From Azorinus chamasolen (taxonomy: Eukaryota > Mollusca > Bivalvia > Cardiida > Solecurtidae): a stretch of DNA of 64,000 bases. Positions 1-64,000 of the stretch are shown here, piece by piece. The notes beneath the pieces were generated by a model, which worked only from the letters and a program-made list of their open reading frames with translations, had not been told where the DNA came from and did not search any database. The stretch's first letter is position 1. Every line of letters starts with the position of its first letter. The position numbers and the translations under genes were made by a program. The stretch spans positions 2,931,593 to 2,995,592 of the forward strand of contig OY755242.1 of assembly GCA_963576725.1 (NCBI GenBank). Reading direction: 5' to 3'.

Positions 1-897
1 ATATTAGGAAAAGGGTTCAGCTTGTACATGTACATGTACATGTATCTTGAATCTGACCCTGCTCTTCATATGTAGACATATTTAGACATAGGCCCTGAGC
101 AGACAACACCTACATGAGTTGTCTGATCATTGTCTGCACTGTTTGCTTAAAATATTCTACATTGTCTGTCATGGCAAAATATTATCTTTCTCTGTGCAAT
201 TATAACAGTTCAGTTCATTAACATTTATGAAGTCATAAAATTGTGCATGAGTATTCATGAAATAAAAAAGTCATGAATTAAAGTCTCTTGTTGCCATCAC
301 AGTATGCTGCTTGAGCTGCATCTATTTGCCAAGGGGAATTAGGGGGATCAATGCATTTTGAATTCAGATTCAGTCTGAACAAAAGTGTATATTATATTAT
401 AATTATCAAACAGGACAGGTTGCAATTGTGTTGGAAGTTGTACATGGTTATATAATGTAATGAGCTGTACATGAGCTGCACACTAGGGGAAGGATTCACG
501 ATGATGTATGCAACCTGTTTGGATCCAGATGAGATCATCAGATGCCATGTAATGCTGTGCATGTAAGCAGGGACTTCGTGATATTGTATGTAAACAGTTT
601 AGATCCAGATGAGATCCAAACTGTTTGACACGGTATTTCTGAATAGAAATGAAAGAAAAACTTTTGCAGATGACCAGTTTTGCAGGTGACAATTACTTTA
701 ATAGCATCCGAAGTACTTCATATTTTTTAACCCTTTCCCTGTTCTATGTTTATACCAAATTTCAGTACCTACTGAATATTCAAGATATTTATAATGATAT
801 GTTGTAGGTGGATAGTAAAGAAACATATCTTGTTACTGGTGCTTATAGATAAGAATAAAGGTAAACTTGATGTATTTTCTGTTATCTATCTTCACAG
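1..897. other. Non-coding AT-rich DNA with repeat fragments
   Basis: No gene is supported here. The stretch holds a short palindrome near 595-635 (AACAGTTTAGATCCAGATGA facing its complement) and, from about 727, a fragment with the TTAACCCTTTCCCT end typical of the MITEs found throughout the window. The ORF that can be read on the - strand near 483-692 runs through the palindrome and is not credible as a gene. Confidence 0.6.
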
Positions 898-1128
898 TTA
901 ACCATTTACTCCATAAATATTGGTGAAATAAATAATGACGTCATGAATATGAATTTATTGTTTCTTTATAATGGCATGTGAGATTTTATTCACTGCAGAA
1001 ACTGCATAATCAGATATATATTGTTTCATAAGCAAGCAGAGCAGACCCGGGCCAGATGGCTCCTACGAGAGCTGCCTGATCTGGGTCTCCTCTGTTTGCC
1101 AAGACCTAACTATGGAGTGAAGGATTAA
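898..1128. repeat. TTAA-flanked palindromic MITE, ACTCCATAAATATT arm type
   Basis: The copy is bounded by TTAA on both sides. The left arm reads TTAACCATTTACTCCATA and the right arm ends in TATGGAGTGAAGGATTAA, so the ends are inverted repeats. The middle holds an imperfect hairpin (CAGATGGCTCC facing GAGAGCTGCCTGATCTG) preceded by the usual GAGCAGACC. It belongs to the commonest MITE group of the window and has no coding capacity. Confidence 0.7.
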
Positions 1129-1246
1129 GACAACATTTGGGTCTGGATCCAGTTGCAATTTTGAGTAACTCGGCTCTCATCAGGATCGAAAATGTTTGTC
1201 ACACTGAATGCAGCTTTTGAAGAGAAACGTAAGATAAAGGTAATTA

Positions 1247-2690
1247 TGTCTCCCCCCATATTTATATGGGGGAGACATATTGTTTTCGTGAGAGTTGTCT
1301 GTCTGTCCGTCCGTCTGTCCGTCTGTCTGTCACACTTTTTGTCCGGACGATAACTTCAATATGCCTGATGCCAGTTGATTGAAACTTCATATATGGAAAG
1401 AGCATAATGAGAGGAAGTGTCATGCACAAGGTCCATAACTCTGGCTTCACTAATATTGGAGTTATTGCCCTTTGTAAAAAAAAATCACACTTTTTTGTCC
1501 GGACGATAACTTCTATATGGCTCATGCCATTGGATTGAAACTTCATATATGGAAAGATCATGACGAGAGGAAGTGTCATGCACAAGGTCCATAACTCTGG
1601 CTTCACTAATATTGGAGTTATTGCCCTTTGTAAAAAATATCATAATTTTTTGTCCGGACAATAACTTCAATATGCCTGATGCCAGTTGATTGAAACTTCA
1701 TATATGGAAAGAGCATAATGAGAGGAAGTGTCATGCACAAGGTCCATAACTCTGGCTTCACTAATATTGGAGTTATTGCCCTTTATAAAAAATATAATTT
1801 TTTGTCCGGACAATAACTTCAATATGCCTGATGCCATTGGATTGAAACTTCATATATGGAAACATCATAACGAGAGGAAGTGTCATGCAGAAGGTACATA
1901 ACTCTGGCTTCACTAATATATGAGTTATTGCCCTTTGTAAAAAAAATCACACTTTTTTGTCCGGACGATAACTTCTATATGGCTCATGCCATTGGATTGA
2001 AACTTCATATATGGAAAGATCATAACGAGAGGAAGTGTCATGCACAAGGTCCATAACTCTGGCTTCACTAATATTGGAGTTATTGCCCTTTGTAAAAACA
2101 ATCACAATTTTTTGTCCGGATGATTACTCCTAAATAATGTGACACATGTCATTGTATTGAAACTTCATACATGGAACGATCATAATAAGAGAAAGTGTCA
2201 TGCATAAGATCCTTAACTCGAGCTTCAATAAATTTAGAGTTATTGCCCCTTGTACATTTGTTTAATTCTTTCTTGTCCGGACGATAACTCCTACATGGTT
2301 CTTGCCATCGTATTGAAACTTCATACATGGAAAGAGCATGATGAGAGAAAGTGTCATGAACAATGGCCATAATTCTGGCTTCAATACTTTTGGAGTTATT
2401 GCCCTTTGTTACATTTTTTGGCCGATCAATAACTCCTGTTCGACTGATGCTATTGGAATGACATTTTATTTTTGGAAAGAACATGATGAAAGTAAGTGTC
2501 ATGCACAAGGGCCATAAATCTGGTATCAGTATTTTTGGAGTTATTAGCTGTTATCATTTTCTTCTTGAAAAATGTAGTGTGGAAAACGCATAATGAGGGG
2601 AAGTATCATTCATCAAGAGCATAACATTTTTAGTGATTTCCCTTTACATATTGTTTTTATAAGAGGGGAGACATCCGTTTTTTGACAAAA
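1247..2690. repeat. Pearl-like element with ~150-bp tandem units
   Basis: The element opens with a perfect hairpin (TCTCCCCCCATA...TATGGGGGAGA) at 1249-1272, then a GTCTGTCCGTC microsatellite at 1296-1330. About eight tandem units of roughly 150 bp follow. Each starts near TTTTTGTCCGGACGATAAC and ends near GAGTTATTGCCCTTTGTAA, and divergence increases toward the right. It closes near 2672 with GGGGAGACAT, the complement of the head. This build (hairpin, tetranucleotide-like microsatellite, tandem core) matches bivalve pearl elements, usually grouped with non-autonomous Helitron/Helentron elements. ORFs on the - strand here are repeat translations. Confidence 0.65.
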
Positions 2691-3522
2691 ACCTCTAGTT
2701 GAGAATTGTTATAGACAGCAATATTTTGCAGTCTGCTATTACAGGGCGTACAAAGAGTTTTGTTATGAATGATACAAATACAAGGATACTTTTAAGATAA
2801 ATGAACTTTTTTTGTCATTGATCTCCTGAGATTTTTGTCCACTTGACTTTTAAAGTATTGACACTTTTTAAAACTTATATGTCATCTACGAAGATTATGA
2901 TCTGGACCCGTCTGATCTGGGGTTAATCTGTTTGCAAATGTGTGAAAACACGTTTATATGCAGGAAAGGGTTAAATGAGACGGTAGCTTAAGCACCACAC
3001 CCCTGGCTTGGGGCCATATTTGACCACAGGGTCATGCATTTTGTAGAGGACCAGAACATGATGCTATGTGCCAAATATGAAAGCTGAGAACCTTTCAGTT
3101 TCAAAGGAGAAGATTTTCAAAGTTTTCACTTTATGTTTCTATAGAATACGGCCACCCCTGGGGCGGGGCAACATTTGACCCCAGGAGCATGATTTATATA
3201 ACGTTAGTTGAGGATCTGAACATTTTTAGCTACTAGGCTTAGAAGAAATTACATGATGATCTTACACAGAGTTGCACACTCTTGATGGGTATAAAACATC
3301 TTGCAGAATAGTGGTCGTTCTCTAGTTGCGAACTGTTACCAATAACCGGGCGTTATCGTTTACTGAACGCACGGTTGCGGCTGATCGGTTTTGTCGGAAC
3401 CAGACAAGGATTGTCGACGCCCGTTGTTATTGAAGAAGTGAACCATTTAGATAGTTTCTATTGTATCTAGTCATAAATGTGCGGTAAATGAGTTATGTAA
3501 AGCCTTTGATACACTTGTGTGT
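2691..3522. other. Non-coding stretch with part of a dispersed repeat
   Basis: No gene is seen. At about 2985-3220 lies a fragment of a dispersed repeat recognisable by GAGAAGATTTTCAAAGTTTT and 'ATTTGACCCCAGG'. Related copies occur at 12025-12230, 21236-21435 and 61383-62010. The 3110-3125 part shows what the sequence targeted by the Gypsy element looks like when no retrotransposon is present. Confidence 0.55.
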
Positions 3523-3767
3523 TTAACCCTTTCGGCGCAAAAATTCTAATTGTCGTCTGCAATCCAAATTTTGTTAATTCATACGGTACAATAAGGAAAT
3601 GAGATAAATAAATGCACATTTCAAAAGAATAAAGCACATATATAGAAATAGAGAATGAGACAAAAAGTGAAGTCCCTGATCAGACGCCGCCTTGAAAAGG
3701 CGGCGTCTGATCTGGGAGCACTATTTGCCGTGGAGCATTTATGCGACTTCGGCGACGAAAGGGTTAA
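3523..3767. repeat. TTAA-flanked palindromic MITE, CGGCG arm type
   Basis: It has TTAA at both ends. The left terminus is TTAACCCTTTCGGCGCAAA and the right terminus ends CGGCGACGAAAGGGTTAA. The centre is a strong hairpin at about 3677-3713 (GATCAGACGCCGCCTT facing AAGGCGGCGTCTGATC). The same TTAACCCTTTCG ends with other arm and core sequences occur elsewhere in the window. There is no coding capacity. Confidence 0.8.
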
Positions 3768-4033
3768 TTAATATTCAGAAAAAGTTGAACTTTTTCTAAT
3801 TATTCAACTGATTATGGTTTAAGTGCCTTTGCATGCTTGTTTGTATATCGTTCCGACAAAAACAACATCATTTCTTACAAGAGAGCTTCATGAAATACAG
3901 AGACTACAATCATTCTCTATATAAGCTTTATTACGTTTTTCTTGTAAACTATATCAATCCTTTCAACGCTAAATGTTCAGAGTGGTATAGTCCAACGGTA
4001 TATTAACAATAGAGTCCATTGACTGTGAAAAGC

Positions 4034-4262
4034 TTAACCCTTTCCTCCATAGGCTATTTCTAGACTCAACCTCTTTGAATGAATCTACCCAAAAGGAGCA
4101 TTTACTAGAGAAAAGTAAAAGTTTCGAGTTTTGTAGTTTGAAACCATTGTGATAAATAGAGCATTTGCTCTTATAGGAGCAAATGCTCTATTTATCACAA
4201 TGGTTTCAAGAAGTGGTTGTTACAGAGGCGTAGAAAGGCCTATTTATGGAGGAAAGGTTTAA
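4034..4262. repeat. TTAA-flanked palindromic MITE, CTCCATAGGC arm type
   Basis: The left end reads TTAACCCTTTCCTCCATAGG, and the right end CCTATTTATGGAGGAAAGGT followed by TTAA. The core at 4141-4208 is an almost perfect palindrome in which GAAACCATTGTGATAAATAG is followed by its reverse complement around GAGCATTTGCTC. Related cores occur near 5255-5330, 24335-24400 and 59165-59200. Confidence 0.78.
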
Positions 4263-4525
4263 ACGGATTTTTAACGACAAATGCAGACCCTGGTCAGAGG
4301 GCTAATCTAGGCAACCCCTGAGCTGTGTCGTCACTGTTTGCAAATGCCAGTGATTGCATGTCCAGCATTCAAAGGATTAAGATGTCATATATAAGATAGA
4401 AAAAGAGACATTCAAACAAGAGTCGCTAATAAAACAAGTACATAACAAACATATTAACATTTTACACCATGGACCGGTCTTTACGAACGATAGTACGGCT
4501 GATATCGTACATTCTAGCATATAGC

Positions 4526-4741
4526 TTAATCCTTTCGCTGCCATACTCTGTCGTCTGCTAACTTTGTCGTCTGCTACAAATTTTCATTTCTTTTTATTTT
4601 CTTCATTTTTATTTCAAAAACATAGTAACAGTAACAAACAGTTTGGATCCTGGTGAGACACCGAGTTACTCGGCGTCTCATCTGGATCCAAACTGTCTGC
4701 ATAGGTAATCACAGATCCGGCACTGGCAGCGAAAGGGTTAA
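4526..4741. repeat. TTAA-flanked palindromic MITE, CGCTGCCA arm type
   Basis: The 18-bp terminal inverted repeat TTAATCCTTTCGCTGCCA matches the complement of the right end with one mismatch, and both sides carry TTAA. The core at 4638-4700 is a palindrome built on AGTTTGGATCC...GGATCCAAACT with ACCGAGTTACTCGGCGTCTC in the centre. The same core recurs near 5010-5040, 10150-10215, 24955-25025, 28890-28960 and 62030-62070. Confidence 0.8.
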
Positions 4742-5904
4742 ACATATTTAATTTCCATTCTATACATATATTGGAAATGGGGTTGGGTCACAAGTTCCGA
4801 CAACGTTAGTTTCGACCCTCCCCTACAAAATTGTGTTCAATCAAAATACAATGGCGATTTTTACATGACATACAGCTATATATAAGTATATAACAAAAAC
4901 AATGTGAAAAAACATATGACGATTGCAACTAGAACATGCGATCCTTGTATGTTAACCCTTACGCTAGGTTTTGTCGTACAAACCCATGACCCATGACCCA
5001 ATAACTCATCTCATCAAGATCCAAGCTGTTTGACACTCGGTCATCAGTCTGTCAAATCGAAGGAAAGAAAATGTTGTAGCAGCTCAGAGTGTGTGTTTTC
5101 TCTGCAGGCTAAGGTTTAAGTTAGCTTACTAAACGATAATTATGCTTCTAGGATATATTGATGTCTACTTCGATTCAAAACGTGTCTTCCTTTCTTTCCA
5201 GTATCCCATTCTCTCATACTGACGGTTCTTGAGCCTGTATAAAATCATTTTTGAGACCATTTTGATAGATAGGGCATTTGCTCCATATGAGCTAATGCTC
5301 TATTTATCAAAATGGTTCAAAACCACACATTTCTAAAATGCTCCTTTTCTAAAGTTAATGTTCAGTTTCGGTAGATTAATTCAAAGAGGTTTGGTCTAAA
5401 ATAGTCTAGGAGGGAATGAGTTGCCTCATATAGACTCATTTTAACACCTTTGTAGACAGGGACGACTCAAATTAGACGGCTGTATGAGAACAGAGGAGCT
5501 TATGGGCTAAATAGTAACGCAAAGGAAATCGCTATAGACATCGACAAAACAAATTAATACACAAATTGCCGAACTAATGTAAAACAAACTTTTACACTGT
5601 CTCAGAACTTTATAATAGAATAAGGGTTAAATTCAACACTCAATAATAGTGCACTGTTGAGATGTTCAGGGAAAGTTTGGTGTCTGACTTAATGTCCCTA
5701 TTTAACGGTTATTCAGGCTTACACATAAGCTTTCGGATGTATTGTAGTATGTTTGTAGATGGTGGCTATTAATACTGATGATGAGCGAGTCTTTATAACT
5801 GTTTGGGTGTAGGTCTAGCTATTGCTTGGGGACATTCTGAAATTCCGCAATAAATGCCCAATTGCAAGTGCAGGTATATACACGTAAGGTAATATTTTAC
5901 AATG

Positions 5905-5905
<1 letters not shown>
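4742..5905. other. Non-coding DNA with further MITE fragments
   Basis: No gene is supported. Recognisable pieces are a partial GGATCC-type palindrome near 5010-5040, and a CCATTTTGATAGATAGGGCA palindrome near 5250-5330 that belongs to the CTCCATAGGC group. The rest has no structure I can name. Confidence 0.55.

Positions 5906-5959
<54 letters not shown>
5906..5959. repeat. (AT)n microsatellite
   Basis: An uninterrupted AT dinucleotide run of about 48 bases lies between ACACAC and AAGTAAATGACC. Shorter AT runs follow at 6120-6150. Length is likely polymorphic. Confidence 0.9.
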
Positions 5960-5961
<2 letters not shown>

Positions 5962-6606
5962 TAAATGACCTTACATGCCTTTAAATATCTTCTTTATTTC
6001 TTAATAATCACTAACATGTTTCGCCTAATGGCTCATCAGAGTGTGTAATGAAGCTTAACAACGGTCTTGACGATGTGACGTCATGCTCAGTACGAGGGGA
6101 CGTTACTCTACTGTGTAGAGTATATATATATATACAATATATATATTGCAATGCTTTATTCGACTGATGGTCACATATCGGATAGGTGAATGGACTATCT
6201 CGGGTATCTTAAACAATCAAATTAGCATCCAGAATGTCCAGCATATTCGATTTTTGATTACAAACGCTTCAAACATGATTATTGCTTGTCAGATTTATTT
6301 CCCTTGGAAATCAATACGTAATGTTATGATTGCATACTTTTCAAACTCATTTGCTACGGGTCACAGCCATGACCAAACATTCTATAATATTTGCCTAATA
6401 CTCAACCATGTACCTATTACATATTTATATCAGAAATACTGACTATGAATATTAATTATTTGGTTTATTTTATTACAAAGACGTAATAGACGAAACAGAC
6501 GAAACAGTTTGCAATGACACAAATAACAGAATCACTTCTTCAGCACAGAATGAACCTTGATCAGGCGGTGCCAACAGGAACCATCTGGTTAGAGTCTACT
6601 CCATTT
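5960..6606. other. Non-coding DNA, no clear feature
   Basis: The segment GTTTCGCCTAATGGCTCATC near 6018-6040 looks like part of a dispersed repeat, but no second copy is obvious in the window. The 98-codon ORF at 6146-6442 shows no recognisable domain and is bounded by low-complexity AT DNA, so I do not call it a gene. Confidence 0.45.
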
Positions 6607-7085
6607 GTAAAAAAAGTCATAACAGTCATATAGGAAACTACTAATACAAAGCACACAGCCGTCCGAACACGAAAGTACAGCAAATGTACAAAACACAAAA
6701 CAGATACGCCGGAAGACATATCAAACAAGCATTAGGGGAATGACGGAAGTACCGCCTTGGATGCCAAGTGACAATTGTCTCAGAGGTTTGAAATGGGTTT
6801 AGGGAAACCCAACCTCACACTTATTTCATCCCCTCTCTAAAAGAAAAAACAGTGAAAATAAATATATTCCCTCTCCGACCAATCTACAACAACCGCGATA
6901 GCAAATACAGTGGTAAATTGCATGCAAAACGAAAACAAAATTAAGTGAACAAACTGAATCCATCTATCGCTAGTGTACTCAATGATTGAGCTGCAATCAG
7001 AGAACAGAGTAACTGTAGAAAAGTAATAAATAAAGGGTACGACAAAAATGGGTACAAATATCCGACGCCCTCCTTCCGTTTCTGG
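6607..7085 (+). repeat. Uncharacterised ~480-bp dispersed repeat, copy 1
   Basis: This copy shares long stretches with 42247-42781 in the same orientation and with 10307-10757 in reverse. Landmarks are GACGGAAGTACCGCCTTGGA, CAATCTACAACAACCGCGAT, TCAATGATTGAGCTGCAA and AAAGGGTACGACAAAAATG. It is the most diverged of the three. No terminal inverted repeat or poly(A) tail is obvious and no protein domain is encoded. I do not recognise the family. It could be a SINE or another non-autonomous retroelement. Confidence 0.65.
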
Positions 7086-8415
7086 ATTTTATAAGTTGTA
7101 CTTTCATATTAAGCAAAACCCTCCGTTAATAACATTCACCAGTGCTTCTGATGTTGCTATGCACTGCAATATTCAATTTCCTGCCTGATTTCAATAAAAC
7201 ACCCCTGAAGCTACCAACAGATGACGTCCACTTCTGCCTAGACAAAGATACATGTTTATTCATTAAGAGGTCCGTGTAGGCTTCAATATTTAATAAATCA
7301 TGTAGATAGGTTTCAATATTTAATTAATCATCTTTATCTAAAACATCTTCATTAGCATTCACCAATTGATATCTCATTCTTCAAAGATATGTACAGCAGA
7401 CCCCCATCTAAAGCAAACAATCAACGCATAAGAATGGATGGCATTAAAAGCATGTGGTAGCTGAATACAGGGCGAAGGTAATACAGAAAGTTCATGTAGG
7501 ATATTCTTGAACAACTTTCTTTGTGCATTAAGCTACCACATGCCTATAGTATCCATATACCACATGTCTGTATGATCCATATTTATACTTCGTTTAAAGG
7601 TATTTCAAAGCTCCTTATATAAGTGACCCCCTATATATACAGTATCCAGCTGTGCTCCTGCAGTGTCCAGTCAGGGTACATAGCCATAATAGATAAAGTT
7701 ATGCAATTATACATTGATCCTCTGTGATGGTAGCCTGCCTTATCAGTTTGTGTATCAGATGCCTCACAGTATGATCCCAAATTACACAACATGGGGTTAA
7801 TGGGTCAACATTCCTTTCGAAATGCCTTTAAGTGGTTCTATTGTGTGTTTATACATGGATTATCCGACATACAGCTGGTATCCGTATATTAATTATAATC
7901 CCGTCTCGCTTTTCAAAGTTCTCCAAACAGACAACAATATCAGAAAGGCATCACATTTCGATCCTGCTGGTGAGACACAGCGTTAATTTTGGCTAAGGTA
8001 GTATTCGCCAATAAAGTGTCGAATGTTCAATGTGTTGTAACAGGCGAGCGAAGAAATACTTCATGGATTATTGTCTTTACCATTTGTAGCATTAGCAGTC
8101 AAGCGGAACTCCCCGGCTCATTTGTTCCAACTAGTCGGAGTGAACTGTATAGTTACGACCGATAAGTTGGATAGAAGAATTTTTCTAAAGAGCCCATTTG
8201 ATATGTCTAAAGATTTTAATATAAGTGACAAACAAAAGGGTAACAGACAACAAAATACCCTACGTGACAATTAAACTCGCTTTATACGTTGATTCATTCA
8301 GCAAAATTCATACTGATTTACAGTACATTATTTCTAATATGAACACTTAAATACTTTTCCACCACGGTCCCAATCCCCTGTAATATCCATGTCAACCATA
8401 TGAACCACATAAACA
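7086..8415. other. Non-coding DNA with a diverged palindromic repeat
   Basis: Around 7380-7570 lies a diverged relative of the pogo-like palindromes (GCATGTGGTAGCTGAATACAG facing AAGCTACCACATGC). The ORF at 8071-8274 has no domain. Nothing else can be supported. Confidence 0.45.
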
Positions 8416-8606
8416 CAGTAAATCCCTCTTTAACCGGACGTTCAATTTAGTATAAATATCGGCCTTGGATACAGTTGATAGCTTAATTCAGGGATAAATT
8501 TATGCCAAAAGTACCTCTAGGACTTTCACCCTGCGTTAAGCAACCACCTGCCTAACGGTATCTAACTTCTTGCCTACTAAAATGCCGGTTTAGAGGGGGT
8601 TTACTG
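8416..8606. repeat. Pogo-like palindromic MITE, diverged
   Basis: The left end CAGTAAATCCCTCTTTAACC is mirrored by GGTTTAGAGGGGGTTTACTG at the right, followed by TA. The interior keeps AGCAACCACCTGCC, shared with the better preserved copies at 50818-51021 and 57067-57244. A CAGTA end next to TA fits Tc1/mariner-pogo derived MITEs. This is inferred from termini only. Confidence 0.55.
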
Positions 8607-10306
8607 TATTAGCTGAATATTTATGACATTTAAGCAAAATAATGTTCGGCTAAACCATAAACTGTAGAATCATGTCTTTAGTAATAAATAAGCAAACGGT
8701 GCTGACTATGGCTAAACGAAACGGCTTCTCCAGAAACCGTCTGATCTCGTCCTGCTCTACCTTAAAGGAATTAAAATGTGGAACCATCCGCATATTGTTT
8801 GAAGATAGATAGCAGTTCATGCAGGATCATTTGACTTAAATGATTTCAAGTCACTGAACTAGAATGATTTCAAGTCACTTGAATAAAGTGATTTCACGTC
8901 TGCTACAGTTCGATAGAGCTACCCGTGGTAGAGACGTAAACATTGCTACTAATGTATACAGTAAATCATATTATTTTCATGAATGTTCGCAGCACCTTTA
9001 AATTGTTTGGATTTTCTGACAGTCTCGCTATTACATTAACCAATCCTGTTTTGAATACATAAATATTCTACATTACATCGTGTTTTGTTTTCAAAGGTTC
9101 TATTGTTCTATAGCCCGGTCATCTGAACGTGTTCTCATTAATTCATGAGACACAATGGAACCAGCGATATGACGGAAGACACAGGCGACATTCCTTTCAA
9201 TGTAGTTCGATGTTTTCATTATCACTCATCAGCTCTCTGCATATGTACAAAGAGGACATCCAATACAGTCTTATGCAAATACCATATATGAATACATTTG
9301 AGGTAATATTCCTCTTTTTCAAACAGAGTTTAACTAGACAATGCTACATTGTTATTGCCGTTTGCGACTGTATCCACATAAACAGTTTTATTCGGTATCG
9401 GATGTTGAGGTCATTTCAAGATGTCATTCAATTCAACCTTTTCTCTCATATAAACCATAAACGTTTATCACATCTTTGCAAACAGAGAACACCTAGATAA
9501 GACGGTTCCTGTATAACAAGATCTGATTCTACAGTTTCTGGCATTATCGGATCATCTCGTATTCATACACGGTGATAAAAATCAAGCCAAACAATATTCA
9601 TAATGTCATTGTTTCTTACTTTTAGATTCATGAAGGAGAGAATAATTTTCCTGTTCGTCCAGCATTCTATATGGTTGAATAAAACGTTTACTAAATCACG
9701 GACATATTGTGAAACAGTTAAGTGATATATCAACCTTTAACAATGATGTCTGCTCAAATTTGAAGCTGGTGTAGTATTGACTAACTCCGATTTGAGTACA
9801 TGTATGTTTTTTTAATTTATTGACTGAAAGGCAAAATGATTGGATTCTAATGAGACAAGGATCTACTTACAATGCGTTAATTAAAACCATTTCAACCTTT
9901 ATTTCTCCACCAAACCCTATGTTGTAATCAATCTTTAAAATCGAGATTCCCTCGAGACAATTCTAAAGAGTCGTCACAACAAGGATTTTGGAGAGAACTG
10001 GCGATTTTAGTATCTGAGTAAGCATATTTTATGTTGCCCTGTTTTACAGAAACACCCTCATGGAAACGTCGCAGCATTTGTTATTTAATACGAAAATATG
10101 TGTATTAACGTTAATACTACTGCAGACATATAAATGCTTACATATGCAAACAGTTTGATTCAAATGAAACGTCGAGTAACTCGGCGTCTAAACAGGATCC
10201 AAGCTGTGCGACAGATTGATTGCAATTTGGTTGATACCATTTTTATTGCTTTAAGTTTGAAAAGTAGGGAGTGAAAACAACTGTAGGCATTATTTGCGTA
10301 ATAGGC
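8607..10306. other. Non-coding DNA, a few short repeats
   Basis: Three imperfect copies of GATTTCAAGTCACT-like words occur at 8830-8900, and a GGATCC-type palindrome lies near 10150-10215. The 123-codon ORF at 9129-9500 is rich in aromatic and basic residues without a recognisable fold, and I do not accept it as a gene. No splice-flanked exon with convincing coding character was found here. Confidence 0.45.
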
Positions 10307-10757
10307 TATTTCATTTTTGTCGTACCCTTTATTACTTTTCTACAGTTACTCTGTTTGCAGCTCAATCATTGAGTACAATAGCGATAGGTGGATACAGTAT
10401 TTTCAATAAAATGTTTTTTTGTTATACATGCACTTTACCACTGTATTTGCTGTCGCGGTTGTTGTAGATTAGTCGGAGAGGGGATACGTTTATTTACACT
10501 GTTTGTCTTTTAGGATGGGGATGGAATAAGGGTGAGGTTGGGCGCCCATAAACCGGTTTAAACCCCCGGTGACTTTTGTCACTGACCGTTCCAAGGCGGT
10601 ACTTCCATCTTCCTCCTATTGTGTGTTTGTTTTGTCTTTGTGCGTCTCTTGTTGTTTTTTCTACCTATGTACATTTGCTGTTTCCTTGTGTTGCTGTTCG
10701 GGCGAGTGTTTGTTCTGTATGTGGTGTTTCCTGCATGACTCATTTTTGTACTTTTAA
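10307..10757 (-). repeat. Uncharacterised dispersed repeat, copy 2 (reverse)
   Basis: This is the reverse complement of the repeat that splits the Polinton integrase and is very similar to it from AAAGGGTACGACAAAAATG through ACCGCCTTGGAACGG to GAGTCATGCAGGAAA. Two overlapping ORFs of 62 and 76 codons on the + strand are cysteine-rich and hydrophobic because of the repeat's base composition. One has a close equivalent inside the copy at 42225-42422, which shows that these ORFs travel with the repeat. Confidence 0.7.
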
Positions 10758-12024
10758 AAAATTAACATGTATCGTTTATAGGCATAATTCTACTGAAAGC
10801 ATTTGAAGTCAGCATAGACCGAGATTACATCTACGGTATAGGATCCGTCCTTCTTCCTTGCTTGTTAAATGATATAGCCTGATATTGTGATCAATTATTC
10901 TCCCCTTTAATGTCATTATAAATGTGCAGCTAACATTTACACAGTTTGCATGTCTTACAGAATATTTGTTCGGTAAATATTAAAAGCATTCATATAATTT
11001 TAATTAGAAAAGCGTATGATTAAATGTTTGCAAACAAAACAGAATTACAATAACATACTACCTACCAGCTGACATTATGTAAGTTCGTGGTTCCATTCAT
11101 GCTGTACAAAAAATGCAAATAAATGCATAATAATATAAGAAACAAAGCCTTATTTGTCATACCGATCTCCGTTTTAAACTACAAAAGAGTGGTGTTACTG
11201 GTGCAGTTTGGTACTGGATGCAGGCTAGTTAGGATTACCATTTAATTTTAAGCAACTTTACAATCTATAGCATAATGGTATCCAATCAATTGTCAAACAT
11301 TTGAACTGGATACGAGATTACATTAATGGGCCAAATTAAGAAGTTGTTATTAAGCCTCATATTCGTCAACATTGAATCACATTTAAACTGGATAAAGTGG
11401 AAACACAGTCAAACATTGAACGCCTCAAACAAAAGGGCACGACACAAAACATCGTCAACCACGACACAGCACAATTACAAGACAAAACGTGACGAAATGC
11501 ACATCAAGAAAAGACATTAAAAATTCTGAAGGGTGGTGAAAACATTAAACATTAACCAAATACAAATAACAAAATAGACCAATGGGTAAAACAGGTATGC
11601 CGCCTTAGAACGGCCAGTAGCCATAAAAGCTAGTGGGGCTTAACTCTTCGCTTGCTATTCACGTCAATATACCTATTTACAAGTTGATTGTGCGACGAGT
11701 GCACTCCACAGCAGTGATTGCACAGCGAAATACGTGTAGACAGTGAAGATACATGTAATTATAGGGCGAATCTCTGTTTGTAAACAAACCCGTCGATTTC
11801 GCGCATGCGCAGTTAACTGGTGGGCAAAAACACCATGTATCCCTATGTAAAGGCTAGACAACAGTTAGCCTACACATCATTTAACGACTGTGTTGGTTTT
11901 GAATTGTTGATTTCTGTACATTTACTGTATCCTCTGACTATAATGACAATTATGTTTTAGTTTCTAAGGATAGATACACTAAGAAGCTTGAATAAATCGG
12001 CCCTATAAACTACCAGCTGAACTT
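10758..12024. other. Non-coding DNA with a related short repeat
   Basis: At about 11380-11640 a sequence with GCCGCCTTAGAACGGCCAGT resembles the core of the uncharacterised dispersed repeat, suggesting a shared conserved segment between two families. From 11640 the sequence TCTTCGCTTGCTATTCACGT matches the right arm of the MITE at 62111-62326 in reverse. No gene is supported. Confidence 0.5.
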
Positions 12025-12230
12025 TAAACAAGAGGGTCAGAATGGCCCTGACATCGCTCACCAAACAATCAGATATGTTTCTATTGAAATCTGACCGTCC
12101 CTGGGGCGGTGCCAATTTTGACCCCAGGGACACAATATATAACTTTTGTAGATGACCTAAATATGAGGCTATGTGCCAAATACGAAATCTGAGAACATTC
12201 CAGTTTCAAAGGAGAAGATTTTCAAAGTTT
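12025..12230. repeat. Left part of a dispersed repeat split by the Gypsy element
   Basis: The repeat begins near AAGAGGGTCAGAATGGCCCT and runs to TTTTCAAAGTTT, where the LTR starts. Its continuation resumes at 21236. The uninterrupted paralogue at 21395-21425 reads TTTTCAAAGTTTGCACTATA across the same point, so the insertion site is clear. Confidence 0.7.
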
Positions 12231-12441
12231 TGTTGTAATTACACTACAAATGCAATGCACTACAATTAAACCTACCTCTGGTTTGGATCCAGATAGGTCC
12301 TCGAGTTTTCTAGTCTTTTTGTGCTCTCTCTTCAATATGGCGTCTTTCCTTTCTCCCGCCTCTTTCCAAAGACCCCGCGGAAGTGGGGTTTCCTCCGGTC
12401 CCGCACGACCGGGTTATGGCTAAAACCCGGCCGTCACCACA
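12231..12441 (-). repeat. 3' LTR of the Gypsy element
   Basis: It is 211 bp, TG...CA ended in element orientation, and matches 21025-21235 except at two positions (T/C near 12239, A/G near 12321). In element orientation it contains CGCCATATTG, a YY1-like word, and a CAGAGGTAGGT donor-like word. A four-base GTTT precedes it at 12227-12230. Confidence 0.95.
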
Positions 12442-12455
12442 CTCCCCCCCACTTT
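12442..12455 (-). other. Polypurine tract
   Basis: In element orientation AAAGTGGGGGGGAG directly abuts the TG of the 3' LTR, the expected place and composition for the plus-strand primer of reverse transcription. The overlapping AATAAA just upstream could also act in polyadenylation, which is less certain. Confidence 0.85.
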
Positions 12456-12574
12456 ATTTGAAAGGATAGGGTTAGGACTGCTACTGGGCCTCCTAGTGTG
12501 CACCGGATTATAATCTTCACGGGCTGGTCACTGGGGCTTCACAGTCTTCCCTATCCTCTTGGCCTCCGCGGATC

Positions 12575-13852
12575 TCACCCCTGCAGAGGAGGCTGCCTCT
12601 GGACATACAGCCTCTCTGCATTGGCATACGTTAAAGAGAGGAGGTCCTGCCATGGTAGGCCAACGACCTCCTCCAACTCTGCAGCCACCGCTCCCAGCAG
12701 GCTTGGTGTGGACCGCCGGAATCCTGGGGGGCTGAAGTATGGAGCGTCTGTCTCCAGAAGCAATCTATGCCGGTCAATGCCCCGGATTGCTTCTTGCTGG
12801 GCCATAGGCAATTTCTTGGCCATCTGGGTTACGCTCACATACGTGTTGGGGAACGCCTCTAACCAACTCTCCAAAACCCTTGCCGTTCCGGAAAAGCAAT
12901 GGAGGTGGATCAGCCGTTCCCTTCCTACTTTCGGATGAGCTTGCAGTTGAAACATCAGGCTCAGCAAAGCCTCATCCGGCACAGAGCTGGTTCCTCTGGC
13001 GTGCAGCACGAGCACGTGCTCCTTCTTTAAGAGAAAGAGCACCCTCTGCAGCTTATAGACCTGCTCCACCCATTGGTCTGGACTTTCAGTATGGTCCAGG
13101 CCAACTTCTCCCAAGGCGCTCACTCTATCTAACTCCAGCAGGTTCCCTAGGGTCTGAAACTCCTCCTCAGAAATCAACTTCTTGGGGTGGATTCCAACCG
13201 CTACAACAACTCCCTGCTGGGCCAGCCTTTCAACAGCATCCTGGTCTGGATAGGTGTCAGGGTCGCTAAACACTCCAACCACCCTATCCACTTGGACCTC
13301 GTAGGGCTCCCGGGCAGTCTGATACTGCAGAATGGATTGAAAGTCCCACGAGTCCCGCATACCAAGGTTCCTGGCCGTCCTGTCCAAATGGCAGTGGCTA
13401 TCAAATGCCTTTGGTAGCATAGGTAGCAGAGCCTGTTCCTCCTCATCAAGTTGGTACAGCTGACGAAGATCCTCTGCTTGATGACCCTCCAGCATGGACA
13501 CCAGGAGCAGCACTACTCTCCAATGTACAAGAGCAGTGACCCTGTTGCCCGACTGCCGGAGAGACATATCGCCGATAGGCTCCCGCAGGTACTGACAAAG
13601 CTCCTGCATGGCCTCTGTGGTGGCATCATCGACCTCCCAGTCACGCATTCCCCCAGAGATGTCCAAGTAGCGAACCATATCTCTGAGAGAAGCCTTCTGG
13701 CCCATTAACCAACGGGTGACTAATTTCAGGGCACCGATTCGTCTATTGACAATGTCCTCGCCCTTAACTGCTGGCTGGAATACTGCCGGAAGATGCCGAG
13801 CAAAAGCATGTGACCTTGTCAGCTCTGCCGCACAGCCTTGCACCAAACAAGA
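12575..13852 (-). CDS. TatD-family metal-dependent nuclease ORF (ORF4) of the Gypsy element
   Basis: About 423 residues. From residue ~147 to the end it is a complete TatD-type TIM-barrel hydrolase (PF01026-like). The six expected metal ligands are in place, counting from the TTG at 13846: H151 and H153 in FDSHCHLDR, E247 in ALGEVGLDH, H282 in LVLHARG, H316 in IHLHCFSG, and D367 in LLLETDAPYF. TatD enzymes are metal-dependent DNA/RNA exonucleases. The first ~145 residues are helical-looking and unassigned. The reading frame has no ATG near its beginning. It follows the upstream basic ORF in the same frame after one TAG at 13853-13855, so it is made by readthrough, is fused in intact copies, or starts at an internal Met (residue 48). 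Intact ligands argue for selection on activity. Confidence 0.88.
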   Translation of the reverse strand, partial: SCLVQGCAAELTRSHAFARHLPAVFQPAVKGEDIVNRRIGALKLVTRWLMGQKASLRDMVRYLDISGGMRDWEVDDATTEAMQELCQYLREPIGDMSLRQSGNRVTALVHWRVVLLLVSMLEGHQAEDLRQLYQLDEEEQALLPMLPKAFDSHCHLDRTARNLGMRDSWDFQSILQYQTAREPYEVQVDRVVGVFSDPDTYPDQDAVERLAQQGVVVAVGIHPKKLISEEEFQTLGNLLELDRVSALGEVGLDHTESPDQWVEQVYKLQRVLFLLKKEHVLVLHARGTSSVPDEALLSLMFQLQAHPKVGRERLIHLHCFSGTARVLESWLEAFPNTYVSVTQMAKKLPMAQQEAIRGIDRHRLLLETDAPYFSPPGFRRSTPSLLGAVAAELEEVVGLPWQDLLSLTYANAERLYVQRQPPLQG

Positions 13853-14794
13853 CTACTTCCGCCTCTTGGCATGGTGATCCCTGGTGGAAGCCTCCCTTGT
13901 CTGAGTACTGGGAATGTCATGCGAACTACCGGTCGCTGACCAAGGCTTGACCGGACTCACAGGCTTGGTGGCCGTAGATGATCTTGGAGGCGTGGAGGGC
14001 GCTAAGAGTCGGGCCTCTTCGTCCGACGACACTTGCCCCACCTCCATCTCCTCTTCACCTTTCGTTAGGCTAAGGGAAGGGCTGGATGCCCCCTTCCCCA
14101 TATCCACCTTCACTCTGGGGAGATTTGGGTTTGAGACCAATCTATAGTCTTTGCTTGGTTCCCTAGCCTCCCCCGATTGGGGTTTTTTCTTTGGTGGCTC
14201 CCCTAGCGGAAATATCGAGCTAGAGATCCACCTCCTGCTGTGGTACTGGAGGACATCCAACTCCTTGGCCAACGTCCTTAGCCAGGCAACTTTGTTCTGG
14301 GCCCGGGCGACACCGGCCTGCCCCAGCAAAACAGCCATGCTGGAGTTCTTCTCTCCAGCAGCGCAAACTTTCTCAGACAGTGTCCTTGGATGCATAAGTT
14401 TGCCCTTTTTGGTCAACCTTCTTGCTCCATTGAGAATGTCTCCACACCCTCCTGAGTCCCTTCGCTGATCACCCGAAGGGTTGTTCCTCCTGTAGTGAGG
14501 CGACAAAGACCTCTCCCTTCTTCTTTCCGGAGAATGTCGAGATCCTCGCCCTCTATTTCCGGACGAAGCCTTGCCTCGGTTTCTCCTCTGATCAACAGGA
14601 GAACTCCTTCGCTCCCTTCCCTTTTCCTCAAACCTAGCAGAACTCCGGTCCATTGAGGATCCCGGAGACCGCCTCTGAGAGTTGGTTGGGTTCTCTCCCC
14701 GCTCGCGTGCCGGGGGCCTCCGTCCACCCTTGGCCTCGTCTGATGGGGGCCGTTTACCTCCTCCTTGATCAGGAGGCTTATCTGAGTCTGACAT
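13853..14794 (-). CDS. Basic RS/RG-rich ORF (ORF3) of the Gypsy element
   Basis: I place the start at the ATG at 14794 (MSDSDKPP) because CTTTGTCTTTTCCAG, a strong 3' splice site, directly precedes it. The open frame itself extends to 14848. The ~313-residue product has a disordered N-terminal half rich in Arg, Ser, Gly and Pro, with repeated RR/RS/RG words. A compact helical segment follows at roughly 150-210 of the product, then a Ser/Pro/Glu-rich tail ending in KRRK. No known domain is recognised. The basic half suggests RNA binding. After its TAG stop the same frame continues into the TatD ORF, so the two may form one long protein in functional copies. It overlaps the end of the integrase ORF when read from 14848. 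Confidence 0.7.
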   Translation of the reverse strand: MSDSDKPPDQGGGKRPPSDEAKGGRRPPARERGENPTNSQRRSPGSSMDRSSARFEEKGRERRSSPVDQRRNRGKASSGNRGRGSRHSPERRRERSLSPHYRRNNPSGDQRRDSGGCGDILNGARRLTKKGKLMHPRTLSEKVCAAGEKNSSMAVLLGQAGVARAQNKVAWLRTLAKELDVLQYHSRRWISSSIFPLGEPPKKKPQSGEAREPSKDYRLVSNPNLPRVKVDMGKGASSPSLSLTKGEEEMEVGQVSSDEEARLLAPSTPPRSSTATKPVSPVKPWSATGSSHDIPSTQTREASTRDHHAKRRK

Positions 14795-14815
14795 CTGGAA
14801 AAGACAAAGAGAACC
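14795..14815 (-). promoter_or_regulatory. Candidate 3' splice site for the ORF3/TatD message
   Basis: In element orientation GGTTCTCTTTGTCTTTTCCAG is immediately followed by the ORF3 ATG. The pyrimidine tract and CAG fit a spliceosomal acceptor. By analogy with the env message of retroviruses and errantiviruses, a spliced subgenomic RNA would deliver the downstream ORFs. A possible donor, GAG|GTAGGT, lies in the 5' LTR near 21069. This is inference without transcript data. Confidence 0.5.
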
Positions 14816-14828
14816 ACATATAAGTTTC

Positions 14829-16973
14829 TTAACTCTTGTCCTGATCAAACAGAGTTCTGACTCTGTTTTTACAGTCTGGGCACCTATACTTCTGGATATC
14901 TACCGCATCTGTAGGGGTTATATCTACGCATGCACCATGGTACCATTCAGTACAATGATCACACTGTATCATGAAACGCCCCTGCCAAGGTTGCTGACAG
15001 AGGCAATAGACTCTATCATCACCTTGAACGGTAGTTTCTGTTTTGTTCGGACTGCTTTGCCAATGCTTAATCCACTGTGGGAGTGTGTCATCATGACAGA
15101 GCTTTACCCTGTCATGGTTAACCACAAACACAGCATTCCTCAACTTGACTCTAAAAAGGGAATCTGACAATTTGGATATAATGACAGCTGGACCCTTCCA
15201 AGGGGAGCACAGCTTTTTACATTTACCCTTGAGGACCGCAGTGTCCAGCAAGTACACCACATCACCTACCTGATAGTTCCTAATAAGCACGCGCAGGTCA
15301 TAATTTCGCTTCATTCTTTCAGAAGTTGTTTTCATGACTCGGCGTGCAGCCTCATGGGCTTGTTGCATTTTTGCTGCAAGTCTACCAGGATAACTCTCTG
15401 GAGCTGCTGGCGTCTGGCTTGAAATCGGAAACATTAAGTCAGCAGGCATATTCACCTCCCTCCCTAACATTAGCATATTGGCAGTGTGTCCGGTCATTCG
15501 ATTTACGGAGGACCGGAGGGCACCGGCGATCTGCTGTAAGTACAAATCCCAATGATTCTGCGACTTGCCAATAAAACAGCGAACAGCGTCCATCAGAGTA
15601 CTATTGTACCTTTCAACCTGGCCATTGGCTGAGGGTCTATATGGTGTTGTGCGGGCCTTGTGGATATGCAGAACCTTACAAAGTTCCATAAAGAGCTTAG
15701 AGTCAAAATTGCGCCCCTGGTCTGAAAATACCTGAAATGGCATTCCGAACCTGGAGAAGAACTGGTCAACCGCTGCTTGGGCAGTTTCCTCTGCTGTCTG
15801 GTTTGGCAGAGGAATACATTCCACCCACTTGGTAAACTGGTCCACCATCATAAGCACATATTCATTACCTCTAGTAGACCTAGGTAAGGGTCCAAGAAAG
15901 TCGATATGTACTCTTTCCATGGGTGCCCCAGCCTGATATTCGATCATTGGACGTTTACCATGCCTGGCCGATTTCTTGTTCTGATTACAAGAAGAACAGC
16001 CCAACACATGGTTAGTAATATCCGCAGACATCCCATACCAGGCATACTTTTCTTTCATCCTTTCCTTGGTTCTCTGTACACCCTGATGCCCGACTGAAGG
16101 AAGGTTATGGTTCAAATATAAAGCCTTTGCCCTGAGTACCCTTGGTAAAACCAAGCGCTTATCCCCGGATTTTGGCTCATCCATATACAGAACCCCTTCA
16201 ATCAGTGACAAACGATTCCTGTTCAACCAGTAGAATTTGGCTGCTGGGCTCGTTCTAAAGAGACTACCCTCACTGGGCTCCTCTTTAGATTCTAACCAGG
16301 ATAAAACTGGTGACAGGTCAACATCGCTATGTTGCGATGATACCAGGTCTTCAATAACAAATCCCCAGCTTTTTGCCACAGGATTTGAATTATTCTCTGC
16401 AGGTTTCGTAGACTCTGCCGTCATGGTTGGATCAACGACGGTTTCCCCAGACGATGAGGGCTGAATGTCACGCCTTACTTTGGTGGCCTCCTGCTTCGCC
16501 GCCCGTCGTGTTACCACATTCACACTTACCACCTCATCTCCTGGTTCAGAGTCCTGCTCCCATGGTATGTCTTCTAGAATTTCTTCTAGCAAACTAACCT
16601 CTTGTTGAGCTACCGGCTCCCCCGGATCCCACACCTTCTGGACCTGTGGGTCCGACTCAGTTGTCCTGAAGATCGAGTCCTCTGCGAGTTGACAACCGGT
16701 AGTTGCACCTTCCGGCTTGCCACCGTCACAAGACTGGTATGATTCCATTCCGTCTAATTCCCCGTAGATTTCTTGCAGATCCGCCTTAACTTCCAGGGCC
16801 GTCTTACATTCCAGACCAGCTGGAATCCTAGACTTGGTCGTCAATGGCACTGCGTCATCTACCTCTTCCAGGAAGGGTGCCCACTGCATGTGGGCTCGTT
16901 CACAATATTTACACCCGCCGCATGGCAACTCCTTTAATCGCACACCCTCTTGGTAAGCAAGACACTTGTCACT
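14829..16973 (-). CDS. Gypsy integrase with C-terminal PHD finger
   Basis: The frame is the continuation of RT-RNase H after one TAA. The first ATG is at 16943 (704 residues from there). From the N-terminus: a short Cys cluster (CGGCKYC); an acidic linker; an HHCC zinc module with H279, H286, C316 and C319; and the integrase core with D348 (VHIDFLGP), D408 (FSDQGRNF) and E444 (NGQVERYN), which gives the DD35E spacing. A GPY/F-like segment around KGPAVIIS follows. The last ~60 residues (from about 645) carry a C4HC3 PHD finger: YCLC, then IQCDHC, EWYHGAC and YRCPDC. The tryptophan before YH is the aromatic-cage position of H3K4me3-reading PHD fingers of the PHF2/PHF8 kind. Integrase would insert the cDNA, and the finger may guide target choice. 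Confidence 0.93.
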   Translation of the reverse strand, partial: SDKCLAYQEGVRLKELPCGGCKYCERAHMQWAPFLEEVDDAVPLTTKSRIPAGLECKTALEVKADLQEIYGELDGMESYQSCDGGKPEGATTGCQLAEDSIFRTTESDPQVQKVWDPGEPVAQQEVSLLEEILEDIPWEQDSEPGDEVVSVNVVTRRAAKQEATKVRRDIQPSSSGETVVDPTMTAESTKPAENNSNPVAKSWGFVIEDLVSSQHSDVDLSPVLSWLESKEEPSEGSLFRTSPAAKFYWLNRNRLSLIEGVLYMDEPKSGDKRLVLPRVLRAKALYLNHNLPSVGHQGVQRTKERMKEKYAWYGMSADITNHVLGCSSCNQNKKSARHGKRPMIEYQAGAPMERVHIDFLGPLPRSTRGNEYVLMMVDQFTKWVECIPLPNQTAEETAQAAVDQFFSRFGMPFQVFSDQGRNFDSKLFMELCKVLHIHKARTTPYRPSANGQVERYNSTLMDAVRCFIGKSQNHWDLYLQQIAGALRSSVNRMTGHTANMLMLGREVNMPADLMFPISSQTPAAPESYPGRLAAKMQQAHEAARRVMKTTSERMKRNYDLRVLIRNYQVGDVVYLLDTAVLKGKCKKLCSPWKGPAVIISKLSDSLFRVKLRNAVFVVNHDRVKLCHDDTLPQWIKHWQSSPNKTETTVQGDDRVYCLCQQPWQGRFMIQCDHCTEWYHGACVDITPTDAVDIQKYRCPDCKNRVRTLFDQDKS

Positions 16974-19370
16974 TTAGAGTAACCGGGACAGTGCATCTGC
17001 ATTACCATGGTCACGACCCGCACGATACTTAAGTATCATGTTATATTGAGACAGCTCTTCCAACCATCTCGCCAGTTGCCCCTGCGGCTCACGGAACTTT
17101 GTCAACCATCTCAAGCTCGAGTGGTCGGTACGTACAACAAATGGTCTACCTAGCAAATAGTGACGGTACTGTCTAGTAAACCGCACTACCGCTAGCAACT
17201 CTTTACGTGTAACACAATACCTGCGTTGCTCCTTAGTCAAAGCATAACTTCCGTATGCAATGACTCTTTCCTCCCCATCCTGTACCTGGTACAAGACTGC
17301 CCCGATAGCAAAGTCGGAAGCATCTGTATCCAACACAAAGGGATCTGTTGCATTAGGAAACGCAAGTACTGGCGGGTTTACCAATGCCTCCTTCAAGGTG
17401 CGGAAAGCATTGACCTGATCTTCAGTCCAGACAAAATTATTCTTGCCTGTAACCGCATAAAGAGGTGTGGCAATTCTAGAGAAGTCTTTAATAAAACCTC
17501 TGTGATAGTTCGCCAGCCCCATAAATCTCTCTACCTGCTTCGAATCAGTCGGTTCGGACCAATCCCTCACCACCTGAATATCATCATCTGTCATCTTGAC
17601 AAAGTCCTGGCCTACCTTCCTCCCTAGGAACTCAACCTCCTTTTGAAACAAGGAGCATTTCCTAGGTTTTAGCTTTAACCCATAATGACGAAATCGTTGT
17701 AGGGCTTCTCTCAAGTTAAGCAGGTGCTCTGCGAAACTTCTACCCAGCACTATGATATCGTCCAAGAAGGCCAGGACTGTTTTCCAAGTCAGTCCCCTCA
17801 GGATCAAGTTCATGGCTCTAGCAAATGTGGCTGGGGCTCCGCATAAGCCGAAACCCATCCGCACATGCTCGTACAAACCATATCTTGTAATAAAGGCCGT
17901 CTTTTTACGGTCTTCCTCCTTGACCTTTAACTGCCAATAAGCTGAATTGGCGTCTAACTTGGAAAACCAGACACTGCCTGCTACAGTGTCTAAACAGTCA
18001 TCTATCAATGGTAGTGGGTACACATCCTTGACCGTCTTTTCATTTAAAGCACGATAATCAATGCACCATCTAACACTACCATCCCTCTTCTTAATCAACA
18101 CAGGAGCTGAAGCCCAATCAGAGACTGATTCTTGAATGACTCCAGCCTCCAACATTTTCTTCAAATGAGCTTCCTCCTCACCAGCAAAGCACGCCGGAGT
18201 TCTACGCATCCGCTGCTTTACTGGTTTCGCGTCCCCTGTTTCGATGACATGCTCCATTGCATTGAAGCTGCCCAAGTCGAAGTCATCTTTGGCAAAAACA
18301 TCTTGGAATTCAATCAGCAATTGCGCTAATTGGATCCTTTCGTCCTCCTGCAATTGACTGGAGGCTTCTGCATAAAGTTGCCGCAGATGCTCTGGTATAC
18401 CTTCTTGGTGTTGATCTTCAACTGTTTCGGTTTTTGACACTTCCCTTGCCCAAATAGACTCGGGTTCTTCGGCGTCCTCCAAAACAGTCTCTATTGGAAA
18501 CGCAAGTCCAATCTCCTTACCCTTAGTGACTAACCGGTATCTATCACTAGGGTTTATGAGACAGACGTATGGATCCGACCCTTCTTTTCTTAGCACCTTT
18601 GGCATCCAGAACTGAGAAAGACTCCTGGGCTCTATGACATAGTCAGGCAATGGCTGACTAAGACTACACCTAACTTTAGCAACCGAATGAGGGGGAATAA
18701 CCCGTCTTTTAGAAACAGTAACCCTAGCCACTGAGGGGTTAGACCCTCCAGACCCGATGTTTAGTAGGAGCTCCATGCCATCAAATAGTAGGACCCCCCT
18801 ACCCATATCCAGAACAGCCTTCTTATCCCTGAGAATATCAAACCCTAAGAGCATCTGCTGTTCAATTGGAGCTACATATACTTCCTCTCGGTACCACTGA
18901 TGCCCTATTTTTAGCTTCAGTGGCCCTGCCACAAACCCGCACATGGACATTTCCCTGCCTGCAGCCATCAACTTTACCTTCCTGAGAACAGGGGGCTTAT
19001 TGTTTAATGACTGGTAGACTTTATCAGAAATAATAGTCACTTGGGCAGCTGTATCAACTACTGCTGTTACGGGTCTATTACCCACTTGGACTCCAATTGT
19101 TAGCTGAGAGTCTGACGAGACTTGGCATACAACCACAGGTCTGTCCTCCACCGGTGACTGTTCATTCCCCTGCACCTTTTTGTCATTTGGACAAGAAGGT
19201 CCAGTCTCAGGGAATTTAGCGGCCATTCGAGACCTCTTGGGCAAGGTCTCTAATTTCTTTCGGGACGACGATCGGCCTGACTCCCCGTCCCCCTGCCTTT
19301 TGGCTGCTGACCCTTCAAAGTGGGACAGTCCCTTTTGAAATGTCCCTTCTGGCCACACTCATAACAAGCT
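16974..19370 (-). CDS. Gypsy pol: aspartic protease, reverse transcriptase, RNase H
   Basis: 794 residues from the ATG at 19358, in the -1 frame relative to gag with ~109 bp of overlap, so a -1 frameshift is the likely route of expression. Protease: VVDTAAQVTIIS with D102 as the catalytic Asp. RT: WCIDYRALNEKT around 431-442, YPLPLID at 447, SKLDANSAYWQL near 466, and the catalytic box FLDDII at 531-536 (F where many Gypsy RTs have Y). RNase H: LDTDASDFAIGAVL with D677, RKELLAVV, and TDHSSLRWL. The frame ends at a TAA at 16974-16976 directly after the ADALSRLL tail and continues open into integrase. I find no readthrough signal of known type next to it. Confidence 0.93.
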
Positions 19371-20674
19371 CCCTTAACCTGGTGAGTAGATAGACGTTGC
19401 TGGCTTTGAAAGGTCTTAACTAATCTTTCTTCAAGATCGCGCAGCGCCTTCTTGAAATCCTCCCCCTCAGAGAAGGAAGAAGTCTTTTCCCCCTGTACGG
19501 CATAGACCTTTTCCTCTTCGTTTTGACGTCGGGAAGCTTTCGGCGTCTTGCCATACATCGCCGAGTGCACCTGCTGGTACTTCCTGACGAGCTGTATAGC
19601 TTCTTGTACAGTACCGGGTTCTTGCATACAGACATGGTGGCCTGCCTCCCGGTCTACTAACCCCTGGCAGAATCTGCTAATAATCTGCCTGTTGACAAAA
19701 TCTTCAGGCAGCTTCTTAAAAGCTCTGCCCCCGAGTGTGAGCAATCTGTCTGCCCATTCGTCTAGGGTTTCAACTTGGGTCTGCACTGACTGCTGGAACC
19801 GCACTTGTGCAGCTTCCGCCAGTTCATGCTGCCCATATCTAGCTTCTAGCTTATCCATTAATGTGGAATAGCTAAGCGATCCATCTCGCTCGCACAGCAA
19901 CACATGGTACTCGGCGGCTTTGCCAGTCAAGCACCACGTGAGCACATTCAGGCATTCGCCTTCTGTCCACTCCGCTACATTGGCGAATCTGGTGAACTTC
20001 AGACGAAATGCTTCCCAGCTACTCTTCCCGTCAAAACTTAAATTCTTTGGCAAGGACTTAATAATGTCCTGCTGCCGACTAAAGCTTGACATTGATCGAC
20101 CACCATACGACTGGTCAGACCGTTCGGTAGAGGGTTCCCTGAATCGCAATTTCCTCTTTGGCGTTGATGTCCAAATCGGATCTGCAACTTTTTTCGTCGT
20201 AAAATCCGCTGGCGACTTTAGCACCAGCGGTGGACGAGGGTCCTTCACCGCAGTGGTAATTGGGCTGGTGATATCCCGCTTTTGTTCAAGAACACGTGAA
20301 GCCGCATGTACTACCTTGAGTACCTCAGGCCAACACGAAAAATCTTTTTCATCATGGATATTTCGTCCACCGGTGACGGGCTCATCCTCCCCAGACGAAT
20401 CACCTGACTCATAGGGCCCTCTCAGGGTGCGGTTCGACTCAAAATCAATCATCGAGACAACCTCCTGAGAGAGTTTTCTTCTAGTCAGGGCCTCAAGAAT
20501 TTCCAGGGTTATATTCCCTGAGTTCTCCCTGACAGCAATAATTGTCCTAGCAAGCTTTGATTTGATGCCAGGAATCCGCTGCAATTCCAACTCTGTAGCA
20601 AAATTAATTGCTACAGAGCGGGTTCGTATTGGTAGCTCAGCCGCCTCTACATTGTTTTCACCTCCCTCGGCCAT
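19250..20674 (-). CDS. Gypsy Gag polyprotein
   Basis: 474 residues from the ATG at 20674. The N-terminal region (about 25-75) has a helix-hairpin-helix look: LQRIPGIKSKLARTIIAVRE followed by GNITLEILEALTRR, which resembles ComEA-type DNA-binding hairpins and is unusual for Gag. The middle (about 200-380) has the helical Gag capsid signature of Gypsy elements (WEAFRLKFTRFANVAEW, then a WADRLLTLGGRAF segment). Near the C-terminus is a CCHC zinc knuckle, CYECGQKGHFKRDC, followed by a basic tail. It would assemble the virus-like particle and bind the RNA. The frame ends at a TAG at 19250, after pol has opened in the -1 frame. Confidence 0.9.
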   Translation of the reverse strand: MAEGGENNVEAAELPIRTRSVAINFATELELQRIPGIKSKLARTIIAVRENSGNITLEILEALTRRKLSQEVVSMIDFESNRTLRGPYESGDSSGEDEPVTGGRNIHDEKDFSCWPEVLKVVHAASRVLEQKRDITSPITTAVKDPRPPLVLKSPADFTTKKVADPIWTSTPKRKLRFREPSTERSDQSYGGRSMSSFSRQQDIIKSLPKNLSFDGKSSWEAFRLKFTRFANVAEWTEGECLNVLTWCLTGKAAEYHVLLCERDGSLSYSTLMDKLEARYGQHELAEAAQVRFQQSVQTQVETLDEWADRLLTLGGRAFKKLPEDFVNRQIISRFCQGLVDREAGHHVCMQEPGTVQEAIQLVRKYQQVHSAMYGKTPKASRRQNEEEKVYAVQGEKTSSFSEGEDFKKALRDLEERLVKTFQSQQRLSTHQVKGACYECGQKGHFKRDCPTLKGQQPKGRGTGSQADRRPERN

Positions 20675-21024
20675 TACAAAATCTGGTTATTCTGCATATA
20701 AAATGCTCCAGAATCGTATAGACCCACTGTTTATTTCAAACAGAAGTCACGTGACCTGCAGGGAGATGCGAAACTGATGCGGATTAGAAAACTGGTTCTA
20801 ATCCGACCAATTCCGGTTATATTCTCAATGTATAGTCGCTAATCCTTTCACATCCACAAAGAATACTAAAACAATATATCACATGGTAGCGTACTACGGT
20901 TCCGATCGACGAAGTCAAAACGAAACCGTAATTATACCCCACCCACAGCTTAGCCGAAGGCGGAGTTTACAAACAAATATATCGATAACCAGCGGAGTTT
21001 TTTATCAACAACCGCTGCCACCAA
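20675..21024 (-). other. Gypsy 5' leader with primer-binding site candidate
   Basis: This is the ~350-bp untranslated leader between the 5' LTR and gag. Just inside the LTR, element-sense TTGGTGGCAGCGGTTG begins with TGG one base after the LTR, as expected for pairing with a tRNA 3' CCA end. I could not match it securely to a particular tRNA. The rest may carry packaging signals, but nothing specific can be seen. Confidence 0.65.
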
Positions 21025-21235
21025 TGTTGTAACTACACTACAAATGCAATGCACTACAATTAAACCTACCTCTGGTTTGGATCCAGATAGGTCCTCGAGT
21101 TTTCTGGTCTTTTTGTGCTCTCTCTTCAATATGGCGTCTTTCCTTTCTCCCGCCTCTTTCCAAAGACCCCGCGGAAGTGGGGTTTCCTCCGGTCCCGCAC
21201 GACCGGGTTATGGCTAAAACCCGGCCGTCACCACA
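21025..21235 (-). repeat. 5' LTR of the Gypsy element
   Basis: 211 bp, TG...CA in element orientation, and the partner of 12231-12441. It should drive transcription of the element. No TATA box is evident. The word CAGAGGTAGGT near 21064-21074 is a candidate splice donor for the ORF3 message. GTTT follows at 21236-21239, completing the target duplication. Confidence 0.95.
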
Positions 21236-21440
21236 GTTTGCACTATAAAATTGTTTCTATTGAAAACTGACCAACCCTGGGGTGGGGCCTATTTTGACAA
21301 CATGGACATAATTTATATAACTTTTGTAGAGGATCGGAAAATGGTGCTATGAGTCAAATATGAAAGCTGAGAACCCTGTAGATTCAGAAAAGAAGATTTT
21401 CAAAGTTTGCACTATACGTTTGTATAGACAAGAGGGCCAT
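21236..21440. repeat. Right part of the dispersed repeat split by the Gypsy element
   Basis: It begins with the GTTT target duplication and continues GCACTATAAAATTG, then two related ~150-bp segments. The second, ending in TTTTCAAAGTTTGCACTATA near 21410, is an intact version of the Gypsy target site. Confidence 0.65.
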
Positions 21441-21903
21441 TGAAAGTGTTAATTTTTTCAGACAAACGAATTACAGATGACAGAAACCCTATCACTGCTG
21501 AGCATAATTGGACTGAAATTAGCACACAGTTTGGATTCTGATCTGACACATATGTAACTTCATATGTGGTTTTTACAAGAGAGTTAATTGTAAGATGGAT
21601 ATGTATTAACCGGGGAATTTTAATTATGCAAGGCCATACAAAGTTCTGACTAAAGAAAATCAACTGACCTCTCAAATAATCAACTGTTCCTCTGAAAATG
21701 TATGTGTACCCTAGCATTCCAAACTGATTTTTTGCATTTGAATATTATTATAAATTATTACATAATAGATTCATATTTATAAGTTGAACTTAATATTTTC
21801 AAAAATCTTTAATTTGGCATTCTGGAGCCTTTACATGATTTACCCTTCTTCTGAACTGCAGGGCAGGTTATAATAATGTCATAATGCCAATCACTATTAT
21901 TAA
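21441..21903. other. Non-coding DNA, nothing recognised
   Basis: The 101-codon ORF on the - strand at 21412-21717 overlaps the dispersed repeat and has no recognisable domain. I see no gene or clear repeat in this stretch. Confidence 0.5.
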
Positions 21904-22233
21904 TTAACCCTTCCCTCATATAAACGTGTTTTCACACATTTGAAAATCAGTAGACCAGATCAGATGCCTCCTATAGGAGCCATCTGATAAGGGTCTGCTC
22001 TGTTTGTTAATGGAATTCGACAGATCTGTTCCTTTAGTTTCTAAAATGGCTACAATGTTCTACCTACTATATTCCATTATAAATATTTTGTCTATGAATA
22101 TTCAGTAGGTTGTGAAATTTGGAAAAAAATGGCTACAATGTTTCACCTTCCATACTTCACTTTAACTAGTTTGTTCATGAATATGCAATAGGCATTCAAA
22201 TTAATAATAAACACAGAACAGGCATAGGGTTAA
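21904..22233. repeat. TTAA-flanked MITE, CCCTCATATAAA arm type
   Basis: TTAACCCTTCCCTCATATAA at the left and ACAGGCATAGGGTTAA at the right bound the copy. The centre near 21958-22012 has the ACCAGATCAGATGCCTCC / GGAGCCATCTGATAAGGGTC hairpin. The right part contains an internal duplication of the AATGGCTACAATGTT block, making it longer than usual. Confidence 0.65.
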
Positions 22234-22477
22234 GATCTCTGTCTACTACCGCTACTACCAGCAATACAGGTGCACTAAAAATAGCCACTGATCACCCCCT
22301 CTCTGCTGCCTGACTTGATGACCTGTTTATGAGACTGAGTAAAGATAAGATGCTTAAAAGTGCAGTCAGCTTCAAGTTTGCTAGAAAACTTGCCACCCTT
22401 AAGTCTTGCATTAGAAATATAATAAGAGGACTTTTATTGCCTTAGAATGGCAGAAGAAATGAACAGATTGGTATCCG

Positions 22478-22737
22478 TTAACCCTGTCCCTGTTGAATAT
22501 TCATGTAAGAAATAATTCCATCATGAATATTTATGTGCTGAATGTTTATAATGGCATATTATTATTATCACAGGAAGTGTTGTTATTAGTTGAAACTGCG
22601 GAGTCAGATATTATTAATAATTTCATAAGCATTTTTCATAGCAGACCCTGATCAGACGTCTATAGCAGCCAACTAATCTGGGTCTAATCTATATTTGCAA
22701 GGGTATAAAATAGTGTTTGGATGAGGGAAATTGTTAA
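22478..22737. repeat. TTAA-flanked MITE, reverse orientation
   Basis: TTAACCCTGTCCCTGTTGAA at the left and ATGAGGGAAATTGTTAA at the right. The core near 22640-22680 has GAGCAGACC..TGATCAGACG with a degenerate partner. It is joined directly to the next MITE through a shared TTAA at 22734-22737. Confidence 0.7.
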
Positions 22738-22979
22738 CCCTTTCCCTCATATAAACATATTTTCACGCATTTGCAAACAGAGTAGACCCAGATCAGACGG
22801 CTCTTAGAGGAGCCGTCTGATCAGGGTCTGCTCTGTTTGCTTATGTAATTTGATAGACCTGTTTCTTTAGACTCTAAAATGGCTACAATGTTCCACCATG
22901 CATGTTTCAATATACATGTACCCATTTTGTCAATGAATATTCAGTAGGTATTGAAAGTTGGAATACACACAACAGGGGA
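22734..22979. repeat. TTAA-flanked MITE with near-perfect core hairpin, right end truncated
   Basis: The left end is TTAACCCTTTCCCTCATATA. The core at 22786-22836 is a clean inverted repeat (AGATCAGACGGCTC facing GAGCCGTCTGATCA) flanked by AAACAGAGTAGACC and GGTCTGCTCTGTTT. The right side ends at ACAACAGGGGAA without the final TTAA. Confidence 0.7.
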
Positions 22980-23516
22980 ATTGTAAGAAAAAGAGCAGAT
23001 CCTGACCAGACATTTTCTATAGCTCTTTGATCTGAGTCTGTTCTATTTACATAGTAGTAACACTTTGAGAGGTCGGATGGTGAAGATAAGGACTGCTTTC
23101 CAAGGTTGTAAAATGTTTTGTTCAATGGGTGACATCTGTGTTATTAGGAGACGTTTTCGTGATATTTGACTATTACTTGCGGATATTAAACAACTTAACA
23201 AAATCTGTCACATGGCTATGAATCAATAACAAATATTTCTCCTATGATTCGTGGTATCACCTTACAATTAGCGGGTATCTGTCAACACGGTGCTGTGCAT
23301 GTATGGTTGCTTGCTTGACAAAATTGAATAAGCATTCTTAAGAAGTCAGATAAAATATTGAAAATAAGAAAGATTACTGTCGCTGGTTATGTAAGTTTTA
23401 AGATTGTAGGGGACGATGTAAGCATACCCTTGCTGGCCAAATGTTTGCATATTATTGTATTCTAAGAATTAATGAATATTTGACCAGGTTCTGATAGTAT
23501 TGACAAAGGAAAAGGC
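22980..23516. other. Non-coding DNA with one MITE fragment
   Basis: A partial hairpin (GAGCAGATCCTGACCAGACA ...) lies at 22995-23060. The remainder to 23516 shows no gene and no repeat I can identify. Confidence 0.5.
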
Positions 23517-23761
23517 TTAACCCTTTCCCTCATATAAATGTGTTTTCACGTATTTGCAAACAGAGTAGACCCAGATCAGACGGCTCCTAGAGAAGTCTTC
23601 TGACCAGGGTCTACTCTGTTTGCTAATAGAATTTCAAAAATCTGTGTCTTTACTTTCTAAAATGGCTTCACTTTCCCATCTTCCATATTTCGTTAAATTG
23701 ATCTATGAATATTCAGTAGGTATAGAAATTTGGAATGAACACAGAACAGAAAAAGGCTTAA
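23517..23761. repeat. Complete 245-bp TTAA-flanked MITE
   Basis: TTAACCCTTTCCCTCATATA at the left and GAACAGAAAAAGGCTTAA at the right. The core near 23566-23625 has CAGATCAGACGGCTCC facing GTCTTCTGACCAGGG. The right arm contains the conserved CATGAATATTCAGTAGGT-like block seen in other copies. Confidence 0.78.
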
Positions 23762-23977
23762 GACCCTCATTGGCAACCTAAACCCTTGACCTGTTCAGTT
23801 TCATGTTATACGACATCAGGAATATTTATTAGCTGAAATTTTGTAATGACATAATATGAACATTTTGTTTTACCTTGGCAAAAACTGTAGAAACAGTGAT
23901 TTATATAAGCCATCAGTAAACAGAGCAGACCCTGATCAGATATAGGCATTTATATGAAGGGTACGGTTAAATTTGAT

Positions 23978-24230
23978 TTAAGCCTTTACTCCACAAATAT
24001 TGCCTTTTACACCTTTACACAGAGTAGACCCAGATCAAATGACTCCTGTATAAGATTCTGATCTTGGTCTACTCTGTTTGCTTATGGAATAATATAGATC
24101 TAATTCTATAGTAAGTTTCTCCTAGGGTCAAATATTTCTAGCTCTTACGGTATCAGGAATATTAAACTAATTAATTTTGTTTGATACATACATTAATTTT
24201 TCCATAAATATTCATGGAGTAAAGCATTAA
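23978..24230. repeat. TTAA-flanked MITE, TTTACTCCA arm type
   Basis: TTAAGCCTTTACTCCACAAA at the left mirrors ATTCATGGAGTAAAGCATTAA at the right. The core near 24022-24085 has AGAGTAGACCCAGATCAAAT and a matching GATCTTGGTCTACTCTGTTT. Confidence 0.7.
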
Positions 24231-26093
24231 TCCTTTGTGTGCTGCAGATTCATGTGGATTTGTCCATCTGTGTTAATTTCCCATTCCCTCATATTGACAC
24301 CTTTTGACACTTCTGTAAAAGTCACTTTGTGAAACCATTGTGATAAATAGGAGCAATTAAATATTCTCTATTTACCACAATAGTTTCAAAACTACACAAT
24401 TCTAAAGAATTTCCTTTTCTCTAGTTAATGCTCCATTTTGGTAGATTTAATCAAAGAGGTTAGGTCTGAAAATAGCCTAATTAATAGTGGGAATGGGTTA
24501 ATGAAGGTCCATTCAGTATGAAAGGCTTAGATTGCTAGAGGATTTTGAATGGAAAATAGTGCTGGTCCTGATCTGTGATCAGATATATCATCTAAGAGCA
24601 TTCTGAGCTGGGTCGTCACTATTTGCAAATGATAGAACTTACATTTCCAGTACATTCAGACATAGGGTTAATGTTTTACCCACCAAGCAAGTTACTGGCT
24701 GTTTTCATATATAAAAGTTTTGTCATAATTTAATTTTTTTGATAATTTGAACAATAAACCATGTATACAAGATACTTAAAATTAGATTCATTATCATTGC
24801 TATTAGCATTATTATAATGGAAGGAAATGAACATACTTGAATTTCCTGATTCTTCATCTGAGCTTACTAGATGAAGCATTAGTATAATAAGTTCAATCAG
24901 TCTTGTTGCATCTCTAGCACTCCATAACTTGGATGAACTTGGTAATGACATTCCCAAACTGTTTAGATCCAGATGAGATGTCAGTGTAAATTGGCAATTC
25001 ATCAGGATCCAAACTATTTGACATACCGACTATGACTCTGGAATGAAATGGAAACTTGTGACCTGTCTGAAATAGGAATCATTTGTTGTTGACCATCATA
25101 TAAGCATGGTAATGGTTAATACTTTTAGTACGCTAATTTACCTCTAGTACAATGTATTTGCATAGGCAAACTTAGACAAATAGTGCAGACCCAGATCAAA
25201 TGGCTCCTGAAGGAGCCATTTGATCAGGGTCTACACTATTTGCTACTATGTCAGTCTAATTTAATGTTATTAAAATGGTGCCAAGTTGAATTAAGCAGCT
25301 TTACAAATGGGTGCAGAGGGGAGATTAGGAGATTGGATGCCTGAATACTTTGGTTAATTAGGTTACAAGAACCGTTTTTCTACTAGCACTGGAAAAGGAT
25401 AAACAGGAAAAGACATAATTATACATCTCGTCACTCCTATCTTCTTTCTGATTTTCAAAGGAAATTACTGGAGATTGAGATAAGATTCAATGAGTCTCAG
25501 GAAAATTTGTTTTTGTAAGCAGTAATTAAGCTTTAGTTTCAACAATTTTACTCAGTTGCTTTTGTCACGTACATTGATCTCTGATCTAGGAGACATATTA
25601 GGGTACAGTTTGGCCAGACGAGTCTCGGATAACAAGTAACAGAATAAGTTGCTATGGTAACAGTGATGTGGTCCATTTTTGGTATTGCTGTTTATATACC
25701 TATATCTGCAAAGAAGTGATGAAAATTGAAGATAAAGATTGTCATATTTTAATATCTCTGCATCAAACTAAATTCCAGATATTATCTAAATCTGATTTAA
25801 GGTCTAGACCTGGCTGGCAGTTGATGACAATGTTTGAAAAAGTCTTTCTTCCTTGCAATGAAACTAGCTTGGTAATGGTAAAAAGCCTTGAAAACAGATG
25901 CCATGGAATGATTTGTCTCTAGATGGTGACTAGATATTTTCCTTAACTACTCCTGCTACAGTCCTGTCCATTTGCCTGATTGATGACGCTAAAGTTTTAG
26001 CTCATTTGGTTGAGTGGCATAAAATGACCTTTGATCGAAACGTATGTGTGTCAGTAAGTGGACTAAATTAACACTGCATCTTCTACATTACAG
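24231..26093. other. Intergenic or intronic DNA with MITE cores
   Basis: A CCATTGTGATAAATAG-type palindrome lies at 24335-24400, a GGATCC-type palindrome at 24955-25025, and a clean hairpin at 25185-25245 (ATCAAATGGCTCC facing GGAGCCATTTGAT). ORFs at 24730-25002 and 25668-25922 have no domains and no flanking splice signals that would make them exons. The stretch ends in the splice acceptor of the first recognised host exon. Confidence 0.5.
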
Positions 26094-26264
26094 TCTCCGG
26101 CATATGAACAGAATTATCACCAAGAGAAAACGTCCCCGCTTCGACCGGAGGACGCGAAACAGAGGGAAATACACCGAATGACATCGCTTCGAGTGCACCA
26201 AGCTTTAATGAAGACAAATAACAACAATAACAATAAACTCTGGTCACAGTCTTCACAAGAAGAG
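26094..26264 (+). CDS. Host gene internal exon A (cytoplasmic-tail-like)
   Basis: The exon is flanked by TTCTACATTACAG at the left and GAG|GTTAGT at the right. It is 171 bp, exactly 57 codons, phase 0 in and 0 out, open in frame 1 only, and reads SPAYEQNYHQEKTSPLRPED onward to QSSQEE. The polar composition with a run of Asn suggests a disordered intracellular tail. The phase fits both the candidate exon at 29918 and the exon at 47845. Together the exons resemble the cytoplasmic tail of a cadherin/protocadherin-type receptor. That assignment rests on the SDSGRGGSEED and SGSY motifs downstream and is tentative. Upstream exons are outside the window or not recognisable. Confidence 0.65.
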
Positions 26265-26276
26265 GTTAGTGTAAAT

Positions 26277-26485
26277 ATATTCTGAAAATGGGTGATCCCT
26301 CGAAAGCAAAAGTAGAAATGCAAAAAGAGAAAATTGCAGACTCGGTTTTATTGGATCCGTTCATGAGTAGTAATTAAAAGTGCAAAACTACTCACGCCCC
26401 CTAGCACCGGCTTAAACAGTATTCAATTTTCAAAACTAATAACATGAAAACTAATGATCCCGAAGGACCAGAAAATATAACAATA
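26277..26485 (-). repeat. Inverted single copy of the 282-bp tandem repeat unit
   Basis: Only ~12 bp beyond the exon A donor begins a reverse-complement copy of the unit arrayed at 27925-28850 (landmarks GAAAATGGGTGATCCCTCGA, AGAAAATTGCAGACTCGG, CTAGCACCGGCTTAA). With the array it could form a long stem of about 200 bp in the pre-mRNA. Confidence 0.8.
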
Positions 26486-26522
26486 CTGGTTGTTTCATGG
26501 GATACAATGATACAATATTGTT

Positions 26523-26775
26523 TTAACCCTTTCTCTGTTCTATATTTATTTGAAATTCAAACACCTACTGAATATTTATAGACAAAATAGTTATAACAGA
26601 ATATTAAAGGCGTAACATTGTAGCCATTTTAGAAACTAAGAAACAGATCTATCAAATTCATTTGCAAACAGCAGACCTTGATCAGACGGCTCCTGCAGGA
26701 GCCATCTGATCTGGGTCTACTCTGTTTGCAAATGCATACAAAGGCATTTAAATGTATTTAAAGGAAAGGGTTTAA
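26523..26775. repeat. TTAA-flanked MITE with clean core
   Basis: TTAACCCTTTCTCTGTTCTA at the left and AAAGGAAAGGGTTTAA at the right. The core at 26676-26715 pairs TGATCAGACGGCTCCTG with CAGGAGCCATCTGATC. Confidence 0.75.
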
Positions 26776-27924
26776 GTCAATTTGTACACAGACAGTTTGC
26801 ATGCTTATATTTTGGAAGACTTAGCACAAAACTATTGCATCTACATTCTGTGATATTTATAAGCATTGTGCATTATCTTTTTTTTAAGTAGATCTCAAGT
26901 CAGATCTATTCCATAAGCAAACAGAGCAGACCCTGAACAGACAGCTTCTACAGGAGTCGTCTGATCTGGGTGTTCTCTGTTTACAAAGGTGGTAGAAGGC
27001 ATTTGTATAAAGGGTTAATGACTGTTCAGACTTTGTTTACAATTGATACACTCGCTGCAAATGTAAACTATCCTAGTTACTTTTCACAGTGGTATGTCAT
27101 TTGAAAACAGTGACTCTTTGCATTGTCAGTAACTTGTATGCAAACTTAGTCATCTGCTGCACAGCAGAAAGTATATATTTCCTTGTATTAAAATATATGG
27201 GCAGAGTAACAGTTTGGATTCTGTCGAAACATTTAACCCTTTCCTTCGTATAAACACATTTTCACACATCAGTAAGCAGAGTAGACCCTGATCAGATGGC
27301 TCCTATAGGAGCTGATCAGGGTCTACACTGTTTGCTAAAGGAATTGGATAGCTCTGTTGCTTTACTTTCTAAAATGGCTACAATGTTCCACCTACAATAT
27401 TTCATTATAACTACTTTGTCCATGAATATTCAGTAGGTAATTAAATTTTGGAATAAACATAGAACAGGGAAAAGATTAGACATCATTACATAATATCAAT
27501 TAATGATCGGTGCATTCATTTGGGTTTGCAATGCATTATGGGTATCATGAAGTATTGACATATTGTGGGTTTTATGGTATCTAACACAAAAGTGTTAAAA
27601 CCTAATAGTTTTTTTTTGCAGTAGTTCTGTTAATCTTATGTCTAGACTCGGTACAAGAAATAAGAAAAATCAGTAACAAGTCTGAATACGAAAGGACATT
27701 ATTTTTTGTGTTTGATTTGCGGGTGGTTTTTACATAATTTATTGTGTGCTGAATTGGATTTGTGGAGTGAAAAACAAACAGTTGTGTCTGGGTCATTTTA
27801 GGAAATGTTCCTGATAAATGAACACACATATGACAAGAAAAATAGATTGAATTGATATTACCTGTTCACTGCCGCAAAATGTAGTCTGCATAAAATTCCG
27901 TTTCCTACAATTTTCATTTTTTTT
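26776..27924. other. Intronic DNA with further MITE copies
   Basis: It includes a MITE at 27233-27478 (TTAACCCTTTCCTTCGTATA at the left, ACAGGGAAAAGATTAG at the right) and an isolated core near 26920-26990. No coding sequence is supported. The ORF on the - strand at 27602-27829 is simple AT-rich sequence. Confidence 0.5.
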
Positions 27925-28850
27925 AAAACCGAGTCTGCAATTTTCTCTTTTTGCATTTCTACTTTTGCTTTCGAGGGATCACCCATTTTCAGAATATATG
28001 TACTTCACAACAGCAGGTGTTAAGTGCTTGTGTGGCGGTCGTAAAAAGTCGCCCCGTACTTCATTCTCAGTGTTGTTATATTTTCTGGTCCTTCGGGATC
28101 ATTAGTTTTCATGTTATTAGTTTTGAAAATTGAATACTGCTTAAGCCGGTGCTAGGGGGCGTGAGTAGTGTTGCACTTTTAAATACTACTCATGAACAGA
28201 CTCAATAAAACCGAGTCTGCAATTTTCTCTTTTTGCATTTCTACTTTTGCTTTCGAGGGATCACCCATTTTCAGAATATATGTACTTCACAACAGCAGGT
28301 GTTAAGTGCTTGTGTGGCGGTCGTAAAAAGTCGCCCCGTACTTCATTCTCAGTGTTGTTATATTTTCTGGTCCTTCGGGATCATTAGTTTTCATGTTATT
28401 AGTTTTGAAAATTGAATACTGCTTAAGCCGGTGCTAGGGGGCGTGAGTAGTGTTGCACTTTTAAATACTACTCATGAACAGACTCAATAAAACCGAGTCT
28501 GCAATTTTCTCTTTTTGCATTTCTACTTTTGCTTTCGAGGGATCACCCATTTTCAGAATATATGTACTTCACAACAGCAGGTGTTAAGTGCTTGTGTGGC
28601 GGTCGTAAAAAGTCGCCCCGTACTTCATTCTCAGTGTTGTTATATTTTCTGGTCCTTCGGGATCATTAGTTTTCATGTTATTAGTTTTGAAAATTGAATA
28701 CTGCTTAAGCCGGTGCTAGGGGGCGTGAGTAGTGTTGCACTTTTAAATACTACTCATGAACAGACTCAATAAAACCGAGTCTGCAATTTTCTCTTTTTGC
28801 ATTTCTACTTTTGCTTTCGAGGGATCACCCATTTTCAGAATATATTTATT
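27925..28850 (+). repeat. 282-bp tandem repeat, about 3.3 copies
   Basis: Units start near AAAACCGAGTCTGCAATTTT at 27927, 28209, 28491 and 28773, and the last is cut at CATTTTCAGAATATAT. The three full units look identical by eye, so the array is recent. Each carries the same 60-codon ORF (MHFYFCFRGITHFQN...), which is a repeat translation rather than a gene. A diverged inverted copy lies at 26277-26485. Confidence 0.92.
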
Positions 28851-29068
28851 CTAGTATGTTTTTTCTACAAACATAATCACAACATCAAACACTTTGGATT
28901 CTTATGAAATGCAGAGTTACACAGCGTCTCATCAGGATCTGTACTGTTTGCATGCCATGCATAGGTAATCACAGTTATGTCATTGGCAGACAAAGGGTTA
29001 ATCCATGAAAAGATGGATTTGAACCAAATAAACAGATAATAAGAAACTGGGAGGGTTTTATTTGTTTT
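28851..29068. repeat. GGATCC-type palindromic MITE remnant
   Basis: The 28885-28960 part pairs CACTTTGGATTCTTATGAAATGC with GCGTCTCATCAGGATC around GAGTTACACAGC. It ends in ACAAAGGGTTAA near 29000. It is related to the copy at 4526-4741. Confidence 0.55.
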
Positions 29069-29310
29069 ATTACCCCTTTCCCTGTTCTATATCTATTCCA
29101 AATTTCAGTACCTATTGAATATCAAAACGTAATATGGGAGGCAGAACATTGTAGACATTTTAGAAAGTAAAAGACGACAGGTCTGTCAAATTCCATTAGC
29201 AAACAGAGCAGACCCTGATCAGACAGCTCCTATAGGAGCCATCTGATCTGTGTCTACTCTGTTTGCAAATGCGTGGAAACAATTATTGTTTATATGAAGG
29301 AAAGGGTTAA
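29069..29310. repeat. TTAA-flanked MITE
   Basis: The left end is TTATTACCCCTTTCCCTG and the right end GAAGGAAAGGGTTAA. The core at 29214-29250 pairs TGATCAGACAGCTCC with GGAGCCATCTGATC. It abuts the next MITE through a shared TTAA at 29307-29310. Confidence 0.7.
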
Positions 29311-29553
29311 TCCTTTACTGCATCAATATTCATGTAGGAAATACTGACATCATTGATATAAATTAGATTGATTGTTATAATAGCACATGGACACAGGAAT
29401 GTTTGGCCATGGCAGAAACTGTAGATTCATAGCTATATTATATCATAACAAACAGAGCAGACCCTGACCAGACAGCTCCTTTTTGAGCCATCTAATCTGG
29501 GTCTACTCTAATTGAAAAAGTGCAAAAAGTAGTATAATTGAGTAAGTGGTTAA
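29307..29553. repeat. TTAA-flanked MITE, joined to its neighbour
   Basis: TTAATCCTTTACTGCATCAA at the left and GAGTAAGTGGTTAA at the right. The core at 29458-29512 has GAGCAGACCCTGACCAGACA and TTTGAGCCATCTAATCTGGG. Confidence 0.65.
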
Positions 29554-29917
29554 TATTGAATAGAAGTAGTACTAAATATATATTGTTTTATAGATCAACA
29601 CTTTGTATACAAGTTGCGAACTCATTATATCCGATGCAAACAGCCTAGAACAAGATGATATGTATAGTAACTCAGCGTCTCATCAGAATAAATCTTTTTT
29701 GACATTCTGATAAAGTCTTTTTCAAGTAGAAAAGATGTATAAAATCTACTTTAAGAATTTTAGTCACCATTTTTCGAGGACAATACTTGCTTAGTGTAAA
29801 ATATTTAGTTAACCCATTGAATGCTGAAGTACACATATCATCTGTATTAACTGTACATATCATAACAATGTACTCTGGTTATTATTTTCTGTACAAATAT
29901 CTTGCCTTTTAATACAG

Positions 29918-29984
29918 GAAGGATATTGGACATTTCCAAGAAGATCATCAACAAGTGTAGCAACAGTGTCAACAATTAAAGCAG
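29918..29984 (+). CDS. Candidate host exon B, possibly mutually exclusive with the 47845 exon
   Basis: 67 bp between an acceptor (TGCCTTTTAATACAG) and a donor (GCAG|GTAGCT). Phase 0 in, 1 out, reading EGYWTFPRRSSTSVATVSTI then KA. The sequence looks like protein rather than repeat, and it is not part of any repeat I recognise. Its phases are the same as those of exon C (47845-47989). Splicing B directly to C would put C out of frame and reach a stop, so if both are real they should be alternative exons. The evidence is sequence only. Confidence 0.4.
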
Positions 29985-31188
29985 GTAGCTGGTTTGAATT
30001 GTGCCGGGTGCCTGGTGTATGAGACACTGGCAATCTATTCTGGGCTTTTTTTGGTGACTGGGCTACACTGTTAAAATCTGTGACACTGCCATTTTTCTGA
30101 GAACTTTTGAATGTGTTTGTTTGATTAATCTTTAGAACAGTTCTGTTCCATGTAATTGCACACATCTCTGACTCTTTAGATTCAAAAGGTTAAGTCAAAA
30201 TGTTTGACAAAGAATGATTTCATAGTTATTGCATAAATTTAACCATTTACTTCAGAAAGAAAGAATGCCATCATGAATCATTAGTTGAATTTTTATAATG
30301 ACATATAACCATAGAATGTTTCATTATGGCAGACCATAGAATCAGAGAGATATATATAATTCCATAAACAAACTGCAAGCCGTGATTGTATGGCTCCTGC
30401 AGGAGCCATCTGATCTTGGTTTACTCTGTTTGCAATTAGGCTTTAACTATGTACAGGTTGTTAAATATTCATGTAAGAAATAATGACAAAATTCAGTAAT
30501 ATTAAGCAGATTATGATTTATAATGGCATATGAACACATGGCATTTTGCCTCATGATCAGGCAGAAACTGTAGAATCAGATCTATATTTTACCATCAACA
30601 AACAGTGCAAACCCTGATCAGACAGCTATCATAGGAGTTGTCTGATCTTCGTCTACTCTGTTTGCAAAGGTGTGAAAATACATTTATATGAAGGAAAGGG
30701 ATAAGAGGCAAATTCAAAGAATGATTAAAAATGAAAATTCTGACTTTAAAGATAAATATACAATGTACAGAACTGTTCTCAGATATCAAACAAACAAGAG
30801 ACACAACTCTATGAAAGCTTTCAGTGTCTTCTTGTGGTTTACCAGAGGTCATATTGGTTGCATATTACTTTCAGGGATATATATTTGAACTTTGCAGTGA
30901 TGGGACAAAAGGTATTTTCAGGGTTATGGAAGCAATGTAGATTTAGACCAGTTGTAGGCCAATATAAGTCTTGAGACATAGCAACAGATCTATCAGGATC
31001 TACACTCCTTGATGTATTATCCACTTTCCCCCTTTACCTGCTTGTTGAATGTTCATGTAAGAAAAAATGGCATCGTGAACATCTATTAGCTGAAATGTTA
31101 TAATGCCAACTGTTATGAGCAGGATTGTTGTGGTATTGGTACAAACTGTAGAAACAGATGTACTGGTATCTAATTTCATAAGCAAACA
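29985..31188. other. Intronic DNA with MITE copies; the last one is the Polinton target
   Basis: Cores lie near 30370-30430 (GGCTCCTGCAGGAGCC) and 30600-30665. From about 31022 a MITE starts (CCACTTTCCCCCTTTACCTG) and runs to AAACAGAGCA at 31193, where it is cut inside its core hairpin by the Polinton. The rest of the same MITE resumes at 47567. ORFs in this interval on either strand are MITE translations. Confidence 0.6.
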
Positions 31189-31193
31189 GAGCA

Positions 31194-31300
31194 ATATATA
31201 TAGCTAAAGGAGGTTCGGGCTCACTCGCTATGCTCATGATCCCGAACCCGCTGCGCTCTCCTTTAGCTATATATATATATATTGCTTAAAATTGCTTAAA
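31194..31300 (+). repeat. Left terminal inverted repeat of the Polinton
   Basis: It opens with ATATATATAGCTAAAGGAGG and matches the complement of 47460-47566 closely to about ATTGCTTAAAATT. Internally it is a hairpin: GCTAAAGGAG and TTCGGG pair with CCCGAAC and CTCCTTTAGC. The ORF reading MSIASEPEPPLAIY is a translation of this repeat and appears at both ends. Confidence 0.92.
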
Positions 31301-31579
31301 AATACTAAAGCTATAAAAAGCTAAAAAGAAGTAAAACAAGTAAAATATGCTATTTCTTTTAAATAAAATAAGCATTTTAAGTATATCTAAAAGTAAAAAA
31401 TAATAAAAGAGGGTGTACAGGGGAGAGAAATATAACCCCCACTTTACTTAAGCATTACTAAAGCTTTACTTAAGCATTACTTAAGTATTACTTAAGCATA
31501 CACAATATGTCACTACTTCAGGACACAAAAAAATTCCTCCACCGTCACGAGAATTTTTTTTTAAAAAAAACCTTTAAAA
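31301..31579. other. Polinton left non-coding region with AAGCATTACT repeats
   Basis: Between the left TIR and the first gene lie several spaced copies of TTACTTAAGCATTACT-like words at 31442-31506. A longer array of the same word occurs at 39031-39125. They could serve replication or transcription, but this is not established. TTTAAAAATG marks the start of the first gene. Confidence 0.6.
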
Positions 31580-32242
31580 ATGAAGCAACCAACGGCGCCG
31601 TTATATCCTGATTTACCAGTAGAGGATGGACAAAATTATAGATTACAAAAAATATCAGAGATTGAAAGAATATTAATTAATGAAAGAGATACAAGAAAAT
31701 CATTACGAAAAAAATATAAACGAGGAATAAATATTACTGAAGGGGTTGATACCACATTAATATCAACTAGTATTATTTTATCAGGAATTGGAGTAGCAGT
31801 TCCTATTCTGTTACCATTACAAATAGTAGCTGTAGCATGTGGAGGAATTGGTGTATGTGTTAAAATAATAATAAGAAAATTAATGACAAAAGCACAAAAA
31901 CATTGTAATGTTAAAATGATAGCAGAAAGTAAATTAAATAGTATTAGAGATATTATTTCTAAATCTCTTCAAGATGGAGAAATAAGCCCTGAAGAATTTA
32001 AATTAGTTTTAACTGAAATGGAAAAATATTCTAAACTTAAAGAAGAAATCAGATCAATAAAAAAATCAGACCTAGGGAAATCAGGTTCAGGAATAACTGA
32101 GGATGAAAAAAAAATTGATCGAGAAGGTAAAAGAAGATATGTTAAACAGTTTAAAAACAGCATAATTTATACAATTAATAATAATAATTATGTTACTAAT
32201 AATTATAGATATGAAAACCCACCACCAATTTATTCCGAATAA
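31580..32242 (+). CDS. Polinton protein with two hydrophobic segments and a C-terminal PPIY
   Basis: 220 residues. A basic, charged N-terminal helix (to ~60) is followed by a hydrophobic hairpin (about 60-105: LISTSIILSGIGVAVPILLP and IVAVACGGIGVCVKIII), a long charged helix, and a flexible tail ending NPPPIYSE. The tail holds a PPxY motif of the kind that recruits NEDD4-family ligases in virus budding. That is a functional suggestion from the motif only. The architecture is like a conserved but unassigned Polinton membrane protein. The start is supported by the CCTTTAAAAATG context, and the next gene follows after 2 bp. Confidence 0.75.
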   Translation: MKQPTAPLYPDLPVEDGQNYRLQKISEIERILINERDTRKSLRKKYKRGINITEGVDTTLISTSIILSGIGVAVPILLPLQIVAVACGGIGVCVKIIIRKLMTKAQKHCNVKMIAESKLNSIRDIISKSLQDGEISPEEFKLVLTEMEKYSKLKEEIRSIKKSDLGKSGSGITEDEKKIDREGKRRYVKQFKNSIIYTINNNNYVTNNYRYENPPPIYSE

Positions 32243-32244
32243 AA

Positions 32245-33264
32245 ATGGCTGAAGGCGGATTTGTTGATTATAATGAACCAGATTATCATGAAGACTTTGA
32301 AGATGATGTTTATAATGATGATAATGATATGTTTGCAGATGATGAATTTAACAGAACCATACAAAACCAATCCGCTCATATCGAAGATATTAATGATGTA
32401 GATACAAGAACACAATTAATAGTGGAACAGAAACAATCAATAGTTAAAAGATATTACGAGATGATAAAAGAAAAATATGGATTAGACCCGATTCGTATAG
32501 ATATTTCAAACTTTGAACTTGGCCCCGATAATAAAACATTATTTTTAAAGTTTGGAGAGAGAGAAATTCAAATCACATCCAAAAGAGGAGGTTTTATTGC
32601 TTTGAATACTTTAGCAAGTAGAATTGGTCATGGTGGAACTGATGCAATTAGAGATTTATTAAATTTACCAAATTATAACAGTACACAGCAACTATCTACC
32701 AAAGCTGTTGCAGCTTTACAAAATACAAGATATGAAATTAATAATGCAGGACAAGAAATACCCCTAGAAAATATAACTTCAGAACAAGATATTCAAAATT
32801 TATTAACAACAACATATAGATCAGAAACTGCTTTGAAAGAAGTAGTTGAAGAAATAGAAACTGCACCTAAAGAAGTACAAACAGATATAACAAAAAGAGA
32901 AGTGGATGGTATTCTTAAAGCAATGGCAACAACAAAAGAAGAGATTGCAAATCAATTAGCAAAACTGAATGAAACAAATAAACATATAGCAAGAGAAAAA
33001 GAAAAATTAGAACAGGCTAAAGAAGATAATAATGAATTTCAAATAGAAAGGATAAGTAATCGAATAAGAGAATTGGAAGGTGAGAGAAGTGCTAGATTAG
33101 AAGCAATTAATATTAATAAAGAAAAAATACGTAGTCAAGTATTTAGAATAAAAGAAACCATCAATAAAATATTGAGAGAAGACACGACATTAGCCGAAAG
33201 AATAAAAACTTTATTCAGGGAACAAGGAATTACAATTGTTAGTGTTTTAACCGCTTTTGGATGA
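32245..33264 (+). CDS. Polinton coiled-coil protein, N-terminal part of a likely two-part protein
   Basis: 339 residues with an acidic N-terminus (EDFEDDVYNDDNDMFADDEF), a small globular segment around 95-150, and a long coiled coil at about 195-325. It ends at a TGA that overlaps the ATG of the next ORF (ATGA at 33261-33264), which is in the -1 frame. The junction falls inside what reads as a continuous hydrophobic stretch (SVLTAFG, then MIIGLIVE), so the two ORFs probably formed one protein before a single-base loss, unless translation is coupled. Function unknown, possibly a virion-associated membrane protein. Confidence 0.72.
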   Translation: MAEGGFVDYNEPDYHEDFEDDVYNDDNDMFADDEFNRTIQNQSAHIEDINDVDTRTQLIVEQKQSIVKRYYEMIKEKYGLDPIRIDISNFELGPDNKTLFLKFGEREIQITSKRGGFIALNTLASRIGHGGTDAIRDLLNLPNYNSTQQLSTKAVAALQNTRYEINNAGQEIPLENITSEQDIQNLLTTTYRSETALKEVVEEIETAPKEVQTDITKREVDGILKAMATTKEEIANQLAKLNETNKHIAREKEKLEQAKEDNNEFQIERISNRIRELEGERSARLEAININKEKIRSQVFRIKETINKILREDTTLAERIKTLFREQGITIVSVLTAFG

Positions 33265-33728
33265 TTATTGGTCTTATTGTTGAAACCGTTATACCCGGTG
33301 GAGGAGGAGGATCTATAACACCAAAACCTCCACCAAAAGGTGATGGTGTGAAAGATTGGATAAAAAAACAATTAGATAATATTGGTAAATTATTAGCTAA
33401 ATTAGCTGGTAAAGCAGCAGCGGCATTACCAGGTATAATAGGGGCTATCGTATCGTGGTTATTATCCGCAACAGGTAAAGTTGTTAATTGGCTCGCTAAT
33501 AATCTATGGGTTTTATTAGTTTTAGTTATCGGATTATTATTTACGGCGGCGAAAGAGTATCTTAACTATAAAAAAAATAAAAACGTAAGACCTACCGCTA
33601 TACTTCCTACTATTATTGCTGTTTTATTATCTACATGTTCAATATTTTTGGAAGTTGATGATTTAGAAACATGTTCCGCTTTAGCCTCTAGCTTTGCCCC
33701 AATATTTTTAATATATGAATTAATTTGA
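33261..33728 (+). CDS. Polinton membrane protein, C-terminal part of the same locus
   Basis: 155 residues. A first hydrophobic segment is followed by a Gly run and Pro/Lys linker (PGGGGGSITPKPPPKGDG), then an amphipathic segment rich in Ala/Leu (LAKLAGKAAAALPGIIGAI) and two further hydrophobic segments at about 75-95 and 110-130. This looks like a membrane-active region. The 3' end overlaps by ~160 bp the leftward 472-residue gene, whose start lies at the far side. The last ~50 codons may therefore not belong to the original protein. Confidence 0.65.
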   Translation: MIIGLIVETVIPGGGGGSITPKPPPKGDGVKDWIKKQLDNIGKLLAKLAGKAAAALPGIIGAIVSWLLSATGKVVNWLANNLWVLLVLVIGLLFTAAKEYLNYKKNKNVRPTAILPTIIAVLLSTCSIFLEVDDLETCSALASSFAPIFLIYELI

Positions 33729-34984
33729 GCTGGTTGCGAGCGGAGGGAGCTTACAGCAGTCGACCGTTTAGTCGTTGTTCCTTTCAAATCTACATTTTGT
33801 CTCGGTGGAATAGGTTTAATATTAACGTCATTATTTAAACCGAGTTCTTGTTGGTCCGTTGCAACAACGATTTCATTATTATAATCTTGAATTGTTCCTA
33901 TTCGTAATTCCATATTACTCGGAGACATATACAAGTCTATTCCATATACAAAATCAACTTTACTTTTAGCATATTTTAATGTGTTTTGATATCTCGTAAT
34001 TTGACTCGGTAAATCTAGGGGGCTATTGATAGCATCCTCAACATTTGCTAAGAATTGTTTTTGAGCGTCAAAAGCAGTTCCTGTTCCAAGTATGTTCGTT
34101 CTCGTTTGAGATTGAGAACCGAGGATAGCCCAACAATAGGTTCTTATAGACTCGTTTATACGTTGAACACCCGCTTGTGTAAAACCTTTTGATGTATCAA
34201 GAATAAAAGTAGTCCAAGCATCTTTAACACCATCATCTTGTTGAAGATAATCTATGTGAACTTTCTTAGGAGGGTCATAATGACATGATGTAACTCCACA
34301 ATGTCTATCCCCCGGTACTTCGGCTCCGAATGTCATCTTAGTTAAATCAAGAACAGCCACTTTATTATCAGTAGTATGTTTACTAGAATTATCATGCCTA
34401 AAATCTGTTCTTGTCCAGGCTACATGACCGCTAGTATATACATCCCCGAGACCATCACCATTTGGATATAACTTTTGACGCCAGTCTGCGCTAGGATCTA
34501 CATTAAATTCTTTACATATACGTTCATACGCTTCACGGTCATAACTATTGTTAAAAGCATTCCAGCTTTCGTCTTGTGGTAGAGCTATACCTAATTCAAA
34601 GAGTATCCGTCTTGTTTGATAATAAACATGAAAATTGAATAAAGAAGAAATCAACCAATTTAAACTCCCTTTGGCCGAATCTTTATTTAATAAATGATCT
34701 TCATAACTTACACCACAACCCGTAGTAGCGCACCATATTGTAAAGTTAAGTTGATTTTGATAGAATAAAAACCAGTCTGTGTTCCATCGTTGTACTATAA
34801 CATCTGATGCTACGTGCGGTAATTTGTATTTTTTAAATAAATCTAGGAAATTTGCATTGAAACTTTTTCCACCTGTTGTAATAACGATGGATTGTTTCGT
34901 GAGGGTAATAATCTTTTTATTGAACACACCCCCATGGGTATATTGTGCTTCATTATTGTACTTGAAGGGATTTTGGATTGACAT
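33566..34984 (-). CDS. Polinton leftward protein with C-terminal membrane anchor
   Basis: 472 residues starting MSIQNPFKYN. A large globular region (1-390), rich in aromatic residues and with several cysteines (CATTGCG, DRHCGVTSC), is followed by a low-complexity linker and a C-terminal hydrophobic segment (TAIIVGSIAVGLTFLFFL). This is a single-pass, C-tail anchored architecture. It is one of two genes transcribed against the capsid block, and it shares its start region with the divergent minor-capsid gene, only 32 bp apart, so a bidirectional promoter is likely at 34985-35016. No characterised family is recognised. A role at the virion surface is possible. Confidence 0.75.
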   Translation of the reverse strand: MSIQNPFKYNNEAQYTHGGVFNKKIITLTKQSIVITTGGKSFNANFLDLFKKYKLPHVASDVIVQRWNTDWFLFYQNQLNFTIWCATTGCGVSYEDHLLNKDSAKGSLNWLISSLFNFHVYYQTRRILFELGIALPQDESWNAFNNSYDREAYERICKEFNVDPSADWRQKLYPNGDGLGDVYTSGHVAWTRTDFRHDNSSKHTTDNKVAVLDLTKMTFGAEVPGDRHCGVTSCHYDPPKKVHIDYLQQDDGVKDAWTTFILDTSKGFTQAGVQRINESIRTYCWAILGSQSQTRTNILGTGTAFDAQKQFLANVEDAINSPLDLPSQITRYQNTLKYAKSKVDFVYGIDLYMSPSNMELRIGTIQDYNNEIVVATDQQELGLNNDVNIKPIPPRQNVDLKGTTTKRSTAVSSLRSQPAQINSYIKNIGAKLEAKAEHVSKSSTSKNIEHVDNKTAIIVGSIAVGLTFLFFL

Positions 34985-35016
34985 TTTAAAACATTAAAAA
35001 AAGCAAACTAAAAAAA

Positions 35017-35661
35017 ATGTATCATACAATTTCAAATATTGATAAAACTATTAACTTACAACAATATATTGATAATAGAAATGGAGATAAATATATTGGA
35101 TTGAAAAGTATTACGTACGGTGTAGGTTGGTATAATATTGTTAATGAATATGTACTAAAGGTGGGCGAGAGACCTATTCAAATTCCAGATGGTTATTATA
35201 GTTTTCAACAATTATCGGATTTTTTAAAAACTTATAATATTACGTTAACGGTTAACGAAACTAACGGAATAGCGTCGTTAATTACTACTCAAGATTTGAG
35301 ATTGAGTAAAAATTTGAACTATATGTTAGGATTTGATAAACCTAGATTTAACCCTAATGAAATCTACATTGGTGAGAGAAGTATAGATTTTGCTATCTAT
35401 AAATCATTGTATCTTTATTTGGAACAAGTTAGTACTTCTCATAATTATCTTGATGGTATGCCGAGTACATTGTTAGCGGTTATTCCAGTTGAGAATAAAG
35501 AATTTGGTGAGATAACGACGATGAGACTGGAGAATCCTGAATACAAACGGTTAATTAATGGCTGTATAACTGAATTAAAATTAGAAATAAGGGACGAGAA
35601 TAATAAAAAAATAAATAATCATCTACCAGTTAATTGTGTTTTAGAGTTAAAAACTCTCTAA
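35017..35661 (+). CDS. Minor capsid (penton-like) protein of the Polinton
   Basis: 214 residues, close to the usual size of the single-jelly-roll penton proteins of Polintons and virophages. It is predicted mostly beta-stranded, with IPDGYYSFQQLSDFLKTY in the first half and a conserved-looking end ELKLEIRDENNKKINNHLPV followed by CVLELKTL. Its position just upstream of the fibre-like gene and major capsid also fits. It would form the vertices of an icosahedral capsid. The assignment is by family resemblance and context. No break is visible. Confidence 0.8.
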   Translation: MYHTISNIDKTINLQQYIDNRNGDKYIGLKSITYGVGWYNIVNEYVLKVGERPIQIPDGYYSFQQLSDFLKTYNITLTVNETNGIASLITTQDLRLSKNLNYMLGFDKPRFNPNEIYIGERSIDFAIYKSLYLYLEQVSTSHNYLDGMPSTLLAVIPVENKEFGEITTMRLENPEYKRLINGCITELKLEIRDENNKKINNHLPVNCVLELKTL

Positions 35662-35665
35662 TAAA

Positions 35666-36283
35666 ATGAGTATATTTGGAACTAAAAAAATAATATATAA
35701 AGGTGTTAGTTCTAATAATTCAGAACTTAAAAAAGAAATTAATCATGTGAGGAACGTTTTAGTTCCACAATTATCTAATAAACAACATGCCGATAATTTA
35801 GCGTTGAAAGAAGAAATTAATAAATTTAGGGGCGTAGTTCCGCAGTTATCTAATAGACAACATGCCGATAATTTAGCGTTGAAAGAAGAAATTACTAAAT
35901 TGAGGGATAGTATTAGTTCAAAGAAGACAATAAGCATATGCGCCGAAAGTAAGGGTTCATTAAAGGATGGAAAAGTATTTAGTTTCGGTAATGCTGGTAG
36001 AGAAGAAGGGGTCGGTTACGTGACTGGAAGGACCGGTTGGATATTGGGGTTAGGATTATCAAGTAAAAGAACGGACAATGATAATGTAGCTGTTGCAGTA
36101 TCTATTAATGGAATTGAACAGCTGGAATATGGTGTGTCTTAGGGTATTTTTCCGAGCGCCGCGGCACGTTTCGTTATACCGTTACAGATTGAACCTCTCG
36201 ATGTAATCAATTTCGTTTCTAAAACAGATAATTCTACATGCGTTAATACAGTGGCGTCAATGATAATTGAATTATCGTACTAA
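35666..36283 (+). pseudogene. Fibre-like protein with coiled-coil repeats, interrupted by TAG
   Basis: The first ORF covers 158 residues (35666-36142). After a TAG at 36140-36142 the same frame stays open for another 46 codons to a TAA at 36281. The N-terminal part has two tandem ~35-residue coiled-coil repeats built on PQLSNKQHADNLALKEEI, as in trimeric fibre shafts. The rest is a compact Gly-rich beta domain (SFGNAGREEGVGYVTGRTGW) that continues beyond the stop, like a C1q/TNF or phage-fibre head. Placement between penton and major capsid supports a receptor-binding fibre. The stop would remove the last third of the head. It may be a mutation of this copy or a base-call error. Confidence 0.7.
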
Positions 36284-36298
36284 AAAAAACCCTTAAAA

Positions 36299-37564
36299 AT
36301 GTCGGCCTACGGAGAAAAATTAAACCCCTACAGAAAAATAAGAGAACCGAGAGGTGTAAAAGGAATTAGACAGAGCGTTGTAATAACTAATAATCCTTCA
36401 ACTATTGATCAGAATCAACAGTTATTAGTGAGATTCCCTAACCTAGGGGATAATGATGTTATTGTTCCTGGAACAGTTAGATTAGCATTTGAAATTGAAC
36501 TTAAATCTAAGGATGCAAATTCAACTATATATCAAAACAAAGGAAGATCAATAATTAAAAAAACAACCATTCGTATAAGCGGAAATGAAGTTATGTCAAT
36601 CGATGATAGCGATATTTATCATTGTTATGTTGATTTATGGAAAACACCAACCGAACGCGCAAACATGGCTTATCAAGGTCTAGGTAAAATTAATATGTTA
36701 AAACACAGAGTTGGAGCGGGAAATGCTGGTGCAGACAAAGAAGACGAAGCTATAGCTGACGCGTATAAAAATAGATTTTGTATTCCGTTAGATTTTGAAC
36801 TATTAGAAACGCATATACCATTTTATCAGTCTGGTCTCGGTGATAGACTCGAGTACGAACTTACATTCAATGATTATAACAAAGTTATTAACTCTAACGA
36901 TAAAGATGCGAGTTATAAAATAAGTAATATTTGTTTAGAATTCGATATGGTTTCCGACATCGAATTAGCTAGACAGATAAGACAACAAGTTTCTGGTAAA
37001 ATGGTAATTTTGTACGATAGAATACTAAGACATAGAAAAATAACTAAAAATAAATCCGATACGCTATGGAATATAAATTTAAATGTTCCAGCGAGAAGTA
37101 TGAAAGGAATTCTGATGTTGTTCGAAGACCCTGAAAGACCGAACACCGAAACTTATTTCAATCCTAAAATAACAAAAGTAGAGATTACCATTGAAGGCAT
37201 TCCGAATCAATTATACAGTCAAGGAATGAAAGCTTATCAACAATGGGATGAAATTAATAATTTTTTTGCTATGAATTCTAAACGAAATAAAATAACAAAT
37301 TTAGTTTTTAAAGATGCGGTCTTCACTAATACGACATTAGAAAAATATCTTACCAGTAATTATGCGTTATGGCTTGATTTACGCACAACGGATGATAACT
37401 CACTACACGGTTCGGGAAGACGAATTGAGAATGGATCTGAAGGAATTACAATTCAAATAACGAAAGAAGCAGGAGAAGATGAAACAATAAATGTTTATCT
37501 ATTTGTTATACAAGACGCGCAAATTAATTTTGAAGATGGTAGATTTAAAGAAGTTGTTTATTAA
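36299..37564 (+). CDS. Major capsid protein, double jelly-roll
   Basis: 421 residues, intact. It is beta-rich, with the Polinton MCP pattern: N-terminal NPYRKIREPRGVKGIRQS, first jelly roll with LLVRFPNLGDNDVIVPGTVR and LAFEIELKS, a domain-linking segment around FCIPLDFELLETHIPFYQSG, and second jelly roll with FFAMNSKRNKITNLVF and YALWLDLRTTDD, ending in VFVIQD-like strands. Trimers of such proteins form icosahedral shells in the PRD1/adenovirus/NCLDV lineage. The start is fixed by CCTTAAAAATG. The ATPase follows after 24 bp. Confidence 0.9.
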   Translation: MSAYGEKLNPYRKIREPRGVKGIRQSVVITNNPSTIDQNQQLLVRFPNLGDNDVIVPGTVRLAFEIELKSKDANSTIYQNKGRSIIKKTTIRISGNEVMSIDDSDIYHCYVDLWKTPTERANMAYQGLGKINMLKHRVGAGNAGADKEDEAIADAYKNRFCIPLDFELLETHIPFYQSGLGDRLEYELTFNDYNKVINSNDKDASYKISNICLEFDMVSDIELARQIRQQVSGKMVILYDRILRHRKITKNKSDTLWNINLNVPARSMKGILMLFEDPERPNTETYFNPKITKVEITIEGIPNQLYSQGMKAYQQWDEINNFFAMNSKRNKITNLVFKDAVFTNTTLEKYLTSNYALWLDLRTTDDNSLHGSGRRIENGSEGITIQITKEAGEDETINVYLFVIQDAQINFEDGRFKEVVY

Positions 37565-37588
37565 AGGAATTTTAATTCCGTCTAAAAA

Positions 37589-38227
37589 ATGGAGCTTCCG
37601 AAATATCCTCATTGTGCTATTATATGTGGACAGACAGGTTGTGGAAAGACCGAGTTTGTACTTGACCTTTTAGAAAATCAATATTATAAAATATTCAAAT
37701 ATATAGTTATATTATGTCCCACTATTCAATGGAACAAGGCTTATAAAAATCGTGAGTGGATTGGAGATGTTAGGAAACCTAAAAACAAAAATATAATAAT
37801 TGTTAATCCTATAATTAATGATGAAGAGAAACTACAAGAATTATTAAGAATGTTCTTTAAAAAATATGCTGGTTATCCAACGTTATACATTATTGATGAT
37901 TGTAGCGCTACAAAAGAATTAACAAAGAAAAGAGATATGCTTTCTGAATTAGCTTTTTCAGGGAGACATGCTGAACAATCAGTGTGGGTTATTTCACAGA
38001 GATACAATTCTGTTTTAAAAGATTTGAGAGAACAAACAAAATGGTTATGTATGTTCTACACAAAAGACAGAGATAGTTTTGAAAATTGTCTAAGAGAAAA
38101 TGACGTTATTCCTACTTTGGAAGAACGACAAAGAATTAAAGAGGAACTAAAAAAAAAGAAGCATCGTAAATTGATATTGAGAACGGATCAACCTACTGGC
38201 TATTGGTTAGTCGACCGTTCCACTTGA
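37589..38227 (+). CDS. DNA packaging ATPase (A32/FtsK-HerA type)
   Basis: 212 residues. Walker A is GQTGCGKTEF at about residues 14-23, Walker B is TLYIIDDCSA near 98-107, and a sensor-like VISQRYN sits near 135. It would pump the genome into capsids. The length is normal for Polinton ATPases. The final 39 bp before GTCGACC (38173-38211) are duplicated downstream at 38991-39029. Confidence 0.93.
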   Translation: MELPKYPHCAIICGQTGCGKTEFVLDLLENQYYKIFKYIVILCPTIQWNKAYKNREWIGDVRKPKNKNIIIVNPIINDEEKLQELLRMFFKKYAGYPTLYIIDDCSATKELTKKRDMLSELAFSGRHAEQSVWVISQRYNSVLKDLREQTKWLCMFYTKDRDSFENCLRENDVIPTLEERQRIKEELKKKKHRKLILRTDQPTGYWLVDRST

Positions 38228-38267
38228 ACTCGAACAAGAAGAGATGATTGAAATTTATACTTATAAA

Positions 38268-38603
38268 ATGTCTATTTCATATAAAGATTTTAAAATTATT
38301 GCAAAAATTTTAGTTGAAAAATTTTGTTTAAAAGAATGTGCACAAGATGAGTTAGCCCCGGGGCACCCAGGAGCTTGTAACTTAATTGGACTTCTTCTTC
38401 TTGCTGCAAATAAAAATCATCATTTTGATTTAGTGATGGAACAGTCAGAGGATGAAATGAGTAAAGCCGAAGTTCTTAACGACCTTGAAACTATTCTTTT
38501 TGATTCAAATGAAAAAGCTAAAGAAGAAATGAGTGATGCCGACAAAAGGGAGGTCCGACGAGCTGCAGCGTTTGGGATAGGATTTTTGAGTGACCGATCT
38601 TGA
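38268..38603 (+). CDS. Small Polinton protein, paralogue 1
   Basis: 111 residues from the ATG in TATAAAATGTCT (38268), preferred over the ATG at 38244 because of that context. It begins MSISYKDFKIIAKILVEKFC, the same pattern as the next gene (MSIFSEEFKDSATILVEKFN). The two are tandem paralogues. It is helical and acidic in the second half, and includes the GC-rich insert-like segment LAPGHPGAC. Function unknown. Confidence 0.6.
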   Translation: MSISYKDFKIIAKILVEKFCLKECAQDELAPGHPGACNLIGLLLLAANKNHHFDLVMEQSEDEMSKAEVLNDLETILFDSNEKAKEEMSDADKREVRRAAAFGIGFLSDRS

Positions 38604-38638
38604 AAATATTAATTTTTATCACTTTGAGTCCCTTAAAA

Positions 38639-38887
38639 ATGTCTATTTTTTCAGAAGAATTTAAAGATTCTGCAACAATTTTAGTTGAAAAATTTAATTT
38701 AACAGAAGTTCAAAATGAGTCTGAGGAGGAAAACCCCAAAGCCCGTTCCTTAGTTGAAACTGTTATTTTAGCTGCAAATGAAAAAGTTAAAGAAGATGAA
38801 GAAGCTACACTGAATAAAAAAATATCAAATTCTATTATATTTATAGAACTGGTTATTTTATTCTTAGTGAAAAAGTATGTAGTATGA
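38639..38887 (+). CDS. Small Polinton protein, paralogue 2
   Basis: 82 residues from the ATG in CCCTTAAAAATG. It shares the ILVEKF N-terminal helix with its upstream neighbour, then an acidic stretch (NESEEENPKA), and ends in a hydrophobic segment (IIFIELVILFLVKKYVV) that may be a membrane anchor or the result of a frameshift. A third, very short start of the same type (MSIDFNVLV) occurs at 38961 and runs straight into a duplicated piece of the ATPase gene, so it is debris. Confidence 0.55.
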   Translation: MSIFSEEFKDSATILVEKFNLTEVQNESEEENPKARSLVETVILAANEKVKEDEEATLNKKISNSIIFIELVILFLVKKYVV

Positions 38888-38960
38888 GTGACCGAGATTT
38901 TTATTTTTTAAAAAAATAGTTCTTTGAGCGGGTGGAGTGAATGAAATTCAACCCTTAAAA

Positions 38961-39030
38961 ATGTCGATTGATTTTAACGTTTTAGTAAATGATATTGAGA
39001 ACGGATCAACCTACTGGCTATTGGTTAGTT
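38961..39030 (+). pseudogene. Truncated third paralogue fused to an ATPase 3' fragment
   Basis: CCCTTAAAAATG starts a third small reading frame, MSIDFNVLVN. From 38991 it is replaced by 39 bp identical to the ATPase gene end at 38173-38211. This is a recombination scar. Confidence 0.7.
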
Positions 39031-39125
39031 GATTAAGCATTACTAAAGCATTACTAAAGCATTACTAAAGCATTGATTAAGCATTGTTTAAGCATTACTA
39101 AAGCATTGTTTAAGCATTACTAATT
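39031..39125. repeat. AAGCATTACT tandem repeat inside the Polinton
   Basis: Eight or nine ~11-bp units, GCATTACTAAA with variants ATTGTTTAA and ATTGATTAA, lie between the small-protein cluster and the next gene. The same words are found near the left TIR at 31442-31506. Confidence 0.85.
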
Positions 39126-39207
39126 AAAATGCTATTGGAAAAATATGGAACTGAAGGTTTCAAAAAAAACTATAATTATTTTTAAACTAAAAAATAAATT
39201 ATATAAA

Positions 39208-39672
39208 ATGAATGCCGAAGAATTATTAACCGAAGTAACGGGAGAAGATGTTGAAGAAAAAATAGATGAAAAAAAACGTGAAAGATTATCAGCTATTGTA
39301 GCTGGTGGTAGTAGTAAACAATATCTTGGAAGAGAGTTACAACTTTCAGACATTGACGCAATGACTTCCGATCAAATAAAAAAACTATATTGTAGATATG
39401 AAGCTAGACTAGGAGGTAGTATGGTTAAAACATTAGGTAATTCTTTTATTAATTTATATGTTATGGGTGTTTCTAAGTTTTTTAATGTTAACCCTCCAAA
39501 ACTAATACAAGACTTAGAGGAAGATCCTTTTATAAATCACGCTTTGACTAGTTCATGTTGCGAACTGTACTATAGATATGGAATGTATTTAGCACCTCTT
39601 ACCGCAATGTTAACAACAGCAAAACATGTTAATCTTGCTAATAATGAAGATGATTCTCAAAAAAAGATATAA
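39208..39672 (+). CDS. Conserved Polinton protein, function unknown
   Basis: 154 residues from the ATG in TATAAAATGAATG (MNAEELLTEVTGED). The frame extends upstream to 39145, but that part is AT-rich leader. It is helical, with a well-ordered central region (KLYCRYEARLGGSMVKTLGN, then FINLYVMGVSKFF) and several cysteines (SSCCELYYRYG). It is conserved-looking and intact. No known domain. Location downstream of the ATPase suggests a virion or packaging role. Confidence 0.65.
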   Translation: MNAEELLTEVTGEDVEEKIDEKKRERLSAIVAGGSSKQYLGRELQLSDIDAMTSDQIKKLYCRYEARLGGSMVKTLGNSFINLYVMGVSKFFNVNPPKLIQDLEEDPFINHALTSSCCELYYRYGMYLAPLTAMLTTAKHVNLANNEDDSQKKI

Positions 39673-39675
39673 AAA

Positions 39676-40353
39676 ATGAATAGTGAAGAAAATATTAATA
39701 ATGACGAAAATATTAATAATGAAGAAAAAATGAATAGTGGAGAAAAGACGACTGATGGGCGACAGCAGCTCGGGCACGAAGCTCGGCTTCGCCTCGGCCG
39801 CCCTCGGGAGGGAGTTCCTCTTGGTTTTAATTCGAAACCCCAAAATCCAAAACGAGTAGCTGCGGGTAAGAAAGGTGCAGAAGCAAGAAAATTAAAAGCA
39901 GAATTAAAAAGAAAAGAAGCAGAACTTTTGAAGAAAGAAAATATGGAACTAAAAATTTCGACTGAAAAGCTTACGACCGTAGGAGCGACTGGAAGGAGTT
40001 CCCCTTTTGGTTCCTCTTCGAACGCAGACGGAGGGAGTTTAAATTCGACACCAAGACAAATAACAAAAGATTCAGATGATGATGCTTTTCAAAATTCAAC
40101 CGAAAGGGCAACCGAAGGCGCAGCGACCATCGGGAGCAAGCTCCCCTTGAGTTCCTCTTTGGCAGACGGAGGGAGTAATCTCTCGAAATTAGAAATAATA
40201 AAAGATTACATACCATTATATGTATCAATAGTAGTTGCTGGATTAGGATTATATTTATTCGTAAAAAGTAAAAACATTCAAGTCAAAGTAGAAAAAGAAA
40301 ATATATCTTATGAAATAAAGAAAGAAGAATATAACCCATTTGAATTTAATTAA
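39676..40353 (+). CDS. Polinton protein with basic motif and C-terminal membrane segment
   Basis: 225 residues. The N-terminus is Asn/Glu-rich, a basic stretch PKRVAAGKKGAEARKLKAEL precedes a coiled coil, then a Ser/Gly-rich region, and a transmembrane segment near 180-200 (YVSIVVAGLGLYLFV) with a short basic tail follows. Three GC-rich segments (around 39757-39825, 39990-40036, 40105-40175), including the word GCAGACGGAGGGAG twice, interrupt an otherwise AT-rich gene without breaking the frame. They look inserted. Confidence 0.65.
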   Translation: MNSEENINNDENINNEEKMNSGEKTTDGRQQLGHEARLRLGRPREGVPLGFNSKPQNPKRVAAGKKGAEARKLKAELKRKEAELLKKENMELKISTEKLTTVGATGRSSPFGSSSNADGGSLNSTPRQITKDSDDDAFQNSTERATEGAATIGSKLPLSSSLADGGSNLSKLEIIKDYIPLYVSIVVAGLGLYLFVKSKNIQVKVEKENISYEIKKEEYNPFEFN

Positions 40354-40383
40354 TTTTCTTTTATCTATATTTTTTCTTTAAAA

Positions 40384-40614
40384 ATGGCAACAGATGGAAA
40401 ACAAATAGCAAACATGTTATATCATGCAGGAGTAGAAACTGTATTAACAATTGGATATGCGGAAATAGGTAGAAAACTATTAAAAAGACCACCACCTAAA
40501 GTAGATTTTAATATGGGGGATATTGGAATGTTATCTATTGATATATTGCTTGCAATGGCAACAAAAGATATGTTGGTTAAACAAGGTATTATTCCAGCTG
40601 ATATCATGAAGTAG
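40384..40614 (+). CDS. Small conserved Polinton protein
   Basis: 76 residues, intact, starting in TCTTTAAAAATG. Mostly hydrophobic and helical (GVETVLTIGYAEIGRKLL, DIGMLSIDILLAMATKDML), with a KRPPPKVDF turn between the two halves. It could be a small membrane or membrane-associated virion component. Function unknown. Confidence 0.6.
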   Translation: MATDGKQIANMLYHAGVETVLTIGYAEIGRKLLKRPPPKVDFNMGDIGMLSIDILLAMATKDMLVKQGIIPADIMK

Positions 40615-40655
40615 AGCTCCTTAGAGCACCTTGTCTTATTTTTATTTTTTAAAAA

Positions 40656-40868
40656 ATGTCTAGAGTAATACCAATTAAGTTGGGTGATAAGTATGATTAT
40701 TTATTTTTAAAACCAGATGATGATGTTGAAGAAGTTATAAAAGATTATTCAGAATACGTAGTTTTTGATCCCGTTCCTATTGAAGAAAATATATCTGATT
40801 ATTTAATTATTGGCACTAGTATTTTTTTTATTGGTTTAACTATTTTAGAACTTATTAATTCGACGTAA
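40656..40868 (+). CDS. Small Polinton single-pass membrane protein
   Basis: 70 residues starting in TTTTAAAAAATG. A charged N-terminal domain (KLGDKYDYLFLKPDDDVEEV) is followed by one hydrophobic helix (YLIIGTSIFFIGLTILELI) at the C-terminus. Function unknown. It lies in the run of small genes between capsid and integrase. Confidence 0.6.
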   Translation: MSRVIPIKLGDKYDYLFLKPDDDVEEVIKDYSEYVVFDPVPIEENISDYLIIGTSIFFIGLTILELINST

Positions 40869-40902
40869 ATGGGAATCCTAGTTTTATTTTTTTAATTAAA
40901 AA

Positions 40903-41338
40903 ATGGCAAGTGCAGTAATAATGATGATTGGGGGGGGGGGGGGCAGTTACAAATGCATTAGCTTTTACTGGCGGTAATTATTTATTTTCACATTTAGGAA
41001 AAGATTCGGATAAAGAAAGAGAAAGACATGATAAAGCTATGGAACAATTAGAAGCAGCAAAGGCGGATTGGGAAAAAGAAAGAACTCAAAGATTAGATTA
41101 TATTAATAAAGAAATGAAAAAAGAACATCATGCCGAACAAACATTTTCTGATGTTGACCAAGCTATGAAAGAGTATTATTATGCGGGCGGTGGCGCTCAA
41201 GGGGAACCTCCGCTAGATCCTCCAGAACCTAAATTAAGTGATTTTTATACACCATCAGAAGACCAGAAAAATAGAGAGATTGTTTTTGTTATTGGTGGTA
41301 TGGCATTAACTGGTTTTGTTGCTTGGAAATTTATATAA
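40903..41338 (+). pseudogene. Polinton membrane/coiled-coil protein with poly-G frameshift
   Basis: The natural start appears to be the ATG at 40903 (MASAVIMMIG) in the usual AAAAAATG context. A run of 14 Gs at 40930-40943 then puts the start out of frame with the body. The body reads AVTNALAFTGGNYLFSHLGK, a charged coiled coil (about 135 residues), a Pro-rich stretch (EPPLDPPEPKLSDFY), and a terminal hydrophobic segment (EIVFVIGGMALTGFVAW). A one- or two-base change in the G run would join them, so this is either an assembly error or real slippage. Confidence 0.65.
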
Positions 41339-41464
41339 AATATAAAGATTTATAGACAAATTAAATAAATGTAATTTTGGAAAATTTCAAAATTAAAAAA
41401 GTAGGCTCCTGGTTGACGGAGGAAAAAAAAATTTTTTTTACAAATTGATTTTCTATATTTAAAA

Positions 41465-41854
41465 ATGAGCGAAGAAAAAAAGATTATGGCACAAATGCAA
41501 AGTAAAGCACAAATGCAAACAGAAATCACAGAAGAAGAATTTGAAGAAATGTTAAAAGAACAAAATAAATTTAATACAAAGAAATGGTCTGATTTGAAAA
41601 AAAATAAAATCTATACAATCATTGACTATACAACAGTTGAAACAAGTATTGGTGAAAGTACAATATTAACTCTCAAAGATGATGGGAGCGACCGTCAGGG
41701 AGCGAGCTCCCTCTTGAAAGTTTGGTGTCCTTCACATCTTGCTACTAAGATAGAGGATAAAGAACCGCCATTTTTTGTTAGACCACTTGGATTGAAACCG
41801 TGTAAGAATAACAAGAAGAATAAATACCACGCTTATGATTTAATTTTTCTATGA
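41465..41854 (+). CDS. Small OB-fold-like protein, possible ssDNA-binding
   Basis: 129 residues. A helical, Gln/Glu-rich N-terminus is followed by a compact beta-rich domain (KKWSDLKKNKIYTIIDYTTV, STILTLKDDG, LLKVWCPSHL, PPFFVRPLGLKPC) whose strand pattern suggests an OB fold. A GC-rich 30-bp piece (GGGAGCGACCGTCAGGGAGC...) sits between strands without breaking the frame. The stop overlaps the integrase leader (ATGA at 41851), suggesting coupled expression. An ssDNA-binding role is inference from shape alone. Confidence 0.55.
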   Translation: MSEEKKIMAQMQSKAQMQTEITEEEFEEMLKEQNKFNTKKWSDLKKNKIYTIIDYTTVETSIGESTILTLKDDGSDRQGASSLLKVWCPSHLATKIEDKEPPFFVRPLGLKPCKNNKKNKYHAYDLIFL

Positions 41855-41856
41855 AA

Positions 41857-42246
41857 ATGGAAAAAATATACTATAGCCCTAAAGGATTTTGGAAAGGTAA
41901 GACAGCTGTTAGTAAGTTAGTAAAAGAAGCTAAAGTTAATAAAAAACAAGCATTAGAATTTCTAAAGAAACAAGCAGTGTGGCAGATATATTTGCCTGCA
42001 CCAAAGAAGATAATAAGACCTAAATTTGATGTGTCTGCAAAAAATGAAGTACATCAAGCTGATTTACTGTTCTTACCTTTTGATAGAATAAAAAATAAAA
42101 CGTATAAGTATGCATTGACATTAGTAGATGTGGGAACGAGATATAAAGAAGCTGTACCATTGACATCGAAAGACAGTAAAGAAGTTGCCGCTGCTTTTGA
42201 AAAGATTTATAAAAGACATTTGAACTATCCTAAACTATTACAAAAA
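41857..42246 (+). pseudogene. Polinton integrase, N-terminal fragment
   Basis: It starts MEKIYYSPKGFWKGKTAVSK. A helical DNA-binding region is followed by the first catalytic Asp in EVHQADLLFLPFDR and the strand YALTLVDVGTRYKEAVPL. Normal integrase sequence ends near YPKLLQ at about 42246, where a dispersed repeat begins. The 12 codons after it, up to the stop, belong to the repeat. The remaining catalytic residues are on the far side. Confidence 0.85.
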
Positions 42247-42781
42247 GTACAAAAATGAGTCATGCAGGAAATACCACATACAGAACAAACACTCGCCCGA
42301 ACAGCAGCACAAGGAAACAGCAAATGTACATGGGTAGAAAAAACAACAAGAGACGCACAAAGACAAAACAAACATTCAATAGGAGGAAGATGGAAGTACC
42401 GCCTTGGAACGGTCAGTGACAAAAGTCACCGGGGGTTTAAACCGGTTTATGGGCGCCCAACCTCACCCTTATTCCATCCCCATCCTAAAAGACAAACAGT
42501 GTAAATAAACGTATCCCCTCTCCGACTAATCTACAACAACCGCGACAGCAAATACAGTGGTAAAATGCATGTATAACAAAAAAACATTTAATTGAACATA
42601 CTGTATCCACCTATCGCTAGTGTACTCAATGATTGAGCTGCAAACAGAGTAACTGTAGAAAAGTAATAAAGGGTACGACAAAAATGAAATAGTACAGATA
42701 TCCGACGTTCTCCTTCCATTTCTGGATTTAAGAGGTCGCCTTCATAGAGTACTAAACCTTTCTTGTCGGCGTACATGCAAA
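42247..42781 (+). repeat. Dispersed repeat copy 3, inserted in the integrase gene
   Basis: ~535 bp, closely related to 10307-10757 (reverse) and 6607-7085 (same strand). Boundaries are placed where integrase homology stops and resumes. CAAA occurs on both sides (42241-42244, 42778-42781) and may be a short target duplication. A - strand ORF in the last part reads MYADKKGLVLYEGDLLNPEM, is coding-like and has a degenerate counterpart near copy 1, so the source element may carry an exon-like 5' piece. Confidence 0.82.
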
Positions 42782-43294
42782 GTCGACCCTGGAAGAGAAT
42801 TTATGGGTGTTGTTTCTCAACTAATGGCTAAACATAATGTTAAAATAAGAAGAGGTAGAAGAGAGATACATAGAGATCAAGGAATTGTAGAGAGATTTAA
42901 TAGAACTTTGGCTGAAAGATTGTTTGGTTATCAGTATGCAAAGGAGATTGACACACAGAAAAGAAATAGAGAATGGGTTAAGAGATTATCGGACGTCGTT
43001 AAGGCTTTGAATAATGAGACAAAAAAACCTTCTCCAATTATAACGAGAAAAGTTGATACTGAAATATGTCCACTCGCGAACGTTAGATATTTATATCAAC
43101 CTGGAGAATTAGAAGGAGGTGGTAAGAGAAGAGCTACCGACCCAATATGGTCAGTTGATATTCATAATATAGAATATCATATTATTACACAGGGTATAAG
43201 AGTTTATTATTTGAAATCTCCAGCACCAACGAGAGGTTTCGTTAAAGAAGAACTTCTTATTGTTCCTGCTGATACCCATACCCGTATGTCGTAA
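42782..43294 (+). pseudogene. Polinton integrase, C-terminal fragment
   Basis: It resumes at VDPGREFMGVVSQLMAKHNV, with the second catalytic Asp, then the catalytic Glu in QGIVERFNRTLAERLFGYQY. The C-terminal domain (VRYLYQPGELEGGGKRRATD, then PIWSVDIHNIEYHI and RGFVKEELLIVP) is the small barrel/chromo-like tail typical of Polinton integrases. It is intact from this point to its TAA. The complete protein cannot be made without removal of the repeat. Confidence 0.85.
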
Positions 43295-43295
43295 T

Positions 43296-43437
43296 TCCAT
43301 ATTTTGTCATCAAATGGATTTAATGTTTTTAATTCATATATATTATGGGTTATAGATCTTAACATGTTCATTGAATGTGTATATGTTTTATTATTGAATA
43401 GTGAATCTTTATAATTTTCAATATTGTATTTCATCTT
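43296..43437 (-). pseudogene. Duplicated C-terminal fragment of the polymerase
   Basis: Immediately past the polymerase stop, a different frame reads YNIENYKDSLFNNKTYTHSM and then NMLRSITHNIYELKTLNPFD, close to the polymerase residues KFENYKDTLLNNKTYTHAMN... upstream. It is a diverged tandem duplication of the last ~45 codons, lying tail-to-tail with integrase. Confidence 0.75.
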
Positions 43438-46400
43438 CACTATTAAAAAATGGTATTTCATAATGTCCATACGCATATGTATTTTTTCCATCTTCTAGTA
43501 TGTATCTTTTTGTATCTAGTGGTGAAAGAGTAATTTTATATATTTCTAAACCATATATAATATGTTCTATAGCTCTTAACATATTCATTGCATGTGTATA
43601 TGTTTTATTATTGAGTAATGTATCTTTATAATTTTCAAATTTTATTTGTTTATCTGTTACATATTTCTTTGTTCCTTTTGATCTTTTTATTTCTATATCA
43701 TTATTTAATAATATTGTATATTGTTTAGGTTTTATAGCTACAGCTTCAGCTATAGGATTTCCCACACATTCATCTTTAAACTTTCCTGGAACTTTTTTAT
43801 TTGTTACATCATGTAAAAAATGTTCTTTAGGATAGTCTGATAAATCAAATTCATCTTTCATTTCAAACATGTCTTTATAAATATCTTTTGTTTTTATATC
43901 AACTAATAAACTATCTGTATCTGTTAATAACATTGTACAGTTTTTCCCATACTTCTTTTTTAATGTATTGTAATACCAATCATACATTAACTCTTTTGAT
44001 AATTCTAAAATAGAAAATCCAACATAGATTGGTTTATTTAATGTTATTTGTGTTTTATTCATATGTATTGCTGATAAATCATCAGTGAATTTAACACGCC
44101 GGTTAAACGAAGGTTCGGCTATTATTTTTCTAATTTTATTATTTTCACCTCCATCTGTTTTTACTAATCTTACATCTACTCTTTTTCTTAGATTTTCAAT
44201 AGTTTTTCCATATACTGAACAATTCATTAGTTTATAGAAATCTTTTTCAAAATCTGATTTTGCTTGTTTTCTTAATTCTGTATTAAGTTGTATATAAGGA
44301 GCCATCCAAGGCTTTTCATTGAATTCTACAATTCTATGAATTTTTGTTATTTTTAAACCTAGTTTTTCATATAGTTTAAGAGTTTTATGATGTATAACAT
44401 ATTTTTCTTTGTTCATAAGATTAGGAATAAGTTTTTCTACATTTAACATACTTTTATTACCTAGTAATCTTTTTTGATATTCAGAAAGCCATTCATATTT
44501 TACTTTAAGTTTTTCTGGTGCTAGTGGATAATCATTATGGTCATTATGTAAATGTTTAGGATATTCTAAATCAACTTCTAAAATCCATCCTTTATTTTTT
44601 GGTTTAATTTTTTTCCAATTACTTTGTTTCTCATTTATTTTTTCGGTCGGTACCCATTTAAAACCAGAGTATGGTAATGGTCTTAACATAGCATGCCCAT
44701 ATAAATTAGTTGCATCAAAATACATTAAATAATTATTCTCTTTATTTTCATCATAACCCGTTACATATGGGTTATTAGCTTTTGCATGTCTTTTAGAAAC
44801 CATTGATATTCCACCTCTAATACCTTTTTCAATGAAAAGATGCATGTCAATATCTGTTATTAATTCTAATTCTTGTTTAGTTGTTTTTAATAAGGCATCC
44901 CAGGATAGACCAGGGGATGTATAATAGTGTGCAGGGTCAAGTTTATAAACTTTTAAACACAGTTTTCTAAAGGTTTGAAATACATCTGCTAATAATAGTA
45001 CATCTGTTTTTAAATATAGGTCATGGTAGTCACCTATATTTTTACAGTTAAATGTTTTCCATACATTTTTTGCATGTTCATAATCTTCTTGTTTAATATT
45101 GTCATCTGTTAGAGAACTATAAAACTTTTCTATTGGTGGCAATTCTGTTTCATTAAATCTTTCAAATGAATCCATGTATTCATATGGATAAACTCCTTTA
45201 CGTAAAATTAAATCAAGAGAACTACTTGGTAAGTTTGAAAAATGATTTTTTATTATTTTAAAATCTTTTTTATCTGTTGTTCTTACTAATTTCTCTAATG
45301 ATGAAGACATAAATAGAAAACTATCCTTAAATACAAATTGTCCGACAGAAAAAGAAATGTATTTTTCTGTATTATTAGCTATACAAGAAATATTTCCTTT
45401 CAATTTTTCCATTTTTTGCATTAATAAGTGAGAATCATAACCTTTTAAATTATGAAATACTACTGGTATTTTTATTGTTAATGGATTAATTTTTAATTTT
45501 AAGTTACATATTTTATGAGCTGCTCCTCTATAGTTACCTGTTAAATGACAATGGTCCCTTACTTTATCACCTAATAATTCTTTTTCACAAATCCAACAAT
45601 CTTTTGCATTTTCAAAATCTTTTACATTTTGTGGTGTCATAATCATTGCTTCAGGATATTTTAATATTTTATTAATCTTATCTTTTTCTTCTTCTATACT
45701 TTTAAGAAATTCCTCAACTGTATTTTCTCCTCTATATAAAACCGGTTCTTCTGTTTTTCCATCATATCTAACAACTGTGTAACAAAATCCACATGCTTCA
45801 TGTACACTAGTTATTTCTGTTTTTTTACCTTTTTTAATATTTACTGGTTTTATTATTGATTCAAAATCAGCGTATATTACAAAGGGTACTTCCATCTGGT
45901 TTTTATAATTTGCAAATTTAATTACAGAACCTTCAGGCGGCATATTAGTTTTTAAGAATGATTTATTTATTCCTTCACAATCTTCAATATGATTAGTTAA
46001 TAAAGCTTTTTTTGAAAACCCATGTAAACATCTTTCACAAAAAAATGTTTGTGCACGATGTTTATTCTGGTCAGATAATAGTCTGTTAAGATTCTTAATC
46101 CAACAATAATGTGTTCTAAGTGTTTCGCCACTGTCTTCTTTAATTAACATTAAGTTTATTCTTTTAATTTCTTTTGGTTGATTTGAAAAATAATAAATAA
46201 AAATAGTGTTTGTGTAACCAAATACATTTATTGCAAGATTATTTTGTTTTTCAAACTTTATTATTTGTTTTATTGTTACAGGTGTTTCAATATCTTTTAT
46301 ATTAAGAATTTCTTTATAATCAGGATAAGAAGAAGGTCTATCTGAATTTTTAGATACAGGATGAAGAGCTGAAATTATAGACCAGAAAAAACAAGCATTA

Positions 46401-46981
46401 TCTTTGTTTTTTACATTTATTATTGCTTGCTTTTTTTTTAAATATTGTGGTAAATCAATGTATGATGAACCTTTTAATGGTTCATATTTTGAAATGTTCA
46501 AATACAATTTTATACATTTCTCAATTTCTAAACCTGAAGCTGTTGAAATGTTGAAAAATAAATAAACGGGCTGGCTCACGTCAGTTCCAAAAATAAAAAA
46601 AAAAACCTGAAGCTGTATTTATGAATTTCTCAATCCACTCTTGTAAAAAAGAAGTTTGTTTATAATAATATTCTTCAATATTTTCAATATTTACTATAAC
46701 AATTTGGTTGCCATGGTTTGTAGCAGGAACAATTATTATATTACCATTTTGTTCCTTCTTTTTAAATTCAAGGGATAGTCCTATAGAAACTTAATACCAT
46801 TATATTCTTCTAAATCCTTTTTAATTTGTTCAACTATAATACTTCTTTTATCAGAAAACAATTTATCAGGATATTTATAATTACTAGCTTCAATTTCATA
46901 TACTTTAAAATAATTACATTTAGGTTTATCTACTAATTTCAATTCTTCAGTTTCTTTTTCTTCAGTTTTTTGATTGTACAT
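43418..46981 (-). pseudogene. Protein-primed DNA polymerase B of the Polinton, disrupted near the N-terminus
   Basis: The main ORF (46579-43418, 1053 residues) carries N-terminal zinc-like motifs (FFCERCLHGF; CWICEKEL..HCHLTGNYRG), exonuclease motifs with D238/E240 in VIYADFESI and NLKGYDSHLL near 378, and polymerase motif A with D622 in YFDATNLYGH. Motif B is KLMNCSVYGKTIENL near 783-797 and motif C LLTDTDSLL near 884-892. The real gene begins further upstream: 46981 starts MYNQKTEEKETEELK in a frame that is lost near 46785 by a one-base shift. The following frame (SLEFKKKEQNGN to KFINTASG) is then cut by a 69-bp insertion at 46544-46612. The catalytic half is intact. Confidence 0.92.
46530..46626 (+). 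mobile_element. 69-bp A-tailed insertion with 14-bp target duplication
   Basis: AAACCTGAAGCTGT occurs at 46530-46543 and again at 46613-46626. Between them lie 69 bp ending in AAAAATAAAAAAAAAA. Removing the insert and one copy restores continuity of polymerase coding sequence across the site. A 14-bp duplication and an A-rich 3' end are hallmarks of L1/RTE-type reverse-transcriptase-mediated insertion of a very short RNA. Confidence 0.8.
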
Positions 46982-47005
46982 TTCTTAAGGATAAATTTTA
47001 ATAAT

Positions 47006-47269
47006 CTATTTTTGTTTTATTTTTGTTTTTATATAATAATCTTTAAAATATTCTTTAATTTTTTTTCTATAATTTGGGTTCCTTTCTAAAAATAAATCAA
47101 ATGCTTCTTTATATTTTTCTTTATTTTCTATGTAATGTTTCTGCCGAAAAGGCTTTTCACACTGTTTACATGTCCCTCTAACACCCATTCGACAACCTTT
47201 TGCCTTATAATATTCATTTAATAACTTATTTTCATTGCATTTAGAACAAACTTTTCTAAGTTCTTCCAT
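47006..47269 (-). CDS. Small zinc-binding protein of the Polinton
   Basis: 87 residues. Two CxxC pairs, KVCSKCNENKLLNEYYKAKG and GTCKQCEKP, form a treble-clef/HNH-like zinc motif of the sort common in viral and phage small proteins. A basic helical tail (YRKKIKEYFKDYYIKTKIKQ) follows. It lies next to the polymerase and is transcribed with it from the right TIR side. DNA or RNA binding is likely. No catalytic His pair is visible. Confidence 0.7.
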   Translation of the reverse strand: MEELRKVCSKCNENKLLNEYYKAKGCRMGVRGTCKQCEKPFRQKHYIENKEKYKEAFDLFLERNPNYRKKIKEYFKDYYIKTKIKQK

Positions 47270-47459
47270 TTTTTTTATATTAAAAATTAAATTATATTTT
47301 CCATCTTCCCTGGGAGTTCACCCTGGCCCGAGTTGCTGCCATTTTCAGAGTTTTTACTAGATTTTCTAACGACTCCCCTTGAACCCCCCGCCAAAGAGGC
47401 TCCCCATTGGTAATTTTTTTAGTTTTTAGGTATTTTACAGTTTTCTATAGCTTACTGTT
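47270..47459. other. Polinton right non-coding region
   Basis: ~190 bp between the zinc-protein gene and the right TIR. It includes a GC-rich patch (CCCTGGGAGTTCACCCTGGC; GAACCCCCCGCCAAAGAGGC) that contrasts with the AT-rich surroundings. It probably holds the promoter of the leftward polymerase cluster. Confidence 0.5.
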
Positions 47460-47566
47460 TTTTAGTAATTTTAATCAATATATATATATATAGCTAGAGG
47501 AGAGCGCAGCGGGTTCGGGATCATGAGCATAGCGAGTGAGCCCGAACCTCCTTTAGCTATATATAT
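47460..47566 (-). repeat. Right terminal inverted repeat of the Polinton
   Basis: This is the inverted partner of 31194-31300, with few differences (for example CTCCTCTAGC for CTCCTTTAGC). It ends TTTAGCTATATATAT and is followed by GAGCA, the target duplication, and then the rest of the MITE core (GGCCCTGTTCAGACGGCTCC). Confidence 0.92.
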
Positions 47567-47844
47567 GAGCAGGCCCTGTTCAGACGGCTCCTGTAGAAGT
47601 CATATGATTAAAGTCTACTCTGTTTGGAAAATATTTTGTAAGGTAAAGGTTTCGTTTTTGTTTTTTTTAACTTTAATCTATGTCTTCTATTATATCGGGC
47701 TGGTGGTCTGTGTCTATATTGTTTGCATAGATTCCTGAAAGCACTTATTGTGATGGTTCATCTTTTATGCTGTTGTCAAATTGTGTGAGTTTGGTTTGTT
47801 TAAATTGGCACTGTGTGACACTTTCATCTTTCACACCTTTTCAG
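47567..47844. other. Right half of the Polinton target MITE, then intron
   Basis: GAGCAGGCCCTGTTCAGACG continues the core hairpin cut at 31193, with its partner GTCATATGATTAAAGTCTAC. The rest is intron up to the acceptor TCTTTCACACCTTTTCAG at 47827-47844. Confidence 0.65.
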
Positions 47845-47989
47845 CCAGGGAAAAGTTACCATGGTTTATCGAAAAGCCACCTGGACGATACTCACAGCGA
47901 GACGTCAGGGGAGGCAACTTCCAGTGATTCAGGACGTGGGGGAAGTGAGGAAGATATACGCAGTAGTGTGACAACCTCCCAAGACACAG
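47845..47989 (+). CDS. Host gene internal exon C (cytoplasmic-tail-like)
   Basis: 145 bp with a strong acceptor and donor (ACACAG|GTATGA), phase 0 in and 1 out. It reads PGKSYHGLSKSHLDDTHSET and then SGEATSSDSGRGGSEEDIRS to SQDTG. The Ser/Asp/Gly-rich TSSDSGRGGSEED stretch is reminiscent of conserved motifs in cadherin/protocadherin cytoplasmic tails. It lies only ~280 bp right of the Polinton. Exon A (26094) joins it in frame, leaving an intron of more than 21 kb that now contains the Polinton. Confidence 0.72.
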
Positions 47990-50815
47990 GTATGAGCTTC
48001 AACCACAGACAAAATATATAATTTTAATAAGTTTGGGTTATCTCCCTTCCCTGTTAACACTATTATCATTAACTTACCTCCCTTTAATAAATTTTCCATG
48101 TTAAGAGCAATTTACGTGTACCTTAACTTTAACCTGATGAATATTGATATGAGAAATAATGACATCATGAATATCAATTAGCTGATTTTTCATGATGGCT
48201 TGATGATCAAGGGAATTTTCGAACATGGTAGAAACTGTAGAATTAGATCTGTATAATTTCGTAAGTAAACAGAGCAGACCCTGATCAGAACACTCCTATA
48301 GCAGTTGTCTGGTCTGGGTCTTCTCTATCAGCAAAGGCGTAAAAAGTCATCAGAATCAGGTAAAGGTTACTAAATACAGCTCTTTTATGGCTCAGATGTT
48401 GTAGTTTGTTATATTAAAGTGTCAGAATAACTATGGTCAAGAGAATTGCTCTTTCATTTGATTGGTGCCAATAATGTTAACCCTTTCAGTATGAGAAAAC
48501 AAGTCACTAATGTCCTTTGCAAACAATGAAGCCCTCTCATCAGAGTATGTACTATTTGTCATGCTATAATTTTCTTGAAACTTCCCTGAATATTCACTGT
48601 ACTTAGCTTGACATTTCGAAATTTGGAATAGTAAAAAAAAATAATTCTGCATCGAAAGGGCTAATCAAAATAGGCAACTATTTTTCATTATAACTAAAGT
48701 CCCTATTTAAGGTTTTAACCTAGAAAGATATGTTAGCCTGAATTCATTATTGTCCATGTTTCTTAAAGTTACTCTTTTAATTGCTAGATTGAACACAGGA
48801 TGTTGCAAAAGTGAGAATTCAATGTGGAATATTTGTATTGTGTTCATATATGTCTCAGTGTTCTGTCTTGTGCTCACAAAGTTTTTTTTCAAGCAATACT
48901 TTAGTTTCTGCACTCAGTAGATTAAATGTTTCCCTAAATAGAACTCCGTTTCAGATACTTAGTTTCTAAATATAGAACTTTTATTTGGTAAAACATACAT
49001 TTTTTTATCCCCAAATAGAAATTTCATTGTTGCACGTTGGATGGTTATTTTAGTAATAAACAAAGTAAAAACAGATCAGGTGCTGTTAGGCTACAGCATG
49101 CGAGCATGGTCTGCACTTTTTTAACAGTGTCATATACCAGTATAAAATGTGCTGTAATTCCCGCTCAGTGACAACCAGTACAGACACTGATTTTAACCTA
49201 ATGATTAATGAATATTCAGTTTTTCAATGGCATATGCAAATGGGACGTCTGGTGATTGCAGAAACTGAAAAATCATATTTGTATTATTCAATAAGTAAAC
49301 AGAGCAGACCCTGATCATACACTTCCCACAGAATCTGTCCACCTGTACTCTGTTTGCCAAGATGAACTTGATTAGTGAAGAGGTGAAGCAGTTTGAATGT
49401 CTTTCTATTATGTGAGCCATTCCCTCAGGTTTTGAAATAAGAAAGGTGTTATGTGTTATCTCTTTACCTCATGAATATTTAGTGAGAAATAATGACTGTA
49501 TGAATATTAATTACCTGTATTTTTATAATGGCATGAAGTGAAGAGTTAATTGGAAAGCAACAATAAGGATCATCCTAACTGGGTTACATAGTATTCTAAT
49601 ACAGTGCTAGATTGTACAATTGTAAGTTGTAAACTTGTAACCCTTTACTCCATAAAGACACCTATTGGCATCATTGCAAACAGAGTAGACCCAGATCAGA
49701 TTGCTTTTGTAGGAGCTATCTGATTAGGGTCTACTCTGTTTGCTTATGAAATAATATAGATCTATTTCTACAGTTTCTGCCATGATGAAATTTCCCTTAT
49801 TCATGATGCAATTATAAAATTGAAGTTGATTAATATTCATAGTCATTATTTCTGACATGAATATACATGGAGTAAAGGGTTAAATAACTGTAATCTAATG
49901 CTTCTTAAACCCTTCAACCCAGGACACACATGAAATACCATTTGCAAACAGTGTAGACCCAGATCTGAGGGCTCCTAGAGGAGCCCTCTGATCAGGGTCT
50001 GCACTGTTTATCAAGTGTTTCTGAGTGAATTCTGTAATTTCAACACTGATCGGCTGTGTATTCCATTCTGACAATACAGGGTTAAAAGGGCTAACCTCTG
50101 GTGTGTTTCTTTAATTTGTCTAATACTTGTTTTTGTTCTCATTAGATGTTAAAAATTGTTATTCAAGTAACATTTTAGAAATTCCAAAATACTTGGACAT
50201 TACCATTAGTGTATAATCACTTTGCACAGCACGAAATAGTCCTAAAAATAATTATTGTTCTTTTCAGTTCTAAAAATATTTCTTCCTTCATTTTGTTTTG
50301 AAACACTGAAACGCGTCACTAAACTTGACTTTCGAATTTGTATCCATGCTGATCTTTATACAAGTTAGCTAATTATTATTTAAAAAAAATATTGTATTCA
50401 ACTTTGCACATGACACGACATGCACACTGTGAGGGGTTTGATGTTCATCACATATTGTTTGAGTGATGTGAGTTGGTGTTTGCTTTTGGTGAAGTGAGGA
50501 AAAGTCGCAAGATTTTGCTGTATATTTTGTCAACTTACACATTTAATAGTCTTAGATCATGCTCCAATTATATTAGACAGTAAATTGATACATGTACTTT
50601 ACTTTTTACTCCATAGATATGCCTTTTAAGACATTTGCAAACACAGCAGGTCCAGATCAGATGACTCCTAATGTTTATGATTATCATTATTTTTTACATG
50701 AATATTCATGGTGTAAAAGGTTGATTATAGTCTCTATGAGTGGCGTTTTTCATGAGCATATAATTATTAAATATAATACTGCATAATACTCATCGCTTGT
50801 ATGGAAAATTAGTTA
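47990..50815. other. Intron with several MITEs
   Basis: MITE cores lie near 48270-48325, 48500-48560, 49290-49350 and 50630-50680, with full copies at 49637-49883 and about 49905-50085. No exon with matching phase and good coding character was found. Short ORFs on both strands are MITE translations. Confidence 0.5.
49637..49883. repeat. Complete MITE, TTTACTCCATAAA arm type
   Basis: The left end is TGTAACCCTTTACTCCATAA and the right end ATGGAGTAAAGGGTTAA. The core at 49684-49742 pairs AGAGTAGACCCAGATCAGAT with GATTAGGGTCTACTCT. It is a good reference copy for this arm type. Confidence 0.78.
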
Positions 50816-50817
50816 TA

Positions 50818-51021
50818 CAGTAAACCCTCTCTATAACGGCCACTAAATTGTGTTAATTAGTTTGTATTTTGGGCAGGTGGTTGCTTAAAGCAAGGTGAAA
50901 GTAAAACAGAATGCTCCTATAGGAGCGTTCTGTTTTACTTTCACCTTGCTTTAAGCATCCACCTGCCTTTAACACAAAATACTTGCTGTAATTTAGTGGT
51001 CGTTATAGAGAAGTTTTACTG
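50818..51021. repeat. Pogo-like palindromic MITE, well preserved
   Basis: It is flanked by TA on both sides. CAGTAAACCCTCTCTATAAC at the left mirrors GTTATAGAGAAGTTTTACTG at the right. The middle is an almost perfect palindrome of ~110 bp around CTCCTATAGGAG, with AAGCAAGGTGAAAGTAAAAC in each arm. TA duplication and CAGTA ends suggest mobilisation by a Tc1/mariner-pogo transposase. Confidence 0.75.
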
Positions 51022-51417
51022 TACGTATAAGAAAATAACATAATTTCTACATTTTTATTTATTAATAAGATATTGATATCTTTTAATGAGATAGATACAT
51101 TCTTTCACACCTTTGCAAACAGAGTAGATCCAGATCTAAATAATCCATTGGCTCTTCTAGGAGAAGTCTGATCAGGGTCTGCTCTGATTGCGTATGGAAT
51201 TACATACATCTGATTCTACAGTTTTTGCCATAAGCAAAACATATTGTGTTCATATGCTATTAAAAAATCTATCCATTAATATTCATGATGTATTTATTTG
51301 TTTTATGAATATTCACAAGGTGAAAGGTTAGAAAGTATTAAGTTCATTAACTATTTCTCTGTTGAATATTCATTTAAGAAGTAATGATGTCATGATATTT
51401 AATGGCTGATTTTTATG

Positions 51418-52550
51418 CCCCCAAAGGCGGGCATATAGTAATCGCATTGTCCGTCTGTCCGTCCGTCTGTCCGTCCGTCTGTCCTTCCGTCCCAAATTCG
51501 TGTCCGGTCTGTAACTTCTTCATCTATCAATGGATTTCAATATAACTTGGCACAAATGTTCACTACACAAAGACGATGTGGCGCATTCAACTCCCAGGTC
51601 CATGGGTCAAAGGTCAAGGTCACAGGGTACAATTACTTTATCACAAATTTCGTGTCCGGTCTGTAACTTCTTCATCTATCAATGGATTTCAATATAACTT
51701 GCCACAAATGTTCACCAGACAGAGACGATGTGTCGCGTTCAACTCCCTGGTCCATGGGTCAAAGGTCAAGGTCACAGGGTACAATTACTTTGTCACAAAT
51801 TTCGTGTCCGGTCTGTAACTTCTTCATCTATCAATGGATTTCAATATAACTTGCCACAAATGTTCACCACACAAAGACGATGTGTCGCGTTCAACTCCCA
51901 GGTCCATGGGTCAAAGGTCAATGTCACAGGGTACAATCACTTTGTCACAAATTTCGTGTCTGGTCTGTAACTTCTTTATCTATCAATGGATTTCAATATA
52001 ACTTGGCACAAATGTTCACCGCACAAAGACGATGTGTCGCTTACAACTCCCAGGTCCATAGGTCAAAGGTCAAGGTCACAGGGTACAATTACTTTGTAAC
52101 AAATTTCGTGTCCGGTCTGTAACTTCTTTATATATCAATGGATTTCAATATAATTTTGCACAAATGTTCACCAGACAAAGATGATGGGTCGCTTTCAACT
52201 CCCTGGTCCATTGGTCAAAGGTCAAGGTCACAGGGTACAATTACTTTGTCACAAATTTTGTGTCCGGTCTGTAACATCTTTATCTATCAATGGATTTCAA
52301 TATAACTTGGCACAGATGTTCACCACACAAAGACGATGTGTCACGTTCAGCTCCCTGGTCCATATGTCAAAGGTCAAGGTCACAGGGTACAATTACTTGT
52401 TTATCTTTGAATGGATTTCAAAGGAACCTGGCACAAATGTTCACCACACAAAGACGATGTGTCAACTTCCTGGTCCATGGGTCAAAGGTCAAGGTCACAG
52501 GGTACAATTTTTGGGGGCATTTGTCACGTGACTGTGACATCTCTTGTTTT
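51418..52550 (+). repeat. Pearl-like element with 152-bp tandem units
   Basis: The head hairpin TGCCCCCAAAGGCGGGCATA is followed by a GTCCGTCTGTCC microsatellite (51450-51490), then about six and a half units of 152 bp (landmarks CGTGTCCGGTCTGTAACTTC, ACAAAGACGATGTGTCGC, GGTCAAAGGTCAAGGTCACA). It closes with TTTTTGGGGGCATTTG near 52525. The repeated 80-codon ORFs (RSVTSSSINGFQYNL...) are translations of the unit. Confidence 0.85.
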
Positions 52551-52784
52551 ATAATTACATAATTATGTACACAAGGTTGTTTTGGTTTTGGTAGAAACTA
52601 TACAGTGTCATATCTATCATAAATTCATCAGCAAACAGAACAGACTCTGCCCAGAAGGCTCCTACAGAAGCCATCTGATCTGGGTCAACTCTGTCTTCAA
52701 GAGGGTGACAAGCTTTTATTTGAGGGAAAGGGTAAAACAGTGTTACCATTTAGCAAATACCAAATAAAGTCAAAGAAAAAGACA

Positions 52785-53600
52785 ATATATGATGAAGAAT
52801 GTATTAGATATCAGTGTTACCAATGAATGATAAAGAATGTATTAGATATCAGTGTTACCTATGAATGATAAAGAATGCATTAGATATCAGACTGTTACCA
52901 ATGAATGATAAAGAATGTATTAGATATCAGACTGTTACCAATGAATGATAAAGAATGCATTAGATATCAGACTGTTACCAATGAATGATAAAGAATGTAT
53001 TAGATATCAGTGTTACCAATGAATGATAAAGAATGCATTAGATATCGGACTGTTACCAATAAATGATAAAGAATGTATTAGATATCAGACTGTTACCAAT
53101 GAATGATAAAGAATGCATTAGATATCAGACTGTTACCAATGAATGATAAAGAATGTATTAGATATCAGTGTTACCAATGAATGATAAAGAATGCATTAGA
53201 TATCAGACTGTTACCAATGAATGATAAAGAATGTATTAGATATCAGACTGTTACCAATGAATGATAAAGAATGTATTAGATATCAGACTGTTACCAATGA
53301 ATGATAAAGAATGTATTAGATATCAGTGTTACCAATGAATGATAAAGAATGTATTAGATATCAGACTGTTACCAATGAATGATAAAGAATGTATTAGATA
53401 TCAGACTGTTACCAATGAATGATAAAGAATGTATTAGATATCAGTGTTACCAATGAATGATAAAGAATGCATTAGATATCAATGTTACCAATGAATGATA
53501 AAGAATGTATTAGATATCAGACTGTTACCAATGAATGATAAAGAATGTATTAGATATCAGACTGTTACCAATGAATGATAAAGAATGTATTAGATATCAG
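52785..53600 (+). repeat. 38/40-bp minisatellite, about 20 copies
   Basis: Units are TGTTACCAATGAATGATAAA then GAATGTATTAGATATCAG, with or without AC at the end, giving 38- and 40-bp forms in irregular order. A T/C variant (GTATTAG/GCATTAG) also alternates. It lies in the intron before the last host exon. No coding function. Confidence 0.93.
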
Positions 53601-53636
53601 TACATGAGAGTATAATGACTACTAGTGATTCATTTA

Positions 53637-53840
53637 CAGTAAAAACTCAATACTTCGAAAGTTAAGTAATAAAGAATTGATGCCTTTGTAAGCAGGTGGC
53701 TGCTAAATGCAAGGTGAAAGTCATGCATAATGCTCTTAGAGGAGCTTTCTGCACGAATTTCACCCTGCATTAAGCTACAACATGTCTGGTAGACCTATAG
53801 TGATACTTGTTTTAGTGTTCAAACTATTGGGGGTTTACTG
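53637..53840. repeat. Pogo-like palindromic MITE
   Basis: CAGTAAAAACTCAATACTTC at the left and GGGGGTTTACTG at the right, with a palindromic middle (GCAAGGTGAAAGTCATGCAT facing CTGCACGAATTTCACCCTGC). It is directly adjacent to the minisatellite. Confidence 0.6.
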
Positions 53841-54123
53841 CATTTTCTTTGGTCTGTTCATTTCTAATGTTTACATATGATTTTATCTGACAGTATGAAC
53901 TAAATGTAAGATGCTATTATCTGTTTGTAAATGACCATAATTTCCCTAAGTATTTGGACTCTTATCTGGGTCTACTCTATTTGCAAATCATAAAAACAAC
54001 AACATTTATTTGAAGAAAAGGGTTAAATCCATAACCGTTGATACTTTCCAGAGTAGCTTACTCAATGCACTAAACCTTATCATGTTCGAATGCCTTATAC
54101 TATTTTCTGTTCCTTTCTTTCAG

Positions 54124-54640
54124 AAGAATCAAGAAGTCCAAACACCTCTTCCTCTCACCCATTCTATGCATCGGACAATCAAAAACCCTCGTTTTCGTCA
54201 TTCCATGGAAATAACGGCATCGAACGGGACCAATTTTGTCATCATTCACAGGCAAACTCAGAAATACCCGGGGCAATGAAGACTTGTACATGAAAAATTC
54301 ATATCTATTAAATGACTTGTCAAGCCCAAACAGGGTTGGAAACAATCATGGTAATAGACTGACCAGTGACAGTGAATACATACCCCCAGCCTCAAACTAT
54401 AGTGCTTTACAGTTTACGCCAGGCTTTGGGCTCACTCAGACTAAAAGAGACTCGGATCCTTTATTGGATCTATCGATGCAGTCAAATATTCAGAACTCAG
54501 AAATGGACAGTGTTACTGCTCATGATGATGATGATAATACAACAGCATCTGGAAGTTATACGATAAACGATATTCAAGATGATATTTTGCCATCGGAGGT
54601 GAAAGGAGACATGTTTTATAAACCTGATACATTTGTATGA
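54124..54640 (+). CDS. Host gene terminal exon D with PDZ-ligand C-terminus
   Basis: The acceptor TTCCTTTCTTTCAG precedes 54124. With the phase-1 carry from exon C the frame reads ESRSPNTSSSHPFYASDNQK onward and stops at 54293. A second acceptor (CATCATTCACAG, exon from 54252) also matches phase 1 and opens the frame reading NEDLYMKNSYLLNDLSSPNR to the TGA at 54638. That longer tail contains DDDDNTTASGSYTINDIQDD and ends FYKPDTFV, a class I PDZ-binding C-terminus. Both frames look like real protein, so either two acceptors are used or one base is missing near CCCGGGG at 54268-54275. AATAAA at 54642-54647 overlaps the end. Confidence 0.65.
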
Positions 54641-54641
54641 T

Positions 54642-54647
54642 AATAAA
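54642..54647 (+). terminator. AATAAA polyadenylation signal candidate
   Basis: AATAAA occurs two bases after the host stop codon, which is very close. Further AT-rich candidates occur downstream (for example AATAAAATA near 60910), so the true 3' end is uncertain. Confidence 0.35.
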
Positions 54648-55940
54648 CTAGTGCATTAAAATGTGTATTAAATGTGCTGAAAATTTGCAAATAATGTGAT
54701 ATGTAAATGTTCTGATGTGTAACAGGGTCTATTTTGAAAGCAGTTTAGTGTGAATGCTGAATGTTGCTGTTCATGAAACAGTAACTATTCGAATCTTAAC
54801 CCTTCACTCGATTGAAAGGCCATATAATGCCTTTGCAAACAGGGTGGGTCCAGATCAGTGGTTCCTATCGGAGCAATCTGACCAAGGCCTGCTCTCTTAA
54901 TTCTACAGGTTCTCCCATGGCCAAGTATTCCTGTGGTCATAATGTTGTTCAAAATTAACCAATTTATATTTGTGTTGTAATTATTTCTGACATAATTGTT
55001 CATGCATCAAAGGGTAAAATGATATAATTCATTGAATATTCAAGATCACCGTATCAAATATGTTTGTTTATATATATATATAATTACATATATAACCCTC
55101 TCCCTGTTGAATATTCATGTCAGAAATAATGACATCATGACTTTATTAGCTGAAGGTTTATAATGGCGTATGTACACTTATTTAGTTTGGTATTGGTAGA
55201 AAATGTAGTCCGATCTCCTTTAATTCATAAACAAACAGTGCTGACTCTAACCATATGGCTGATACAGGGGCCATCTGATCTGGGTCTTCTCTGTTTGCAA
55301 AGGCTTATCAAGGCATTTACAGGGGCCATCTGATCTAGGTCTTCTCTGTTTGCAAAGACTTATCAAGGCATTTATAAATATGAGGGAAAGGGTTCATATT
55401 CATACATGTTGTGTATTTCTTGCATGTATATTCTAGGCATATAAATGCCTTTTCACGCACATGCAAACAGGGGAGACCCTGATCAGACAGCTCATAAAGT
55501 CGTCTGATAAGGGTCTGCCCTGTTTGCTAATGAAATTTGATAGATCTGGGTTTTTTAACTTTCTAAATGGCTACAATGTTCCACCTTCCATACTTCAGTA
55601 GAACTATTTTGTCCATGAAAAAAATTTGAAATTTGGACTAAATATAAAACAAGGAAAGGGTTAATCCATTATTCCATAGATAGACCTTTCTATGCCTTTG
55701 CAAACGGAGTAGACCCAGATCAGACAGCTCCTATAGGAGCTGTCTGATCAGGGTCTGTTCTATTTGCTTATGATATAATATGGATATGATTCTACAGTTT
55801 CGACCATGGTCAAAATTGCATGTGTCCATGTGTTATTATAACAATTAATCTCATCAATATTAATGACATTATTTCATGGAGTAAAGAGTTAAAGAGTTAA
55901 GGTAGCAGATTATAGTCTGAAAGATATGCATAATGCTCCC
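54648..55940. other. 3' flanking DNA with MITEs
   Basis: Cores lie near 54840-54900, a MITE at about 55092-55395 has a partly duplicated right arm (CATTTACAGGGGCCATCTGA repeated), and another lies at about 55660-55890 (AGACAGCTCCTATAGGAGCT). No gene is supported. Confidence 0.5.
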
Positions 55941-56806
55941 CAGTGTTCTCATTAGGATTGAATTTTACCAAGTCCCTGGGACCCAGGGCATCAGCAAAAG
56001 TTGCGTCCCAAGTAAATACAACTGAGTCCCAGATAAGTTCACTTCTGCTTTTGTAATGGAGATTGTTTGCAACAGTAAATGTAAAGGGGTAAAACTATTT
56101 AAGACTTACACTGATGTATCATTTAACATCAAAAAGATAAGTGTTATAAGCACTGTATAATAAGATAGTTCTTAATGCTTTGATTTGAAGTGCACGACGA
56201 TGAGCATCGTTTGAGTGAGCTGAGCTGAGCATCACTGTATCCGCTGGTACATAAAAGCGGTTTTCACTTCATTTTCAGTGTATACAAAGCATCACATGGT
56301 AATTCTATTGGTTTCAGGGCTAACATCATTTACTTAATTACAAGTCTTTAAACTCACGATCTTGCACCCATAACACTTTAAAGTTCCTGGCGTGTTCAAC
56401 TTTTTACTAGCAGACGCCATCTTTTTTCAGCACCCAAATGTCATTACTACGCGACAGAACGGTTCTCATAGAATTACATAAATGTAGATGCTGACATTAG
56501 GGTGGAAATCGTAACCAGTTAATGCAGATGCCCTCCTACGTAACTGGAATAACCCAGGACTCAATATTAATAGATGCGTTGCAATTTCGGAAAAATGTCA
56601 AGAAAACGGAGTGAGATTCACTTTGTTTTTTTATCTGGATTGATGTAAGACCGAGTATCAGTTGTTAATTTACCTGGATTCATTTAAATCGGTAAAATTT
56701 CGATCATTGATCTTGCGTCCCATGGCCGCAACGTACTTGACTATTTTGCGTTCCAACGATTTTCGGTGCGTATTTAGATATGATTACGACGTAAACGGGA
56801 ACACTG
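55941..56806. mobile_element. Non-autonomous DNA transposon with CAGTGTTC ends
   Basis: The left end CAGTGTTCTC faces GGGAACACTG at the right, and CTCCC flanks both sides (55936-55940, 56807-56811). The ~866-bp interior (TTGCGTCCCAAGTAAATACA, TCTTGCGTCCCATGGCCGCA) has no ORF of note. The ends resemble hAT-type CAGTGTTC termini, but hAT elements make 8-bp duplications and only 5 bp match here, so the superfamily is open. Confidence 0.5.
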
Positions 56807-57066
56807 CTCCCTAACAGGTTTTGCATTAGTTCATTTTGCATTAGACATTAGCTGTTTGAAATATCTCTTTATTCATTAACACTTTACTCCATGAGATCTC
56901 ATGTAAGAAACAATGACATCATAAATATTAATTAAATGGCCTATGACACACAGGAAATGTTTGCAGAAAGTTAATTATTCCTGATTGAAACAGAAAAAAC
57001 CTTGACTGGAGTCATCTTAGATCCGGGTCTATTCTATTTGAATATGCATTACATGTATAAGGACTA
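56807..57066. other. Non-coding, MITE fragment
   Basis: It holds a piece of a TTTACTCCAT-arm MITE (56880-57050) with a weak core. Nothing else is seen. Confidence 0.45.
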
Positions 57067-57244
57067 CAGTAAAACCTCTCTATAATGATCACTAAATTAC
57101 ATCAAGTATTTTATGCTGAAAGCAGGTGGATGCTTAAAGCAAGATGAAAGTAAAACAGAACGCTCACCTTGCTTTAAGCAACCACCTGCCCAAGATACTA
57201 ATTAATGAACACAATTTAATGGTCGTTATAGCGAGGTTATACTG
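57067..57244. repeat. Pogo-like palindromic MITE
   Basis: It is flanked by TA. CAGTAAAACCTCTCTATAAT at the left, GTTATAGCGAGGTTATACTG at the right, and an interior palindrome (AAGCAGGTGGATGCTTAAAG facing TGCTTTAAGCAACCACCTGC). It is the same family as 50818-51021. Confidence 0.72.
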
Positions 57245-57767
57245 TATTTATAAAGTAAAGGGTCATGTGTTTGCTTTAAAGAGGTTCTACTGATGGATAT
57301 GCTTTGATGTGTGGCTTCAATTTGTATAACTAGGAGCAATCTGTGACACAGTGCCAAAGCCATCTAATACAGACGACATTCAGCTAGGGTAAACTAAAAG
57401 CAACAACATCTAATTCAATATTAGACAATGTTTCAAAACAAATATTTCAAGCTTATGATTTTGGGCAGCTAAAAAAAAGGTTGGAATATTTTTCAAATCA
57501 ACACCATAGAATAAGGGAGATAATTCAGCATGGTATAAAATTATGACTACAAAAGAAGTTATTTCCCCTTATACTCATCATCTCTTCAGAAGAAAATGTG
57601 TTCAAAAAAAGCCTCTTGCCAAATCATAGAGATATGTAGATTTCTATCTCTCTCTTTCAGTACTTATTGTTCAAATTTTCTCTTCTATTTTCAACATTAT
57701 CGCAACAGCCTAATCAATGTCATGAAAATTGATTTTTATTTCCTTTATACTTGCATACCAGGGTGAA

Positions 57768-57980
57768 TTAACGCTTTACTCCATGAATATTGATGTAAGA
57801 AATAATTACATCATGAATATTAATTCCCGTAGATTAACGTTTATTATGTCACATGGACCTATTTATGTCATAAGAAAGCAGAGAAGACCCTGATCAGATG
57901 GCTCCTACAGGAGCTGTCTGATCTGAGTCTACTCTGTTTGCAAAGTTATAGAAAAGCATATTTATGGAGTAAAGGGTTAA
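57768..57980. repeat. Complete 213-bp TTAA-flanked MITE
   Basis: TTAACGCTTTACTCCATGAA at the left, ATTTATGGAGTAAAGGGTTAA at the right. The core at 57888-57925 pairs TGATCAGATGGCTCC with GGAGCTGTCTGATC. Confidence 0.75.
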
Positions 57981-59846
57981 AACGACTTGCTGAACATTGT
58001 TTTATAGGTCAAATCAACTTACTAGGCAAAGAGTGTTTTTCGGTATGCACATCTCTCATAGTTACATGACGTTTTCATTTTATTGTCATTGTATGATAAA
58101 AACATGATAATTGGTTTCATTTCATATGTTTATAAATCAGCTTACTTTTTACATTTACATCTTTACTTGATAGATAATCTGGCCTTTTAACATATACAAA
58201 CAGGGTAGACCCAGATGAAATAGCTGATCATAGGAGCATTCTGATCAGGGTCTGCTCTGTTTGATTATAGTACAATATAGATCTTATTCTACAGTTTCTG
58301 TCTGAGCCAAAATATCCTGAGTTCATTATGCCTTCATAAAAAATAAACTAATAAATATTCATGATGTGATTATTCCTTACCTGAATATTAAACAGGGAAA
58401 GGGTTAATTCAATATTTAGATTAATAAATATTCATAACGGGTGGAGGCTTGCATGGATATCCATCAAGTAAAGTGTTAAATGCATAGCAATGATCTCAAT
58501 GTGTTTTTGTATATCCATTATGCTTTATGTACCAAAGGTTTTATTGTAAACACAAGATTCTTTAACTCTTTGACTGCGGGGAAACAATTGTACTGGCATT
58601 TGCAGATAGCGTAGAATTAGATCAGAGGGCTCTTAGAAGAGTTGTTCTGCTGCACATTTTTCTCCTCAGTCTTGTGTCTGTTACAAACACAGGTATATGT
58701 CATTGACATTAGTTTTACTTGGAAATTAGATCACAGAAGAACCTGTCTTAATCCATTACCTCATAGGCTATTTTTAGATACAAGCTCTTTGAATAAATCT
58801 ACCGAAAAGGAGCATTAACTAGGAAACTTTTAGAATTTTGTAGTTTGATATGTTACTTTACTTTCTAAATGTTTTCACAAAGTGTCAAAAGTCGTCAATA
58901 TGAGGGAATGGGTTAAGCAGCCATTTATTTATTGATCATAGGAGTCTTAAAAAGTAGGTGGTTGCTTAATGCAGGGCTGAAGAAATGTAGAAAGCTCCTA
59001 GAGGAGATTACTACCTGCTCTACAGACCCTTACCTAGATCTTTTTTTGGTGGTCGCTATACGCTTAACACATTCAGTCATAGGCTATTTTAGATCCTACC
59101 TCTTTGAATAAATCTACCACAAAGAAAGATTTACTAGAGAAAAGGAACATTTTGGAAATGTGTAGATTTGAAACCATTGTGATACATAGAGCATTTGCTA
59201 AAGGGTTTAAGACAGGTTCTACCGGATTCATATTCGTAACGGATGGTCTCTGCCGTGAATGTTCATGAGGTAAAGGGTTAGTTTAATTGTCAATACTGAT
59301 CAAACTGTTGGCATCTTTCTTTACCTCATCTTTCCCTCTTCTCTGGCCCTGTCTTCCCTATTGACTACTTCTGTTTCTTATGTTAACCCTTTCCTTCTTA
59401 TTAATGCTTTTTCATGTTTTTAGGTGCCGTTTGATCAGGGTCTATTCTATTTGCTTATGAAATTATAATACAATGTAGATCTGACTTTGCAGTTTCTACC
59501 AAAACCAAACAATGCTGTATTTATAAGCCATTATAAAAATCAGCTGATAAATATTCATTGCATATTTTTTTTTACATAGAAACATGTATTTAACAGGGAA
59601 AGGGCTAATATCGAATGTGATGTAGTATTTGGTATTACAAAGAAACATCTTCCTTGAAATAGTGCTATGTTATATAGAACAGGATATTTAACTATTGTTT
59701 CTTTAAAAATCTTAAGACTTTGCCTCATGAATATTCATGTAAGAAAGAATGGCATTATGAATATATATTAGCGGAACTTTTATAATTGTATACATTTATC
59801 AACATGGGATGTTATAACTTGGCAGAAACTGTAGTGTAAGTTTTAC
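57981..59846. other. Non-coding DNA with MITE remnants
   Basis: Cores lie near 58200-58262 and 58600-58640, a CTCCATAGGC-type pair at 58780-58860 and 59080-59200, a pogo-like remnant near 58950-59060, and a TTAACCCTTTCC-ended piece at 59385-59610. No gene is supported. Confidence 0.45.
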
Positions 59847-60445
59847 TTTTTAGCTCACCAGAGCACAAAGTGCTCAAGGTGAGCTGTTGTGATACCCCTG
59901 TGTCCGGCGTCCGTCTGTCCGTCTGTCTGTCCGTCAACAATTTCAAACGACTTCTCTGAAACCAACTGCCCAATTGTAACCAAACTTGGTCAGATACATA
60001 CTGTGGGTGGGTGCTTCAAAAGTTGTTAAAAGATAGTGGGTGGGGCCATCAGTCTTGTTGCCATGGCAACTGTACACAATATCTAGAAAAATCTTCTTCT
60101 CCAGATTGACTTGTCCGATTTGAATATAGTTTTCACCAAAATGTTTCTCAGTTGATAGACTTTAAAAGATGTTAAAAGAATTTTGATCCGGCAAAAAACA
60201 TGGCCGCCAGAGGGCTGGGTCATTTTTTCCATATATGGTAATATGGAATTTTTCATAGGAAAATCTTTAAAAATCTTCTTCTCAGACACTGTAAGGCTTA
60301 GACCTTTAATTAATGGCATACTGCTTTGCCTTATGGTTCTCTACCAAGGTTGTACACATGATTTTTTGTGGTCAAAAATGGTCCAGCCCCTTGGGTTATC
60401 TCAGGTGAGCGCTTCAGGGCCTCATAGCCCTCTTGTTTCTGATAA
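59847..60445. repeat. Pearl-like/Helentron-like element, AGCTCACCAGAGCAC head
   Basis: The head hairpin (AGCTCACC...GGTGAGCT around GAGCACAAAGTGCTC) is followed by GTCCGTCTGTCCGTCTGTCTGTCCGTC-type microsatellite at 59908-59935, a unique body, and an end TCAGGTGAGCGCTTCAGGGC then CTCTTGTTTCTG. ORFs in it are incidental. Confidence 0.6.
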
Positions 60446-61382
60446 ATGCTCCTTTTCAGTAGATTATTCAGAGGTTGGGTATAAAAATAACGTATGAGGG
60501 AATGGTGAGGTAATAGGTTAAAATGAGACAGGCAGACAGTGTAGAATAAAACCTCTGCATTGTTTACTGAACCCATCAATGCTAATGGCTTCTACCAGCA
60601 CATATTTGGTTTGCTGTGTCCCCTCAAAATAAAAAATGAACGGGTTCCAAAATAACATCTGGACTGGGTTTCCTTTAATAATATGTAATGAAGGGATTAA
60701 GTTTTGTTAATGATGTGTTAATTTGTTAATTTATATATTATTGTACATTTCAGTGTGAAAACAGTGTTTTTGTATTGTATTCTGTAGTGTAAGATATTGT
60801 ACAATTATTTCTATATCAATGAACTTTCTGTGTTCTGATGAATTTTAACCAAATAATGAAATATATATATTATGAGAAAAAGTTAAAAAATACATGATTG
60901 ACAAAAATAATAAAATATTACAAATCAAATTGTTGTGTCTTAATTGTCTCAAAGTTTTGAGGATACTTGAATTATCCCTTTACTTTATATAGATTCCCTT
61001 TTATGCATTTTCAAACTGAGAAGACCCTGATCAGACGGCTCCTAGTGGAGTCGGTCTGATCAGGGTCTGCGCTGTTTGCTAATGGAATTTGAAAGATCTG
61101 CTACAATGTTACACCTTCCTTGTTTCATTATAACTATTTTGTCCATGAAAATTGAGTAGGTATTGAAATTGGATTTGATATAGAACATGGAAAGGGTTTC
61201 GAGATGAGTTATGAGAGACGAGAGACATCTTGCTCTTTGCACTTGTGATAACCAGCAAAAGTCCTATGTGAACAGTTTTCATCCAGATGATAATAACATG
61301 TACGCATTATCAAAAACATACATATTCATCAAATCTATTTATTTTTGTTCTAGAAATGTTAAGGATATATAATAATTTTTAG
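60446..61382. other. Non-coding AT-rich DNA with one MITE
   Basis: It has several AATAAA-like words between 60850 and 60920. A MITE lies around 60975-61200 (core GATCAGACGGCTCCTAGTGG). No gene is seen. Confidence 0.45.
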
Positions 61383-62012
61383 CCTACCAGAGCACCAAGC
61401 GCTCAATGTGAGCTTTTGTGCGCGCCTGATGTCCTGCATCGTCCGTCGTCAGTCAACAAATTGAACCTTTAAAGATCTTCTCCTCTGAATCTACAAGGTT
61501 TTCAGCTTTCAATTTGGCACATCGCATCATCTGTAGGTCCTCTACAATATTTATATAAATTATGACCCTGGAGTCATAATTGGCCCCGCCCCATGTGTGG
61601 CCAGCTTTCTAAAGAAAACTTTAAAAATCTTCTCCTCTGAAACTGGAATGTTCTCAGCTTTCATATTTGGCATATAGCATCACGTTCAGCCCTCTACAAA
61701 TTTATATAAATTATGCCCCTGGAGTCAAATGTGTCTTTATACACATTTAGTAAACACTTTGAATTTAATAAACTTTGAAAATCTTCTTCTCTGTAACTGG
61801 AAGGTTCTCAGATTTCATAGTTGGCACATATCATCGTCTTGAAGTCGTCTACAAAAGTATTATGAATTATGCTCCTGGGGTCAAATGAGGCACTGTCTCA
61901 ATGGAGAGGGGGGGGGGCAGTTTTCTATGGAAACATAGTGAGCATTTTGAAAATAATCTCCCCTGATTGTCGGGTGAGCGATATCAGCGTCATCATGACC
62001 CTCTTGTTTTCT
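61383..62012. repeat. Dispersed repeat, AGCCTACCAGAGCACC head
   Basis: The head is AGCCTACCAGAGCACC followed by GCGCTCAATGTGAGCT, with a short CGTCCGTCGTC remnant. Three related ~130-bp segments each contain AATCTTCTCCTCTGAA-like words. The end is GGGTGAGCGATATCAGC, then CATGACCCTCTTGTTTT. It is related to the repeat hosting the Gypsy element. It includes a run of ten Gs at about 61909-61918. Confidence 0.55.
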
Positions 62013-62110
62013 TCACTCGGATGAGACAGTAGTAACTCGGGGTTTCATCAGGATCCAAACTGTTTGACACACTGAGCGATTTTTGAAGAAGGATAAAGGG
62101 AACTCCAATT

Positions 62111-62326
62111 TTAACCCTTCTCTTGCTGAATTTTAAAATACATTTCTCCTTCTTTACCCATATATCTTCACTGTGTAAAAGTATTTCGCTGTGGAGTGCA
62201 CTGGTTGCACAATCAACTTGTAAATAGTGCAGACCCTGATGAAACAGCTCCTGCAGGAGCTGTCTCATCTGGGTCTTCACTATTTACAGGTAGGTATATT
62301 GACGTGAGTAGCAAGCGAAGGGTTAA
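62111..62326. repeat. TTAA-flanked MITE, CGCTTGCT arm type
   Basis: TTAACCCTTCTCTTGCT at the left matches the complement of AGCAAGCGAAGGGTTAA at the right. The core at 62225-62285 pairs GTGCAGACCCTGATGAAACA and GCTCCTGCAGGAGC with TGTCTCATCTGGGTCTTCAC. It is a fifth arm type with the same TTAACCCTT frame. Confidence 0.75.
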
Positions 62327-62420
62327 CATTGATATATCAATATTTTCTGCCGATGAGAAATTGCTTAGTAGGCTAAGGGTTAAAGAAAGAATAGCCTGGA
62401 TCTACCTGCACCTAGATCTA

Positions 62421-62638
62421 TTGACCCTTTAGTTTTTACGAACTCATTATTCACGCATTTGTATACAGAGTAGACCCTATAGGAACCATCTGATCAGGGT
62501 CTGCTCTGTTTGCCTTTGACATGATATAGATCTGATTCTACAGTTTTTGTTAAAGCAAAACATTTCCTTGAAAAGTTTACTTTATATAATTTCAGCTAAT
62601 GAATATTCATGATGTCATTTCAACAGGAAAAGGGTTAA
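62421..62638. repeat. TTAA-type MITE, partly degraded core
   Basis: The left end is TTGACCCTTTAGTTTT and the right end CAACAGGAAAAGGGTTAA. The core near 62467-62512 has lost part of its left stem. Confidence 0.6.
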
Positions 62639-63060
62639 CGAACTTTCTCCATTCTTGTGTACATGTACATATAGGCTGCTACCAATAAGCTGTGCATTCT
62701 AACTACACCGAAAAAGGACAACATTATTAAATCTAGATTAAGCAGTTGAAAGTTCCATAAATGTGCACAAAATCATACTGAAATATACTCATAGCCTACC
62801 TCATGACTATTTATACAAGAAGTGAACATAAATGTGCACAAAATCATACTGAGATTCATTCAGACCTCATGACTATTTATACAAAAAGTGAAGATATCAT
62901 GTATATTTTATAATAGCGTATTTACACAGAATGTTTAGTTATGGCAGAAACTGGCAACATTATCTCTATGGTATTTCATAAGCAAACGGAGCAAAACAAA
63001 CGACAGACGGGATATTTATGGTTTCTATTGGCGATATAGATCTGCCTGCACCTAGATCTA

Positions 63061-63912
63061 TTAACTCTTTCCTTCATATAAACTCATTTGCACGCATTTG
63101 CAAACTCCTACAAAAGCTGTCTGATCAGGGTCTGCTCTGTTTGCTTTTCACATGATATAGATCTGATCCTACAGTTTTTATACGCCCGTTTGAAAAAAAA
63201 CAACACAAAACGGGACGTATTTTGGGATGGTGCTGTCTGTCTGTAACATCTGTCTGTCTGTAACATCTCTATATCAAACTGCTTGGTGGATCCTTTTCAA
63301 ATTTCACCACAATGTTTATCTGGACATACTGCAGTAGCATGGGTGTCCCGGTACGTATATCAAAGGGTTAGGTCGCATAATTGGACTAAGCATTTGCGTT
63401 TAGCATTTGCGTTTACGTCTGTCTGTCTGTATGTAACATATCCAACTCAAATTCTGCGAGGTGGGTCTTTCTCAGATTTCACCACAATGTTTATCTGGAC
63501 ATGCTATAGTAGCATGGGTGTGTCCCGGTATGTATATCTAAGGTCAATGTGGCACAATTGGATTTATACTTTGCGTTTAGCATTTGCGGTTACGTCTGTC
63601 TGTTTATCTGTCTGTCTATCACCACAATGTTTATCTGGACCTGCTACAGCAGCATGGATGCGTCTGGGTACGTACGAGATATCCAAGATCATGGGCATAC
63701 AAGTGAACTTAGAATTTGCGTTTATACAATCATGTATGTTAACCCCAATTTATGTTGAACAATGCCTCGAGGGGCGTATATTGTGCCCACTGGCACTCTT
63801 GTTAACAAAGCAAACAAAAACTCATTGAAACGTTTACATTACAAAACTTCAGCTAATAAATATCCATGATGACATCATTTCTTACATGAAAATTGAAAAA
63901 GAAAAGGGTTAA
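63061..63912. repeat. MITE split by a pearl-like insertion
   Basis: A MITE with TTAACTCTTTCCTTCATATA at the left and GAAAAGAAAAGGGTTAA at the right is interrupted at about 63180-63812 by another element. That element has a head TACGCCCGTTTG...CGGGACGTA, GTCTGTCTGTAACATC words, about three ~180-bp units (ATTTCACCACAATGTTTATC), and a tail CGAGGGGCGTATATTGTGCC then CACTCTTGTT. The 181-codon ORF at 63283-63828 is a translation of these units. Confidence 0.65.
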
Positions 63913-64000
63913 CGAGCTTTCTCCAATCTTGTGTACAATTGTTAGGCTGCTACCAATAAGCCGTGCATTCTAACTACACCGATAGTGGACACAATTAAAT

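What the first reader, a model, noticed from the sequence alone, without database searches (positions are those of the whole stretch)
12575..14794. TatD-type nuclease encoded by a Gypsy retrotransposon
The last ORF of this LTR element has a complete TatD metal site (H151, H153, E247, H282, H316, D367) between integrase and the 3' LTR, a position where some elements carry env. It is not an inserted host gene with introns: it is LTR-bounded, co-oriented and in frame with the preceding basic ORF. TatD enzymes degrade DNA or RNA ends, and the vertebrate TATDN2 branch has been linked to RNA-DNA hybrids. A nuclease acting on hybrids or cDNA ends could help reverse transcription, remove competing DNA, or counter host defence. 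The retroelement function is inference.
Basis: partly seen in the sequence, partly recalled or inferred. Interest (0 to 1): 0.92.

Follow-up and report, generated by a model that had tools for sequence, protein, structure and literature searches.

The report
Gypsy retrotransposons carrying a TatD nuclease
A family of virus-like jumping genes in this animal genome carries, in many copies and under selection, its own version of a DNA/RNA-cutting enzyme (TatD) in the slot where retroviruses keep their envelope gene, an arrangement I could not find described in the open papers I searched.

Summary
On the minus strand, a young Ty3/Gypsy element (LTRs differ at 2 of 211 sites; 4-bp target duplication) carries gag, protease-RT-RNaseH-integrase with a PHD finger, then a basic/zinc-finger/TatD ORF before the 3' LTR, with all six TatD metal ligands. 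In this copy TAG 13853-13855 splits that ORF and TAA 16974-16976 splits pol; 7 of 9 other copies of the subfamily keep a 773-774 aa open TatD frame. It is not a one-off: in the same 1.72-Gb genome 31 of 33 TatD loci read have Gypsy integrase directly upstream, and 54 of 63 related integrase loci have TatD downstream. Between subfamily lineages dN/dS is about 0.1-0.2. The 43 element TatDs sampled group together beside TATDN2, apart from bacterial TatD; the host keeps a separate TATDN2. A starfish gene model has the same arrangement. Splice-acceptor-like sequence precedes the TatD ATG in 7 of 13 families, suggesting an env-like spliced mRNA. Against essentiality: five copies of one subfamily share a 2.3-kb TatD deletion and still spread. 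Most likely a trans-acting accessory nuclease on RNA or RNA-DNA hybrids; the substrate is inferred. New variant of a known kind.

The parts
21025..21235 (-). 5' LTR (211 nt, TG...CA); AAAC target duplication just outside at 21236-21239
19250..20674 (-). gag ORF, 474 aa: helix-hairpin-helix motif and CCHC zinc knuckle over cut-off; PNMA and gag-capsid matches below cut-off
16974..19358 (-). pol part 1: aspartic protease, reverse transcriptase, RNase H; ends at TAA 16974-16976
14829..16943 (-). pol part 2, same frame as part 1: integrase (H2C2, rve) with C-terminal PHD finger (about 14871-15005)
   Evidence: four other A copies have pol in a 1509-aa frame
14795..14811 (-). splice-acceptor-like CTCTTTGTCTTTTCCAG directly before the ATG (14792-14794) of the TatD ORF
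   Evidence: inferred, no RNA data
13853..14794 (-). N-terminal half of the TatD protein: basic, arginine/serine-rich, with a conserved GQ..A motif region; ends at TAG 13853-13855 in this copy
13793..13849 (-). C-x4-C...H-x4-H zinc-finger-like motif followed by LP
   Evidence: motif matched in 57 of 82 rows; many of the rest begin later in the protein
12575..13846 (-). TatD ORF: conserved middle region (fold unknown) and TatD nuclease domain (about 12605-13405) with H151 H153 E247 H282 H316 D367
12231..12441 (-). 3' LTR; begins 133 nt after the TatD stop codon; purine-rich AAAGTGGGGGGGAG just upstream; AAAC duplication at 12227-12230

Best explanation
The thing is an accessory gene of a Ty3/Gypsy LTR-retrotransposon lineage whose integrase ends in a PHD finger. 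It encodes one protein of about 740 aa: a basic N-terminal region, a CCHH zinc finger, a conserved middle region and a TatD-type metal-dependent nuclease, kept under selection and inherited with integrase. (The confidence below is for these two sentences.) It was probably acquired once, at most twice, from a TATDN2-like source. I think it is made from a spliced subgenomic mRNA, as env is in retroviruses, and works in trans on RNA or RNA-DNA hybrids of the element's own replication or of host surveillance (about 0.45). Shown: anatomy, position, copy number, co-inheritance, purifying selection, conserved ligands. Inferred: splicing, catalytic activity, substrate, step served.
For: Domains and ligands. 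Multi-copy: 107 matches to this TatD, 99 of 378 candidates scored. Integrase directly upstream in 31 of 33 TatD loci read; TatD downstream of 54 of 63 integrase loci. Ten subfamily-A copies (window and nine others) have ten different 3' flanks, each with the LTR 133 nt after the TatD stop. 5' LTRs found in 7 of 7 A copies and 1 of 1 B copy tried; exact 4-bp duplication in 5 of these 7, in the window and in the B copy; 5 of the 7 LTR pairs are identical. Six ligands intact in 25 of 26 ORFs of this genome and in 68 of the 75 rows that span them, of 82 rows. dN/dS 0.10-0.20 in five pairs between A lineages (11 synonymous: 4 nonsynonymous for window-L095, binomial p=6e-5); A versus B 0.08-0.105 against 0.095-0.103 for integrase, dS saturated. 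43 element TatDs in one group, 100/95 support, next to 4 TATDN2 rows and apart from 34 rows taken as bacterial. TatD and integrase identities go together, Mantel r=0.82, p=1e-4, ten elements. Splice-acceptor-like motif within 18 nt of the TatD ATG in 7 of 13 families against 61 of 1189 other ATGs, Fisher p=2e-6. Starfish gene model with integrase, PHD and TatD in one protein (P0233).
Against: Five subfamily-E copies with a shared 2.3-kb TatD deletion, pol frames of 1363-1505 aa and 96-99% identity lie at different places, so TatD is not needed in cis. Seven of 75 rows have lost ligands, and one A copy with identical LTRs (L101) has Asp for His151. The within-A pairs share copies and are not independent; the closest pairs (2-4 changes in TatD) gave dN/dS 0.3-1.0, and integrase pairs within B gave 2:8 and 0:3 synonymous:nonsynonymous. 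Six of 13 families fail the acceptor test, and its rule was written after four cases had been seen. No structure could be predicted. No RNA, protein or enzyme data. TATDN1 and TATDN3 are missing from the tree.
Confidence: 0.85

Rival explanations
1. The TatD protein mainly counters host defence (for example degrades small RNAs or other silencing RNA), rather than serving reverse transcription or integration itself.
For: A trans-acting product not needed in cis fits this. Accessory domains of other retrotransposons have been proposed as silencing suppressors (PMC6338049, first of four parts of the text read). A basic region plus zinc finger would suit RNA binding (inference).
Against: No direct evidence. 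The same data fit a replication helper equally well.
Confidence: 0.3
2. The ORF is an RNA-handling or export factor of the CERV kind (env-position, spliced mRNA), and the TatD domain is used mainly for binding.
For: Cer1 of C. elegans has an env-position ORF made from a spliced mRNA and needed for genomic-RNA export (PMC10309623, abstract and passages). Position and acceptor-like site are similar in kind. Relatives P0241/P0242 keep a recognisable TatD domain but lost several ligands.
Against: The six ligands are kept in 68 of 75 rows and 25 of 26 genome ORFs, which is hard to explain without catalysis.
Confidence: 0.12
3. TatD is a passenger kept only by recent spread, with no function.
For: TatD-deleted subfamily-E derivatives spread; dN/dS of the closest pairs is uninformative or near 1.
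Against: dN/dS 0.10-0.20 between A lineages, long open frames in 7 of 9 A and 9 of 11 B copies (739 aa or more); ligands kept across phyla.
Confidence: 0.08
4. Single chance capture: a host or bacterial TatD gene that happened to land in one element.
For: Only that the window copy is broken by a TAG.
Against: Several subfamilies and two integrase types carry TatD in the same place; identities go together; one group in the tree; the host has a separate TATDN2 exon, 60% identical to scorpion TATDN2 while the window TatD is 37% identical to it.
Confidence: 0.01

Closest known systems
Ty3/Gypsy (Metaviridae) LTR retrotransposons
   Same: LTRs, gag with CCHC knuckle, PR-RT-RH-IN order, purine tract before the 3' LTR, and a candidate primer-binding site TGGTGGCAGCGGTT after the LTR that A and B share (no tRNA was matched)
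   Different: Extra TatD ORF between integrase and 3' LTR; PHD finger at the integrase C-terminus; helix-hairpin-helix motif in gag
TatD family / TATDN2
   Same: TatD domain with all six ligands; next to TATDN2 in the tree
   Different: Multi-copy, uninterrupted, LTR-bounded, with its own basic N-terminus and zinc finger; host TATDN2 exists separately
Cer1 CERV and retroviral env (env-position ORFs from spliced mRNA)
   Same: Position between integrase and 3' LTR; acceptor-like site before the ATG
   Different: Encodes a nuclease domain, the only Pfam hit; similarity to CERV or env sequences was not tested directly
LTR retrotransposons with accessory DnaQ-like 3'-5' exonuclease domains
   Same: A nuclease as accessory domain (named as well known in PMC6338049)
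   Different: DnaQ versus TatD family; separate ORF here, not part of the polyprotein

Membership tests
Ty3/Gypsy LTR retrotransposon | Near-identical LTRs with TG...CA ends and target-site duplication | tested here: met
   2 of 211 differences, AAAC/AAAC; 7 of 9 copies tested (8 A with the window, 1 B) have exact 4-bp duplications
Ty3/Gypsy LTR retrotransposon | pol order protease-RT-RNase H-integrase | tested here: met
   Pfam order; RT tree placement not run
TatD nuclease family | TatD domain above curated cut-off | tested here: met
   128.9 bits against cut-off 27
TatD nuclease family | Six metal ligands H-x-H, E, H, H, D | tested here: met
TatD nuclease family | Metal-dependent nuclease activity | not testable with these tools
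   needs recombinant protein
TATDN2 orthologue | Falls inside the TATDN2 group or is the host gene | tested here: not met
   Element TatDs form their own group beside four TATDN2 rows; the host has another, TATDN2-like exon
Env-bearing Gypsy element (errantivirus type) | ORF after integrase encodes a membrane fusion protein | tested here: not met
   Only TatD found by Pfam; transmembrane prediction not run
Env-like expression by splicing | Splice acceptor before the ORF and donor near the 5' end | tested here: inconclusive
   Acceptor-like site in 7 of 13 families; donor-like GTAGGT/GTAAGT at LTR positions 164 (A) and 175 (B) is weak, as 23 sites scoring 7 or more lie in 7.86 kb of interior

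The most novel reading that the evidence does not exclude
An ancient capture of a TATDN2-like nuclease, before echinoderms and molluscs parted, created a lineage of Gypsy elements that express their own trans-acting nuclease from an env-like spliced mRNA; TatD-less derivatives now parasitise the copies that make it; and many invertebrate genes labelled TATDN2 or TatD are members of this element family, not the host gene.
Probability: 0.4. Interest if true: 0.9.

Novelty: new variant of a known kind. Interest (0 to 1): 0.77.

Why it matters
Retroelements get by on a small toolkit. A nuclease other than RNase H and integrase, kept under selection in many subfamilies yet not needed in cis, points to an unknown step in retrotransposition or in the conflict with the host. 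The natural TatD-deleted subfamily beside intact relatives makes the question of trans-action directly testable. It also warns that TATDN2-like gene counts in molluscs and echinoderms may in part be counts of retroelements; TATDN2 itself is of current interest for R-loops and germ-cell genome stability (PMC12709183, abstract and introduction read).

Tried and rejected
One-off capture, host gene with introns, bacterial contamination: rejected on copy number, integrase linkage, tree and the separate host TATDN2 exon. Stop-codon read-through at the TAG: considered and rejected, because 7 of 9 other copies of the subfamily have no stop there. Searches that led nowhere: viral contigs (6 loci) and genome contigs (best 80 of 567 kept) gave TatD matches of at most 33% identity, none from the element family; twelve of the genome-contig loci served as outgroup rows. 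Matching contig lengths between TatD and integrase hits gave one usable pair (21604 bp, P0254 and P0174, 14 members each), an inference. The structure job failed and the tool was then off, so the N-terminal and middle regions have no fold; Pfam finds nothing there.

Papers: seven searches paired TatD or TATDN2 with transposon words; no title or abstract start among the listed papers reports TatD in a retrotransposon (of one search's 6,016 only 15 were listed). Three more were on other terms. Apart from the five papers opened I saw listings only, and the library holds open-licence papers only.

Rows dropped: six fragment rows and five were left out; L102 and L103 (broken frames) were left out; the trees used 39, then 43, element rows of the more than 80 available; L127 was left out because my pattern found no H-x-H start of the domain. 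The 22 database rows labelled bacterial are mostly unnamed metagenome proteins that I took as such. Three integrase loci without TatD (C7:51586417, C2:90221792, C11:85639711; partial, with stops) were not read. One search ended in a script error and was repeated.

Full report
WHAT IS THERE. The element lies on the minus strand between LTRs at 21025-21235 and 12231-12441. The LTRs are 211 nt, begin TG and end CA, and differ at 2 sites; AAAC flanks both ends. Along the element: gag (HHH motif and CCHC over cut-off, PNMA and gag-capsid matches below it), protease-RT-RNase H, integrase with a PHD finger, a basic ORF, and the TatD ORF. The 3' LTR begins 133 nt after its stop codon.

THE WINDOW COPY IS BROKEN TWICE. 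TAG at 13853-13855 separates the basic ORF from the TatD part, and TAA at 16974-16976 separates RNase H from integrase, each between parts that share a frame. Four other subfamily-A copies have pol in one 1509-aa frame, and 7 of 9 others (L095-L101) have the basic and TatD parts in one 773-774 aa frame, 738-739 aa from the first ATG; L102 and L103 are broken. Database relatives P0001 and P0002 (54% identity over 99% of the query) are likewise fused. So the protein is one chain: basic arginine/serine-rich N-terminus with a conserved motif region, a CCHH zinc finger, a conserved middle region and TatD.

NOT A ONE-OFF. The window's genome (G000, 1.72 Gb, unnamed) gave 107 matches to this TatD with 99 of 378 candidates scored, and 150 matches to PF01026, all over the cut-off, with 150 of 315 candidates scored. 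I read 33 TatD loci: the window, L095-L121 and L123-L127. Integrase lies directly upstream in 31. L116 has RT upstream but no integrase, although another copy of its subfamily has it (L122); for L127 too little upstream sequence was fetched. Two integrase types are involved: PHD-bearing, and one in which no PHD was found (L123, L124). Conversely, of 63 integrase loci scored with the window's integrase (3506 first-look candidates), 54 have a TatD match downstream on the same strand within 6 kb, 50 of them at 720-1152 nt. Of the nine others one has a frameshifted TatD, five have lost it and three were not read.

YOUNG, INDEPENDENT INSERTIONS. Ten A copies have ten different 3' flanks. Of seven A copies whose 5' LTR was fetched, five have identical LTR pairs, one has one difference and one differs in length by one base; five have an exact 4-bp duplication, two match at 3 of 4 bases. 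The one B copy tested has an exact one.

SELECTION. Between A lineages five pairs show 8-11 synonymous against 3-6 nonsynonymous changes in the TatD ORF (dN/dS 0.10-0.20; binomial p 6e-5 to 0.003 for the four tested; the pairs share copies). Four closer pairs (2-4 changes) gave 0.3-1.0. A versus B: 0.08-0.105, dS saturated; integrase in the same pairs 0.095-0.103. Integrase within A gave 0.04 and 0.21, and within B 0:3 and 2:8 synonymous:nonsynonymous. Ligands are intact in 25 of 26 ORFs (L101 has Asp at 151) and in 68 of the 75 rows that span them, of 82 rows.

ORIGIN. In a tree of 81 rows the 43 element TatDs form one group (ultrafast bootstrap 100, SH-aLRT 95) next to four TATDN2 rows and apart from 34 rows taken as bacterial. 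The PHD-type rows alone have 93/91; the two others sit on a long branch (1.84), so one or two captures remain possible. TATDN1 and TATDN3 were not available. The host has its own TATDN2-like gene: a 73-aa exon, 60% identical to scorpion TATDN2, against 37% to the window TatD; the other exons were not found in the 8.5 kb fetched. TatD and integrase identities go together (Mantel r 0.82, p 1e-4; Spearman 0.64; ten elements, one of them the contig-length pair), and the groups win+L104 and win+L104+L115+L117 are supported in both trees; the deeper integrase branches are unresolved.

OTHER SPECIES. A gene model of the starfish Acanthaster planci (P0233) holds integrase, PHD, zinc finger and TatD in that order in one protein. 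TatDs of this kind also occur under names from sea urchins, an acorn worm, a brachiopod and several bivalves; for these the linkage to integrase was not seen. A likely shared 21604-bp contig links P0254 and P0174, species unnamed. Mercenaria proteins called TATDN2 or TatD-like (P0004, P0007) are 48% and 43% identical to the window TatD, against 31% for tick TATDN2. The giant-squid genome paper lists a TATDN2 gene among non-Hox genes, some transposon-derived by name, inside the Hox cluster (PMC6962438, figure-legend passage); whether that is an element copy was not tested.

EXPRESSION. The ATG of the TatD ORF directly follows TTTTCCAG (A), TTGTTGCAG (B), TTTTTTCAG (G) or TTTATTAG (I). With a fixed rule (YAG after at least 10 of 14 pyrimidines, within 18 nt) 7 of 13 families, one locus each, pass against 61 of 1189 other ATGs (p 2e-6; 3e-4 to 2e-9 for the other settings). 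The rule was written after four cases had been seen. Donor candidates in the LTRs of A and B are weak. Retroviral env, and CERV of Cer1, are made from spliced mRNAs (PMC10309623, abstract and passages).

THE DELETION SUBFAMILY. Five loci of the E kind run from just after integrase to the element's 3' end with positions 809 and 3068 of L117 side by side, so that about 2.26 kb, nearly all of the TatD ORF, is missing. The five are 96-99% alike over about 626 nt. Their pol frames are 1363, 1415 and three times 1505 aa, one of the last with a stop inside the match. TatD is thus not needed in cis: either supplied in trans or dispensable.

MECHANISM. E. [quoted passage not shown] Given the conserved ligands and the place beside TATDN2, I hold RNA or RNA-DNA hybrids to be the likeliest substrate (about 0.45), with help to replication or integration and counter-defence about equally likely. 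No call tests this.

NOVELTY. Accessory domains (chromodomain, DnaQ-like exonuclease) are known in LTR retrotransposons (PMC6338049, first of four parts read). The seven paper searches named under Tried and rejected listed no TatD case. Hence a new variant of a known kind.

Noticed in passing
window 31580-46579: Maverick/Polinton-like block: A32-type packaging ATPase (37589-38227, E 1.4e-13), major-capsid match below cut-off (36299-37564), and a 1053-aa ORF (43418-46579, minus) that looks like a protein-primed DNA polymerase to my eye (no Pfam polymerase hit).
   Followed up: partly
window 1336-2560 and 27924-28848: Tandem arrays with units of about 155 nt (8 copies) and 282 nt (at least 3 near-identical copies), the latter with inverted copies near 26270.
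   Followed up: no
L123, L124 (G000 C7:16.1 Mb, C12:9.7 Mb): A second Gypsy type, no PHD finger found, carries a shorter TatD ORF (477-487 aa frame) with a different zinc-finger-like start; dozens of PF01026 matches have frames of 474-487 aa, their kinship unchecked.
   Followed up: partly
G000 C12:9706597 and C12:9716625: Two TatD matches with 487-aa frames about 10.0 kb apart on one strand, perhaps a tandem element pair.
   Followed up: no
P0293 (database protein): TatD together with a CCHC zinc knuckle in one 800-aa protein, suggesting another domain arrangement.
   Followed up: no
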